Shown: one piece after another, positions 1-64,000 of the stretch
Position numbering within the stretch: position 1 is the stretch's first letter
Layout of the letters: the number at the start of each line of letters is the position of its first letter
Assembly (NCBI GenBank): GCA_950106755.1
Contig: OX467090.1
Location: 3,534,001-3,598,000, forward strand
Direction of reading: 5' to 3'
DNA length: 64,000 bases
Origin: Climacium dendroides
Lineage: Eukaryota; Streptophyta; Bryopsida; Hypnales; Climaciaceae
Notes under the pieces: model-generated
What the model saw: the letters and a program-made list of their open reading frames with translations, nothing else
What the model was told of the DNA's origin: nothing
Databases searched by the model: none
Made by a program: the position numbers and the translations under genes

Positions 1-286
1 TGCTCTTCCTTGGAACCAAGGTTGGAGGAAGTAACTTCCGCCGTCAACTGGTACGGCTCGCAAGTTTGAGTCTTCATTGGACGACACCTGCCGTGTCTTG
101 CGTCGCTTCGCCTGCGCCCGGTCTACGTACTTGAGTGGAATATGAAATATTCAGAACACCAACTTCCTTCGAATGCAATTCGAAGCTGCACGCGCTTGGT
201 CAACTTTGGTCCTTGAGTTCAGGATGGCCGCGCGCTGACCGAGTCCGCGTATATTGAACAGTCTAGATCCTACATGAAATGGAAAG

Positions 287-294
287 TATAAAAG
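287..294 (+). promoter_or_regulatory. TATA box of repeat-peptide gene, copy A
   Basis: TATAAAAG lies 258 bp upstream of the 53-codon ORF. It is repeated at 35746-35753 in copy B and matched by CATAAAAG at 32264-32271 in the diverged copy, at a similar distance from its ATG. Transcription would be expected to start about 25-30 bp downstream, which implies a leader of roughly 225 nt. No TSS data are available. Confidence 0.6.
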
Positions 295-544
295 CTAGAG
301 CACCAAGTCCATTTACAGAAAACGAAACAAACAGTCATTCTTCGGACAATACAATCTCCGTCGGGCCGAGTGATCCAGTGACAGAACTCGAAGAGCCTGG
401 CTGCAGGGATCTAGACATCGGCATTCGCATTCATTCTGTGAACTGGAAGTGCGATCTAGTTGAACCAAGCTCACCAAGCTTACCCAGCCTCCCGCACTTC
501 AACAGAGCTTCGATCAGAAGTCCAGAGCGAGCTAATTAATTGCC

Positions 545-706
545 ATGGCTGTGATGGGCGACGGGGGATCATCGAAGTGGAGGCCTCCCTCGAAGGCGTC
601 TCCCTTGGGCGACGGAGGCTCGTCCAAGTGGAGACCTCCGTCCAAGGCTAGTCCCATGGGGGATGGCGGGTCCTCCAAGTGGAGACCTCCGTCGAAGCGC
701 CAATGA
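545..706 (+). CDS. 53-aa tandem-repeat small protein, copy A
   Basis: Family not recognised. The ORF begins at a strong context (GCCATGGC) and encodes MAVM, then three perfect copies of GDGGSSKWRPPSK linked by ASPL and ASPM, ending KRQ. The repeat period is 17 residues. There is no signal peptide or membrane segment; the protein is basic and rich in Ser and Pro, so it is probably disordered. Comparison with the diverged copy at 32539-32700 gives 15 base changes, of which 12 are silent. The three amino-acid changes (V3M, L21F, A35S) all lie in linkers, so every core repeat is preserved. The antisense frame is also open but would take seven amino-acid changes. I infer a real, constrained micro-protein or a repeat-peptide precursor; the function is unknown. 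Confidence 0.75.
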   Translation: MAVMGDGGSSKWRPPSKASPLGDGGSSKWRPPSKASPMGDGGSSKWRPPSKRQ

Positions 707-1281
707 AACGAGCTTGTCGGGATCGATTGATCGATCGATCGAGAACATGCATTCACGACTGTCAGCACTAGGCAACGAAAGCAAGAATTCCACCTTGAGT
801 TCGTGTGAACAACCCGACCAATTCAATCCCTCCCTCCTTTGCTTGCTTGAGTCAGATTTTCCAACCGAAGAATCCAGTGCAGTTGAATGCCAACGTAGCA
901 AGCTTTTCCAGGAGAACACGGACTAAACGACGTCTTCAATTCGTCGACCTCCATCATCGAATATCGAAGGAGATCTCGATCTGACAACGCATGAGCTCCT
1001 AAGTAGTTCAGAGTTCTTTTGTTCGGATTCAGTTGACAGCAATGAATATTCAACGGACTAGAATAGTTCCAGTTCCAGTTTCTTTATTCATACATCGATT
1101 TCAGCCAGGACGTTGCAACAGACACTGATATCACAGCTTCGAAGCTGCCCATTTATTAATAAATGCATCAGGTGACTGTTCGTTCGAAAGTTAAGGCCTT
1201 CGAGTCTTCGATTGGTTGAAACACTGGTCTCTGCGTTGCATTGGGCTGCTGCTGATTGTCATGCATGATCTGTCTTTAAAT

Positions 1282-1714
1282 ATGATCGGCAGGCCTCCTC
1301 GTAGGTCAATTTCCTTCACGTTGCCGTCGAGGTGAGGAATGTCTACAATCTCTGAGGCAAGGCTATTTTTGGACACCAGTAGGGTTTTGTCCGATTTCTT
1401 CTTGCTTCAAGTTTGTGAATCCGTGGGTGGCATCCCTGATGGATCACCGCGACTGAATCGCTCTGTCTGTTTTATGCGTGTGTGGCTTCTCCCAATCATA
1501 GGAGTAACCATGACGAGAGATCCTTGGCTTCTGCCCTAACCGTTGTAATCTCTAGTAAGGTTAATCGGCTTGATTCGCTGAGATTTATTTTCCAATGACA
1601 ACTTCATGTGGTCAAATCCCTTGATGAGTGCATTCACCCTAGATGCCAGCGTAACCGACTGTAGTGGCCCCTCATTCTTTGCCTTCAAATGTACTCAATA
1701 TCCTTCTGCAGTTC
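1282..1714. other. No gene seen
   Basis: Sequence after the end of the duplicated block. I see no convincing coding sequence or repeat here. It may be the 3' side of the decayed minus-strand exon that follows. Confidence 0.4.
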
Positions 1715-2113
1715 CTAGTAGTTTGTATTCTGCAATGTTCGGTAATACGTGGATATAGAGAATGTTATCTTTTGACTGTTGACTATGTACGAGAAGATGT
1801 ATTCTTTGGTCTGATCGAGATCCGCCGTCTTGTAGCATACAAAGATCAGACCATTTGGTCTAGTCGTAACCTCCCAGACTACCTCTGTCAAAGTCACTGG
1901 TAGGTTATCCTCGACCTTCTTGTACTTTGTCTTGAAAGATAAGTTCTTGTTCATGGGGACGAGGGCAAGCGTCCAGTAGTCGACCTCTTCTGGTTCCTTC
2001 CACTTCCATCATTCATCCAACATGTCGACGTCTCTGTATTCCTCCTTATTGTCGTCAAAAATTTTGAATTGCTTCAAGTAGACCTTGAGCCCTCTCACTT
2101 GGGATTCCATATC
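1715..2113 (-). pseudogene. Decayed coding exon, unknown protein
   Basis: Read on the minus strand, a 3' splice site (TTTTGCAG) at about 2114 precedes ATATGGAATCC. The frame MESQVRGLKVYLKQF continues through one TGA after MLDE and on into WKWKEPEEVDYW, ALVPMNKNLSFKTKYK and TTRPNGLIFVCYKTADL. The reading is charged and well ordered with no low-complexity stretch, unlike the neighbouring AT-rich DNA. I do not recognise the family. The TGA, in an LDE-x-WKW context, is what CGA changing to TGA would give. The DNA upstream of the exon holds the first array of 21-bp palindromes. Likely a remnant of a mobile-element gene. Confidence 0.5.
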
Positions 2114-2135
2114 TGCAAAATGTCATGTAGCAACG

Positions 2136-3058
2136 TTTAACTCAAGTCAAGTTAAAAACATTCTCCAAGTACTGTTGTATTGGGATTGCTTACCTATCCA
2201 TAGATACGCAAAAGGAACAATTATGTATTGAGGGCTTCATGATAGTGAGTTGTTTTCCGTCTCATTTAACTCGATCCGAGTTAAACTCAGCTTCTTTGAG
2301 AGTACCACCTATACGGTTGCATCCCCAACCGATAGTTTGTTCTTATTCATTGATTGTTTTTATTTTGATTACGGCGTCTAGATAATTATCCGGCCTTTGA
2401 ATTTTTAGTTAGTGTACCTTGTCAACTTGTTGGTATTGGTTTAACTCAATCCGAGTTAAACCGACTAGTGATTCTCCTAGTGGCGACATTGTTCATATTG
2501 AATTATTGGGCTATGCTTTTTCTGGTTCTTTTATTGTGATTCTATTGTTGAAATGAGTCCCTTATCATATTGCGGACGAAACTTTAACTCAACTCGAGTT
2601 AAATGTCCTTTGGGATACAGCCATTTTCTCTGCGATCCTTGCATTTTTGGTGCAGAGTCATTTACTAGAAATGTTGTTGGTATTCAATGTTGATGTCCTT
2701 AAGCACATTTAACTCGAGTCGAGTTAAATGTTCACTTGATGGTGACCTTGGCATGTCTGTCTTTCAAAGGCTTCATGTGGTTTATCTTGAACCAAGTTGG
2801 TTTTTGTTCTTTGAGTATGGAGGTTTTAACTCAATTCAAGTTAATCATCCTGAGTTGGCGATGGCATTTTAACTCAAACCGAGTTAAAACCTTCTTTTGG
2901 GATCTCCATGTCCTTCGTTGTTGTGTTTACTGTTTGTCTCAAGCTATGTATCATCTGTTGTCATCTTGATTTCACATCGATGTATATTGACATTTTAACT
3001 CAATCCGAGTTAAATGTCTTCATTTTTTTGGGGCGCTTTTGACTCAAGTCGAGTTAAA
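2136..3058. repeat. Array A of nine 21-bp near-palindromes
   Basis: Nine copies of a 21-bp motif with arms TTTAACTCRA and YYGAGTTAAA around one central base start at 2136, 2265, 2440, 2583, 2708, 2825, 2868, 2994 and 3038. Spacing is 43-175 bp, and the DNA between copies is mostly unrelated. The outer eight bases of each arm are nearly invariant while the five central bases vary. This is what dispersed binding sites for a dimeric protein look like, rather than a decayed satellite. A second array occurs at 14820-15405. Both arrays lie just upstream of a transposon-like coding exon. Confidence 0.85.
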
Positions 3059-4320
3059 ATCATGTTAGCAATTTTTCTATAACTCAATGTTTATGATCTA
3101 GAAATGTACATGCTTCAAGTTAAACTATGATCAAATTAAATTTCTGGCAGGGAAGCAAGCTAGGACCACTGCTTCCACATTCTACTAGAATTTAATCATA
3201 AAGATACAAGTCATTTACCTGGTTATTTGAGTAGTTCCTGAGGTTGGAAATGCAATCACGAATGAAATGCAATTGTCCTTGGCATTCACAATTGTACTTT
3301 TAAGATGAAACAAACTTTCAAGTTTTGAATCCCAACAATCTAAAATGAAGAAACAAAGAGCCAAATACTTAAGAACAGAAGATACAATTTGAAGCTAACA
3401 CTGTACGTTATGAAACCACGTACACTCTAGGATGCTAAACCACATTACTCACTAACAATGCAAACCATGAAACCACATATGCTCACTAAGGATCTACATT
3501 ATGAAACTTACTTAATCAAAATGAACACACAACCAAATGTCAGATCCACCAACATACACACAAATCGAAGTATAAACAAGCAGCGACGTACATACAAAGC
3601 AAAATCTACTCAAAGTATTGCAGTTGTGTATATAAAAGTGGAAATGGAATCTAAACTGACAAACCCTAAGGCAGTTGAGCACATACCAAAAAAGTTGAAC
3701 ACGTTTGGAAATCACCCGCTGCACGTCATTGATACCCTAAAGCCGTTGTGATTTTCAGAAATGAAACAAACTTTTCAGAACCGCTCACAGCATCTGAAAC
3801 AGGAACCTGAAACTCAAAAACCACCACTCACAGAACTTGAAACTTGGAAACTCACTAGTCAAAGCTCGGAAACTCACAACTCAAACCAACTCGGAAACTC
3901 ACAACTTGGACCTAGTCGCAAACTCACAACTCAAAAACTTACAATTTAGACCAACTCGAAAACTCACAATTTAGACCAACAGAAACTCAGAACTCTAACT
4001 GATGAAAACTAACAACTCGAAAACTAACAATTCACAGCTCAGGAACTCACAAACACCCTAAACTCACATTCAAGCAACTCGGGAACCCACAAACTCAAGA
4101 CTCACATTCAATGAGCTCAGAAACTCACGAACTTAAGAAACTGAAAAAGTTAGGAAACTCACAAACTGAGAAAGAACTCACAAACTCACAAACTGAGAAA
4201 GAAATTAGGGTTTCTAGGATTTCCAGATGGGAGAGAAGAGCCTTGCTCCGTGACTTTGACCTATAACCATGGGATTCACCACCCTATGACCGTGGATTTA
4301 AAATACATCTAGTACAAGTA
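3059..4320. repeat. AT-rich DNA with degenerate AACTCACAA repeats
   Basis: No gene is visible. From about 3820 to 4210 the sequence is a degenerate array of short units such as GGAAACTCACAACT and AACTCACAAACTGAG. The phrase CTATGACCGTGGATTT at about 4282 recurs at about 40271, showing that pieces of this region are dispersed repeats. Confidence 0.6.
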
Positions 4321-4394
4321 CTAATTTTTTTTAAATCATTTTTGATGCATATAACCATAGGTTCTTATATTACTTTGGTTTGAGAATATGTAGA

Positions 4395-6225
4395 AAATTT
4401 TTCAAAATTTTTCACTATGTAGATTGCAAGATATTAGCGTTTGAAGTAACAAAATTCTTTTTTTTGTCCCTGCAAAAAATTGGGCGGTTGCACTTCTTAA
4501 GGTCAGATCATTTTGAAACTAAACCCAAAATGGTGGTAACTCTTTGGATTCATTTTTCAAGGCAAGTTGGCTACATTCTTGAAAATTTTCAAATCATTTG
4601 GAATTGCACAACATATAGGAGAAAATATAAAGTAGAAAGAAGTAGAAAATCATTCAAAATACAAAATTGTTACCAATTTATTAATGAAATTGAAAAATGC
4701 CAATCCCAATGGTTGTAATGTTTTAATAAACAATCGACATCCATGAACTTTATTTTTTTTCAAAAATATTAAAAGTTGAATTAAATAAAGGACTTCGTAG
4801 TTTATTTTAGAGTAAGGATTTCATAACTACCTTCAAACTATCCACAACTAAAATTGCTCATAACTCTCATCTCATTAATCAAAATGAAATGAGTCAAAGA
4901 TATCCAAGTATAAATAAATCTAGAAAACCAATTTCAAAATTCATTTTTTTTAAAAGTGATTTTTGAAGAAGTTTTTTTTCTACCTAGACTACCCATCGAA
5001 CAAAGAAAACTACATAATTATCATACAATAACTTTTTAACCATGTAGTCAAAAGTTATGAAAATTGTTGGGCCTCAAAGCTACTCTTTGGGCACATGTTG
5101 TGTGAAAATTTCAATGAAAAATCATTTGCCTATACATTCATAGTCTTGACTAAAATTTATATGATAACTGCATATTTAAGGAGCATTCTTGTTCAGTTTA
5201 CCGTGCTTGCTTAAGATAGCTGATTGATAATTTTTTACAAGTTTAGTGTATGAAAAAACTATTTGTGTAGATCTTTGATTTTTTCAAATTTTTTATTGAA
5301 AGATTAAAATTATTGAATGTGATACTTTAAAGTATAATGTGTATATAAAATTATATCGATTTTTTTTATCATTTGTTGGAATAATTCTTTTTTAATAATC
5401 CAACCAATGGTTAGGACGAGAATCAATAATTTATAATGTATATGTATATATGTATATATGTGTATATAAATAGAAATAATTCCTAAAGAACCAAACACCA
5501 TTTTTTGGCAATATAGTGATTTTAGGCAGTTCACTATATACAAAATTTTTAGATTTTTCTTTTAGATTTTCACATAGGATGTGCTCAAGAAGTAGCATGA
5601 AGGCCCAACAATTTTTATAACTTTTGACTATATGGTTAAAAAGTTATTATATGATATATAATTTTCATTGATCTTCGGGGAGCTCAAAAACTTCTTTTAG
5701 AAATAAAAATTTGAAATTGGTTCTCTAGATTTATATGTGGAAAGTTTTGAATCATTCCATTTTGATTAATGAGATGAAAGTTACTTGAAGAATTTTAGTT
5801 TATGGGTGGTTATGGAATCTCTACTATCAAATAAAATTTTGAAGTCCTTTTGTAATTCAATTTTCAATATTTTTGAAATTTTTAAAAAAAACAACATGGA
5901 TGTGGATTGTTTATTACAACATTAAAACCATCGGGACTATTTTACCTTTATAAATCATTCTCTGACTACTTCTTTGCTTCTTTCCACTTATTGTTTTATT
6001 CCTATATGGTGTACAATTTCAAATCATTTGAAATTTTTCAAACATGTAGCTAACTTACCTAGAAAAATGAATTGAAAGAGTTACCAACATTTTTGACATT
6101 TTTCATATAAATGTGACCTTGTAAAGTAAAGTTGCTTGGATTTTTGCAAGGCTCCAAAATTTTTTGGGTCATTTCAAATGTTAATATCTTGCAATCCATA
6201 TGGTGGAAATTCTCTCATTATATTT
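4395..6225. repeat. Large AT-rich inverted repeat (foldback)
   Basis: The left arm (about 4395-5130) reads through landmarks such as TAGATTGCAAGATATTAG, CCAATCCCAATGGTTGTAA, TAATAAACAAT and CATCTCATTAATCAAAATG. The right arm (about 5560-6225) contains the same landmarks in reverse complement and reverse order. A single-orientation copy is at about 38790-39420, another lies inside the CACTA element at about 17210-17700, and a fragment is at about 7780-8010. No protein is encoded. This is an unclassified dispersed repeat family, here as a head-to-head pair. A (TATATG) microsatellite lies in the loop near 5440. Confidence 0.75.
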
Positions 6226-8300
6226 GACTTAGAGTTTTTAAGATATTTGATATTTGGGTATCTAATTTGGTCTATAGTAGCATTAATACAACAAAAAATA
6301 AAATAGATCTTATATACGTATTAATGAACATAAAAATCCACCAGTATTACAACTTCCAATTTGTCAAATTTAATATATCTTTTGAATGAAAATACCCTCA
6401 TTTTTATATGAGGTACTTGATCAATTTAATTAAAAACTTTAATTTAAAATCATTTTTGTTTATTTTTGTATATTTTGATTGATTACACTTTGTACCTATA
6501 GACTTTATTTTACAAGAAAGCGCTAAAAGTGGCATCGTTATGTTTGAAAATTAATAATTTAAAGATAGTATAAATGCAATGAATGTGAATTAATTATAAA
6601 ACTTTAAATTATAAGACACAATTTGTTTTTACAATTGAATGCACAGTCGGGCATTTCTTCAATATGATTGATAATGATAAGACATGTATAATATTTAATG
6701 AATTTAGTGTATTTGTAAGAATATAAAAATAAGTTTGTGAATTTAATAGAAGATTAATACTTTCCAACTATATAAGTAAATGTTTATAAAAAGATTGGGA
6801 AAAAAAATCATCTATAATATTTTGAAAATCTCAAAATGATCTGTCTTGTATAAACACAAAAGTTGATTGATTCTATTGGACATTGTTTGACGACTCAATA
6901 TCTTTTGATTTGGATGGATTTCTATACAACAATATTCTTTTAGGTTGTATTTTCTACTTAGAAAACTTGAAGGCAAAAATTGGTAAAGACCTACATTATA
7001 TTCAATCTACAAAAATCATATGCACATAGCTAATCAATTTATTTGTCAAACATACGCATTCCTAATTCACAACAATGCCCAATAAAGATATTACCAAAGA
7101 TAGACCATGCACTATTTAACAAATGAAATTATGAATTAAAATAAATTCTTGATGGTAATAGAATAGCAACTCAATTCTATAGTGCTTCCTTCATGTATTT
7201 CTAATTGTCAAAAAATCTTATAATTACAATTAGAATCTAATAATATTCTATATTATTCTAATTATTGTTATTTTATACATTTGATTTTGTAAAGGACCAT
7301 GGACAATCATTAGAATCTTACATTATTTGTACCATTCAAATTATATAACGGAGTCCTTAGTTTAGTCCAACCAACAAAGTATTACATGTAGTAAAACAAA
7401 TAAATAGTACCTTCTTATTTCAATTTTTTTTGCAAAATACTTGCATCCAAATTGAGATAAATTCTTTTAGCTTACAATTCACCACCACCCATTTTTTTGG
7501 TCTTAAGGTATCAAGCCACTTGCATCCAAATTCATTGATAAATACTTTGACTCTTGGTTAATCCCTAAAGTCCCACTGTTCCTACGGGGGACAAAGTGGA
7601 TTTTAGGCAGGCTCCTATGATCTCAATTTTTACCCTAAATATTTAGAAACTTTTCCATAAGATAGAAAAAATTATGAGCTTTCTGGGAATATAATTTTTA
7701 TTTCAATTGGTGCCCGGGAGCAAAGGTTATTCCACAATAACCTCAAAATGGGGGAGATTGGGCAACAAAAAATATCTACAAAAATTTGAAATAAATATTT
7801 GAAATTTTTTTCCTTATAGATTATATTTTTTTGTAAATGGGAAGCTTTGATTCATTCCATTTGGATTGAAAATGTAAAAGTTATGGAGCTTCTTGTTTTG
7901 CAAGCAATCATAGGAACTTCTTGAAAGAAATGAGTTGCTTTCACTTTGAATACTAATATCTTTCAATCTATATAGTCAAAAATCAACAAAAATTTATCAA
8001 ATGATCTGAAACAAGTATAGAACAAGATCCTATGGTCAGATTTTTAAAAAAATTAAAAAAATTAATTTTGTAGGTGAACGTAGTAGAAGTGGTAGTTTAG
8101 AGTGGTTTTGACACAAAAATGGCCTTGGGACTTTAGAGGTTAACTTGTTCCTTTTTTTTTGGCCTTCAATTATCAATTCATTTTGAATTCAATTCAATGA
8201 TAAAAAAGAAATTGGCCCTTGGATTATCACTCCCCATTTCTCTACACAATTATTAACAAATTGAAATCAAAATTATTGTTTGACCTCAAAAACCTCCGAT
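6226..8300. other. AT-rich gene-free DNA
   Basis: Very AT-rich with no supported ORF. Contains a partial copy of the foldback family (about 7780-8010). Confidence 0.5.
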
Positions 8301-8307
8301 GCCTGAA

Positions 8308-8324
8308 CCCTAAACCCTAAACCC
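8308..8324. repeat. Interstitial telomere-type repeat
   Basis: CCCTAAACCCTAAACCC, two and a half units of the plant-type telomere heptamer, embedded in AT-rich DNA. Too short to be a telomere. Confidence 0.8.
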
Positions 8325-9324
8325 TTAGTCTTTTTTTTGTGATTGCATATAACAAGGGTAGGTGTGGCTTGAACCTCCTTGCAAGATCTTTATATATTTT
8401 TATAAGTTGATTAAAAATCCTTATAAAAATATTTTCAAAATATTTTTTGAGACAACTTTAATAGATAAAAGTTTTTTCTATCTATTTAGTTTCTCAAACT
8501 TCTAATACCAAAAAATTTAAGCTTTTGGTATGATGGATTAAGGAAATTTTACTTTCCATTTGTTTGCCCCTCCCACCCTCCCGTCTTTGTTATTCCCTTC
8601 TTTCTTTTTTCCTTTCTAAATAAGCCTTGGGTCCATCTTTTATATATATGGCCACCCATGTTGTTTAAAGCCTTGGGTGGTTACAATCAAATTAATGGGC
8701 ATTTTTTACATGGTTAAAAATTGCAGTAACCACATTGTTGGAACATGATACAATGTGATTAGATGTCTAAATAAGCCACCTATGGTAATTGTGGGAGTCC
8801 TAAATAGGGCCTTAGAAGTTTTTAGGAGGAATTGAGGACATAGTGGGTTCATCTAGATAAATTTTTTGTCTTTTTGCTATAAAAATAGAATAGGGAGAAA
8901 GAAGAACCGGAACCGGAAAATCGGAAAACTTTAACTCCATAATAGAGTTAATGGTTACTCCTAAAAATTGGAACCGGAAAATCAATAACTGGGAACATGA
9001 TTGATTTCAATTGGTATTCCAAAAGGCATGGCTCAATAAAAACCGGAAACCGGAAGTTAACGGTCATCCCCAAATAATGATGAGCAAAGTAGTGGTCCGG
9101 AGGATTTCACGGCGAACCTCCAACAGCCATCTTAACAGTCCAATGATCGGAAACGTCAAAACCAACGGTTACAAACGGGAAGTAGGAAGAATTCAATGTC
9201 AAACCTTTTTCCAGTTTCTTCGGCAAGTTATAACTTGGGAATTGTTTCCGTTAGGGTTCATAGTTGATTAGAGAGTTTCTGGTTTTTCTTAACAATTTGA
9301 GTTTTCGAGTAAGCCAGTGCTGCA
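8325..9324. other. Leader region of gag-like ORF
   Basis: No convincing gene. From about 8900 the sequence becomes rich in CCGGAA motifs, a composition it shares with the following ORF up to about 10700. This suggests that 8900-11300 is one inserted element. Weak resemblance between about 8620-8830 and about 12600-12800 could be a pair of very old long terminal repeats, but I cannot show this by eye. Confidence 0.35.
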
Positions 9325-11237
9325 GTGCGAGCGAATGCTGTGAAGGTTAGTTGGAGAAGAGAAAGGGAGAGCACTGCAACCATGTCTAGGAGTGAGGCTG
9401 AGGAAGAGCCCCCCACTACGAAGATATCGCTTAGAAACATCGTTCTGGTTATTCCGGAAGATGCGAAAGAGAAAGCAGACCTGGTGGAGGATCTTAGTCA
9501 GATGGGCTGTGCAGGGCTGATAGAAAGGCCTTGGAGTTTCAAAGACGAAATGATGGTGCGGGAGGTATTGCATCCGCAGTCGAATGAATGGAGGAAGACC
9601 TTGAAGGCGCTTCCGGACAAGTGGACTGCAGGAGTATAGCGGGAGGTTTATGGTTTTTCCCGGAACGGAGAAGGGCTGGCGTCCCGGACAGACAAGTCCA
9701 CGGTGGGTAAGTTCCAGAACGCCCCTCATACAAAAGATGGATACACAGCGAGTGACTGCAAGGATAAACAAGAGAAGAGGTTGCTAGAGTTTCTAGTTCC
9801 GATTCTCAGTCCGGATAGAGGAAACCGGATGACCATCACTTTGGGAAATACGATCTTTGGTGCACTGTCCGGAGACAGGAAGGTAGATTGGGGGCTAGTC
9901 TTGAGAGATTATGTCACCAAACTATGCAAGGGAGTGGGAAAGACTAAACCATCTAGCCTTTACCCATTTCTTTTTCATTTGTATCATGCCCAAGATTGTA
10001 TGAGGGCGCAAGAGAGATAGGAATACACAGTCCAGGAGGTCAAACTGACCCACAGAATGAAACCTGACTCCGATGATGAGATGGAAGAGATAGAGGTTAA
10101 AAGAGAGGCTTCCGGTTCGTTGGGGAAACCGGAACCGGAAAAGAGGAAAGGAAAAGAGGTCTAGATAGAGAAAGAGAAGGATCAAATTTGGAACAGCGAT
10201 CCCTTAGGGTCGATTATAGGGGAGCTCAAGAAAGTCCGGGAAGAATATGAGAAAGAGAGAAGTACCTTGAAAAAGGTATGTAAGTTGTTGGGGATATTCT
10301 TAGGACAGAGTGTGTAGAGAAAATCCGGAACTTGATAGAGGATGCTGAGGGAAGATCCGGAAAGGCAAAGTATCAAGATTTGGCGGATGAATTGCTGTCC
10401 TTGAAAGAATAACTGAGTAGACAGAAATAGGAAAGTGAGCGTAACCGGAAATATTCAGTTCAAACTGTAGAGACGATTGACCGGATTAGCGAGTTCATCG
10501 CCCTTCCGGCAGAAGCATTGAACAAGGCTAGGTTATTTGATGAGAAGGTTTTGGAAGGGGTAGGAAAGCTAGGGGACAAAGTCATTCATGTCCTAGTATC
10601 CTTCAACTTTAAAATGGAGCAGTTACTTGTTCAATTGAGAGAGGTCATAGGGGAGGTCAGTCCACCTCCCCAACCGGAATCAAAACCGGAAATGGTTGTT
10701 ACAACAGAGGCGACTCCATCCAAGTAGACGTCCCCAATGACACGAGAGAAATCTGGACATTCATCCGAAGATGTGGTGATAGTTACTTCTGCTAAGGAGA
10801 CTGTTACCCTGGAAACCGGAACTTCGCGCACACCAACACCCGGATCAGTATTGCGGGGAAAGGCAAAAGTGGAAGAGGTAGATTTAGGGACGCCACAAAG
10901 CAAGATTTTGAAGGCCTCTCCCACTCCTAGCCAGGTGAAGATGAAGACTCCAAGGCCTCCATCAGCAAGGAAACCAATCCAGGCGAAGTCAGATGAAGAA
11001 GAAGAAGATGAAGGTTCAGAAGAAGAGGATTCCAGTTTTGAATCAGGAAAGGAGTCCGAACCATACTCTGATCCGGATCAGGAACTGACTGCACCGAAGA
11101 AGAAGAGAGCCAAGACCAAGGCTCAGTCCTCCAAGGCCAAGAAACAGAAGACAGTTTCCGGTTCCATCCGGAAACAACCAGCACGGAAGGGCACCCCGAA
11201 ACTAAGTGCAACACCGGGGAAGCGGCAGAAAAGTTAG
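9325..11237 (+). pseudogene. Decayed gag-like retroelement ORF
   Basis: A frame of about 640 codons runs from 9325 (or ATG 9382) to TAG at 11235-11237. It is broken by TAG at 9637, 10018, 10162, 10315, 10428 and 10725 and TAA at 10410, with one frame change at about 10316. It encodes an N-terminal globular region (MTITLGNTIFGALSG, then VDWGLVLRDYVTKLCKG and LYPFLFHLYHAQDCMRAQER), a Lys/Glu-rich coiled-coil, an acidic run (DEEEEDEGSEEEDSS) and a very basic tail (KKKRAKTKAQSSKAKKQK). This layout resembles plant retroelement or putative plant transposon proteins, but I cannot name the family. That almost all stops are TAG fits C-to-T change of CAG. Confidence 0.55.
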
Positions 11238-12870
11238 AGTAGGACAGGTAGGTAGGTTAGAATCTTGGCTGAAAATCCAAGTTTTTGGTAGAAAGTATTT
11301 TGTAAATCACTTTTAGCAGGAAAGGTAGAATTGACTTCCTGGATCCGGATTTATCGGAACGGGAATTTTAATGGCTAGTTTCAGGATTATAGTAAGTCGA
11401 CGTCATTTTTGTAGATGAGGAGGAGGGCACGTGTTGATTCAGAAAAGGTAGATTTTGATTCCCATGGACTGAGGAGTCCTATGGGTTGTTTAGTATTTAG
11501 TTAGCTGGTTATTGTTAATCCGGTGTGCATTTCCATACTTTGATTTCCTAGCATTGTGCAATCCAAATCAGCCTTCTGGTTCACAATTTGAGGTAGCAGG
11601 GTGTGCTTTGGTGGTGGATAACCATTAATATATGTTCTGTACAGATTGTAGGAATAGGTAAGGAGGGAGTGTGCCCGGATATTAAGATTGTCTGGATTCT
11701 TGAAGAGAGATTGCGAGCGAGGGTGTTTTCCAGACCCAAATGTGACCGGTTCGTGTTTCTAGTTGAGTTTTGATAGTCCCGGATGTGTGCGGAGTGTAAC
11801 TGTTGACTATTCCAGAGCAGCTTCCGTTTTCCGGTCGATAGGTTCAGACTTAATCGGAATCCCGAAGGGCAGGTAACAACTCCCTAAGTCAGCCATCCCA
11901 GTTTTTGCCAGAAATTCAGATTAACTAATAGTCCGTCGTTGTAGTCCAAGTTAGCATTCTAGCCAATTATACCTTGCGTGATTTGCTGATCCCGATAGCT
12001 ATCCGGTTCAGTTGTGAAGGAAAGTTTGGCCGGAATTAGGCTTTGTTGTGTTGTGTTTTTCTTCTTCTTTTTACAGTGGATCTCTTGTCATTCTAAAATT
12101 TAGAGGGTAGGTTTTAAGCTTCCTACCTCAAGCCCAATACACGGATCCCTCTTGATTCAAAGGTTAAACTCGATTCCGGTTACCAAGAACGGGAAAGTCG
12201 GACTAGCTACCCCCTTTTCAGTTCCGGTTTGATTGTAAATAGATTGTAGATAATGTGTGAATAGGAGAAGTTAAAGGGTGAGTATGGTAATAGAACAAAA
12301 TAGTTAGAATTGGGACTTAACCGGATTAGAGTAGGTGTTCTTGGGTTTGTTGTGGCAAGGCAAATCCCTCTCTTCCGGACAAACAAGGATTCCTCCAACT
12401 AAATCTCTGTGGGAACGATAAACGAGTCACTTTAGGATCATTTCCGGTCCTAGAGAAGCAACCTGACTTTTATGTGCTATGACAATAATCCTTGCCTTGG
12501 GCGGTTTCATGGGAAGTAATAGTCATAATTGACTTGTAACCAAGTTGTTATGAGGCCTGACATAAAGTAATTTGACTTGACTAGTTTTACCATCCATGTT
12601 AATCCTTGCTTTGGGCGGTTACATTTGATTTAATAGTCAATTAGTCATATGTTATTTGCATTATGCGTGGCTAAATCTTACGGTGACCACAGTGTATTGG
12701 TTGCCAATTTTTTACACATGGATGGTGCCTATTTATTTATAGGCTCTATTTTAACCATAGGTAGTAGAAGGCTAATTTGACCTATTATGGGGCCTTCTAG
12801 AAGGTATGAATTTAACTTGACCTACTCTAAAAAATTTATAGGGCCTAAAAAGAATTTTCCTTGGAAGCCA
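11238..12870. other. Gene-free 3' region
   Basis: No gene seen. Occasional CCGG-rich phrases suggest the first kilobase belongs to the same old element as the ORF upstream. Confidence 0.35.
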
Positions 12871-12877
12871 CGCAATA

Positions 12878-12949
12878 GGTTGCGTGTTTCTCAAGGCAAT
12901 GGGTTGTGTGCTTCTCAAGGCAATGGATTGCATGTTTCTCAAGGCAAAG
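12878..12949 (+). repeat. Three 24-bp tandem repeats
   Basis: Three consecutive units of the type GGTTGCGTGTTTCTCAAGG plus CAATG, at 12878-12901, 12902-12925 and 12926-12949, differing by a few bases. Confidence 0.9.
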
Positions 12950-13071
12950 AAATGGTATAAGTAGTGAGGTTGCTCAGTGTAAAATTCATCGGCTCACAAG
13001 GGAGTATCCACCAAGGGTTAAGGGGAGTGTATGAGAGATGGCGTCTTCACAGGTCCTTTGTGTTTCACTTT

Positions 13072-13221
13072 CACTACTAGAAAATTTAATTTTTCTGTTG
13101 TTTTGGTTGCGTTGATCTGATCAAAATCTGACAAAAATCTGTTGATTTTAACAAATTTTTGTCAAATTTTGACCCGATCAACGCGACCAAAACAACAAAA
13201 AAACTAAATTTTCTAGTAGTG
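13072..13221. mobile_element. CACTA-family MITE 1
   Basis: A 150-bp, nearly fully palindromic element with ends CACTACTAGAAAATTTA and TAAATTTTCTAGTAGTG, flanked by a 3-bp duplication TTT (13069-13071 and 13222-13224). CACTA termini with a 3-bp target duplication define the CACTA (En/Spm) superfamily. It is non-coding, so it must have been moved in trans. Two related elements lie at 15974 and 16290. Confidence 0.92.
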
Positions 13222-13224
13222 TTT

Positions 13225-14819
13225 TTAGTTAGACGCGGTTCTAATGAGCATTTTACTTATGTGAGGTTTAATTGTTTGATTAAATTGTTTGGTTATTTGT
13301 CTATTGTGATTGCGATAACAAGCTACTGTGAACTGTAGACATGCGCATTCTAACTAACTGTGAGTTTGTTGGATTGTATGGGTGCAAGTGAGGTTAACAA
13401 CCTCTTTAGTATTAAATTTCCAATACAATTTTTTCCAAGATTATACTACATCTTATTGGGGTTCCTAATTTGTATAGACCCCGTCATGTTATTATAAACT
13501 CTTGTAACTTGACATTTTTTTACTTGAAAATTGTACCAAGTTTAGATCTTGATTTGATCTTTACTATTTTGTAATAATTTCACTTCTTTATTGGCAAAAT
13601 TAGTAAGAAGTCTTGATGTTTTGATGGATTGGTAGTTTGATGGCTTGATTGGATAGGCTTCTATCTTGCCTGGTACTATTTGTGATTTATATGTTCTTTA
13701 AGTTTATGATTTGTTTAAAACTTTTAGAAAAAGCCCTATATAGGGATGTCCCTCCCACCCACCCGAGTTACCCAAAATCCCTGAACAATTACTACACCCT
13801 CGGATTCCTTTGTTTCCTTTTATGGATCTGCCAGTAGATTTATCTATTTCTAATAGTAGATTCTAGGAAAAGGACCTAATTAGCGGCTTCAAAGGTTGTA
13901 GACTTATTCTCAAGTACCTGAAATTGGAAGATTCCTGATCGCAAAAATTAGTTGTTTATAGTTGTCGATGGCAAAGAAAAGTGCCTATACATATTTCTAT
14001 TTGGAGTTCATTAGACCGTTTGAAAATCCCGTGTACTGTTCCCCCTCTCCCCTTCCCCCAATTTTGCATAACGCGGTCCTGCATCATTGAACAGGGCAAA
14101 GTTGTTTCATTTCGTTTCCTACTTGGACGACTTGCCTTTGTCATTGCCGTTGTCCACATTCGCATTCCTACATTTTGATTTGCATTGTGTCATACTTTCA
14201 TGTTTTCATAGCTCAATTTCGGAGTCAGGTCATTCTAGGCTATTATCTTGGTTGCATTTTTTGTTTCGTAAGAGTTGTTGTTGACGTTTTAGATCAGCTC
14301 TTGGTCCACTATGCCTTGGTATACATTTAATATGCCACAATCAAACTCTATTTGTCCTCTAGTTGTTGTCATCTTCTAAATCTGTAGGGGCACTTTGTAT
14401 GTTCAATAGATTTATGTCTACATTTCTTCTGCACCCAACGTGGTCGCCATTCCGCCTGCCTGTAGTGCGTACTGATAGGATTTCATTATATGACCATTCT
14501 CGAGTTAAGGAGTCCTCCGACATTGAATTCTATGAATTTTGTGTTCATTGAGAATTTTTTTGATCATGACATAAACATTACTCTATGTTGGTTTTTGTAA
14601 TGTTTGATTTATTTGTACGGGACGATTGCATTAGGTTGCGTACAATACTAACTGTCGGATGTGTGGGAGTGCACTCCCAATAATTGTGCCGTTTTTTCCG
14701 GAATGCATGCAAAAAATGATTTGAGCATGAGCTCCGTTAAATGCGGAAACTAATTTCCACTCGAATCAAGTTTAAAATCCTGGAAATTGGAATTGGAGGA
14801 TTTTCTACCATTCATTGAT
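13225..14819. other. AT-rich gene-free DNA
   Basis: Several short ORFs occur but none has supporting composition or recognisable motifs. I see no gene. Confidence 0.4.
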
Positions 14820-15405
14820 TTTAACTCAACCCGAGTTAAAATATCGAATTTTAATAATAAATTCCATTGTCCCCATAACAATAATCATTAGGAGTATATT
14901 CTTCTTCTACCCAGAATAACAAATCACGGAATAAGCTATATGGTATTCACTTTTTGATGTTGCTCCGAATTGAGGCTAGTATAGTTTTTTTACATTAATT
15001 CCCCATCTGGACTATCCTTTTAACTCTATTCGAGTTAAATGTCCTGTCATGGATTTCCTCCTTTGTCACGGGGATATTTAACTCGACTTGAGTTAAGTTT
15101 TCTATTTGCGATTCTTAATGGAGTAGTACAAATTCTCTACAACGGCCTAGAATTTGAACTACATGAACTGCATTACTTATTATTATATTTGAATTGTATA
15201 ATTTAACTCAACTAGAGTTAAATGTCTTGTCACGAATTCCCTCCCCTGTTGCAAAGATATTTAATTCGACTCGAGTTAAATTTTCTATAAGCGATCCTTA
15301 TTGGAGTAGTACAAATTCTCTACAACGGCCTTGAAATGGAACCGCATGAACTGCTTCACTTATTATTATATATGAACTGTAAAGTTTAACTCAACTCGAG
15401 TTAAA
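14820..15405. repeat. Array B of six 21-bp near-palindromes
   Basis: Six copies of the motif seen in array A start at 14820, 15019, 15077, 15202, 15260 and 15385. The last five belong to a partial tandem duplication with a period of 183 bp: each unit has two motifs 58 bp apart followed by a shared spacer containing TAGTACAAATTCTCTAC. The array ends about 290 bp upstream of the first coding exon of the DUF7869-type gene, so it lies in its promoter or first intron. Confidence 0.88.
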
Positions 15406-15885
15406 TATGCTAGTCCGTTGATTTAGTGGATGAATACATGTTCGCAGAAATGTGGCGACATTTGAGACGTGTTTATGTATCCCATACTTCATTTTGTGAT
15501 TTTTGACCTTTATGTCGATTTCATTTCACATTTTATAATTCATAGTGATTTCAGTTCATACTATAAAATCACTGAACGTTCTACTACTGCCCCATTTCTA
15601 TCTTTGCACTTGTGTATTCTGTTGCTTTGCCAAGTATTGCTGTAGATCATTTCAGTTGTGACATATGTTTAACATCATCTATTGTTATACACAGAAATGA
15701 TGGTTGTTGCTTTAGGATATCCTGTCGAGGAGTACCTATCTAGTGAAGGCGAGGTGGAGAATACGTCGTTAGAAGACAACAACATTCCATATTGCGAGGG
15801 TATCCTAAGACATCTCTAGAGCACCAAGATTGTAATTCTACATAACGTGAATGGGCAACTGGTGGCTAAGGGCATATGTCACAGT

Positions 15886-15953
15886 GTGAGTTCCAAGCAC
15901 GTGGAAGGTAGTACTGGTCGTGAGTTCCAAGCACGTGGAAGGTAGTACTGGTC
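15886..15953 (+). repeat. 34-bp perfect tandem duplication
   Basis: Two identical 34-bp units (15886-15919 and 15920-15953) inside the coding sequence. One extra unit shifts the frame and brings in a stop. A recent replication-slippage type event. Confidence 0.9.
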
Positions 15954-15973
15954 CCCTCGGAGAATCTCTTGTC

Positions 15974-16136
15974 TACTACTAGAAAATTCAGATTTTTTTA
16001 TTGATTTGGACATGTTGATCATTAACACTTTTCTATTGATTTTTGTCCAAATCAACAGATTTCTATGCAAATCAACACAAAAATGTTGATGATCGACACG
16101 TCCAAATCAACAAAAAATCTGAATTTTCTAGTAGTG
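15974..16136. mobile_element. CACTA-family MITE 2
   Basis: A 163-bp element with ends TACTACTAGAAAA (first base changed from C) and TTTTCTAGTAGTG. The long palindromic interior is rich in CCAAATCAACA motifs. Flanks are GTC and GTT, an almost perfect 3-bp duplication. It interrupts the DUF7869-type coding sequence. Confidence 0.85.
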
Positions 16137-18061
16137 GTTGCGGTTCATTTATCAAAATCCTTACAACTTGTAGAGGTTCCTGAGGATTGGAAGTATTCAC
16201 TTCATGCGTGGCCTATTGATCAAGTGTTTTTAAATGGGACAAGCCTCAAAGAACACGAGATTCGTGATGAATATAATTGTCGGTAAGCACACTAGTAGAA
16301 AATTACGTCCAAATTAACAAAAAATCAACAAAAACTTGTTGATTTGGGTATTGCAATGACCATTTTTACAATTTTTTGTTGATTTGGACACTAGTTAACA
16401 AAATGGTTAACAAATTTTTGTTGATTTCAGCACAAGTTAACAAAATGGTTTAACAAATTTTTGTTCATTTGAATAGTGCAAATGTGCAACAACCAAATCA
16501 ACAGATTTTTGTTGAATGTTTTAGAATTGTTTAATCTTAGGATTGTTTTAGGATTGTTTTTGGAATGTTTTTGGAATGTTTTTGGATTGTTTTTGGAATG
16601 TCTTTGAAATTTATGAAAATTATAAATTTAGAGTTTGAATTGTATTTTATTTTCAATTAGATTTTGAACTTCAATGAAGTTCTAATTAAATTTAGAATTG
16701 AATTCAACTTTGATTCAAATAATTTGATTATATCAAAGCTTTCAATTTTATAATAATCAAATTTGAATAGTTCCAAATTCAAATTGAACTACTTAATAGA
16801 ATTATTCAAGTTTGAAGTATTAATTTCTATATTCTTTCATATGTTAAGGCCCATAATTGCTTTTAAATATTAGTCTTTCATAGCAAGGCTGAAATCTTCA
16901 TTTATATTTCTTTTTTCAAAAAATTTAACTAGATAATCTAGATTATACTTAATTTGACCTAGTACTCCTTCTTGAAATTATAAAATAATTTTTTTTACCA
17001 ATTGCAACATCATGATGCTTGATTTCAAAAAGTTTAGTGTTTCATTCATCCCAAATAATTAGATTTCATTTTTCTAACATTTTATCCAAAAATTAATGAA
17101 TATATCAATTCTACAATTTGCAACTTCCTATCATATGCTTAAAAAATATATTAGAGAATCTATAATAAACATTGCAACAAAAAATATCTCATATTCATAC
17201 TTCAAAAAATAGTAAGTTGAAAGAAATTGAGAATGATTTATAATATTCAATAAAAAGAATTTTAGTTATGAAACTAAAGATTTCCAAACCCAATGGTTGT
17301 AATATACTAATGTATATATTGTAATAAACAATTTGCATCCTATTTTTTTTTAAATTTGGAAAATATTTAAAATTGCATTCAATAAATAATTTTGAAGTTT
17401 ATTTTAGTGTAGAGATTTCATTTCAAATTTCAAATTAAAATTCTTCCTAAGTTTCACCTCCCTAATCTATATAAAGTAATTTGAAACTTTTCACAAGATT
17501 GATATTTTAGAAAATAAATTTCAAATTCCTATTTATTTAAAAGTACATTTAGATCTATCTAGCTTACATGCACACATAGCTGGAAAACCTATACATCATA
17601 CAATAACTTTTTCATGATGTAATCAAAAGTTATCCCTTCATCACATGTTGCGTAAAAATTTTAAAGGAAAAAAATGGGAATTCAATGTCTAAACATATGA
17701 CCAAAAACAATAGTTATTTAGTCAAAGAAGGCTACTTCATTCTTAAGGGGTCTAAATTCTTCTTTTAATTTTTTTAAATTCAAATTCTAAATTCATAAAT
17801 ATTTAAATTCTATATTAAGAATTTTCAAAATTCTAATTTAGAGCTATTCAAAGTCTATGTTCTAAATTACAAGAACTTAAATATAAATTGTGAGCAAATC
17901 ACCTCTTAGTAAAATATTTTCCAAATACTCATAATATCTTAAATTAAATTGAATTTTTTTCTACTAGAATTTCATGCAAGAAATGTTTAAACCACCAAGT
18001 TTGACAATCTATGTGCAAATAGAATATTTTTTTTATGAACTTTGTAATTTTAAATTCAGTG

Positions 18062-18432
18062 TTTTTTCAATTCAGCCCACTTTGGGGGCTGTTTTCGCAT
18101 AGTAAAGTACTTTTTCTCAGAAAACTTTGAACTAAGAAAAGTTGGAGAATCAAGCTAAATTTTATCTCCAACAATCTTTTTGTGATTTGGAGTCTCCAAT
18201 GAAAAGTTATGGACAAAATTCAGAGAGGGGTTGGAATGAAATTTCTTTTTGACATTCGTAAACACCCCCTCTGAAATTTGCCCATAACTTTCAATTGGAG
18301 ACTCCAAATCACAAATAGATTGTTAGAGATGAAAGTTAACTTAAATCTCCAATTTGTTTTAGTTTAAAGTTTTGTGAAAAAAGACATTCTACTATGCAAA
18401 AACAGCCACCAAAGTAGGCTGAGTTGAAAAAA
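18062..18432. mobile_element. Palindromic MITE nested in CACTA element
   Basis: The outer arms TTCAATTCAGCCCACTTTGG and CCAAAGTAGGCTGAGTTGAA are inverted. The match continues inward through GGAGACTCCAAATC-type sequence, giving a foldback of about 370 bp with a short loop near 18250. Non-coding, with no clear target duplication. Confidence 0.75.
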
Positions 18433-18495
18433 TGAATAACAAAAGATTGCCAAAAGCCAATAAATAATTTTTAGTTCATGAAATGTTCATATGTT

Positions 18496-18560
18496 ATTAC
18501 ATGTGGTGCAATGGTTAGAACCTTGCACCCCTAAGCAAGGTTCTAACCTCCTTGCTTGCA
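18496..18560 (+). repeat. Possible tRNA-derived SINE head
   Basis: TGGTGCAATGGTTAG resembles an RNA polymerase III A box and GGTTCTAACC is a weak B box about 30 bp later. The cloverleaf is poor, so this is only a candidate. Confidence 0.3.
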
Positions 18561-18886
18561 CCGCCGCCACGCAGTGGACTACCACGTAGGCAAATGCCTA
18601 CATGGCAATCCACCACGTGGGCAATTTACCACACAAGTTGCCACGTGGCAACCCACATTGACTGGTTTCTAAAAAATTTCAATTTATTAAAAAAAATTGA
18701 AAATAAAATCAACAAATTTTTGTTGAAATTTTTTTCCAAATCAACAAGTTTAGTTGAAATTTTGTTCAAATTAACAAAATTTTGAACATAGTTTTGTTGA
18801 ATTTTGTCCAAATCAACAAAAAATTGTTGGACAATGTCCAAATCAACATTTTTTTGTCAATTTGGATGCTAATTTTTCTAGTAGTG

Positions 18887-19957
18887 GCAAGACTATTGCA
18901 GTCGTGCTCATCAAGTGTGAGACAATATACAAGCGTTGTGAGGAATCCTCCTCTTCCTCCTCAAACTTGTGTGAAAGCCAAGGATCTATTCACTCAGGAA
19001 TCTATCAACTCTATATCAAGTAAGGTGTGCTGCGTGAGCAACTGTGTTCAACCTTTCTCTAGAGAAAAGATTCGAGCATTCTGTGAACGTATGTACTACA
19101 AAACAACCTTTAAATTCCGCTATCACATGAAGTTGGACATGCATCGACAAGTCCATCGTGACGCTCAAGGCAAGAAGGTGGTCACTTTGGAAGGAGTTGA
19201 TGTGTACATGGTGGCATGGCGACATATTGTAGGTGTCTCGGAATCCACATTTCATCGCTTTCAAGGATATGCTGCTAGAAGTGAATAAGCTCAATCACAT
19301 GGGAATGTGGGTATCCAAAAGGCTCGAAAGCATACGCTACAGGCTATGACAACATTGAAGTGTGTACTTAAAAAATCAGTTGACTATATGCCTCATTGTA
19401 CGCACACTCTTTCTTCTCAAGAGAAAATTATTTCTAAGGTTCTATTAGCCATTTTTACATGGAAAGAGACAATTTCTGAGGTCAATACAGCAAATGTTGT
19501 ATTTGGGTTGAGAAAAGTCTTTCCTTTGAATATTAGTAAGATCAGGAAATTAAATTTTTCTAAATACTCTGTGAAAAAGCCTAGAGATAATTTTGCTCGA
19601 TGTGTTGACTGTGATAGATATTATGCACAAAGAAGGATTGCCCCCATTGGATTACGAAAAAAATGGGATCATCTATTGGAGAAACATAATGCATGTGCTC
19701 GAGCTCACCAAGACAATTATTATGCAAACCGGTACAGATCAACTACCTACCCTCACGAATGCTTAACAATCATGCATGACAAAATGGATCATGCAAAGAC
19801 AACATCTCCGGTTTTCTCCCATAAGAGCAAGCAACTAGACGGGCTCACAAAGTTACCAATATCAATAACTGGAATGATTGCTCACGGGCACGGTGGATGT
19901 TACGCGCATTATGGTCTTGATATGTTCTTGCATGACTTCAATTATATAGGTTCTTGA
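18887..19957 (+). pseudogene. DUF7869-type transposase-like gene, middle part
   Basis: One frame runs from the CACTA junction to TGA 19957 with a single TAA at 19286-19288. It holds a Cys-rich start (VCCVSNCVQPFSREKIRAFC), then the hallmark region of DUF7869-type proteins: a CVDCDRYYAQRR segment, a spaced R-x2-Y region and an acidic IMHDKMDHAKT motif, followed by MIAHGHGGCYAHYG. By established family knowledge these proteins are RNase-H-like transposase relatives whose first acidic residue lies in the DKMD-type motif. The coding region ends at a 2.9-kb insertion and resumes at about 22890. Confidence 0.65.
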
Positions 19958-22889
19958 TGAAAATTCTTCCATTATGTAAATATTAGACTTAATCTTTATA
20001 AACTCTATTTACAATATTTAATAAAGGTGATTTGGTCGCGGTGAGAATCACAGTTGTTGGAGGTAGTTTGCACTTTGTAGGTGCTTACTACTCTTGTCAC
20101 ATGCACAGCTCAGGGGAGTAGGTAGCAGGTTGGTTGGTACAACTTTCTTACCTCACTAGCGTGCCAAGCCGTAAGCCGTTCAAGCCAGTCAATGAGCCCA
20201 TCAGGATTCGAACCCGAATCGATGGATTTCAGGCCCAGACCAGTTGGCGACCTATGACCACTGCATTTCCAGCCAATCAAGTCTACGACTTGGCGGTTGG
20301 AGATTGATTCAAAACCCTTTAGTATGTCTTTGTGAGCATATAGAGGCCTTTGATAAGGATCTTTAGTAATTCCTTTGTATTTTATTTTATTAGGTTTGAA
20401 TTAGAGATGATTCGAGTATTGACCTTCTAATTAAAATAAATGGCTAAGGAATGTAGATGTATGGTAATGTGAATAGGGCAGGTAAAAAAAATCATTTGGG
20501 TGGACTTTAGAGATAAGAGTATGGGCTGATGTGTCCCACTCTTACCTTAGAAAGGGGGAAAAAGGAAGATAGGAAGATTTGTTGAAGAAGGATAATGACC
20601 TATTCGGAAATTATCCTATTAGTATAATAAGTTCGTTCCGAGGGAGATGGTTAAAATAGGGTTGCTTCCATTAATCCAAACAACCAATACAACCAAGGCA
20701 AAGAATATTTTTTCGATGTTAATTTTAAATTCATAATACTCTCATTTGAACTACAACGACAATAAAACACAATAATCCTCTAATAGGCAAATTTACACAT
20801 TTTAACACATTACAATCATTATTCTCTCACATGAATTTCACACTATATACCAATTATATTGAGAAAATATCTCTATTTATCCGAATTTGTGATTAAATTA
20901 CCATTTACAATTTTTATATGTTTTAATTTTTTTTAATTTTTTAATTTTTATCAAAGCCTTCTAATATCTCTGTTTAATCTTTCACTCTCTATGTATCTCT
21001 AACTTGGAATACTCAACTTCTCATATTTAGATTTTCACCCCATTGATTAGGAAACTAATCACTCAATTAACACCATCCACCACATCCAATCGGTCTCAAG
21101 CTTTCACTCCACCGATTTAGTCTTAGACTTCACTGCAAATCTCATAGCATCTTCATCAACTGTAACACTTCCCAACTTGGAATTTCAAAATTCCACAGTT
21201 AGCCACACATACACATCGCCAACTTGGACACAAATACAAACTCACTCGCACTCCGATCCGACCTTGGATCTATACAAACACACTTCCCAACTAGAAATCA
21301 CCAAACACAAACACACACCAAGAAAACAAAAAACATATACAGCCTGCCTGATTGGGACACGCACTGGACTCTCTCAAATAGTGGGTAAAACTCCACTTGA
21401 AATCAACCACTAAATAGCATCCTCGACACCCATTTGGAACCGGCTCCAAATAGGCTACACCTCTCCGCATCTCAACCAGCCAACTCACCAACTTGGAAAT
21501 CAATACCCACCACTTACCAATAACTTCCCATTCAGTATAAAAGCTTACTCGTATAGTTCTCATCCAATTAGTCATCACAAATCCCAAATCGAAACTAAAC
21601 AGCTCAAAACAACCAATTGGGCTCCAAATACACCAACCAACCGTCAAGAACCACACAATAACACTCCGAATTGGAATTTCACACATCCCAAAATTACATT
21701 CAAAATTGAGCCTATCTACAAGATTCCTTAGTTTTGTTGAGTGTGTGTAAAAGGTGTGTATTGAAGTGAATTTTGGAACCGAATTGAGAGGAGAGATATC
21801 TCAATATGTATGAAAGTTTTTGAAATAAAAATTTGTGAGTTTGTTCCTTGTGAAGTTAGCTTTACAAAATGAGTTTATAAGCTTGATTTGAAGAATTATT
21901 GAGGAAGTTGTGATAGTTTGAAGATAGGATGTTTGTGGCTATCCAACTAAGAGGAGCCGAGAATTTCGAGGCTTGTAATGTACGGACAGTAGTTTGGATT
22001 TGTATGAAATTTTGTGAGGTTGGAGATCATGTAGTTAGCTTTTCAAAAAGCTATTGAACTTCTTAATTGGAGTACTTTTGAGAGAGATATGGAGATTTGA
22101 AGGTGAAGAGGTCTGTTGCCTTTAGAAAAGAATGACCGAGATTTATTTTGTCTATAGTGCCTGGAAAGTAGCTTAGAATGAGTTCAATTTTAGAGGAGTG
22201 TTAGTATATTTTGTTAGCTTTCCAGAAAGCTAAGATACTAAACATTTGAAGTTGTAAGGCGTTTGTAGTATTAGTTTGAAGTTTAGAGGAATTTTAGAGT
22301 TAGTCTTGAGTCTTTTTGTTGTGTTTTTAAACACTTCAAGAATACAAGACATGGAGAAATGAAGAAATGAAGACTTGAAACTCTTGGAACCATTTGTGTG
22401 TTGTGGTTTATGGCCCGATTTCTTTATTTTGTTATTCCTAGCCAATTTTGGAGGCTAGTTGTTTTTCCTTTTTGCATTATAAAACTTGTTGCGGGCTTTG
22501 TGGGAATCCAAGAGTAGCCCCGTTTTGTGTTCGTGGTAACAAAGTGGGATTGATCACCTACATGGTCACATTTTGTTGTTCCCACTAGTGAGGCAAGATT
22601 GCTGGTCACTATGGGTTTGAAGTTTAGGAGCCAATCTTTCGGATGGCACAACTCGTGGTTTGGACGTCTCATTTTACCCGTCCGAGGCCGTGGTTTCTTA
22701 TCACCCTATCCTTACCTTGGCCCATATAGAGACACCACAGGATAGGCCAACAAAAAATTGAAGTTTGAAGGCTGAAGATTGAAGACAAGAAGACTCAAAG
22801 GTTATTTGAAGTTCTTGCCTAACTAGTTCCAGTTGCAGCCAGATATTCTGCGTATTCCCTAAACGCACTCCTCTCAACACGACAACAGT
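19958..22889. other. Insertion splitting DUF7869-type gene
   Basis: About 2.9 kb separates two halves of one protein. It begins with an antisense SINE-like sequence. Its second half has a roughly 180-bp spaced phrase GTTAGCTTT (about 21857, 22034 and 22218), a pattern seen in leaders of plant LTR retroelements. I found no clear long terminal repeats, so its class is open. No gene is supported. Confidence 0.45.
20204..20262 (-). repeat. tRNA-derived SINE, copy 1 (pol III boxes)
   Basis: On the minus strand GGTTCGAATCC, an exact match to the B-box consensus, lies at 20204-20214. An A-box-like TGGTCATAGG lies upstream at about 20251-20260. The surrounding region (about 20085-20330) shares the phrase TTGGTNGTTACAACTTTC-like text with a second copy near 24620. 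A functional tRNA is unlikely because the acceptor stem does not pair. I read it as a SINE. Confidence 0.55.
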
Positions 22890-24269
22890 AGGGTGATTAG
22901 CGAAGCTCTTGCAAGACCTTGAACTCCCTCCAAAATACTCTTTTCGAGAATTGTTTATTGGATCAGGTTTTGCTCCTCTATTTGAAACGGATCTAAAAGG
23001 AGAAGAAATGTGCACATCATCACTTCGGCCACCGCCTAAAGTTCTCGTTCCAGCAACTCCCCTTCCTCTAGTTCTAAACATTCAAATAGACAATGTTGCA
23101 GGGAACAACAAGAATCAGTATATGTTCGCATTTTGGTCCCTTCTCGTTGCAATGAAGATCTTCCGAGAGGTGTACGTAAATTTCATTTTGGTGGATCACA
23201 CTCATGACGACATCGACGCATTGTTTAGTAGATGGAGCATGCAATTAAAGAAGGAAAGCTTTCCTACCATCTCAACCCTCATGAAGTCCTTCATGGATGT
23301 GGATTCTATGCCTACAATTCCTCATTTGATTGAAGAGGTACCTGATTTCAAAGCCTTCATAGAAGGCTCGATATTGGAAGGAGACGAAGCACTTGTTGGA
23401 TATATCAAGGCACAACAATTCAAGTTTTACCTCAACTTTGCAGGTGTCCTAATTATGAAATACAAGAGGTACTGTACGGATAGTGATTGGCTTTCTGAAA
23501 AAGGGGAGGTCAAATTGTGGCGAGGAGACTCTAAAGACAAAGTCTATGGCCTCGTGGGGAGCCCGTTCCTGTTGCCCACTTTCCTATGCGAGGTGTAGAT
23601 AACATCTCTAAAGGGATATCTGAATTCATCAATTATTAGGAGGCATTATGCAATGAGAGTGGAGAGTACAAAAGATGTTTTGAGCATTTGGTGTTCTACT
23701 GGCGAGCGATAAAAGCATGTTTGTTGGAGCCAACAGTGCCATTCGAGACATTGATGGAAGGCTTTTGGCCTTCTATCCGAATTGAAACAATTGCAGAGGA
23801 TGAACTCGATGACGATGGTGAGGTTTGTGAGGAGTTTGCTAAAGATGATGTCTTTGTAGGGCAACATCGCAATCGTCCGTTGCCATCTTTCTGAGTGGGG
23901 CGTGATGTTCAGAAAGACTTCTTCGTTGCCCTTTGACCAGCTGATGGTGATACGAAGCCTATATGGATTGCTAGAGCTTTGTCTAACCCTTTTACAAATC
24001 CAGAGCATCCGAATTGTATCCTAATCCAGTACTTTTGTCCAATAGCAAGAGAGAGGGATATTCAAGAATTCTACATTGGTTGGGACTCTACGAAGGGATT
24101 GCGTTGGAAAGTGGACGAGACTCAAGAACCTATTTGGGAGGACACAAATTCTCTCATCACGGCATGGAGGTCCAAGGTCAAAAAGGACACAATACAATGT
24201 GTCTTGAAAATCCCTACGGCTCAAGTAGAAGTCATCAATGGGAGTTTGTCTTCGTATACTTCTGATTGA
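22890..24269 (+). pseudogene. DUF7869-type transposase-like gene, 3' part
   Basis: Frame 22909-23598 encodes PLPLVLNIQIDNVAGNNKNQ, then FILVDHTHDDIDALFSRWS. These are the two signature blocks of DUF7869 proteins: the IDN-x3-NKN block and the HTHxDID-x2-F block with acidic residues. A frame change near 23560-23600, a TAG, and TGA codons at 23892 and about 23937 then break it. The same frame still reads through WIARALSNPFTNPEHPN and WKVDETQEPIWEDTNSLI to TGA 24269. The whole protein would exceed 800 residues. Clearly a pseudogene, but with the catalytic-type residues still legible. Confidence 0.72.
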
Positions 24270-24711
24270 GGTTATTCATAACTATAGATGATTTTATATG
24301 ATTTAGAATTGTTTGGTATAGAATAGATGGTGTGGATTGGAATATTATGATTGGATTTTATAGATTTGTGTTTCAAGAATTTCTATGTTTTGTGTGTAGT
24401 TATTTGCGTAGCAAATGCACCTATTTACAATATCTAATATATTCACAATTACATTATCTATGTGAGATCGTGTATGTTGGTATCATCTCATTATTACGTT
24501 ACTTTGTAACTAATTGTCCTTTAAAAATACAATTGTATGAGTTGGAAAAACTGGTGGTGGATAAGACCACTTTTTATTTCGTTAATATATCAAGCAATTG
24601 TCACAATTTTGGATAGGGGGCTCGTTGGTTGTTACAACTTTCCTGCCTGTAGAGTTCACTAATCAATACCAAATCATGTATATTTCGTAGCTCCTCATAC
24701 GAATTCCACAA

Positions 24712-24776
24712 GAATCGAACTCGGACTAGCTATATGAAATAAATAGCTTCTTACAACCAACTGTTCAGCTCATGAC
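24712..24776 (-). repeat. tRNA-derived SINE, copy 2 (pol III boxes)
   Basis: On the minus strand GAGTTCGATTC (B box, 24712-24722) and AGCTGAACAGTTGG (A-box-like, about 24757-24770) are spaced as in a tRNA head. The tail of the unit at about 24612-24660 carries the same TTGGT...ACAACTTTC phrase as copy 1, in the same orientation. Both copies flank the DUF7869-type gene. Confidence 0.5.
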
Positions 24777-24799
24777 TTGGTGTTCAACAAAGACTAGTC

Positions 24800-27700
24800 A
24801 TTGCATTTATGTTAGAAATGACTATCATCACTCGAACCATTAATTTCTTCGAGACACCCAAATTATAAGGAACTGTCAATTTAATGGAAGTTGCATCTAA
24901 AAAATCAGAAATTGAATTTCCTTCAACTTAAATTCATTTTAAATTGACTTCAATCTTTGGGGCCCAAAAATGGACAATGTAATTTTTGGGAGGTCCGCAA
25001 TCTCCTATAACAATGAATATGATGTTTAATAATGTCATTCTTTGTCTTTTTTGTCTTACTTTGATCCACTGGGTTGATGTGTTGCATATATGGCCTTCAC
25101 AATGGAATTCCTAGAGCATGTAGTATAAACCATCTCTCAATTAAAACCTTCATCTCTTTTGTTAATATCTTTATGGACTTTGTTATTTATGCATCCATGA
25201 CACACAATGTTCTCATGCTTTTTGTTGAGACTTCTAGATGCTTCTCTAAAGCTTCATAATTGCCTTAGTTTTTATAGTTCATTGATATTCCAAAATTTTG
25301 GCCATTGCTATATTAATCAACTTGCATAGTTGAAGTAGCACCATTGTTGTTATGAAGAATGTTGTACAAGGACAAAATAGGATTTCAAACAAAAGAGGCA
25401 ACCCATTCTTCAAATGAAAGTATCTCTTAGGGCTACTCTCAAATTCTTAGAAGTATATTTTTAAGCATGCGTGTATTCCCAATTTTGGAGGTAGATTATA
25501 AATCATTAGAAGCACATTTTGAAGATCTTTCTAGCACTAGTGTATTATATATTGGATTTGATTGAAGAGAAAGTTTTCTCTCAATTTACATTCAAAGTTT
25601 TTGTAACAATGTTATGTCAATCTTTTTAGCAAACGTAGATATTTCTTTGGCCTCATCAACTATCCATGTAAATGGCATGCAAGAATCCCCATACATCTTC
25701 AAGCCCTCACACTCTTTCTAATGCCAAAAAATTCAAGGAATTTCATATGAATTCAAAGAATTTGTCATGGCATCTTTTTAGGTGCAAGTGCATATATAAT
25801 GCGGTAGCCCTCAAAGACATGGTAAACTTTTGGATGTACATTATTTTTGGTGTTTTACTAAATAATGGGCAATTGCAAGAAACACTTGTACTATTTCTTG
25901 TCACCCATTGCACAACAATGTTTTTTTCGCTTGTTTTTGGAACCATTATTTTTGTTTTATGATTCTAAAGGATTTGAAATTATTAAAAAAATTAAAGTAG
26001 ATAAGACCATTATATACATTATATAATTTCTTAATATTTATGGATATAATTTATCATTTTGAAAATACTCTTAATTTGATGTGGGTGTGTCATCTTAATA
26101 ACCATTTTAGAGGTTTGTAGTATTGTTTTGTCTCCAAAAATGCAAATAAAAAGCCAAAAATTGGAATTTGAGGTCATCTATAAGGACACCATACATGGAC
26201 CAAATGTTTTTTCTTAAGAATACTTAGCCATTTTTCTCCATCTTACACATGTATTCAAAGTATTTTATTTTTGTATGAGTACATGAATTATAGAATTTTT
26301 TTATCAAGATACAATTGATTGATTGATTGATTAGAAGCATTATGGTTGACAATAATGGTGTCATTTTTATTATTGTTAATTTTTCTTCTATTTTCTAACA
26401 ATGAGAACGTGAAAATATCTTTTGTCTTGAAATTTTTAATTTTTCTATTTTGCTTATAACTTTTAGAGAAATTTTGAATAGTCCTAATTTTTTAGTAGGA
26501 CATTATTTTCAATATTGTGTAAATTTTCAATACAGCAAGTGTTTTTAACAACTACTCTAATTTTTCATATTTTTCATATTTTAAAAAAGCCTAAAGTAAT
26601 CCTAGTACAATATCAAAATATGACAAAATTGAAAGGTATTTCTTGCAAAATGTATACTCATGGCACTTACATGGTACAATGTACTACTTTTCATTGTTTT
26701 CTTAAGATTTTCACATGTATGTTTAAGACATCCATCCATTAAATTATGACTTACTATATTGAAAAAAAACTATTCAAGTAAACTAGTTTAATCAAAATAC
26801 TAGAGAAAGTTTTTAAAATTTTGAAAAAAAAGTTTAGTAGTTTAAATGGACTTTTTTATAAATGACAAATCGACAAGTGCTTTGTTACACTACCTTGATG
26901 CACTTTGAAGTTCATCAAATGGCAAAGAAAAAAAACTGTAAATGAAATTTTGAGCTCTGATTTTTCTTATAAACAAGTAATTATGTATAATGAACTCATC
27001 AAAAAATTAGAATTTATTGAACCTCAAACTATTGTCCTTGTTTGGTTAAAGTATTATTAACTAGGAGGTCTCAAAATTCTAAATCACCAAGATAATTTGT
27101 TTTGTCAAATTAAACTTCAATCTTCTCTTTATCTACACATGAGTCTAAAACTTGGTCTTTTGATATTTGTAATAATACAGTGCTAAATATTTTTTTAAAT
27201 GGTTTAAAAATCAAAGTTTTGTCAAAATCAGTATGATTGCATTTTGAGTTTGCAAGTGTGCACAAAGGGATTGTCCAAGAACTAAAGTAGGAGATTGATA
27301 ATCCATAAATTGCTCATTTAATCCCTAAAGGACCAAGGCCTTTTTGTCATCAAAACACTCAAAATTTCCATTTCTATTGCAAAGTGAAAAACTTTAAAAT
27401 ATTTGTTTCGTTTCCATATCTAACCAGAATTAGGATCTTGCACTACAATAGTATGAAATTATGTGGAAGAAATTTTTAAACTTTGACAATGTAATTGCAT
27501 TAAAGTAAAGAAAACGGGTTTTTTTGCACCTTCTATTTGAGTAGATTTTAAGACTTTGAAACTTTGAAACTTCAAATTTTGGACTTTAGACGTACAAATT
27601 TTGAGTTTAAAAAAATTTATGTTGAAAAATTGAGTTCAAAGTCTTGGTAAAAGAATTCAAAAATTACACATTTTGTTTTCATTTTTAAACAAATTGTTAA

Positions 27701-29853
27701 TAGAAATAGGTACGAGACAAATTGAAAGAAAAACTAAATTGATAATAGTTCTAAAATGTTATGAAGTACACTAATTTTAATGGTAAAAATGTTCTAGTAA
27801 GCACACTAAACCACTTGGAACTTGTTTTTCTCAAAACTTGTGAAAATTGAGTTCAAAATGAATTGTATAAGTTATTTTTTTTGAAGATGCTCTTGTTGCT
27901 AAAAAAACAAGATTCTCCAAAACTTTCTCATCACTTATCCAAATAGAATGAATCAAATCTTTTCATGTAGGCAAAATTCTTTTCTATAAGAAGCAAAACT
28001 TTTTTAAAAGTATTTTAATTTTTTATTATATAATTGGTAATGTCTAACAACCTCCATTTTGAGCTTAGGATGACATAACTTTTGTTTTCAGACACAAATT
28101 GAAATAAAACTTGTATCTTGAGAAAGTTAATGTGTTTTTCAATCTCCAGAAAAGACTCAACAAATTATGCCAAAAATTAGAATTATTAGGTACTAAAAAA
28201 TCATTATTTTAGATAGGTAGCAACAAGCAACAAACAGCTATACCATAGTGGATGACACTTATATGCCTCATTTCTACCCTCATGCTTGTCCAAACCCTCA
28301 AATGTGTCTTGAGAATACCCTTGAATTAATTTATAAGTATAACATATTGATATTAATATAATACCTTTTTATATTGCTACACAAGATTGTAAATTATATA
28401 AAACTTCTTTCAATAAATTAAAAATCACAAAATTTATCTTCATTTTATTTGCATCTGTTTTTACAATATTTTGTAAGTAGTAAGTGACTACCTTGGGTTC
28501 ATTTTCTCTACTTTGGCTGGGTCTTAAGTTTCCATGGATGGGATTTCAAATTCTTTACAATTACAAATGAGCTTTGAAGGCGGGCAAAAAGTCATGAGCC
28601 CCTAGGATTCAAAACAATTTGGCTTACACTTGAAAGTCTTTTATTTTGCAACTCTAAATGACTAAATGTATATATGTATTTCTAGTCTATAAGTCATGAA
28701 TCTTTTAGATTTTTTTGTAAAGAGTTAAAATTTGAATTTTGGAATAAAAAGTGAAGAAAATAGATATCATAGTCATACAAAATCGTGTACAAAATATGCT
28801 TAAAACATTTGAAACTTGTGTTGTACTAGGTGAATATCATAGTGTAGGATTTTACTGTGCACCTAAATTTACCATGTCACTCTGTTATTAGGAAATTAGC
28901 ACTCCACAGTTATTGGTTAAAGACTCAAAATTGAGATTGCAATAAAATATTGAATTCTAGGAATTTATTTAGCTCTCAAGTTGGAGTATCCTACTTCTAA
29001 AGAAGTTTAATAAATAGGTGGGCAAAGTTTGAAGCATGTCCTAATTTTTATCTATTTTCAAAACAGTATGAAAAAAATAGTGATAGTTTTTTCAAAGTCT
29101 CTAGTTCATTTTGAAATTACAAAGTTATTACCAAAGTTTTCTAATAATTAACCTCTAAATTGACTAAAAATTTCCACTTTGGGCTTTTTAAAAATATGAC
29201 CAACCTATATTGAGTTCAGAATTTGAAATTTTTGTATGAATTCTTAGGATGGATATTGATCATCTTAATCCGCATGCATGTTAAGCTTTGCTTTAGATCA
29301 TCTTAGTAAATATTGCAAAAGTCAGATTATGTTAGTCTTTTAAAAATCTCAATGTCTAAGTGGGCAACTTAAAATATATTCTAAAATAAAATGATTAATT
29401 TTAATTGATTTTATAGATTGATACTAATTCAAAACCATTTGAAACGTTTACAGATTTTGAATAATGAGTTGAATGTTATGGTTTAATTTTGCATGTAATT
29501 AAGGTAGGAAAAAAAATCATTTTTCAAACGCACTTTCCACAATTTCCGAATTAAAAGAAAGATAAGTATTATTTTCTAGACCATTTTTACCATCGTAATT
29601 TATAATCTTAATTTGTTTCTTTTATTTATAACAATTTACAATAGATTTTTCTTTCATCTAGTAACACCTTCTCAGCTCTTTTTTTTCCTATAATTTTTTA
29701 AGATGAATAATAAAGTTTTTTTTGTTAAATTTTTTCCCATAATTATACTCTCAATCCTTAATCCATTTTCTCACCTATTGACAAAAATGCATTGGTTATA
29801 GAACATACAAATTCTTTTTGAAAAATATTGAAAGATAAAATTTTAACTTTTTG
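24800..29853. other. AT-rich gene-free DNA
   Basis: Five kilobases of AT-rich sequence. ORFs such as 25672-25962 have low-complexity composition and no motif. A few phrases recur elsewhere in the window, so this is probably old repeat DNA. Confidence 0.5.
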
Positions 29854-30008
29854 GCATGGTTGTCATACTGGACAAATTACTATTCATTTTTTGTCCTGTA
29901 GGACGAGTTACTATTCATCAAATGTACCTCTCAAGTACATTTGATGAATAGTAGCTCATCCTACAAGATGAAAAATGAATAGTAACTTGTCCAGTATGAC
30001 AACCATGC
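29854..30008. mobile_element. 155-bp hairpin MITE
   Basis: An almost perfect palindrome with arms of about 74 bp (starting GCATGGTTGTCATACTGG) around a loop of about 7 bp (CTCTCAA). It would fold into a long hairpin. Flanks are T-rich on both sides, so any target duplication is unclear. Non-coding. Confidence 0.88.
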
Positions 30009-31049
30009 TTTTTAGAAGGTTGTAGAAAAAAAAATGGTTTTTTGAAGTGTAGGTATATTGAACTTGCATTGGTGGCAATTCACTCTATAAATTTCTAGAT
30101 AACGTACTTGAACAAGTTAACATAAAGACGTGCATAAAGATGCTATAATTCAATTTATTAGAGAATATGGTGGTTGCAAGAAAGATCAACCATTTAAGTA
30201 ACATTTTGGCAAAGGAAAGGATTTTGTTGGCCAATACTATAAGTACTTTGTAGTGGAACAATTTTACCCCTTGATTGGATAATCAATGGCTAAAAGTATT
30301 TTTGCAAGTATTATAAACTCCTTGCAAAATTTGAAATAATACTATATAAAATGAAAGACACTTTGCCATAGATAATACATACAATGAGGTATAAATTAAT
30401 AATAAGTAGATGCAATTGGCAATTTGATAGTGATTAGATTTTATCAAAAGAATGAAGTCAAAATCATCTTTAAATAATGTTAAAAAGTGTGCTTGCAACA
30501 AAGTCCTATTTGCACAAATGCATGTGGGAATAAAATAATGTGTTTTTAGATGCCTCTTTGTATTTGCATACCTACCTAATACGGTTATTGTTAGTATTGT
30601 TTGAACTTTGAATAGACTATAGATATTTTTTCTTTGCATTAATATTTTTTGCATATTTCCTATTGTTAAAAATATCTAAATCTCAAAAAGTGATAAATTT
30701 TCAAAATCAAATCAATATAAAATGTAAAAATTATTTATTTAATTTAAAAAAATGAAAGATACAATTACAATGAAGTTAGCCATCTCCAATTATAAAAGTT
30801 TCTAGTTCATCATGTTCATCATTCAAAAGTTACAATTCTAGCACTCTAAATGCCATGTGAAACATTATCACTCTCTTGCAACCATCCCAAAAATATAGAT
30901 GAAGATTTTACCCTTCCTCTGGAACAAGTAACAGGTGCTGCGGGGAGTGCTTTCCGTCTAGACAAGTTTTGCCACTTCGGCGTGGCTCCAACCTCCCATG
31001 GACATCCAACTAATTCCAGGATCAAATCTTAAAGAGAATGCTTTACTCA
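30009..31049. repeat. Dispersed repeat and gene-free DNA
   Basis: About 30160-30550 shares the same ordered phrases (GGTNGTTGCAAGAAAGA, then AAAAGAATGA and GTGC-TTGCAA) with about 38010-38430 in the same orientation. No gene is supported. From about 30850 the composition becomes less AT-rich. Confidence 0.5.
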
Positions 31050-31057
31050 GTCTCATA

Positions 31058-31482
31058 CCCAGGGTGGCAACTCACAATACTGAGACAGGTACTTTCTCAA
31101 CTTTTCTAATGTACAAGAAGGGAGGACTTTCTTTTATTATGTAGGTTGCAAGAATATATTGTGAAAGAAGACATTGAGACAAATTGAATGGTATAATTTT
31201 TATATCAATCATAAAAAATTTAGACACTTAAAAGTCATTTTAAGAACTTATAATACAAGGTTTTTCTCAAACAGGGGGCACCGATCAGACCCCCCAGCTT
31301 TTTTTTGGAATTATTAAATTTTATTATTTCTGAATTACTCTTCTAAAAAGAGACTTCATTGTAAAAGCTTTATTAAAAGCTCTTTTCACGTTATAATAAA
31401 TTATCAAATTTGGGATTTCAGCTTTTTTTGACCTTCTCAAAACGGTCCCCCCTGCGTATTATATAGGAGTTGCCACCCCGGG
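31058..31482. mobile_element. Non-autonomous hAT-type MITE, 425 bp
   Basis: Terminal inverted repeats CCCAGGGTGGCAACTC and GAGTTGCCACCCCGGG (one mismatch) are flanked by a perfect 8-bp duplication GTCTCATA (31050-31057 and 31483-31490). The 8-bp duplication and CAGGG-type ends place it in the hAT superfamily. It encodes nothing. Its ends differ from those of the giant hAT at 44642. Confidence 0.9.
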
Positions 31483-31734
31483 GTCTCATATGAACAATGC
31501 ACAATTGTTTTACAGTTCTATAGCAATCCTCAGAGCCTAATGTGCGTTGCACATTCTTTCTCCTACACACTGACGCTCTCTAACTGCGACAACAACGAGA
31601 GTTACAAATGTCAGGAAAACGAAGACTAATAGTCTCAGGAGCAAACGATAGATGAAAACTTAAGTAGAATGTGGATGGATTTCATCCACCAATAGGATCC
31701 ATGGTGTTCCCCAATGGCGAAAGCTACAGTATTG

Positions 31735-33200
31735 TTCGACCGCTGCTCTGCTGACGCCCGTGATGTCGGCAGCGGGACCCCGTTTTGTCATCATGCACAG
31801 CACAGAATATGCACAGATGTGGGCGGGATGAATTTCATGACCAAAATGACCAATCGTACGTACGTACCTGTCGAGTTGACCAAACAACTAATACTAATGA
31901 CGGTCAAATTGATTCTTCCTCGGAAACCCTGCCCAGGACTCCTCCTCTGACTTCCAACCTTGGAGGAGAGTAAGTTCCCCTCTGTTCAACTAGCTCGAAC
32001 TAACTAACGGCTTCGACTTCCGGTCTCATCGGACGACACGTCGCGTGTTATGTTTCCCGTTGCCCGGACTCGCCGGCGCCGCTCAACGCGAATGTTCTCC
32101 CACGCCACTGAATGTCAGATCATCACTTCCATCCCTCGAATGCGATTTGAAGCCGCGCGCGCTTGAGTGGAATAAACCATCGGTTGGTCTGTCAAGTTCA
32201 GGTGTCCGCTGACAAAGTCCGCCTATTTTGAACAGAGATCGTTGCAGCATGAATCAGAACCAGCATAAAAGACCATCACAATTTCATTCTGCCACAACAA
32301 GCGCACCTGAGTTATCGATCAACCCAACCTCCAGCTCGAGTCTGAAGCAACTGATTTACCGAACTAGCTAGGACGTACATGCACCCGCAGCGGAGCAACA
32401 AATTGACACTCGAAGCCGGATTTCAGATCAGTTTGAGAAGCATTCTCTCTGAGAGCTCCCCTCGCTAATCCAAGCTTAATTACAGACCGGCCAGCACCCC
32501 CCGAAAGTTCGAAAGTTTCAGTACGAGAGGTAATTGCCATGGCCATGATGGGCGATGGCGGATCATCCAAGTGGAGACCTCCGTCGAAGGCGTCTCCCTT
32601 CGGCGACGGAGGATCGTCCAAGTGGAGGCCTCCGTCCAAGTCTAGTCCCATGGGGGATGGCGGCTCCTCCAAGTGGAGACCTCCCTCGAAGCGTCAGTGA
32701 AACGAGCTCGTTGGGTTCATGACAACTGCTCCAGACCATCTTCGACTGTTGACGAAAGCAGCTGACTGAGGCAAGAGATCAAGCTTCAAGTGACTGCCCC
32801 GGCCAGTCCTTTCTCTGGAAGGCAACAAATTCTTCAATCAAAGAATGAATTGCAATTGAATGTCCGGGCTAGAATGACCTTGCAGGACCAGCAGATCGAT
32901 CGAATATGGACCGAGCTGGTCAGGTTTCCCTGAATGGGGAGATCTCGACTATTCCATTAATTGCGATTCATTAGCTGCGATGGAGCCTCAGCTCCGTCCA
33001 AACTCAAAATACCAGCTAGTTTGTACAGATTCATTTTAGATGACTAGAGTAGTTTCCTCATTCTTTATTCACACATTGTGAAACGATTTGACATTAATAT
33101 TACCGCGGCTTTGAAGCCGCTCACTTCACTTGACACCTGACACAAATGAATGCGTACGAACAGCTTCCGTTTCCTGAAAGATTTGTGCGCTTCGATTGGT
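31735..33200 (+). repeat. Duplicated block, diverged copy C
   Basis: Matches the 35140-36740 block in order but with many changes, starting at the phrase GCTGACGCCCGTGATG (about 31750) that precedes both copies. It keeps the promoter, leader, 53-codon ORF and part of the 3' region, and ends near a CTTCGATTGGTT phrase at about 33190. The coding ORF is better conserved than its flanks. Confidence 0.85.
32539..32700 (+). CDS. 53-aa tandem-repeat small protein, copy C
   Basis: Same length and architecture as copies A and B: MAMM, three exact GDGGSSKWRPPSK repeats, linkers ASPF and SSPM, ending KRQ. The start context GCCATGGC and the stop position are conserved. Twelve of fifteen differences from copy A are silent, which argues for selection on this protein on this strand. 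A CATAAAAG element at 32264-32271 is the likely TATA box. Function unknown. Confidence 0.75.
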   Translation: MAMMGDGGSSKWRPPSKASPFGDGGSSKWRPPSKSSPMGDGGSSKWRPPSKRQ

Positions 33201-35139
33201 TCTTGCATGTCTTTCAATGCTGAGCTAGGCTCACTTGTGAGATAAAATTTGAGCGTGATCAGTCTGGTGCGCCGTGGGCACATAGAATTCACCCCGACTA
33301 ACAGCAATTGATGTTTATTCAGGAGCAACTTCCAATAACGCAAAACGTGAAATCTTCCCATATTGACATTCCATGTTGAGCCTCCTCACTTGAATCTTGC
33401 TTAAAGCGTTGCCTGATTCCTGAAGCGTGTTCCCAAATTTTCATGCCTGCTGAAAAACGATGCTCCAGCATGCTCCAAAACGCTGCACGTAGCGAAAAGT
33501 AATCCTAAATCTCGTTGCAAAACTTTCCGATCGAATTCGAATACCACCGGAGTGGGGGTCCAGTCAATTGAAGTCAGAACCAGTACCGGCCTTCAAATGT
33601 GTCAGTGCGTTGGGCATGAATTCATCCAGAATTTTCGTGTTCCTTGGGATAATCGTGCGTTTCTAGTGACACATGTCAACGGTCAAAGGATGATCCATTT
33701 CGAAAAGGTGAGGTTACTGTACAGGTAGTTCCTAACTGATGAGCAGGAGAAAGTCATGCCATAAATGGGCAATTTCGTTACAATGGCGGTGTTCCTGTAG
33801 AATGGCACTACATTCCATTAAAATGGCACTGAATATGTCAAAGATGACACGACATTCCATTAGAATGGCACACGGAGTATGGAAAATGGCAAAAAATCAC
33901 CTCCATTTTAATGAAATTGCCCATAATAGCGCATTGTTCAGTTGGCGTCCCGACCAGTATGCTCTGTAACCGAATTCGAAAATCAATCCTACTCAAATGA
34001 ACTCATTGAGTAGATGAAAAGCCCTTGTTTGCTAATCTAACGCTCAACTTAGCTCAGATTGCAATGGGACGAGTGCGTTTGAATTCTTGTCCCCCGAAAG
34101 AACACATGCAGAAGTCTGCGTGGAGTGAAACAGCTCCCCAGACTCAGTCTTGGCCATTGTTGAAGTCACCAGTGGCCCAGGTGAGAAGAACAGACGATTC
34201 CGAGAACAATATCCCGGAAAGGAATAGTGTGCTGCACGTGGGACTCGCAAGGTTCCCGTTCTACACCGATCAATCGCGTTCCGTTGTCCCTCCCGGTCGC
34301 CTGGTCGATTGTCTGCACTCGCTCACTGCCCTGGTGTCCTTCAGTTGACTGCGATCGAATTTCTTCATACTTGCACCGCGATTCAGCTAATCCCTGTGAT
34401 GCTTCCAATCAGTAGATGAAATAGAGAATTAGAATTGAAAGAAGTCACAAGTACGTACATGCAGTCACTCTTGTTGAAATAGCTGAGGAACTAACTATTG
34501 CCGTTGTGGCAGCAGAAGTAGCCCTTGCGCCATGCCGCCATGCCTAACGAGGAAGATTCATCAATTCTGTGGAGGACTGTTGTCAAATACGGATTGCAAC
34601 TGCCCTAATCAGCGGGGCAGAGTGGACACACGAAGTGCTCCAATGGTGACCCCGGCAATGCCACATCCATCAAGTTGGCCTCTTCCAACCACTCCGAAAC
34701 TGTGTAACAGTACTTTCATCCAGATACTGTTGACCATGACCAATAAGGTCCACACATTAGCACCCGCCGCTAGTATACACACCTGTGTTTAGGCTGAATC
34801 AAGAATCCAAGAATGCCTACGCAAATCTCTGAGAGAAAAAACTTAAATTCCTCCATATTATTATTCCCCTAGTTCATCCATCGATCAGACAATTGACAAT
34901 ACCGGTTCATTCAAGTCATACCCTGCACAAATACGTAATTTAGTTCTTTCACACAAATCAAGCGAACGTAGTTAGTGCTTGTGAATCACTCCAACCTATG
35001 AATGTGTTCACCTCAGCCCCGAGTCTCCACAAAGATCCATTGAAGTTTAATTAACGGCAGTAATTAACTGATTTGGCTCATGCTTTCCTTCGCATCGCTA
35101 GAACTCATGGTTTTCCTGGAACAGTTCCGAGTCGACAGC
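33201..35139. other. Spacer between copies C and B
   Basis: Intermediate GC content. Minus-strand ORF 34166-34408 and a Cys-containing minus-strand reading near 34530-34680 might be exon remnants, but I recognise no family and support no gene. A MITE lies at 33765-33924. Confidence 0.35.
33765..33924. mobile_element. 160-bp MITE
   Basis: Terminal inverted repeats of 22 bp beginning ATGGGCAATTTC, with two mismatches between the ends. The interior has repeated ATTCCATTA and AATGGCAC phrases. The flanking duplication is not clear (TAA/AAT), so the superfamily is open. Confidence 0.8.
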
Positions 35140-35745
35140 AGCTGCTCATGCTGACGCCCGTGATGCTGGCAGCGGGACCCGGCCCAGGAGTTCTCCTTTT
35201 GCATTCAATACGGCCTCAGTACGGACGGAAGTGGGGGCCGCTCCACTAAAAACTCTGGGGACGGGATTGGTCGTTACGTTGTACTCTCCTTTTGCAATAT
35301 GTAACTAACATCCTTCTTATCGATCAAGAGGCCAAAAAAGAAGAAGTGGGGCTCACTTCCAACCCGTGGCGGCAGTTTAGCCTAGCATCAACTGCCTGCA
35401 ACCATATTGACCAAATATTGGTAATTCTCGAATTTTTCATCATTCTCCCTGTCCGTGGCTGCTCTTCCTTGGAACCAAGGTTGGAGGAAGTAACTTCCGC
35501 CGTCAACTGGTACGGCTCGCAAGTTTGAGTCTTCATTGGACGACACCTGCCGTGTCTTGCGTCGCTTCGCCTGCGCCCGGTCTACGTACTTGAGTGGAAT
35601 ATGAAATATTCAGAACACCAACTTCCTTCGAATGCAATTCGAAGCTGCACGCGCTTGGTCAACTTTGGTCCTTGAGTTCAGGATGGCCGCGCGCTGACCG
35701 AGTCCGCGTATATTGAACAGTCTAGATCCTACATGAAATGGAAAG

Positions 35746-35753
35746 TATAAAAG
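35746..35753 (+). promoter_or_regulatory. TATA box of repeat-peptide gene, copy B
   Basis: TATAAAAG, 258 bp upstream of the ATG at 36004, identical to copy A. Confidence 0.6.
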
Positions 35754-36003
35754 CTAGAGCACCAAGTCCATTTACAGAAAACGAAACAAACAGTCATTCT
35801 TCGGACAATACAATCTCCGTCGGGCCGAGTGATCCAGTGACAGAACTCGAAGAGCCTGGCTGCAGGGATCTAGACATCGGCATTCGCATTCATTCTGTGA
35901 ACTGGAAGTGCGATCTAGTTGAACCAAGCTCACCAAGCTTACCCAGCCTCCCGCACTTCAACAGAGCTTCGATCAGAAGTCCAGAGCGAGCTAATTAATT
36001 GCC

Positions 36004-36165
36004 ATGGCTGTGATGGGCGACGGGGGATCATCGAAGTGGAGGCCTCCCTCGAAGGCGTCTCCCTTGGGCGACGGAGGCTCGTCCAAGTGGAGACCTCCGT
36101 CCAAGGCTAGTCCCATGGGGGATGGCGGGTCCTCCAAGTGGAGACCTCCGTCGAAGCGCCAATGA
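36004..36165 (+). CDS. 53-aa tandem-repeat small protein, copy B
   Basis: Base-for-base the same ORF as 545-706: three GDGGSSKWRPPSK repeats in a 53-residue basic protein with a strong start context and a TGA stop. An AATAAA at 36617-36622 could end the transcript. Because copies A and B are almost identical, they add no independent evidence of selection; that comes from copy C. Confidence 0.73.
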   Translation: MAVMGDGGSSKWRPPSKASPLGDGGSSKWRPPSKASPMGDGGSSKWRPPSKRQ

Positions 36166-36740
36166 AACGAGCTTGTCGGGATCGATTGATCGATCGATCG
36201 AGAACATGCATTCACGACTGTCAGCACTAGGCAACGAAAGCAAGAATTCCACCTTGAGTTCGTGTGAACAACCCGACCAATTCAATCCCTCCCTCCTTTG
36301 CTTGCTTGAGTCAGATTTTCCAACCGAAGAATCCAGTGCAGTTGAATGCCAACGTAGCAAGCTTTTCCAGGAGAACACGGACTAAACGACGTCTTCAATT
36401 CGTCGACCTCCATCATCGAATATCGAAGGAGATCTCGATCTGACAACGCATGAGCTCCTAAGTAGTTCAGAGTTCTTTTGTTCGGATTCAGTTGACAGCA
36501 ATGAATATTCAACGGACTAGAATAGTTCCAGTTCCAGTTTCTTTATTCATACATCGATTTCAGCCAGGACGTTGCAACAGACACTGATATCACAGCTTCG
36601 AAGCTGCCCATTTATTAATAAATGCATCAGGTGACTGTTCGTTCGAAAGTTAAGGCCTTCGAGTCTTCGATTGGTTGAAACACTGGTCTCTGCGTGGCAT
36701 TGGGCTGCTGCTGATTGTCATGCATGATATCGAATGTCTG

Positions 36741-39700
36741 TCTTTAAATTGTGTCAATTTGTTGCATCTCAAATCTGTGAGCATCATCTCGAGGAGTCTG
36801 ATTGAGGAACTAGTGCCGAGCTTCGAACACGGGACTGTAATATCTGGAATGGAAGATTCAGAATTAATTGTTGTTTCCTTCACTTCAGTCTGAGGATTTG
36901 TGGTTCTTGTGAACTGATATTGAAGGAATATTCATTGTGAAAAGGACAAATTACAACTTTTCATTGATTAGCGTCTGCAGGAATTGAGTAACCACCGTAG
37001 ATTCACAGCTAGGGAGACTTGCAAAATTAAACTAAATTTTCTTTAGAATGGCGCGGAAGGGAAGGGTGAAAAACTGAAAATGGAAAATTTCTTGAAATTG
37101 GCTCAATTCAGGACTCCGAAAATTGTGATTCAGCTGCACAAAGCTCTAGAGTCTAGGATTGGTATAGATATTAGAATGCACTGTCCAAACATTGAAATGT
37201 TGAGTTTGTGGGAACTTGCCAATTTAATGAAATTGACATTGAAAGAAATGAGTGAAAACATGCTTTATGGAATACCTCATTTTAACCCAAAAAAATCATC
37301 TTATCTCACCTCTAATTGGGTGAGTAAGATATGGTGTCAATCAATATTTGGACAATCAAAAGAAGCATGTAGTAACGTTCATTACAAATTTGCACATCAT
37401 ACATGCAACTATCATTACAATAGTTGAGAGTATATTTTTCCAAGTGTAAAATTTGGTTTTAATATTGATCATATTCATTAAAATGGCATATTTCAAAGAG
37501 CCAATTCAACACCTTTCAAGTCTTGTCATGTTGAAAGAGAAATAACTTCAACCACTCTAAAGCTTGGTTCCAAGTAGTGTACTCATGAAGCGACCCTTTA
37601 AAGGTTGGTCAACCTTTTTGATGGATTTAAGATTTACAAAATTATTTTTCTTTATTTTTCACTTGAAGAAAAATTGATGCAAAATTTATCTCAAGTAGTT
37701 TCATATTTTTTGGAGCATTTATGAATTACTTATGAATTTCCAAAAAATTATGCTATAAGATCCTTTTTTTTAATTATAGGCATTGCAAAACCCTAACACA
37801 TGCAGTCTAGAAAAAGATATGGGTTTACCAAAAACGAGCACTATGACAGGTAGGAGGTAATACCCAACTACATAAGGTTCCAAATTGCAACCAATACTAA
37901 ATTCAGCTCCTAAAGTTTTTTGACTATGCTTTCACATACAAAAAACACTTCAAAATCCTTCCATTTCTAGTACAAGTACCAAATTTTAGAAAAAAAATCA
38001 TTTTTGGAGACATGTGGGTAGTTGCAAGAAAGACCAAATGATTTGGGTAGCATTTTGTACAATACTCATGATTTTGGGGGGAGTACTTTAAAATTAGAAT
38101 TTTGTTTTCTAAGAAATGTAAAAAAGATGTCCAATTCATACACCTTTAAGAAAAAGATGCCTTAGGAAGAAAAAATATTTAAAAAATTTATAAGTAGGAG
38201 AACTAGAAAAGTGCAAAATCTCAAAAAAAAATTAAGTACTTTGCTGTTTTAATTTGTAAAAAACAGGGACTTTTCTTAAAGAAACTAAAAATTGGCCATT
38301 TGGGATAACTTTGTGATGAAGAGATTCATTAAAAGAATGATTTCAAATCCATCTTTGATGTTGAGAAGTGCACGTGCAAGGGAGCCCTATTAGCACATAT
38401 GTCCAAGACATAAACTAATATTTTTCTAATTTTCCTTTGGCAGGTATTCATTCATCTAGTGTGGAAATAGCCCACAAAATTTTCAAGTCTATATCATTAT
38501 TTTGAATACTCCAGAGTAATTAAAAAACCTTAAAATGCAAAGTGTGACAAATTAGATAAATTGAAATTTGATTACAAATAAATTTTTTTTAATTTTTTGG
38601 AAAAACAAGGAATCTCATCACTTCAAGGTATACATCTTCAATAAAAATTTCAAGAACATCAGTTTCATTTTCCAAAAGTTATGGCCTTTAACAACTTTGG
38701 TACACCAATTGTGAGTTGTGACGCAAAATAGGACTAATCTTTCTTGCAATCACCTATGTAATCTTAGAATCATGTAGTACGCCAATTTGAAAAGATGTAG
38801 AAAAAATTTCAAAAATTTCCACCATATAGATTGCAAGATATTAGTGTTTGAAGTGACTAAAAAGAAGTAGAGATTGAGATTCAAAATATAATAGGAAAAA
38901 AACAGTAATTAAAATGAAGTAGAGATTGAGTTAAAATATAAAATTTATAAAAATTTAGTTATGGACTTCAAAAATGCCAATCCCAATGGCTGCAATGTTG
39001 TAATAAACAATGTACATCTTATGATTTTATTTTATTTGAAAAACATTAAAAATTGAGTTAAATAAAGTACTTATAAGTTTATTTTAGAGTAGAAAATCCA
39101 TAACTACTCGCAAACTAAAGCTTCTCGTAACTTTCATCTCATTTACCAAAATGGAATGATTCTAAGCTTTCCATATATATACAAATCTAGAGAACTAGTT
39201 AATATTTATTTATTTATTTTTAAAATGATTTAAAAAAAAATTCCTTTAGGCGACCAAAGTTCAAAGAAAATTACATATCATACAGTAATTTTCTTAATTA
39301 TGTAGTCAAATGTTGTGAAAATTGCTCCTTAAAGCTACTCCTTGGACACATGCTATGTGAAAATTTCAAAGAAAAAAAATAAAACTTTTGTTTGTAGTGA
39401 ACTACCCAAAATTGCTATAATGCCCCCCCAAAAAACAATTTAATCTTGTAGGGATAATCCTTAAATGTTTTTTGACTATGTCTTTATTGAAAGTGTTCTT
39501 AAATTACCAATTCTAGTATACGCGCCAATTATTAGTAAAAAAACATTTTCAAATAGATGTAACTATAGGAGCTCTGGGAGAGTTACTTAGTCCGCATATT
39601 AGAAACCACATAAGATCTAAGATAGAGTCCTATATATTTATTGTACCTAAAATTTAAAAAAATATTATATCTAATATAGAGTGTGTAGAATTATATTTAT

Positions 39701-40633
39701 GGTATTATAACTAATATAGAATTATGTTTGATACCATGTATTAGATTTTACGTAGAGAAAATATAGGGAGGAGATAATATGTTGGATAAAATAATTTTAT
39801 AGAGTGGGTATTTAATGTCCTTAAAGAAGAGATGGATGAAAAATGACACATTAATTGTCCCAAATTATCCATAAACCTTGAATGAGGGGCTTTGACTAGT
39901 TGCCTTGAGATTTATTTGTAAAGCCTTATGAAGTCACCTAGAATTTGAAGAATCTATGATGAATTTTGCTTTAATGTACTCTTATTTGTTTACTCCAAAT
40001 AGTAGAAAGATATGAAAGAACTTAGTGGTCTTCAAATTTGGGTGAAAAGTTTTACAAGAGCTAAAAAACTTTTCACCTAAGTTTAAAGACCACCAAGCTC
40101 TTACACAGGGTTGCTATTGTGCGAGCCTAGAGCAGGAGCCTGTGAGTCTGTGAGCTTGTGAGCGGGAAGTATTTTCGATGAAGAAACCTATCATCAAATC
40201 TGTATTTGATGGGGGAAAGGTGTGATGAACCATGACCGTGAACTTGGGGTCAACTGAGGTTCTATGACCGTGGATTTTATAAACATTTGTGGGTATATAA
40301 GTTGAGGGTCATTTGTGGACACTTAGAGGCACTACCAATTTTTTGGAGAAACCCTTATCACGTAAAACAGAATTATTTTGTTTAGGATCACATATGAAGT
40401 GTTCTAAGAATGCAAAGGAAATTAAATGAGCCCAAGATCTACCAACTATATTTTATCAAATATTAATGGTTTACCATTAGAGATCATTTTTCATTCCTTC
40501 ATTTTCAATGTACGTTCAAAATCAAACAATAAATACAATGCATGCAACTTGTAGCCATGAATCACAGAAAACCAAATCAACATAGAAATCAATGAGCCCA
40601 GTTAAACTCATCAGATATGGCAATCTTATGAAT
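36741..40633. repeat. AT-rich repeat DNA
   Basis: No gene is supported; the 37080-37427 ORF has no recognisable motif. About 38010-38430 is a copy of the repeat also seen at 30160-30550. About 38790-39420 is a copy of one arm of the foldback family at 4395-6225. Confidence 0.55.
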
Positions 40634-43600
40634 CTAAGTGGCAGTGGAGTTCGTCATAGAAACCTCACTTGAGGATGACTCTGGAGTCTTTTCACCCTCA
40701 GAAGCTGAAACGTCCAGAAAATGAACTACATTTGCAGCGTATTTGGGTTTGGAAGGCTTAGGCTCTTTGCAACCATATCGTTCATACTGTGATGCCATCT
40801 TCTCGGCATACACTAGAAGATTGTAAGACTTCTCTGGACTCAGAATAAGTCTTCGGATCTTCTTCATACGATGTTTGTCCGTCACTCCTTCGTTCCTTCA
40901 AATACAAATAGTACAACGTTTATCATATTGATTCATGAAATGCAATACTTTTTGAATACAAAAACACACTTCTCTTTCAAGAGTGAAACTTACTTACTAG
41001 GTCTAATGTTGCGTGTAAACACCATTGGTTCCACGTGCACGGCATCTAGATCAAGAGCGGCAAAAACTTCTGCTGGAGCTTGTGTCACTCCTTGCAGTGG
41101 ATTGGCTTTTTTCATTGGCAAGAGAACCCCCTTGAAGATATTCTCATCCTCTTCCAAAGCCACAATATGCCGTCCTGTGCCACGACATGCAGTAATGGAT
41201 GCCCCTGCAGTACAAGCGTGTAGACATTAGGACTTCAATAATTATACACACAAATAAACATTTCAGTTTGAAGCTCCTATTTCAAAGCGACAACTGACCC
41301 GTAGCTGTGGTGCAGTCCAAAACTACATCTTCTTCATCCAAGCAGCCTTCGATGAAAAATTGAAGGAACCTTGCATCTTTCTCTCGTGGCCCGCGCCAAG
41401 GCATTTTTGATTCTTGGTCGACTAACATTGTTTCCTCAGTGATATAATTGATCACCATGTCCTTCCTTTGAAGATTCCACTTTGCCTTCGTCATGGCATC
41501 AGTCTGCCTAAACGTGAAGGTTGATTTCCTTTTCTCACCCAGATCCTTCACAAAAAGGGTGACTCCAAACTTCACAGTCTGCAAAAATGGACAGAATGTT
41601 CAGTAGAAAGAAGAATGCCTACAAGACAATTGGCATGTACATAGAAAATTCAGAAAAACTTACCGTCTGACCAAGTGTAATACCCGAAGCTAGGTCCAAT
41701 TGGTTGAATGCCAACTACTCCTTCATCACCAACTTCTTGAAGACGTTCTTCAATCCAGCAAACATACGCCGCGATTGAAGGCTGTACGAGTGAAATACAA
41801 TAACGCAGCCATTGTCTTGTAAGCTTTCCTCGGCAAAGTGAAATGCATTTTGCATTCCCGCACACGTTGGGTCCGCGTTCCATGACGGAACGTCCTTCTC
41901 AGAGATGAGTGGTACGGGTAGGTTTTCTTGGCAGTCAAAAATAATAAGGTCCACCAAAGGCTCCTAGCTCACTCTACCATTTAGTGAGCGAAGTTTACTT
42001 GCATTTGCCTACAATGGAGTAATTGTTCATGTTATTAGAAAGTTCAAAATGAGACCATTTTTTATTTAGAAAATCCATTGAAGTTACTAACTGAATTTTA
42101 TGGTGCCACATACCTTTCGAATGAAGTCCATGACCTCAATATAAGAATTTGGTGGTGAACTCTCCAAATTGTCCATGATGTCAATAATAGATGCGTTCAA
42201 GATGAGCTCCTCCGACTTCACGTCATCATCATCTAGTCTAACGACTTGCGTGCCTTGTGTCACCATATCCTCCATCCACTCGGCAAGCACAGCCTTCCTC
42301 TTCATCCCACTCTAACTTCCCTCCACCAACTGCGAGTTTTGATCGACTTCTGATGATGATGGAACGATGATATTACCATCATCGTTTTTCTTCCCCCTTG
42401 CTTTGGCTTTCTCCTCCTTCTCTTTTTGCTTCTCCTTCTTCTTTTCTTCCAGCTTTGCCAAACACTCTGCCTCCTTCTTTTGCTTGTTATCTAAAGCAAT
42501 TTGGAGATGGATTGCTTTCTTCTTGTCAGCGTGGTCCCTCTTTGCAATTGCCTTCCTCTTCTGATCTTCGGTAAGGCCTGCAAATTCATCGACATCCATG
42601 TCCACCGCTCCAATGCCCTCCAACGAATTTCGGAGGTGTACCTCCGATGGATGCGTGTACGATATTGGGCAATCAATGTACCATCCACCGCCACTTAGAT
42701 GAGTTGTGGTAAATGTTTTAAGTTGATTTGCTGTGTACATGCAACTTGTGGAACTGCGATCTAGAAAGACCGGAAGGAATGGAGGAAGGTCTGCCCTTTG
42801 AATGGCTCCTTTTCCTTCCAATTCAAACTTGAAATATCTACTTCATGATAACAAAAAAAAGTAAGGAATAATTTTAAAAATCAAATTAGACCACAGAAAA
42901 TTTCAATCATGCGTACATCTGCTTGAAAGTAAGTTTTTTTGTGTCTCAAAAAATAGAAGATTAGAAAATTAAGTTCTAGACCTTCCAAAGGATAGAAATG
43001 GGGGACCACCAACTACTTCTCGAGGATGCCTTGGATTCAAGGCAAGTTCTACAAGTAGTGAGAGGCCTAGCTCCCTTTTTTTTCCATTCTGTACCTCAAA
43101 GAAGTTTAGTTGTTCAACTACGTGTTTTAGGCCAATTTAAAGGATACTCTTAGTTGAAATTATCACTTTGAAATGAATATTTCTTTATCTAGTTGAAGAC
43201 ATACCGAAAAAGGACCCTCTTCACTACCTGTTGGGACCCCTCATAAGTGTTGAAGTTGTCGCTTTTTTTGAAGTACTTCGCTCCTCTAAGATGAGACAAG
43301 AACCCTTGATCCCAGATTTTCCTCCTCCAGCCTTCCAAGTATTCCGGTAAGGTTTTTGGTTGAAGTAGAACCTTCATATCGATGATGATGTTGTCCTGCT
43401 TGACAACTTCTTCAAAGTATTGCACGGCTGCATCTTCAATTTGTGGAAGGAGAAGAAATTTTAGAAATCATATAATATGTAGTGAATGTAATTTGAATTT
43501 TTCAAAATCCTAGTGAATACGACTTGTAATGGCTTTCAATTTGAATTACATGAATATGTGATCACTTACCCCTGCGTACCAAACACAACGGTTCAAGAAA

Positions 43601-44641
43601 GGACCGAGTAAGGTCTCTGACACCGGCCTAGGCGGAAAATGTCTCGAATCCCGTGATGGCGTGTAGAGGAATTCCACCACTTCAGAAATTTTATCTTGTG
43701 ATCTGCCGAGGTATTGCAAGTGGCCACCATTTGGAGTTTTTCTAGAGTCATCTCCGAAACCTCATTGGAACTCCAATGTTTCTCAATCTGGTCAACAAAA
43801 GAAAAGAAAAGGCTATTACATTTCAATGTCCCAATGACATCAATGGATTCAGATTATGACGTGGGTCATGAAATCACCTCATCTAGAAAACCTTGTTTGT
43901 TAGCTGGATTTGCCACCGCAACCAACTTAGACATTTTCACATTGAGTTTACTAGTCTTCTCATGTGCTCCGGATCTCATAGCATGCGCCAGTCCCTCCTC
44001 AGTTCTATCATCCTCTGGAGTCATCTCATTGTACCTCTGCAGTGCTGCATCTGCAGATTGGGCAATTTCTTGCTGCAGAAGTGGGACAGGAAAAAATTTC
44101 ACATTAATGATTGTATAATAAGAAGGTACAAAAAAATATAATACATATGAATGGAGAAGCATTCACAAAGATTCTCACCCTGAAAACAAACGACGTGAAG
44201 ACTTGCAGTGGCATAGAATACCAAGTCTTTTTAGCTTTAGAGGCACTACATAGTCGGAGCTCCGACGGCCTCAGCATCTCTTTGAACCGTTCAATAGGAA
44301 GGAGACCATATTTCTGAACCCAGTATAATGTGTGCACCAAATTGGTCTTCACGTGCGAGTCTTCTGTGGACCTGATGCGTTTAGAAGCAATTTCAATTAG
44401 TGTTGTACCCAGCATTTGCCACGTAGTTCAAATCAATGAAAACAAGTCAAACATTAAAGTTCCAATGAGGTAGAGAACAGACTTACTTGTTAATGTCATG
44501 CATGACATGCATGACCAATTTGGTCTTGCCCTTCGTATCTAGTACAATGGAGTCCACCGCGTAATGCCACTCCTCATCGTTGGAGTGTTTTTTGGTAATG
44601 TAGTTCATCCATGAAATGAGTCGGTGATTACCATCACAAAC
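40634..44641 (-). pseudogene. ParB-methyltransferase gene, 3' part (interrupted)
   Basis: Minus-strand exons with GT-AG borders are 44487-44641, 44179-44371, 43878-44072, 43570-43787, 43205-43440, 42114-42840, 41664-42008, 41299-41578, 40998-41204 and 40634-40887. The first completes a ParB-like DGNHR-LISW motif. Later exons give a helical middle part, a Lys/Glu coiled-coil and a Rossmann methyltransferase. Its motif order is LIIFDCQENLP (in the place of DPPY) first and VVLDCTTATGASI with GRHIVALEED (SAM-binding motif I) last, which is the beta-class order of N6-adenine/N4-cytosine DNA methyltransferases. The canonical DPPY is not present, so catalysis is doubtful. Damage: TAG at 42312, 41964 and 41715, a 1-nt frameshift near 43716, and an acceptor CACAA at 43441. 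The 5' part lies beyond a hAT insertion at 58852. Confidence 0.75.
44634..44641. repeat. Target-site duplication, left
   Basis: TCACAAAC directly before the hAT left end. It matches TCACAAAT at 58852-58859 in seven of eight bases. Confidence 0.9.
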
Positions 44642-44820
44642 CAGGGTTGTCTATCCGGACGTGACATGGGCTTTTCACGTCCGGATGTCATGACGCGTCC
44701 GTTTTGACGTGTCGTGACGTCGTCAGGATCCGTCACCAATACTGACGTGACCGTTTCAGCATGGATGAAGTCTGTCCAGCTGTGGACGGACTCCTGGACG
44801 GACTCCCGGACAGTAAGCCG

Positions 44821-45257
44821 TCCCCCGGACGGTAGGCCGTCCCCAGGACGGGAAGCCGTCCCTAGGACGGGAAGCTGTCCCCAGGACGAGAAGCCGTCCC
44901 CAGGACGAGAAGCCGTCCCCAGGACGGGAAGCTGTCCCCAGGACGAGAAGCCGTCCCCAGGACGGGAAGTTGTCCCTAGGACGAGAAGCCGTCCCCAGGA
45001 CGGGAAGCTGTCCCCAGGACGAGAAGCCGTCCCCAGGACGGGAAGCCGTCCCCAGGACGGGAAGCTGTCCCCAGGACGGGAAGCCGTCCCTAGGATGTGA
45101 AGCCGTCCCCAGGACGGAAAGTCGTCCCCAGGACGGGAAGTCGTCCCCAAGACGGGAAGCCGTCCCTAGGACGGAAAGCCGTCCCCAGGACGGGAAGCCG
45201 TCCCCAGGACGGGAAGCTGTCCCCAGGACGGGAAGCCGTCTCCAAGACGGGAGGCCG
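44821..45257. repeat. CGTCC array 1: 23 units of 19 bp
   Basis: Twenty-three consecutive 19-bp units of the type TCCCCAGGACGGGAAGCCG. Each contains CCGTCC and GGACGG in inverted orientation, so each unit can form a small hairpin or bind a dimer. It lies 180 bp inside the left end and about 320 bp upstream of the transposase ATG. Long ORFs on both strands here are artefacts of the period and do not code. Confidence 0.95.
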
Positions 45258-45576
45258 TTTCCGTTGGGCTTAGGGTCCACCCGTCGACACATCAGCCGCC
45301 TGCGTCAGTCCGTTTAGCTGGGTTTTAGGGTTTCAGGATCGCCTTGAAAGGTGTATATTAAGGACTTACGCCTATTCAAGATTACTTTTCCTTGCTGATT
45401 TTGGCTTTCATGACTTGGTTGGAGTACAACCATTGCGGTAAAGCAAAATCCAAGAAGAATGTGTTGTGGTGGCACTTGTTGTGAGAGCAACAAGTATTGC
45501 TTCTACATCGCATTTCATACAGAATACTAATCTTCTTTCTTGTGCAGGGGCAAGTAGGAAAGAATAGATAAGAGCA

Positions 45577-48567
45577 ATGGGTGGAGGAAGATCACATTGG
45601 GAACCTTGGTACACACTACGAGTGGATGGAAAAGTTGCTTGCAAATTTTGCGAAGCTTTGCTAAGCTATCGAAAAGATCGGTTGCTTTTCCATTTGGGGT
45701 ACCGACGAATAGACAAGCTCCCTGGAGTGAGAGCCTGCACTAAAGTTAGTGCAGCCGTGAAGCTAATGTTTTTTAATTGCGGAGGGGATGTACTTGCAAG
45801 CACTCCGGACAGGAGTAGACAGGATGTGGAAGTGACATCTCCATCAATGGTACTTCCGAGTGTTGTACGTGGTGAACAAGAACCTGATGCCTCAATCTCA
45901 GGAAATGATGGAGGAGAAAACACTAGGGGACAAAGCTCTCAAGTACGATCATCAGACGCACCCAACCCGAGTTTGGCCCACAGTCGATCAATGAGGCAAT
46001 TGTCTGTGCAAGAAGGTATGAATACATCAAACAAGCAAGTACTAGACAAAAAGTGGGCTAAGTTCTTCTATGAAGCCAATATACCTTTCAATGTAGCGAG
46101 GCATCCGGCTTTTTTGGATGCCGTGAAATCAACATCAGAATCGAGAGTTGGCTACAAACCTCCAGCGTACCATGCACTTCGTACAAACCTCATGAAATCT
46201 ACAAAAGACGAAGTGGCGGCAATGGTAGTGGAGAAGACAAAGGCACCAATTCACAAGTACGGCGTTACAATATGCTCTGATGGATGGGACAATGTCAACC
46301 ATCGACCATTGATGAATGTCATGTTGGCATGTACAAGTGGAGAGGTATTTCTTGGAGCAATAGACACAACAGGCGAACGCAAAGATGCTACTTATGTGGC
46401 TAATTGCATGGGTGATTATATTGATAAGGTAGGGGCGCAAAATGTGGTACAAGTTTGTATAGACAATGCAGGGAATATGTTGGCTGCTAGTGCTTTGTTA
46501 CTTCGTCGATTTCCACACTTATATTTTCAAGGGTGTTCAGCACATGCACTTGACCTTCTACTTGAAGATTGGGGCAAACAAGATTGGATAAAAAGTATGG
46601 TCAAGACAGCCAAGTCAATTGTGAAATACATTCGCACACATCACATGCCACTTGCAATTTTTCGACGACATTCTCCTAATCTCATTTTGAAGAATCCCGT
46701 TGAAACACGCTTTGCAACCATGTTCCTTATGATTGAGTGTTTGGTACATGTGAGGGTAGCGATAGAATCAACAGTCCACGATCCGCAATGGAATGAGTAC
46801 ACAGAGAGATTGACATCAGAGGAAAATAAAATAAAAGCCAACGATGTGCAACGGTATGTACGAACAGATGAATTTTGGAGGAGATGTTTAAACTTTGTGC
46901 ACATAGTGGAGCCCGTATTGGTTGCTCTTAGAGAGTTTGATGGCAAGCACCCATGCTTAGACAAGGCATGGATTGTGATGAAAAAGGTGGAAAAGCATGT
47001 TTTATCTCTACGGGATCCACCATTTTCTTTGGAACCACGGTATGCAATTCCTGCCATCGATGATTTCTACAAGCGTTGGGGCATCCTAAGGATAGATTTG
47101 CATTATGCTGGGGCTCTATTGAATCCTTTTTTACTTGACAAAGTTTTACTAATGGATGATGACGAGGCAAGAGAAGGCATATTGAGAGTATTGCACAAAT
47201 TGGCTGTTCCAGATCAAGCATTTGCTTCAGCTTTGTCTGAGTACCAAGCATTTCGAGATCGTCGGGGCATTTTTGGTGGACTTCCCGATGTAAACACTTT
47301 AAATTTGCAGCCTCATGAATGGTGGGACCTTCTCGGAGCCGGTGCTCGTACACTTGTACCAATTGCAAAAAAGATCCTCGCCCAAGTGTGCTCTGCATCG
47401 TCGTGTGAACGCAATTGGAGCATGTATTTGTTTGTCCACAACAAATTACGCAATAGACTGACATCAGAGCGTGCTCAGGAATTGGTTTACATTTACACCA
47501 ATTCCAAAACTCTTAGAGAAAGGGCTGTAGCAAATCCGACAAGGTGGTACACCGAGAACATGATGTCAGAAGATTCCATGACCGATGAATCGGATGGTCT
47601 AGACCGTGGTTCGGTTCGCTCTAACCCCAATGATGACGATTCAGATGATAGTTCCAATGATGACGATGACCCACCATTCCATGGATTTCAGGGGGCGAGA
47701 GGAGTGCGTCCTCTAATTGATGCATCTGTATTTGACTTTGAAGAGGGGGATAATAACGACAATGACCACGAGGGATATGATGGAAGTCCACCACAAATGC
47801 CACAAGGGTGGAATATTGGGTCAAGCGGGGGAAATACAAATGAAGACATTGTGGCACCGAGACCACTAAATTCAGATCCTATCGATGTACAAGTTGATGC
47901 CCCAATGGAAAGAGATAGTGTTGACATGGAAAGAGGACGTGAACAAGACGTAGTAGTACCACAATCATTGCCTACGAGGACCACCCACGAAGAAGGGCCC
48001 CCTCATGGTGGAGAATTAGATATGCCCCCTCCAAGTCAAGGGAATGTTGCACTACAACGTCAAACACCAATACTAGAGAATCTACAAATCCAAAGTTCAG
48101 CCAAGCCATCTAATTCCGGAGTTCGTCTACATGGACCCACTTCAACGATAGGTACACGATTGGCTAGTATGGTGTCCCAGCGTATGACTACAAACCCGAC
48201 TTCATTGCACCCACCTACACGCGCCAATAATCGAGGGAAGCATCCACGACATGAAGGTACTACTAGTCAACGTGTGAGTCCTAGAACACGTAGAAGACTA
48301 ACGAGAGAAGAAGCGGCATCCCAATCATTTTCAAGAGAAGTTCACATAGGAGGGCCTAGTATAGATGGCATTATGGACGCAACGGGCCAACGGCCTCTTC
48401 GAACATTGTCTTCTATAATTCGACCACAACGAAATCGAAATTCGAATGCCTCTAGCGAAAGTGGTAGTGCAACATCCAGTGATGATGGTGAGTCCATCGG
48501 TGCTAGTATAGGCGAAGATGGTGAGGTTCCAGGAGATAGTGATTATCTAGGGACAATGCCTCGATAA
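45577..48567 (+). CDS. hAT transposase, 996 aa
   Basis: Catalyses cut-and-paste movement of the element in the nucleus. N-terminus: a BED-type zinc finger (W12 region, CKFC at about residues 23-26, then a His about 10 residues later). Catalytic core (DUF659/RNase-H-like): CSDGWD with D235, CIDNAGN with D296, then CSAH (C320-x2-H323), the hAT CxxH. C-terminus: hAT dimerisation block WWDLLGAGARTL to SSCERNWS (E611, candidate third acidic residue), then RLTSERAQELVYIY. After about residue 660 the tail is acidic and disordered. ATG is preceded by a 3' splice site (TTGTGCAG), suggesting a leader intron. The TAA at 48565 is probably a late nonsense change, because the frame continues 30 codons to TGA 48658-48660. 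The core is uninterrupted, so activity is possible. Confidence 0.92.
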   Translation: MGGGRSHWEPWYTLRVDGKVACKFCEALLSYRKDRLLFHLGYRRIDKLPGVRACTKVSAAVKLMFFNCGGDVLASTPDRSRQDVEVTSPSMVLPSVVRGEQEPDASISGNDGGENTRGQSSQVRSSDAPNPSLAHSRSMRQLSVQEGMNTSNKQVLDKKWAKFFYEANIPFNVARHPAFLDAVKSTSESRVGYKPPAYHALRTNLMKSTKDEVAAMVVEKTKAPIHKYGVTICSDGWDNVNHRPLMNVMLACTSGEVFLGAIDTTGERKDATYVANCMGDYIDKVGAQNVVQVCIDNAGNMLAASALLLRRFPHLYFQGCSAHALDLLLEDWGKQDWIKSMVKTAKSIVKYIRTHHMPLAIFRRHSPNLILKNPVETRFATMFLMIECLVHVRVAIESTVHDPQWNEYTERLTSEENKIKANDVQRYVRTDEFWRRCLNFVHIVEPVLVALREFDGKHPCLDKAWIVMKKVEKHVLSLRDPPFSLEPRYAIPAIDDFYKRWGILRIDLHYAGALLNPFLLDKVLLMDDDEAREGILRVLHKLAVPDQAFASALSEYQAFRDRRGIFGGLPDVNTLNLQPHEWWDLLGAGARTLVPIAKKILAQVCSASSCERNWSMYLFVHNKLRNRLTSERAQELVYIYTNSKTLRERAVANPTRWYTENMMSEDSMTDESDGLDRGSVRSNPNDDDSDDSSNDDDDPPFHGFQGARGVRPLIDASVFDFEEGDNNDNDHEGYDGSPPQMPQGWNIGSSGGNTNEDIVAPRPLNSDPIDVQVDAPMERDSVDMERGREQDVVVPQSLPTRTTHEEGPPHGGELDMPPPSQGNVALQRQTPILENLQIQSSAKPSNSGVRLHGPTSTIGTRLASMVSQRMTTNPTSLHPPTRANNRGKHPRHEGTTSQRVSPRTRRRLTREEAASQSFSREVHIGGPSIDGIMDATGQRPLRTLSSIIRPQRNRNSNASSESGSATSSDDGESIGASIGEDGEVPGDSDYLGTMPR

Positions 48568-49264
48568 GGTCCACGAGTAGAAAGTGGTGGTAATGAACCA
48601 ATTGTAACAGAAGCAACGGCCAATACTTCTAGGCGCGTTCTTAGGCATGGAAGACGTTGAATGTTTTTCAAAAGACAATAGGATCTTCATGTTTTCAAAT
48701 GAAATGGATTTTGAGGCTCAATACCTTACATATTGAAATCGGCATTAATATGAAGTAGTACTTTTGTTCCTTTCATTCTATCCTTCATTTATGGTAAGGG
48801 TTTCAATTTATTTTGATATATATTGTAACTAATATGATTTGATTTCCATGTTTAGCTTTTCTAAAATCAAAATAAATAGATTTTTTCATTAAATTAAAAA
48901 AGGCATAACTAGAAAATGGATTCTTATACTAGCCAAAAATATTAAAATATTCTACTGATTTCGAATAAAAAGATAAATTTGGGTTGATAGTCAAATTTGA
49001 CTTCAAGGTGTTTGTTGTAGTTGTTTACTTGTTTGAGGTGTGATAAAAAAAAAATACACTCAATGTTTAGATAAAATACATTTATATATATATAAAAACG
49101 AGTACAAAATGGATTGAGGGCACAAAGTGTGCTACATTGCTATGGATGTCCTGAAGCCGATACTATAATAACCACATTTGCTAAGAAAACATTAATTTTG
49201 CAAATCTATGGTAATACACTATCATCTAATCCTCATTGCACGCTTAGTCATCTTGAAGGTCTTG
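48568..49264. other. Convergent 3' region
   Basis: Space between the transposase and the oppositely oriented kinase gene. The first 93 bp look like the original transposase C-terminus. The rest is AT-rich with no gene. Confidence 0.5.
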
Positions 49265-50887
49265 TTATTTCCGGGCCTCGCGGTAGCAATCCACGAGTGG
49301 TGTCCAAAACGTTGGAGCACCACTTAGACGTTGCACGGCAAATGTCACTGAGCGTCGTTGTAGTGGCTCCACCTTGCACAATTCACCCAGTGTCGCTTGA
49401 AATGTACCAAATGCCGTATGGTCAGAAATCATCTCTGTATTTTCGCGATCCTTTTTCCATACCTTCATAGCCAATCTTCCTATAGAGTATCCATCCATGT
49501 GTATACTAACAGATGGCGGCTTACCCATGCGACTAGGAGATGTTGAAGTTCCTGTCTCTCCAACCATGTACATCAACTCCGGAGCCACCCACCAACGTTA
49601 TTTGCGAGTTGCCTGCAACTTATTTGCACAACTGAATTGGTAAAGAGAAGGGGTTTCTTCATTGATGCGGCTACCCATTCCCCAATCACATAGACCAATC
49701 CACACGGTTCTTCCATCGTCATTCGGAAAGTGAAGCATGATGTTCTCCGGTGTGATGTCATTGTGCAGTATTGAACATTGTTGCACTGCATCCACAATGC
49801 AGAGCAACGCCCACGCAAGTTCGGTGCGCTTCTGTCTGTATGCCATAAGTCGTTTCATAGCTTGCATTGTTTGTGGAGTTGCATGGTAAGCCACCTCCCC
49901 AATTTCGTCTGGATCTCGGGTCTTCTCATCAAGGGTAAACATGGCGCTCAGAGTATCTCCATTCCATCATTGAGAATAACACTCCATGGTCATGTCATTT
50001 ATGGCAAAGAATTTGATGACCCTTGGATGATCGCATGGACAAACCAATGCCTCAATGGACAACTTCTCCCTTGACTTCTTCAAGTCATCAACGCGCACGG
50101 TTGACTTCCCAGCTAATTCCATATTCTCGGGAATATGGTTCGAATTCTGAAGACAAACCTTGCGCACCCTCCCATGCCCCCCTTGTTTGTTATGGCCAGA
50201 CAACGGAACCACCACAACTCCTCTCTCAAGAAAAACCACTCTACCCGCAGCTTGTTGACCAAAGGCCAAGTTTTGACTTCGTTGAAACCACGGAGCAGAA
50301 CGGATGTTGTTTGAAGATAGTCCCCGCATTGCTTCATGCCACCAATACACCTTCTTGTGCAACAAATTCAATGCTTGTTGTTTGGGAACTACACTCTTTT
50401 GAAAGCCTTTGATTTTTTCCGTAACTTGGGCAAGGTTGAAGATGCACGTTTGCACTTGTGACTCCAGCCAATGATTGAAGGATTCCTTTGTGCGGTCTTC
50501 CAACCACTCATCCTCGCTCATTGTTGTCCAAAACATGTGGTGGAACTTTTGTTTGATGGCATCCACCCCCTATAATCCGCGCGACACATATGTTGTGTTC
50601 AACTGCGGAATTGAATACTGCTCAAAAAAACCCAACGCCACTTCATGCAATTTGCGCGTTGCAACCTTGCTTGGCCACTTCTCTGGATTTGTGGCCTTGT
50701 GCCTTTTCCATTGTTTTTTCTTCGACTTTGAAGACTCTCCCGCACCCACAATTGCTATGGCTCCTTTTGCAGCTACAGCCTCTGAAATTTGGCTTTCTGA
50801 TTCCGCAGACGGGTCCAAACTCGTTCCATCTCCAACTCCTGAAAACCACGCATCAACCTTCCTCTTCGAGAAATCGCGACCAGCCAT
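49265..50887 (-). pseudogene. Protein kinase cargo gene (decayed)
   Basis: One continuous minus-strand frame of 541 codons, ATG 50887 to TAA 49265, broken by TAG 50570, TGA 49967 and TAA 49598. It has no frameshift. About 230 N-terminal residues lack known motifs. The kinase domain follows: a Gly-rich loop GGHGRV (residues 236-241), a candidate Lys (K261) and alpha-C Glu (E279), HPRVIKF, the catalytic loop HNDITPEN (H375, D377, N382), DWG (D401) in place of DFG, VAPE (434-437), and DGYSIGR for subdomain IX. HND and DWG are variants seen in divergent plant kinases; the catalytic Asp and Asn are present. The substrate is unknown. It is transcribed away from the 51094-51480 CGTCC array. The stops correspond to CAG, CGA and CAA changed by C-to-T. 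Confidence 0.8.
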
Positions 50888-51093
50888 TGTGATAGTAGTG
50901 ATAATCCAGAGGAATTAGGAATTCGGATTCCACAAAGTGAAAAACCGACCCCTTATTCCTCAAACCAGCCTCTCACAAGCACCCGCACTCCCAAGCAAGG
51001 ACTGCAACCAATCCAAGACAAGCGAGCACCGTCAGAGCAAGAGAGACTGTGGCAGAAATGAATCCAACCCCCTTCTATATACCCATTTCCTCT

Positions 51094-51480
51094 CGACGGC
51101 ATGACCGTCAATCTGGACAGGCATGCCGTCCACAGGACGGACATGCCGTCGAGAGGACGGACATGCCGTCGAGAGGACGGACATGCCGTCGAGAGGACGG
51201 ACAGGCCGTCGAGAGGACGGTCATGCCGTCCACATCGACGGTCAGGCTGTCGACAGGACGGACATGCCGTCGAGTAGACGGTCGCGTCGTCCAGATCGAC
51301 GGACAGGCCGTCGAGAGGACGGTCATGCCGTCCACATCGACGGTCAGGCCGTCGACAGGACGGACATGCCGTCGAGTGGACGGTCGCATCGTCCAGATCG
51401 ACGATCATGCCGTCAAGAGGACGAACTCCGTCCCCCATCCACGGGCGTCCAGGGCGTCCAGGGGACGAAAAGACCGTCGA
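51094..51480. repeat. CGTCC array 2, upstream of kinase gene
   Basis: Tandem units of about 20 bp such as GACGGACATGCCGTCGAGAG. They share the GACGG/CCGTC core with the other arrays but have a different unit. The array begins about 200 bp upstream of the kinase ATG. ORFs across it are artefacts of the repeat. Confidence 0.92.
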
Positions 51481-52387
51481 AACAAGCTGTCGCCCAAAGT
51501 GCTGGAAGCATGGAATTAATTGCGAATCCTTGTTCGGGGAATTTCTCAATTATCTTGTTTTCCACCTTGGGACTTGTTAGGACAGGTGTCCATGTTTGAA
51601 CTACTACATTGTCTATGGTGGCGGGAAGTTTTGGAGTGCTAATTAAATGTTCACGTTTGTTCCTATGAATGTACAAATAAATACCAATAATGACATTCAA
51701 ATGCAGATGAAGGGTTTAGGGTTTAAGCTCGAATAAAATGGAATTTTATTTAGTTGCACATAAATAAAGGGAAAAACATAGACCAAAATTACAAAAGGGC
51801 ATATTCAAAACATCTTAATTTAAGACCTGAAATATTTTTGATGTTCACATAAAAAATTGGGTCATTTCATTTGCACCCATAATAAGAAAGTCGTGGCCAA
51901 TGTTTGTATTACAACGATCAAGGCATCCCCTCACAACTTAAATAATTTATATGGATCAAATTTAAATGCAATGAATTTTAGAATTCCATATAGAGTAATT
52001 TCACCTTTGGAATTATTGTAATTTGATTCCAAGCTTCCCTATATGTAAGTGCACCTAACAATTTCACAATTTAGTATTTCTTGAATATTCAACCTGCATG
52101 TATTCAATTCAAACATACAAACATTCACTAATTTACTAAGTCCATATCAAATATACAGAATCAAAGACAAAATGGGCCTCTAAAAGCTAAACTTTGATAT
52201 CGTAAACTTAATTTTAAAATCATTCATTAAAAAAGATATCTAAAAAACGTCGAAAAAAAAATGTATAATATAGAATCATTGATTCATTACAAACATTCCT
52301 ACTTCTTGCATTTGATCCAATACACCAAAACAAGAGGACTTCCCCTATCTATGCTGAAAGATAAACTTATACTCTGATTTATGTTTC

Positions 52388-52600
52388 CAAGTAAATCCTA
52401 AACTCTAATAATCCATACCCTATACCCTAAACTCTATACTGTAAACCCTAAACCCTATATCCTAAACCCTATACTCTATACACTATATCCTAAACCCTAA
52501 ACCCTATACCCTATATCCTAAACCCTATACGCTATACTTTGTACCCTATATCCTAAACCCCACACCCTATATCCTAAACCTATACCTTAAATGCTCTTTC
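52388..52600. repeat. Degenerate telomere-like tract
   Basis: A run of AAACCCTAAACCCTATA and TATCCTAAACCC variants over about 210 bp. The heptamer CCCTAAA alternates with decayed forms such as CCCTATA. It is an interstitial tract inside the hAT element. Confidence 0.85.
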
Positions 52601-53083
52601 TTATTTTCCTTTTAAGACTATTTGATGTTGCTCAACTTTATGTGATTTTAGCAAATAATTTCAAATTGAAGTAAGACCAAATCCAAAAATAGATGAATGT
52701 CTTCTAATATTTCATATAGTTTTCTAACAAATGTTTCGCCGAAAACCGTAATATATTACATTTGTCCTTTGGGTTGAAATTTTGATCTAGTTTCTTGTCC
52801 TATATACTAAAAGTCTTCTAACTAATGGTTTTAGTTTAATTTAGGATACTAACACTTTTGAATCTACAACTCATATCTATATTTTACTTATTTCCTATTA
52901 CATTAAAAGTGAACCAATATGGTGTTTTACAGAATAGAATGTAGATAATTAAAGAATATATAATCTTTAAATGGAAATACTGACATCCTCATATAACCGC
53001 TAGTTAATTCTCAAAATCATCGAACCATGCAAGTTGAATGAAGTGTGAAGCCAATAATACCTTAACATCCATAATATTCCCTG

Positions 53084-53189
53084 TACCTTTATAATATCAC
53101 ATTTTAACACTATGTGATGTTACAGAAGTGGAGTGGCTGTTGCAATTTTGTATTATTATACGGTGTTAAAATGTGATATTATAAAGGTA
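53084..53189. repeat. 27-bp perfect inverted repeat
   Basis: The arm at 53084-53110 (TACCTTTATAATATCAC...) is exactly reverse-complemented at 53163-53189, with a 52-bp loop. Related words (AATATCACA, GTGTAAAAT) recur just after, at 53198-53220. Probably a small MITE remnant. Confidence 0.85.
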
Positions 53190-53888
53190 TTGGGCCTCTG
53201 TAATATCACACTGTGTAAAATTATGGTATTACAAAGGACCTTGTGATTTTAGTAGTATGATAGTGGTTGGCGCTTGCTATGCTACACATTCATCATTTGA
53301 ATTTTATTGAATTTTTATGTATTAAATAAAATAAAGAACACAAATTTCAATAAACCTTCAAATAAAAGTTTCAATAAACCTTCTATTTACTACTAAAATC
53401 TTTATATAATTTTGTTTATAAATAAGCATATATTGAAATGTACAATAGAAATTTATTGAATGATGAATAAAATATATGCAATGGGCAATATGTAAAAGAT
53501 CTACATGTATTATTAGAATTTTAATGTATTTGACAAAATGCAGAACACAAATTCCAATAAATTTTCAAATCCAAATTATTAAAATCTTTATATAAATTTT
53601 TTATAAATAAGAATATATTGAAATATAAAATAAATATTTATTCAATCATGAATGAAATATATCCAATGGTGAATGTTGTAAAAGATAAAATATATAATAA
53701 AATGCATTAGTAATTTGACTCAATTGTTACAAACAATGGCAAAACAAATTGAAGAATTGAAAAGAAAACTTGTAAATCTCAAAAACTTTGTAAACAACTT
53801 TGTTGAGAGATCCAAAATTGCTTCAATTGAATGAATTTTTCACATCATTTGGTAGTAGCAATAGAAAATTTCAATCATGAACACACAA

Positions 53889-54090
53889 AGGGCAAGCCGT
53901 CGAGGGGACGGGCAAGCCGTCCAGCAGGACGGGCAAGCCGTCGAAGGAACTCGCGGGCGGCGCCGTAATGATTTTTCAATCCTCTTTTCGGCGCCCCGAG
54001 CCTTCGGACGGCTTTCCAAACCTGTCCCGAACCTTCGTGGACGGATTGACCGTCCATTCCAAGGCCGTCCCACATCCCTGGACGGTCTGG
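53889..54090. repeat. CGTCC array 3, upstream of RING gene
   Basis: Shorter and more degenerate than the other arrays: GACGGGCAAGCCGTC units at 53889-53945, then scattered GGACGG and CCGTCC words to 54090. It ends 285 bp upstream of the RING gene ATG. Confidence 0.85.
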
Positions 54091-54374
54091 ATTCGAGCTG
54101 GATGACATGATTACGTCCTAATCACCGGGCGTAATTGGGTCGGTAATTCGGAGGTATAAGTATGTTTATCCCCCTCATTTGAAATCGCTTCCTCTTTTGA
54201 GTTGCTTTGTCCTTACTTGAGAAAGCTTTGCATTGTAATTCGAGAGGAAGTGTTATACATCTGGCATTTATTTTGCCACTTTTCAGTTGCCTTCACGCAA
54301 CAGAAGGCAAAGCAAATTGTCAGTGTATCCGCAAACAGACTACAGGTACAGGGAATTTGGGACAGGTATCCAAA

Positions 54375-56579
54375 ATGGATGGAGAGGATGCAGCACGAGG
54401 TTCAGGACATGGAGGTGAGCCCGCAAATAGAAAGAAGAGGGGGAACAGGGCAACTTTAGATTGGGGCACACTCAATGCCCCGGAGATTCTGGCAAACGAG
54501 GGGTGGATGAATGAAGATTCACTGTGGACAAGAGTGACGTGTCGTAAGTTCGTAGATTGGGCCCACATCAACCGCCATTGGGCACTTGACCGGTACGAGG
54601 TAAATGTGAAATGCGGGGTTGTAAATTTCGACCAGTGCCGACATCCACACTTCAAGAAGAGATTGATTGAAGTGGCATTGGCAATTTGGGGTTCGAGATC
54701 CAGAAGAGATGGGACCCTTTCGTTGTGCCAAATGGCATATGCGGAAGTTTTTCTTGGGAAGGATGTGGATTAGAGAACCTTCCTCGGCAAGATGCGTCAT
54801 GGTCAATCACCAAATAGACCTCGCAGCATTCCACCAAACCCTGCCGTGCCATTGGACAATGTACCCAATGTGCAAGAAAACTCGGAAGAGCAAGTGGAGC
54901 AACCCGGGATGGAGGTGATGGAGGTAGAGGGTGGCATGGGCACCGAAGAAGACCTACCCAATGAAGATGCGATTGGTGGAGTGGAAGGTGAAGGTGATGA
55001 AGTACTTCGCTTGTGACAATTAGTCCAAACACTGCAAGCAGAAAAGGAAGCCGCATTACGACAACATGCTGTAGAGTTGGAAGGGCACAGGGCTAGGGTG
55101 AAGGCCCTTATGGATGAGAATGCAAGACTCATCGCACGCGAGGCCGACCTCGTAGCACGTGAAAGGCGGTTGAGTACGGACGAAATTCCACCACTTGATG
55201 TGGTGGTCGAACGTGCTACATACGGTGCAGACGAAGACAAATCAGGCCCCAGCAATGCAAACGAGTTTAGGGTGCGGTCACGGTCCTTGTTTCCGAGTGT
55301 TGGAGGTGCCATGTTGGATATTATGCGTGCACGTGCGGAGTGAGCTGAAGCAGAGGTTGGAAGTACTAAAGCCCACGTTGAAGAATTGACAAACGCTATG
55401 CGGGCTTTGGAACTTCGCGCCAACAAAGCCGAGGCAGATGTGGTGGTGCTTACTACAGCTCAAGCTGGCTTGGAGCAGACCATGACCGCATTAAGTGCTC
55501 AAAATATGCAGTTGGTCCAAAACCCGCAGAAGGAACGCATGCTGCTTCAAATGTGCAACATGAAGTTGACATGCAGCTTAGCACTAAGCGAGGTTGAGCA
55601 GATGCAACGTGAAGTGAAGAGAGTGGCTGCGGAGTTCAATAATGGCGGCAAACGTTATTTTGGCTTGACCTCGTGGCCTCGAGTAGAAGAAATGTTCACT
55701 GATGATTTGCCAGTGAAGCTCGAGAATGCAAGCATCGATTGGAATAGTTCTCCAGACTTGGAATTCCAATACGACACGGAGCGCTATCGATACGAGCCAG
55801 CGAACGGCGATGGGATTAGGCCACTAGTGTGGCCTTTGGTTCCCGATTTTGTTCAAGATGGCCCCACATGTATTATGTGCCAAGAACCATTTGGCCCCGA
55901 GGGTGGATGGCATCTTGGTACATGTGGCCATTTATACCACCCCATGTGCCTCATTCCACACATGGTCACCCGAAAAAGATGTGCACAATGCAAGGCTCCA
56001 TTTCATCCAAGGCTGTACAAAATGTTTGGCCTCCAAGCCCACATGCCTGAACATTACGAGCACAATGAAGAAAATTTACCAGGGCCCGCGAATAGAGCGC
56101 ATTGGGGGATGGACATGACTTAGCTTTGGAAGTGGGGCCACGACAATCGACACCTCCCGGCAAGAACGGTTGTGGAGATACACTAGGAGAATGATGACGC
56201 GGTGACAGAGGTGATTAAGAGGGTAATTGGAGCTGGTGATCCAGGGCGGCGATTATATTTTGGTCAAATTGCTGGTGGACATTGGGACCCGGACCTCTCC
56301 ATTTTTGTGCGTGCACCACATCCACAAGGCATAATGTTTAACTCTCAAGGCATGCTTGTTGGATTCGAAGGTGAATTGAGTTTTGAGGAAAAAATGAACT
56401 ACATTGAAGACAATACCTTCCATGAGCCTGCACTTGTGAGTGCCATTTTCTCCTATTTACACAATAGATACGATTATGACGCACATCAGCTTTTGACGAC
56501 TTTGCAATCAAGAGAAGAGTTGCAAAGATTTTTGAGAAGCAGCATAGCACGAGGCATTGTAATTGAAGAAATAGAATAG
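54375..56579 (+). pseudogene. Coiled-coil RING-H2 cargo gene (decayed)
   Basis: One continuous frame of 735 codons from ATG 54375 to TAG 56579, broken by TAG 54771, TGA 55014, TGA 55341, TAG 56121 and TAG 56184, with no frameshift. Order: a Trp-rich N-terminal globular region (LDWGTLNAPEIL, WAHINRHWALDRYEV); a Pro/acidic linker; a long coiled-coil (about 55017-55640, Ala/Glu/Arg heptads); then RING-H2 at 55869-55991 with the exact pattern C-x2-C-x14-C-x-H-x2-H-x2-C-x10-C-x2-C. A C-terminal region follows (RRLYFGQIAGGHWDPDL). RING-H2 proteins are usually ubiquitin E3 ligases, so a role in ubiquitylation is inferred. All eight zinc ligands remain. Every stop fits CAG or CGA changed by C-to-T. 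Confidence 0.82.
55869..55991 (+). other. RING-H2 zinc-binding domain
   Basis: Begins CIMCQEPFGPEGG and ends CAQC, with GTCGHLYHPMC between. All eight Cys/His ligands are present and correctly spaced. Confidence 0.9.
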
Positions 56580-58119
56580 ATAGTTTTTCATGACGCTGTG
56601 TACAAATAGATAGATGCATAGAATTAAATTTCTAAAGTTGTACAAAGTAGAGCAATGTAAAGCCTAAACCAATGTACCACGTTTTGATGGATTTATAAAA
56701 CATTGTACATTTATCATTTTCTTTTCCCCTCGTGTATTGTTGCTTTGCCTTTGTCTTTTGGGTTAATCCATTGGCCGTTTTCCTATTAGTGTAGAAGAAT
56801 CTTATATACTTAGATGGTAGAACCCTCACGGATTATTATTTTTTTATTTCTTGCCAAACAATGTAAAATCAATTTAGCAACTTTTGTAATTAGAAATTCA
56901 ATAACGAACTCTAATCCCTTATCCTTAGAATCCTAAATGTCCAAGGTTTGCTTTGAGCTTTGTAGAATTTGCTCTAAATTGAACAACATGTCAACATTTT
57001 CATTAGGTGTATCAATTTTCAAAAAATTGTAATTGTATAAATTCGAACTAGGCATGTTAGTTACCACATAGAAAAGGAATCCTAAACAATATCACTTATG
57101 GAATAAAAGATTATAATGTTTGCCCAGGAGGGTGCTAAAACTAAAAAAATGATGTGAAGTCTTACAATCCTCTTTTTACAAGTCCAATTTAAAAAATTGG
57201 TGACCAAACAAATATGAGATTAGAGGACCTAATATGTATAACCCCAATCAATTTATGCCTTTTAAAAATCTATACTATAATTTTCTTTAATTTTAAATGA
57301 ATTTTGAATGTCATTTTTCCTCCAAGATCCAATGTTTTTGAAGCACATTTCCAAGACCTCTCAATACTACAACAAGTCAAGATTGCAATAGGTACCCTTG
57401 CACAAAGTTTAGAATAGAAAAATCACTATCACATATTTTTAAGAACAGACTATTGATGCTATAACTAGAATTCAAGAACAATTTTTTAACTTCAAAGTTT
57501 GAACAACACCAGATTTGGGTGCCTTGGGCATGTAGGGGTTAACCATTTTTTGGACGATGAACAAATTCAGCTTCCTATTTCAGTTTGGTTTTTGCTTGGA
57601 TCAAAGTCATCCTAATTTTTGGTGATACTTTATCTAGTTGACTAGTTCATGTCTTATCTAATGGTTTGATTTGTTGTTCTTAGAATACACATTTTTCTAA
57701 AATTACAAATGTGGAAGTGTGTCAAGTGGTCAACTTGCATTGACACTAGTTCAAAATTGAATTTGCAAAAATGAGGTCATAGATGTAAAGAGTATAAAAA
57801 TTTCAAAAAATCACCATGTCAATGCAACCTCATTTTAAGTCCATTCCAACAAATTTCAATCGAGGAATGATAATATTTTGCTTGTAATTGAATTTTGAAG
57901 GAATTTTGAATTTTTCCTTTCAAAATGTATAGAAAAAGATTGGTGATAGCATTGGTAGATCTAACCTTACGGATGGAATCTACAACTCAAAATCTACAAC
58001 TTCTGTTTGTATACCAATTCCAAAATATTCTTCTAAATCATACTTTATAATGGTATTTTCCAAATTGTCATTTTGGGAGAAGAGTCCAGATGTTCAGGGG
58101 TTAAGTGCAACAAATTCAA
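56580..58119. other. AT-rich gene-free DNA in hAT element
   Basis: 3' side of the RING gene. No ORF or repeat that I can support. Confidence 0.5.
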
Positions 58120-58700
58120 AGCCCATCCATCCCGCCAAACCGTCCATCTCGACCGTCCAGCCAAATCGTCCATCTCGACTGTCCAGCCAAACCATCCATC
58201 TCGACCATCCAACCAAACCGTCCATCTCGACCGTCCAGCCAATCCGTCCATCTTGACCGTCCAGCCAAACCGTCCATCTCGACCGTCCAACCAGACCGTC
58301 TAGATCGACGGTCCAGATCGACCGTCCATCTCGACCGTCCAGCCAGACCGTCTAGATCGACCGTCCAGATCGATCGTCCATCTCGGCCGTCCTGCCAGGC
58401 CGTCCAGATCGACCGTCCAGATCGATCGTCCATCTCGGCCGTCCTGCCAGGCCGTCCAGATCGACCGTCCAGCCAGGCCGTCCAGATCGACCGTCCAGCC
58501 AGGCCGTCCAGATCGACCGTCTAGCCAGGCCGTCCAGATCGACCGTCCAGCCAGACCGTCTAGATCGACAGTCCAGATGGACTATCCAGGTCGACGGTCC
58601 ATCTCGGCCATCCAACCGGACTGTCCAGATCGACCGTCCAGCCCAACCGTCCACATCGACCGTTCATCCGACCGTCCATCGCAACCGTCCAGAGCTCCCG
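58120..58700. repeat. CGTCC array 4, right subterminal
   Basis: Long array of CCGTCCATCTCGA, CCGTCCAGCCAAA and CCGTCCAGATCGA half-units of about 13 bp, ending 150 bp inside the right end. It faces array 1 at the other end and shares its CCGTCC core. ORFs across it are artefacts. Confidence 0.93.
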
Positions 58701-58841
58701 GCGACGAAGCTCGTCCATCCATTTCTGTAGTCTGAATCATCCTTTGTTGCCGGTTGTCATTTGGATTTCATCTTGACGGACGCCGGGGATGGATCCTGAC
58801 GTCCGTCCGGACATCCTGACGGACGGATGCGACGTGACGGG

Positions 58842-58851
58842 GACAACCCTG
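58842..58851. repeat. hAT right terminal inverted repeat
   Basis: GACAACCCTG, the exact reverse complement of 44642-44651. Next to it, GGATCC with GACGTC-type words is shared by both subterminal regions. Confidence 0.92.
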
Positions 58852-60141
58852 TCACAAATATAGAACTTAAGGTTATTCAGAAACCTCAACTTAGGTTCGG
58901 AGTTCATACTAGCATTGAAGATGTCATTCTTTGCCTTCCACAACGGATCCCACTTCTCTATCTCTTCTTCTGTGAATTGTGAGCTTTGTCTACCTTCATC
59001 CGTTGTTGTGACATAGAAAACTGCCGCTCCATCTCAGTAACCTTTGCTGAACTCATGCTCCAAGAAATCAAGATCACATGACAGAGTCGGTCTCACCATG
59101 GGCATAGGAACCATTCGGCAAAGTGGGATTTGTAGTCGGAAGAGGTGAGTCGGCTTCATCTTCAATGAAGCAATGGTATTCACTGAGTCCACCTTGTGAT
59201 ATTGTTGGAGATCGTCTTCCAACAAGTCTTTGTCATCATCCAGCAATAGGTCATCAATAACGTCCTCATCCACTACATCTCCTTCATTTTCACCTTCATC
59301 TTCACCTATAATGGGTGGTTGCATTGAATCATCGGTCTTCGGCATTTCTAGAATAGTCTCCTCGTACCAAATGTTTGTAGGAGTGCCATCCATCTACGAG
59401 GTTCACCCATGAAATTAAGCAACATGCTTGTACTCTCATCGAGGAATCTAAAATTCCGTTCAAACAAAACCGTAGTGGGATTCAATAAACAAATGATTGC
59501 ATGAGTAGTCAAGCAGTTGAGGGCAGAGTTTAGAAATCAAAGGACATGCATATTATAGGACACGTTTTGACGCGATATGTCTTTAAAGGAAATCCAATAC
59601 AATGGGATCAATCTATCTCTACATCTTCCTCTGAGTCAAAGCTCAGAAGAATGATGATGGGTTCTCCTAAACCATGAAATGCGCTACGTGCACAATCAAA
59701 AGTCTCCTCCATCAATGGCCCATCAATGGTGATGGAGACTTCTGTGTCTGAGGTGTACTCAGTGTCCGAACTCTCGGGAGACATACACTTGTTTGGGTTG
59801 TTTCTAGCCTTCTCAAGGATAAATTGAAGACATCTACGTTTCTGGGCAGACATGAGTTGACGTGCATGTCTTGGTGATTGGGTGTCACTCACTCGATTGA
59901 GTTTAGAACTTTCAAATGCATCAACAGCGAACTCAGCTGCCTCCATGACATCATTGAAACTTACCAACTCCTCATCTTGAACTTCTTGCTCCTCCATGTC
60001 TTTCTCTTCATCGGAATCGCTGGAATCCTCCATAGTTTCCTTCAGCGGTGAAAGAGCCTGTGATGGTTCTGCCTCATGAGTGCTTGGGACGTGAGGAGGT
60101 GTTGTCGTTGATGAAGAGACATTTTGCCCATGTCTAACCTT
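58852..60141 (-). pseudogene. ParB-methyltransferase gene, 5' part (interrupted)
   Basis: One exon from about 60141 (after TTCTAAAG) contains VRHGQNVSSSTTT and a Ser/acidic region and reads to a TGA at 59608-59610; its donor site is not certain. The next exon runs 59393-58852 (acceptor CTCGTAG). It encodes an acidic linker and then a ParB-like N-terminal unit: PMVRPTLSCDLDFLEHEF, GAAVFYVTTTDEG and LRFLNNLKFYICD, which joins DGNHRL across the hAT insertion. An in-frame TGA at 59034 stands where GY-x-DGA probably had Trp or Arg. By family knowledge, ParB-like domains with a DGNHR-type motif act on DNA or nucleotides and are often fused to methyltransferases in phages and mobile elements. Confidence 0.68.
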
Positions 60142-60733
60142 CTTTAGAATGCAACATTTTCAAAGTTAGGAATCCATAAGCCAAATCATCAAAGACCACA
60201 ATCATATTGCTTGAGTACATTTGGCTTTGAAATAAACTTTTCCAAGTCCAAATCAGATAAAGGAAATTGACCAATGCATGTGAAGATCTACGAGTACATA
60301 TCAAGAAGGTCTGCTTTAATCTTTCCTATTAATCTCTAAATCCAATCCAAACAATCACAAGGATCACCAAACACTATAAGAATCATCAAGATCACCTACC
60401 ACTTTCAGAATGAACAAGATCAACAAACACTGTATGCATCACCTTGAACACCAAACAATGTAGGAATCATGAGGATCACCAAAAACACTAAGAATCAATA
60501 GGATCACTAACTACTAAAATAATCAACAGGATATGAATACACGGTGACAATCACTAGGATCACAAAATACTGCCACACCCAATAGGGAAATAGAATAACG
60601 CCGCGGCATGAGAGTCATAATCACTACTACATTTATAATGCATTCAAACATCGATAATAAGAGGAATAATCAGTGGTGAATTTTCAGAAATAATCTCCAA
60701 AGCGTGCATATCCTGAACCTCAGTCCAATAAAT
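60142..60733. repeat. Degenerate GGATCACCAAACACT minisatellite
   Basis: From about 60355 to 60570 units like AGGATCACCAAACACTA and AAGAATCA alternate with a period of roughly 25-35 bp. The rest shows no gene. Confidence 0.7.
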
Positions 60734-62860
60734 GGGGGTCTTGGTGAGTGCTGCCATGTAAACCTCGGATCTGAGGCTTGTCTGGCAACACCTACTAGGA
60801 CCCCCTAAAATTCAAACATTAGGCTTCATTTCCAAATGATACAAAAATACGAAATTCTAGTCTCCTGGGAATGACACGGACACATGATAAAAAAATGGGC
60901 CACTCATCCGTTGGACCTTTAGAGATTTCAAATAAAAGTATAGTGTTAAGAAAACAGGGGGTCCTTGTGAGTGCTGCCAGACCAGCCTCGGATTCGAGGC
61001 TCGTCTGGCAACACTCATAAGGACCCCCCTTGTTTCACAAATTTTTATTTTCTTACGATTGTTTCAAGAATCAGGATTAGAAGTAGCGGCTCAAAGACGA
61101 TTACATACCATCCTACTCTCAACCGAAAAAAGATGCCAACTAGGGATTCACGGCGCTCATTTGAAGACACCACCAGTAGTTGATGAGAAATCAAAGTTTT
61201 CTAATTGCGGGAGAGAATGGTCACAAGGCTGAAACTGAAAGGAATCGGCGGAAGAGCAGCACGGGGAGTGCAACCTCTGGCTCCATTTCATTGAACATGG
61301 AAATTGTAGCGGGCCTAGAATTGGAGAATTATCCAAAAAAGGGGGGTCCTGGTGAGTGCTGCCAGACTAGCCTCGGATCCGAGGCTGGTCTGGCAGCACT
61401 CATCAGGACCCCCCGATTCTCACAGATTTCACTTTACAATGGCAAGGACGTATTCATTAATGAAGAACAAAAGTTGCAACTCTGATACAATTATATACCG
61501 TTCTAGTCTCAACCATATCTATGCCAACAAGGGATTAGTGGGTGTTGATTTGATCACTTCACTAGCCCCTTCTGAGAAATCAAAGTGACTTGGTTTTGAC
61601 GGGGAGTATGGTCGCCAGGTTCATTTGGCGGAAGGGCAACACCATGAGATCAGGCTGCGGCTTCACTTCACTCAACAGGAGAATTGTATAAGGTCCACAC
61701 ATAGGAAGGACAAATACATTAAAATCTTTTTTGTGTTAAAAGAATGGGGGTCCTGGTGAGTGCTTCCAGACCAGCCTCGGATCCGAGGCTTATTTGGAAA
61801 CACTCACCAAGACCCCCCAAATTCAAAAAATCTGTACGATCGGAAGGAGACTAAGCGAACTGGATTGTTTCCACTCTCAGGACTCTATGGTTTGAAGGCT
61901 AAAATTGGATAGAATTCACAGAATTGCACCATGAGGAGTGGAGCGTGCGGATGGATTTAACTGAAGGTCGAGGTCGGATGCTTCAGAGGTCGATCCGGTT
62001 TTCCAAAAACCGGGGGTCCGGGTGAGTGCTGCCAAACCAGCCTTGGATTCGAGGCTTGTCTAGCAGCACTCACCAAGACCCCCTCCAAATTCAAAATGCA
62101 CTGTACAATCCGACCGAGACTGAACGAACAAGATTGTTTCCACTCTCAAGACTGTTGGGTCTCAAGGCTGAAATTGGAAAGAGCACCATTAGGAGTGGAG
62201 CGTGCGGTTGGATTTCACTCAAAACAGAGAGACAGACCAAGTCGAGGCCCAGTTCGGATGCTTCAGAGGTCGATTAGGTTTGAATTTGGGGGGGGGTCCG
62301 GGTGAGTGCTGCCAGACCAGCCTCGGATCCGAGGCTTGTTTGGTACCACATACTAAGACCCCCCCCCCAAATTCAAAATGCACTGTACAATCCGACCGAG
62401 ACTGAACGAACAGGATTGTTTCCACTTTCAGGACTGTTGGGTCTTAAGGCTGAAATTGAAAAGAGCACCATTAGGAGTGGAGCGTGCAGTTGGATTTCAC
62501 TCAAAACAGAGAGACAGACCAAGTCGAGGCCCAGTTCGGATGCTTCAGAGGTCGATCAGGTTTGAAATAACCAAGGGTCCGGGTGAGTGCTGCCAGACCA
62601 GCCTCGGATCCGAGGCTTGTTTGGCAACACTCACGAAGACACCCCCCCAAATTCAAAATGCACTGTACAATCCGACCGAGACTGAACGAACAGGATTGTT
62701 TCCACTTTCAGGACTGTTGGGTCTCAAGGCTGAAATTGGAGAGAGCACCATTAGGAGTGGAGCGTGCAGTTGGATTTCACTCAAAATAGAGAGACAGCCC
62801 AAGTCGAGGCCCAGTTCGAATGCTTCAGAATTTGATTAGGTTTGAAATAATCGGGGGTCC
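60734..62860. repeat. Array of seven perfect-hairpin units
   Basis: Seven palindromic units of 72-81 bp lie at 60734-60805, 60957-61029, 61341-61414, 61746-61818, 62012-62083, 62288-62368 and 62575-62648, with a final half unit at 62853. Each starts GGGGGTCC, reads GTGAGTGCTGCCAGACC, has the centre GCCTCGGATCCGAGGC and returns to GGACCCCC. From the fourth unit on, the spacers are also repeats (ATTCAAAATGCACTGTACAA...), giving a period of about 280 bp. No protein is coded. Each transcript unit would fold into a hairpin with nearly complete pairing. Confidence 0.92.
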
Positions 62861-63577
62861 AACATCATATTCATTATTTTGGGAGTTTTCCAATGAAATG
62901 GGAGTTTCTTTCTAGCAAAATGCAAAGATGTGGAGGCATATAAACCATGAACAAAGATGACTTCCTTGTCCGTAAATACATTAAAAGAAATGTAATGTCA
63001 TTCAAAACTAGATTTGCAATTAAAGATATTGAATATACCATGTAGTAATTGAGATATGCAACAAAATTAATAGAAAATATTCATCAAATATATAAGTATT
63101 GAATGAATACATTGTGAAATGAACTTTGGTAGAAGCATTGCCTACCGTTACACTCATGGTAACTAAGTATCCTACCTTCATTGCTTGTGCTAGTTTGCAA
63201 ACTAAAGTGTGCAAAGAGTATATCATGGTAATTGGAGAATGAGGTGGATGATAAATCCATATTTAGGGCAAGGTCGAACATCCACTTCATTCTTCAATTA
63301 CCTTGATATACTCGTTGCACGCTTCTTTTTGCAAGACTATCACGAGCAAAGAAAATGCAATACTTTGACTACTTTGTTTGTAATATTGAACGGTTTACAA
63401 TGCTTACAGTTTAAATTTGAACATGTGTTATATAATAGCCTAAAATATGAGAATGAATTTGTTATAGAGTTTCGAAATAGACCGTTTCCAAATCTGATTA
63501 AGGCAATTGCATATACGAACTCAACCCTCTACTATAATGGAGAGAAAGGATCTATGTCCTCATAAAAAACATATGTA
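62861..63577. other. AT-rich gene-free DNA
   Basis: Ends the hairpin array. Short ORFs on both strands have no recognisable feature. Confidence 0.45.
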
Positions 63578-64000
63578 CTATGAGTGCGTCCTACTCTTCA
63601 TCTTCTCCATTGCCTTCAATAACTCTGGTCCTCGACTGTATCCGGTATAACTCGCAGATCTTTCGTGCACCATCTCTCTTACTTGCTTCTTCAAGGACCT
63701 CCGCTCCCAAGCATCCCACGGACGCTGTCTTGAATGAAATTGAGGTTTAGGGTCATGAGTCTTGCATTGGCGTTTAGCAACCTTTAGTGAATTGTGTTGA
63801 GGTTGAGGAGGTAGTACAACCTTAGATGTTGTAGGCCGCTGAGCAAAACTATTCTTCAAAGGCTGCAATTCAGGTGAACCATTAGCCTCGATATTTGCGG
63901 ACTTAGTGATTGCGTCCTCTCCTTGCAAAACCAATTGAAGTCCAATTGAAGTCGTCAAATCCCCATTCTAGATTATTGGACAAACTTTCCTAGAGCAGAA
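63578..64000 (-). CDS. Partial coding exon at window edge
   Basis: An open minus-strand frame enters from beyond the window and ends at TAG 63578-63580. It encodes a Pro/Gln region (VLPPQPQHNSLKVAKRQ) and a basic helical end (WDAWERRSLKKQVREMVHER, then GYSRGPELLKAMEKMK). The composition is protein-like and unlike nearby AT-rich ORFs. The family is unknown. It could be the last exon of a separate gene upstream of the ParB-methyltransferase gene on the same strand. Confidence 0.5.

What the first reader, a model, noticed from the sequence alone, without database searches (positions are those of the whole stretch)
44642..58851. A 14.2-kb hAT transposon carrying a protein kinase and a RING-H2 protein
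Seen: matching 10-bp terminal inverted repeats, an 8-bp target duplication (7/8), an exon restored when the element is removed, and a hAT transposase with the D/D/E and CxxH motifs inside. Known: hAT elements usually encode transposase only. Inference: this is an element class that has gained two long signalling-type genes (kinase and ubiquitin ligase-like), each with its own promoter-proximal repeat array. Such cargo could act on host silencing or on transposase stability.
Basis: partly seen in the sequence, partly recalled or inferred. Interest (0 to 1): 0.93.

Follow-up and report, generated by a model that had tools for sequence, protein, structure and literature searches.

The report
Jumping gene carrying kinase and RING
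A family of large plant-type jumping genes moves around its genome as one 14-kb unit that holds, besides its own transposase, a protein kinase and a RING-finger protein, suggesting that the element brings its own signalling tools.

Summary
The window copy is one of a multi-copy family in its 412.6-Mb genome. Ten other copies were read: all ten match transposase, kinase and RING in one order. Nine have both ends and an 8-bp target duplication, seven exact and two 7/8. End stretches of ten more copies gave five. With the window: 15 sites, 15 different 8-mers. Genome-wide, 46 of 46 scored transposase loci have a convergent kinase within 1.03 kb, and 61 of 61 scored RING loci a divergent kinase upstream within 30 kb. 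So the 14-kb unit moves.

All 80 CCGTCC/GGACGG hexamers of the window element lie in four arrays: at both ends and just upstream of kinase and RING; the left one is also upstream of the transposase. Relatives in unnamed public contigs keep the catalytic residues, with one exception. Copies here are young but decaying by C-to-T change at CG and CHG; the window's kinase and RING frames carry stops. What kinase and RING act on is not shown; best guess: host silencing or the transposase.

The parts
44634..44641 (.). target-site duplication, left copy (TCACAAAC)
44642..44651 (+). left terminal inverted repeat CAGGGTTGTC
   Evidence: same or nearly same end in other copies
44783..45258 (.). left CCGTCC/GGACGG array (19-bp unit, 31 hexamers), at the left end and upstream of the transposase
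45354..45359 (+). TATA-like box before the transposase (TATATT)
   Evidence: read from sequence
45577..48567 (+). hAT transposase, 996 aa here; the frame runs on 30 codons after an early TAA to a TGA at 48658-48660
49268..50887 (-). protein kinase gene, convergent with the transposase; three internal stops (codons 106, 307, 430) in this copy
51076..51081 (-). TATA-like box before the kinase (TATATA)
   Evidence: read from sequence
51088..51460 (.). CCGTCC/GGACGG array upstream of the kinase (13 hexamers)
53890..54086 (.). CCGTCC/GGACGG array upstream of the RING gene (8 hexamers)
54155..54160 (+). TATA-like box before the RING gene (TATAAG)
   Evidence: read from sequence
54375..56579 (+). RING-H2 protein with coiled coil, divergent from the kinase; five internal stops in this copy
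58130..58826 (+). right CCGTCC array (28 hexamers, 27 in one orientation)
58842..58851 (-). right terminal inverted repeat GACAACCCTG
58852..58859 (.). target-site duplication, right copy (TCACAAAT)

Best explanation
SHOWN: this is one copy of a three-gene hAT transposon family that moves as a single 14-kb unit. The transposase lies at the left, a protein kinase is convergent to it, and a RING-H2 protein is divergent from the kinase. Tandem arrays of one short motif (CCGTCC/GGACGG) sit at both ends and just upstream of the two inner genes; in the window copy all such hexamers lie there. INFERRED: the transposase binds the end arrays to cut and paste the element. The same motif upstream of all three genes lets an element-encoded protein (most simply the transposase, through its zinc-finger-like N-terminus) switch them together. 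The kinase and RING are working accessory proteins, not passengers: kinase and E3 ligase are carried together because they act on one target, most likely a host factor that silences the element, or else the transposase itself, whose long serine/aspartate-rich tail could be phosphorylated. My odds: real three-gene mobile unit 0.97; accessory proteins under selection 0.85; arrays bound by an element protein 0.6; target is host silencing 0.4, transposase 0.35, other 0.25.
For: Copies with ends, target duplications and gene order. Linkage among scored loci 46/46 and 61/61. Open frames exist for each gene in this genome: kinase 10 of 54 rows spanning the query, RING 7 of 43, transposase 9 of 43, the window's included (the query lacks the last 34 or so codons). 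Relatives from unnamed public contigs. K261, E279, N382, D401 and A435-P436-E437 are invariant in 11 sequences (window read-through plus ten relatives), D377 in all but one. Kinase fold. RING profile. Kinase dN/dS 0.34 at dS 0.37 between the young family and one old copy. Arrays: 80 of 80 hexamers of the window element in four clusters, and four clusters of two or more hexamers in each of nine other copies. Copies look methylated: C-to-T per C or G site 3.9% at CG, 4.6% at CHG, 1.5% at CHH; other substitutions 0.28% of all sites.
Against: No expression, binding or activity data. None of the 11 copies read has all three frames open, so no autonomous copy was identified. Differences among young copies look neutral: the N/S of variants shared by two or more copies is lower than that of singletons in all three genes but not significantly (Fisher p 0.08, 1.0, 0.28). 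The dN/dS test rests on one old copy of the kinase alone. Substrates are unknown. The RING model is too poor to use (pLDDT 40). The RING is below the Pfam cut-off in the window protein and two of three relatives, and equals it in the third. The Foldseek matches of the kinase have low TM-scores (0.20-0.25 by query, 0.34-0.44 by target). Relative P0069 has lost the catalytic Asp.
Confidence: 0.7

Rival explanations
1. Passenger cargo: an ancestral hAT captured two host genes by chance and one lineage carried them in a burst; they do nothing for the element.
For: No fully open copy among the 11 read. Changes among young copies are close to the neutral expectation. Capture of coding DNA by plant DNA transposons is in print (Pack-TYPE paper PMC8903248, search listing and abstract start only).
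Against: Relatives of the kinase (56-82% over 85-100% of its length for seven of eleven) and of the RING (49-73%, three) exist in other public contigs. dN/dS 0.34 between an old and the young kinase. Catalytic residues kept in 10 of 11 sequences. Both genes present in the ten copies fetched, and a kinase beside every scored transposase and RING.
Confidence: 0.15
2. The kinase and RING work on the transposase, not on the host: phosphorylation of its acidic serine-rich tail and ubiquitin-driven turnover limit or license transposition, as copy-number control.
For: The transposase has a C-terminal tail of about 350 residues or more after the dimerisation region, rich in Ser and Asp in relatives too. 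The three genes travel together and have the same motif upstream.
Against: Four more distant transposases (39-41%) have similar tails, and whether their elements carry a kinase could not be looked up. No substrate data.
Confidence: 0.35
3. The inside is a set of nested insertions: the kinase and RING belong to a second element sitting inside a plain hAT.
For: Internal arrays resemble terminal ones, as a merged element might.
Against: Spacing transposase-kinase is 699-1029 bp in 46 of 46 scored loci. All three genes in 10 of 10 fetched copies. Among the 25 of 35 inverted-repeat pairs shown for 48560-58140, none encloses both genes.
Confidence: 0.03

Closest known systems
hAT7 transposons of rust fungi carrying a TET/JBP dioxygenase (PMC12730594; passages seen)
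   Same: hAT transposase plus an accessory gene thought to counter silencing
   Different: 7-bp target duplications against 8 here; the cargo is a methylcytosine dioxygenase, and no kinase or RING is mentioned for hAT7 in the passages seen; fungal
IS3EU transposons of rust fungi with an alpha-kinase gene (PMC12730594; passages seen)
   Same: DNA transposon encoding a kinase in the opposite orientation to the transposase
   Different: IS3EU, not hAT: 6-bp target duplications, terminal repeats over 30 bp; alpha-kinase, whereas here the gene hits Pkinase (PF00069); no RING gene mentioned in the passages seen
VANDAL elements with VANC anti-silencing proteins in Arabidopsis (PMC10398659; abstract and outline seen)
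   Same: Accessory protein of the element; noncoding tandem repeats are the recognised target; arms race with silencing
   Different: Mutator-like, not hAT; VANC is not a kinase or RING protein (recalled); here binding of the arrays is untested
Ac/Ds of maize (PMC3260210, search listing and abstract start)
   Same: hAT (recalled) with 11-bp terminal repeats and subterminal repeats (abstract start); 8-bp duplications and binding of subterminal repeats by transposase (recalled)
   Different: Ac is 4.6 kb (abstract start) and encodes transposase only (recalled); no arrays upstream of inner genes
Pack-TYPE / Pack-hAT elements (PMC8903248, search listing and abstract start)
   Same: Plant DNA transposons carrying coding DNA
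   Different: Those are non-autonomous and capture and shuffle coding DNA; here a transposase gene is present and the cargo is full length in many copies

Membership tests
hAT superfamily | 8-bp target-site duplication | tested here: met
   15 insertion sites with 7/8 or 8/8, 11 exact. One further copy with both ends gave 3/8; another with a weak right-end match (3 mismatches) gave 0/8 and is discounted
hAT superfamily | short terminal inverted repeats starting CAGNG (consensus recalled) | tested here: met
   CAGGGTTGTC/GACAACCCTG; some copies have one or two changes in 12 bp
hAT superfamily | hAT dimerisation domain and hAT-type catalytic core in the transposase | tested here: met
   PF05699 8.4e-8 and PF04937 1.3e-37; D235, D296, C320, H323 nearly invariant and E611 invariant in ten sequences; assignment as D/D/E and CxxH recalled
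hAT superfamily | transposase catalyses excision and insertion | not testable with these tools
   needs an excision assay
eukaryotic protein kinase (PF00069) | catalytic residues Lys, Glu, Asp, Asn, Asp and APE | tested here: met
   K261, E279, N382, D401, A435-P436-E437 invariant and D377 in all but P0069, 11 sequences; role of each residue recalled; HRD-to-APE stretch aligned to Fus3
eukaryotic protein kinase (PF00069) | reaches the curated Pfam cut-off | tested here: met
   window read-through 35.3, P0067 33.2, P0070 34.5 against 31.7; the distant P0075 29.1 is below
eukaryotic protein kinase (PF00069) | kinase fold | tested here: met
RING-H2 E3 ligase | C3H2C3 zinc ligand pattern | tested here: met
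   ligand columns invariant in four sequences; profile hit to RNF24 3.1e-5
RING-H2 E3 ligase | reaches the curated Pfam cut-off | tested here: inconclusive
   P0066 27.3 bits equals the cut-off 27.3; P0064 25.9, P0065 22.9, window 21.1
RING-H2 E3 ligase | ubiquitin ligase activity | not testable with these tools
   needs an in vitro assay
IS3EU with alpha-kinase | 6-bp target duplication and terminal repeats over 30 bp | tested here: not met
   8-bp duplications, 10-bp perfect terminal repeats
Pack-TYPE / Pack-hAT | non-autonomous, without a transposase gene | tested here: not met
   46 scored transposase loci, 43 rows spanning the whole query, each beside a kinase
VANDAL/VANC-like anti-silencing system | element protein binds the tandem repeats and removes silent marks | not testable with these tools
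   arrays present, binding unknown

The most novel reading that the evidence does not exclude
A lineage of large hAT transposons has its own signalling module: a kinase and an E3 ligase, both switched on from arrays of the same motif as the transposon ends, which together mark and remove a host silencing factor (or license the transposase). Homologues of all three proteins in unnamed public contigs would make this a wider, so far unnamed clade of three-gene hATs.
Probability: 0.35. Interest if true: 0.87.

Novelty: new variant of a known kind. Interest (0 to 1): 0.74.

Why it matters
hAT elements are usually thought of as transposase plus ends. A family that moves with a conserved kinase and RING protein would mean a cut-and-paste transposon can carry a post-translational control kit, as some viruses do. 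Dozens of young copies, relatives elsewhere and a clear repeated motif make the idea directly testable: what do the kinase and ligase hit, and does the transposase read the same motif at the ends and upstream of the genes? It also gives a plant-type parallel to fungal transposons that carry TET/JBP genes and to VANDAL/VANC.

Tried and rejected
Nested-insertion reading: not supported. Looking for relatives with their DNA context: viral-contig scans with kinase, RING and transposase alignments and one genome-contig scan with the kinase (a second was allowed and not used) found none, so gene order in other species could not be read. A hint only: kinase P0070 and transposase P0004 both list 6,480 bp as their longest contig, which would fit one contig; this was not checked. 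RING structure: model too poor to search. Literature: eight of the nine searches made looked for a hAT, or another DNA transposon, with a kinase, RING or other cargo; the ninth was on VANC. In the titles and abstract starts listed I saw no hAT with a protein kinase or RING gene. Only parts of two papers were opened, and the library is open access only, so absence from print is not shown. Number of ends without genes (short derivatives): not answered (last tries).

Full report
The claim and its test. The window lies at G000:C39:3534001-3598000 of a 412.6-Mb assembly, so this could be tested, starting from the kinase; the search starting from the ends did not complete.

Ends. The 10-bp inverted repeats occur once each in the window, flanked by TCACAAAC and TCACAAAT. 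Ten copies were fetched, namely the ten stop-free ones among 54 kinase rows spanning the query, as pairs of 10-kb stretches. With up to two mismatches allowed in 12-bp end motifs, and pairs listed only if 6 or more of the 8 flanking bases agreed, 9 of 10 have both ends with a duplication of 7/8 (two) or 8/8 (seven). Sizes are 13.7-14.4 kb, and 16.4 kb for one copy with an insert in its transposase. The tenth (C2) has a 1.3-kb insert, and its match stops about 1.8 kb short of the right end, which was not found. Short stretches at the expected ends of ten more copies, next in rank and all with kinase stops, gave both ends in 6 of 10: four exact, one 7/8, one 3/8. In the other four an end was not found in the stretch fetched; one of these had a weak right-end match (3 mismatches, 0/8) that I discount. 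With the window: 15 sites, 15 different 8-mers, 11 exact.

Gene content. In 10 of 10 fetched copies tblastn finds transposase, kinase and RING in one order. Genome-wide only the best candidates are scored, so counts are lower bounds: kinase 81 rows or 75 loci, RING 61, transposase 46 loci. All 46 transposase loci have a convergent kinase 699-1029 bp away. All 61 RING loci have a divergent kinase upstream within 30 kb, 58 of them within 7.3 kb. 62 of 75 kinase loci have a scored RING; at least two of the 13 without do carry one in the fetched DNA (C3:30395315, C34:17759006). Since the scored loci are the closest relatives of the window copy, remoter elements without kinase or RING may exist.

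Proteins. The transposase has DUF659 and the hAT dimerisation domain. 61 relatives passed E 0.001 among the 7,994 candidates scored; the four with plant names are the four weakest, 26-32% identical. The kinase has 11 relatives: seven at 56-82%, three at 32-36%, and one broken copy at 95%. The RING has three at 49-73%, one of them partial. None of these 14 bears a species name in the listing. Kinase: an N-terminal helical region of about 120 residues (pLDDT 75-91) and a kinase domain whose model is only modest. Its 16 Foldseek matches with E up to 0.001 are Ser/Thr and Tyr kinases, with low TM-scores. Catalytic residues are conserved, except the catalytic Asp in P0069. RING: coiled-coil middle, C3H2C3 RING, conserved C-terminal region.

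Arrays. All 80 CCGTCC/GGACGG hexamers of the window element fall in four clusters (31, 13, 8 and 28), against a mean of 4.1 and maximum of 10 in 200 first-order resamplings of the element; 8 more lie in the other 49.8 kb of the window. Nine other elements show four clusters in matching places, lone hexamers not listed. Three clusters lie just upstream of a TATA-like box and a gene start; the fourth is the right end, nearly all in one orientation in the window. That the upstream arrays are promoter parts is inferred. The motif contains CG, so binding could be methylation-sensitive (inference).

Age, decay, selection. Pairwise difference among eleven copies averages 2.1-3.4% per gene, mostly G-to-A and C-to-T, enriched at CG and CHG, a pattern expected of plant-type methylation (inference). 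Nonsynonymous to synonymous ratios of singletons are near the neutral expectation (transposase 2.84 against 3.15; kinase 2.00 against 2.41; RING 2.28 against 2.56). For variants in two or more copies they are 1.58, 1.91 and 1.74, not significantly lower (Fisher p 0.08, 1.0, 0.28). So young copies show little or no constraint. Between an old, broken kinase copy (L057) and the young family dS is 0.37, dN 0.126, ratio 0.34. The old copy's own decay is included, so the true constraint should be stronger. None of the eleven copies read has all three frames open, though each frame is open somewhere in the genome.

Host site. The window insertion breaks a minus-strand open stretch that is 110 codons long when the flanks are joined.

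Reading. The unit is a hAT family with two accessory genes. Selection on the kinase, conserved motifs, tight linkage and a motif shared by ends and upstream regions argue that the accessory genes serve the element. The nearest printed parallels I saw are fungal hAT7 with TET/JBP, IS3EU with alpha-kinase (passages of PMC12730594) and VANDAL/VANC with tandem-repeat targets (abstract of PMC10398659). The substrate is unknown; host silencing and the transposase are about equally likely.

Noticed in passing
window 1-1269 and 35460-36728: Direct repeats 99.92% identical over 1,269 bp, 35.5 kb apart, like the two LTRs of a young retroelement; a related 185-bp piece (91%) lies at 32531-32715.
   Followed up: no
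window 61746-62860: Tandem array of a 280-bp unit, four copies.
   Followed up: no
window 4527-6093, 17311-17534, 38879-39424: AT-rich repeat family in both orientations, about 72-80% alike, three places.
   Followed up: no
window 18758-24266: Broken plus-strand coding pieces with the motif HTHDDIDALFSRW, seen elsewhere in transposon-linked plant proteins (recalled; pieces).
   Followed up: no
L016 about 7654-7799 (copy C34:33670333): A second pair of end-like motifs only about 146 bp apart lies just outside the right end of this copy, possibly a tiny non-autonomous derivative.
   Followed up: no
L057 (C1:47225600-47228400): An old diverged kinase copy, 83% identical in DNA, with an insert and several stops: the family has a long history in this genome.
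   Followed up: partly
protein P0073: A contig of 10,923 bp in ENA encodes a broken kinase 95% identical to the window's, so the host or a close relative may occur in that source.
   Followed up: no
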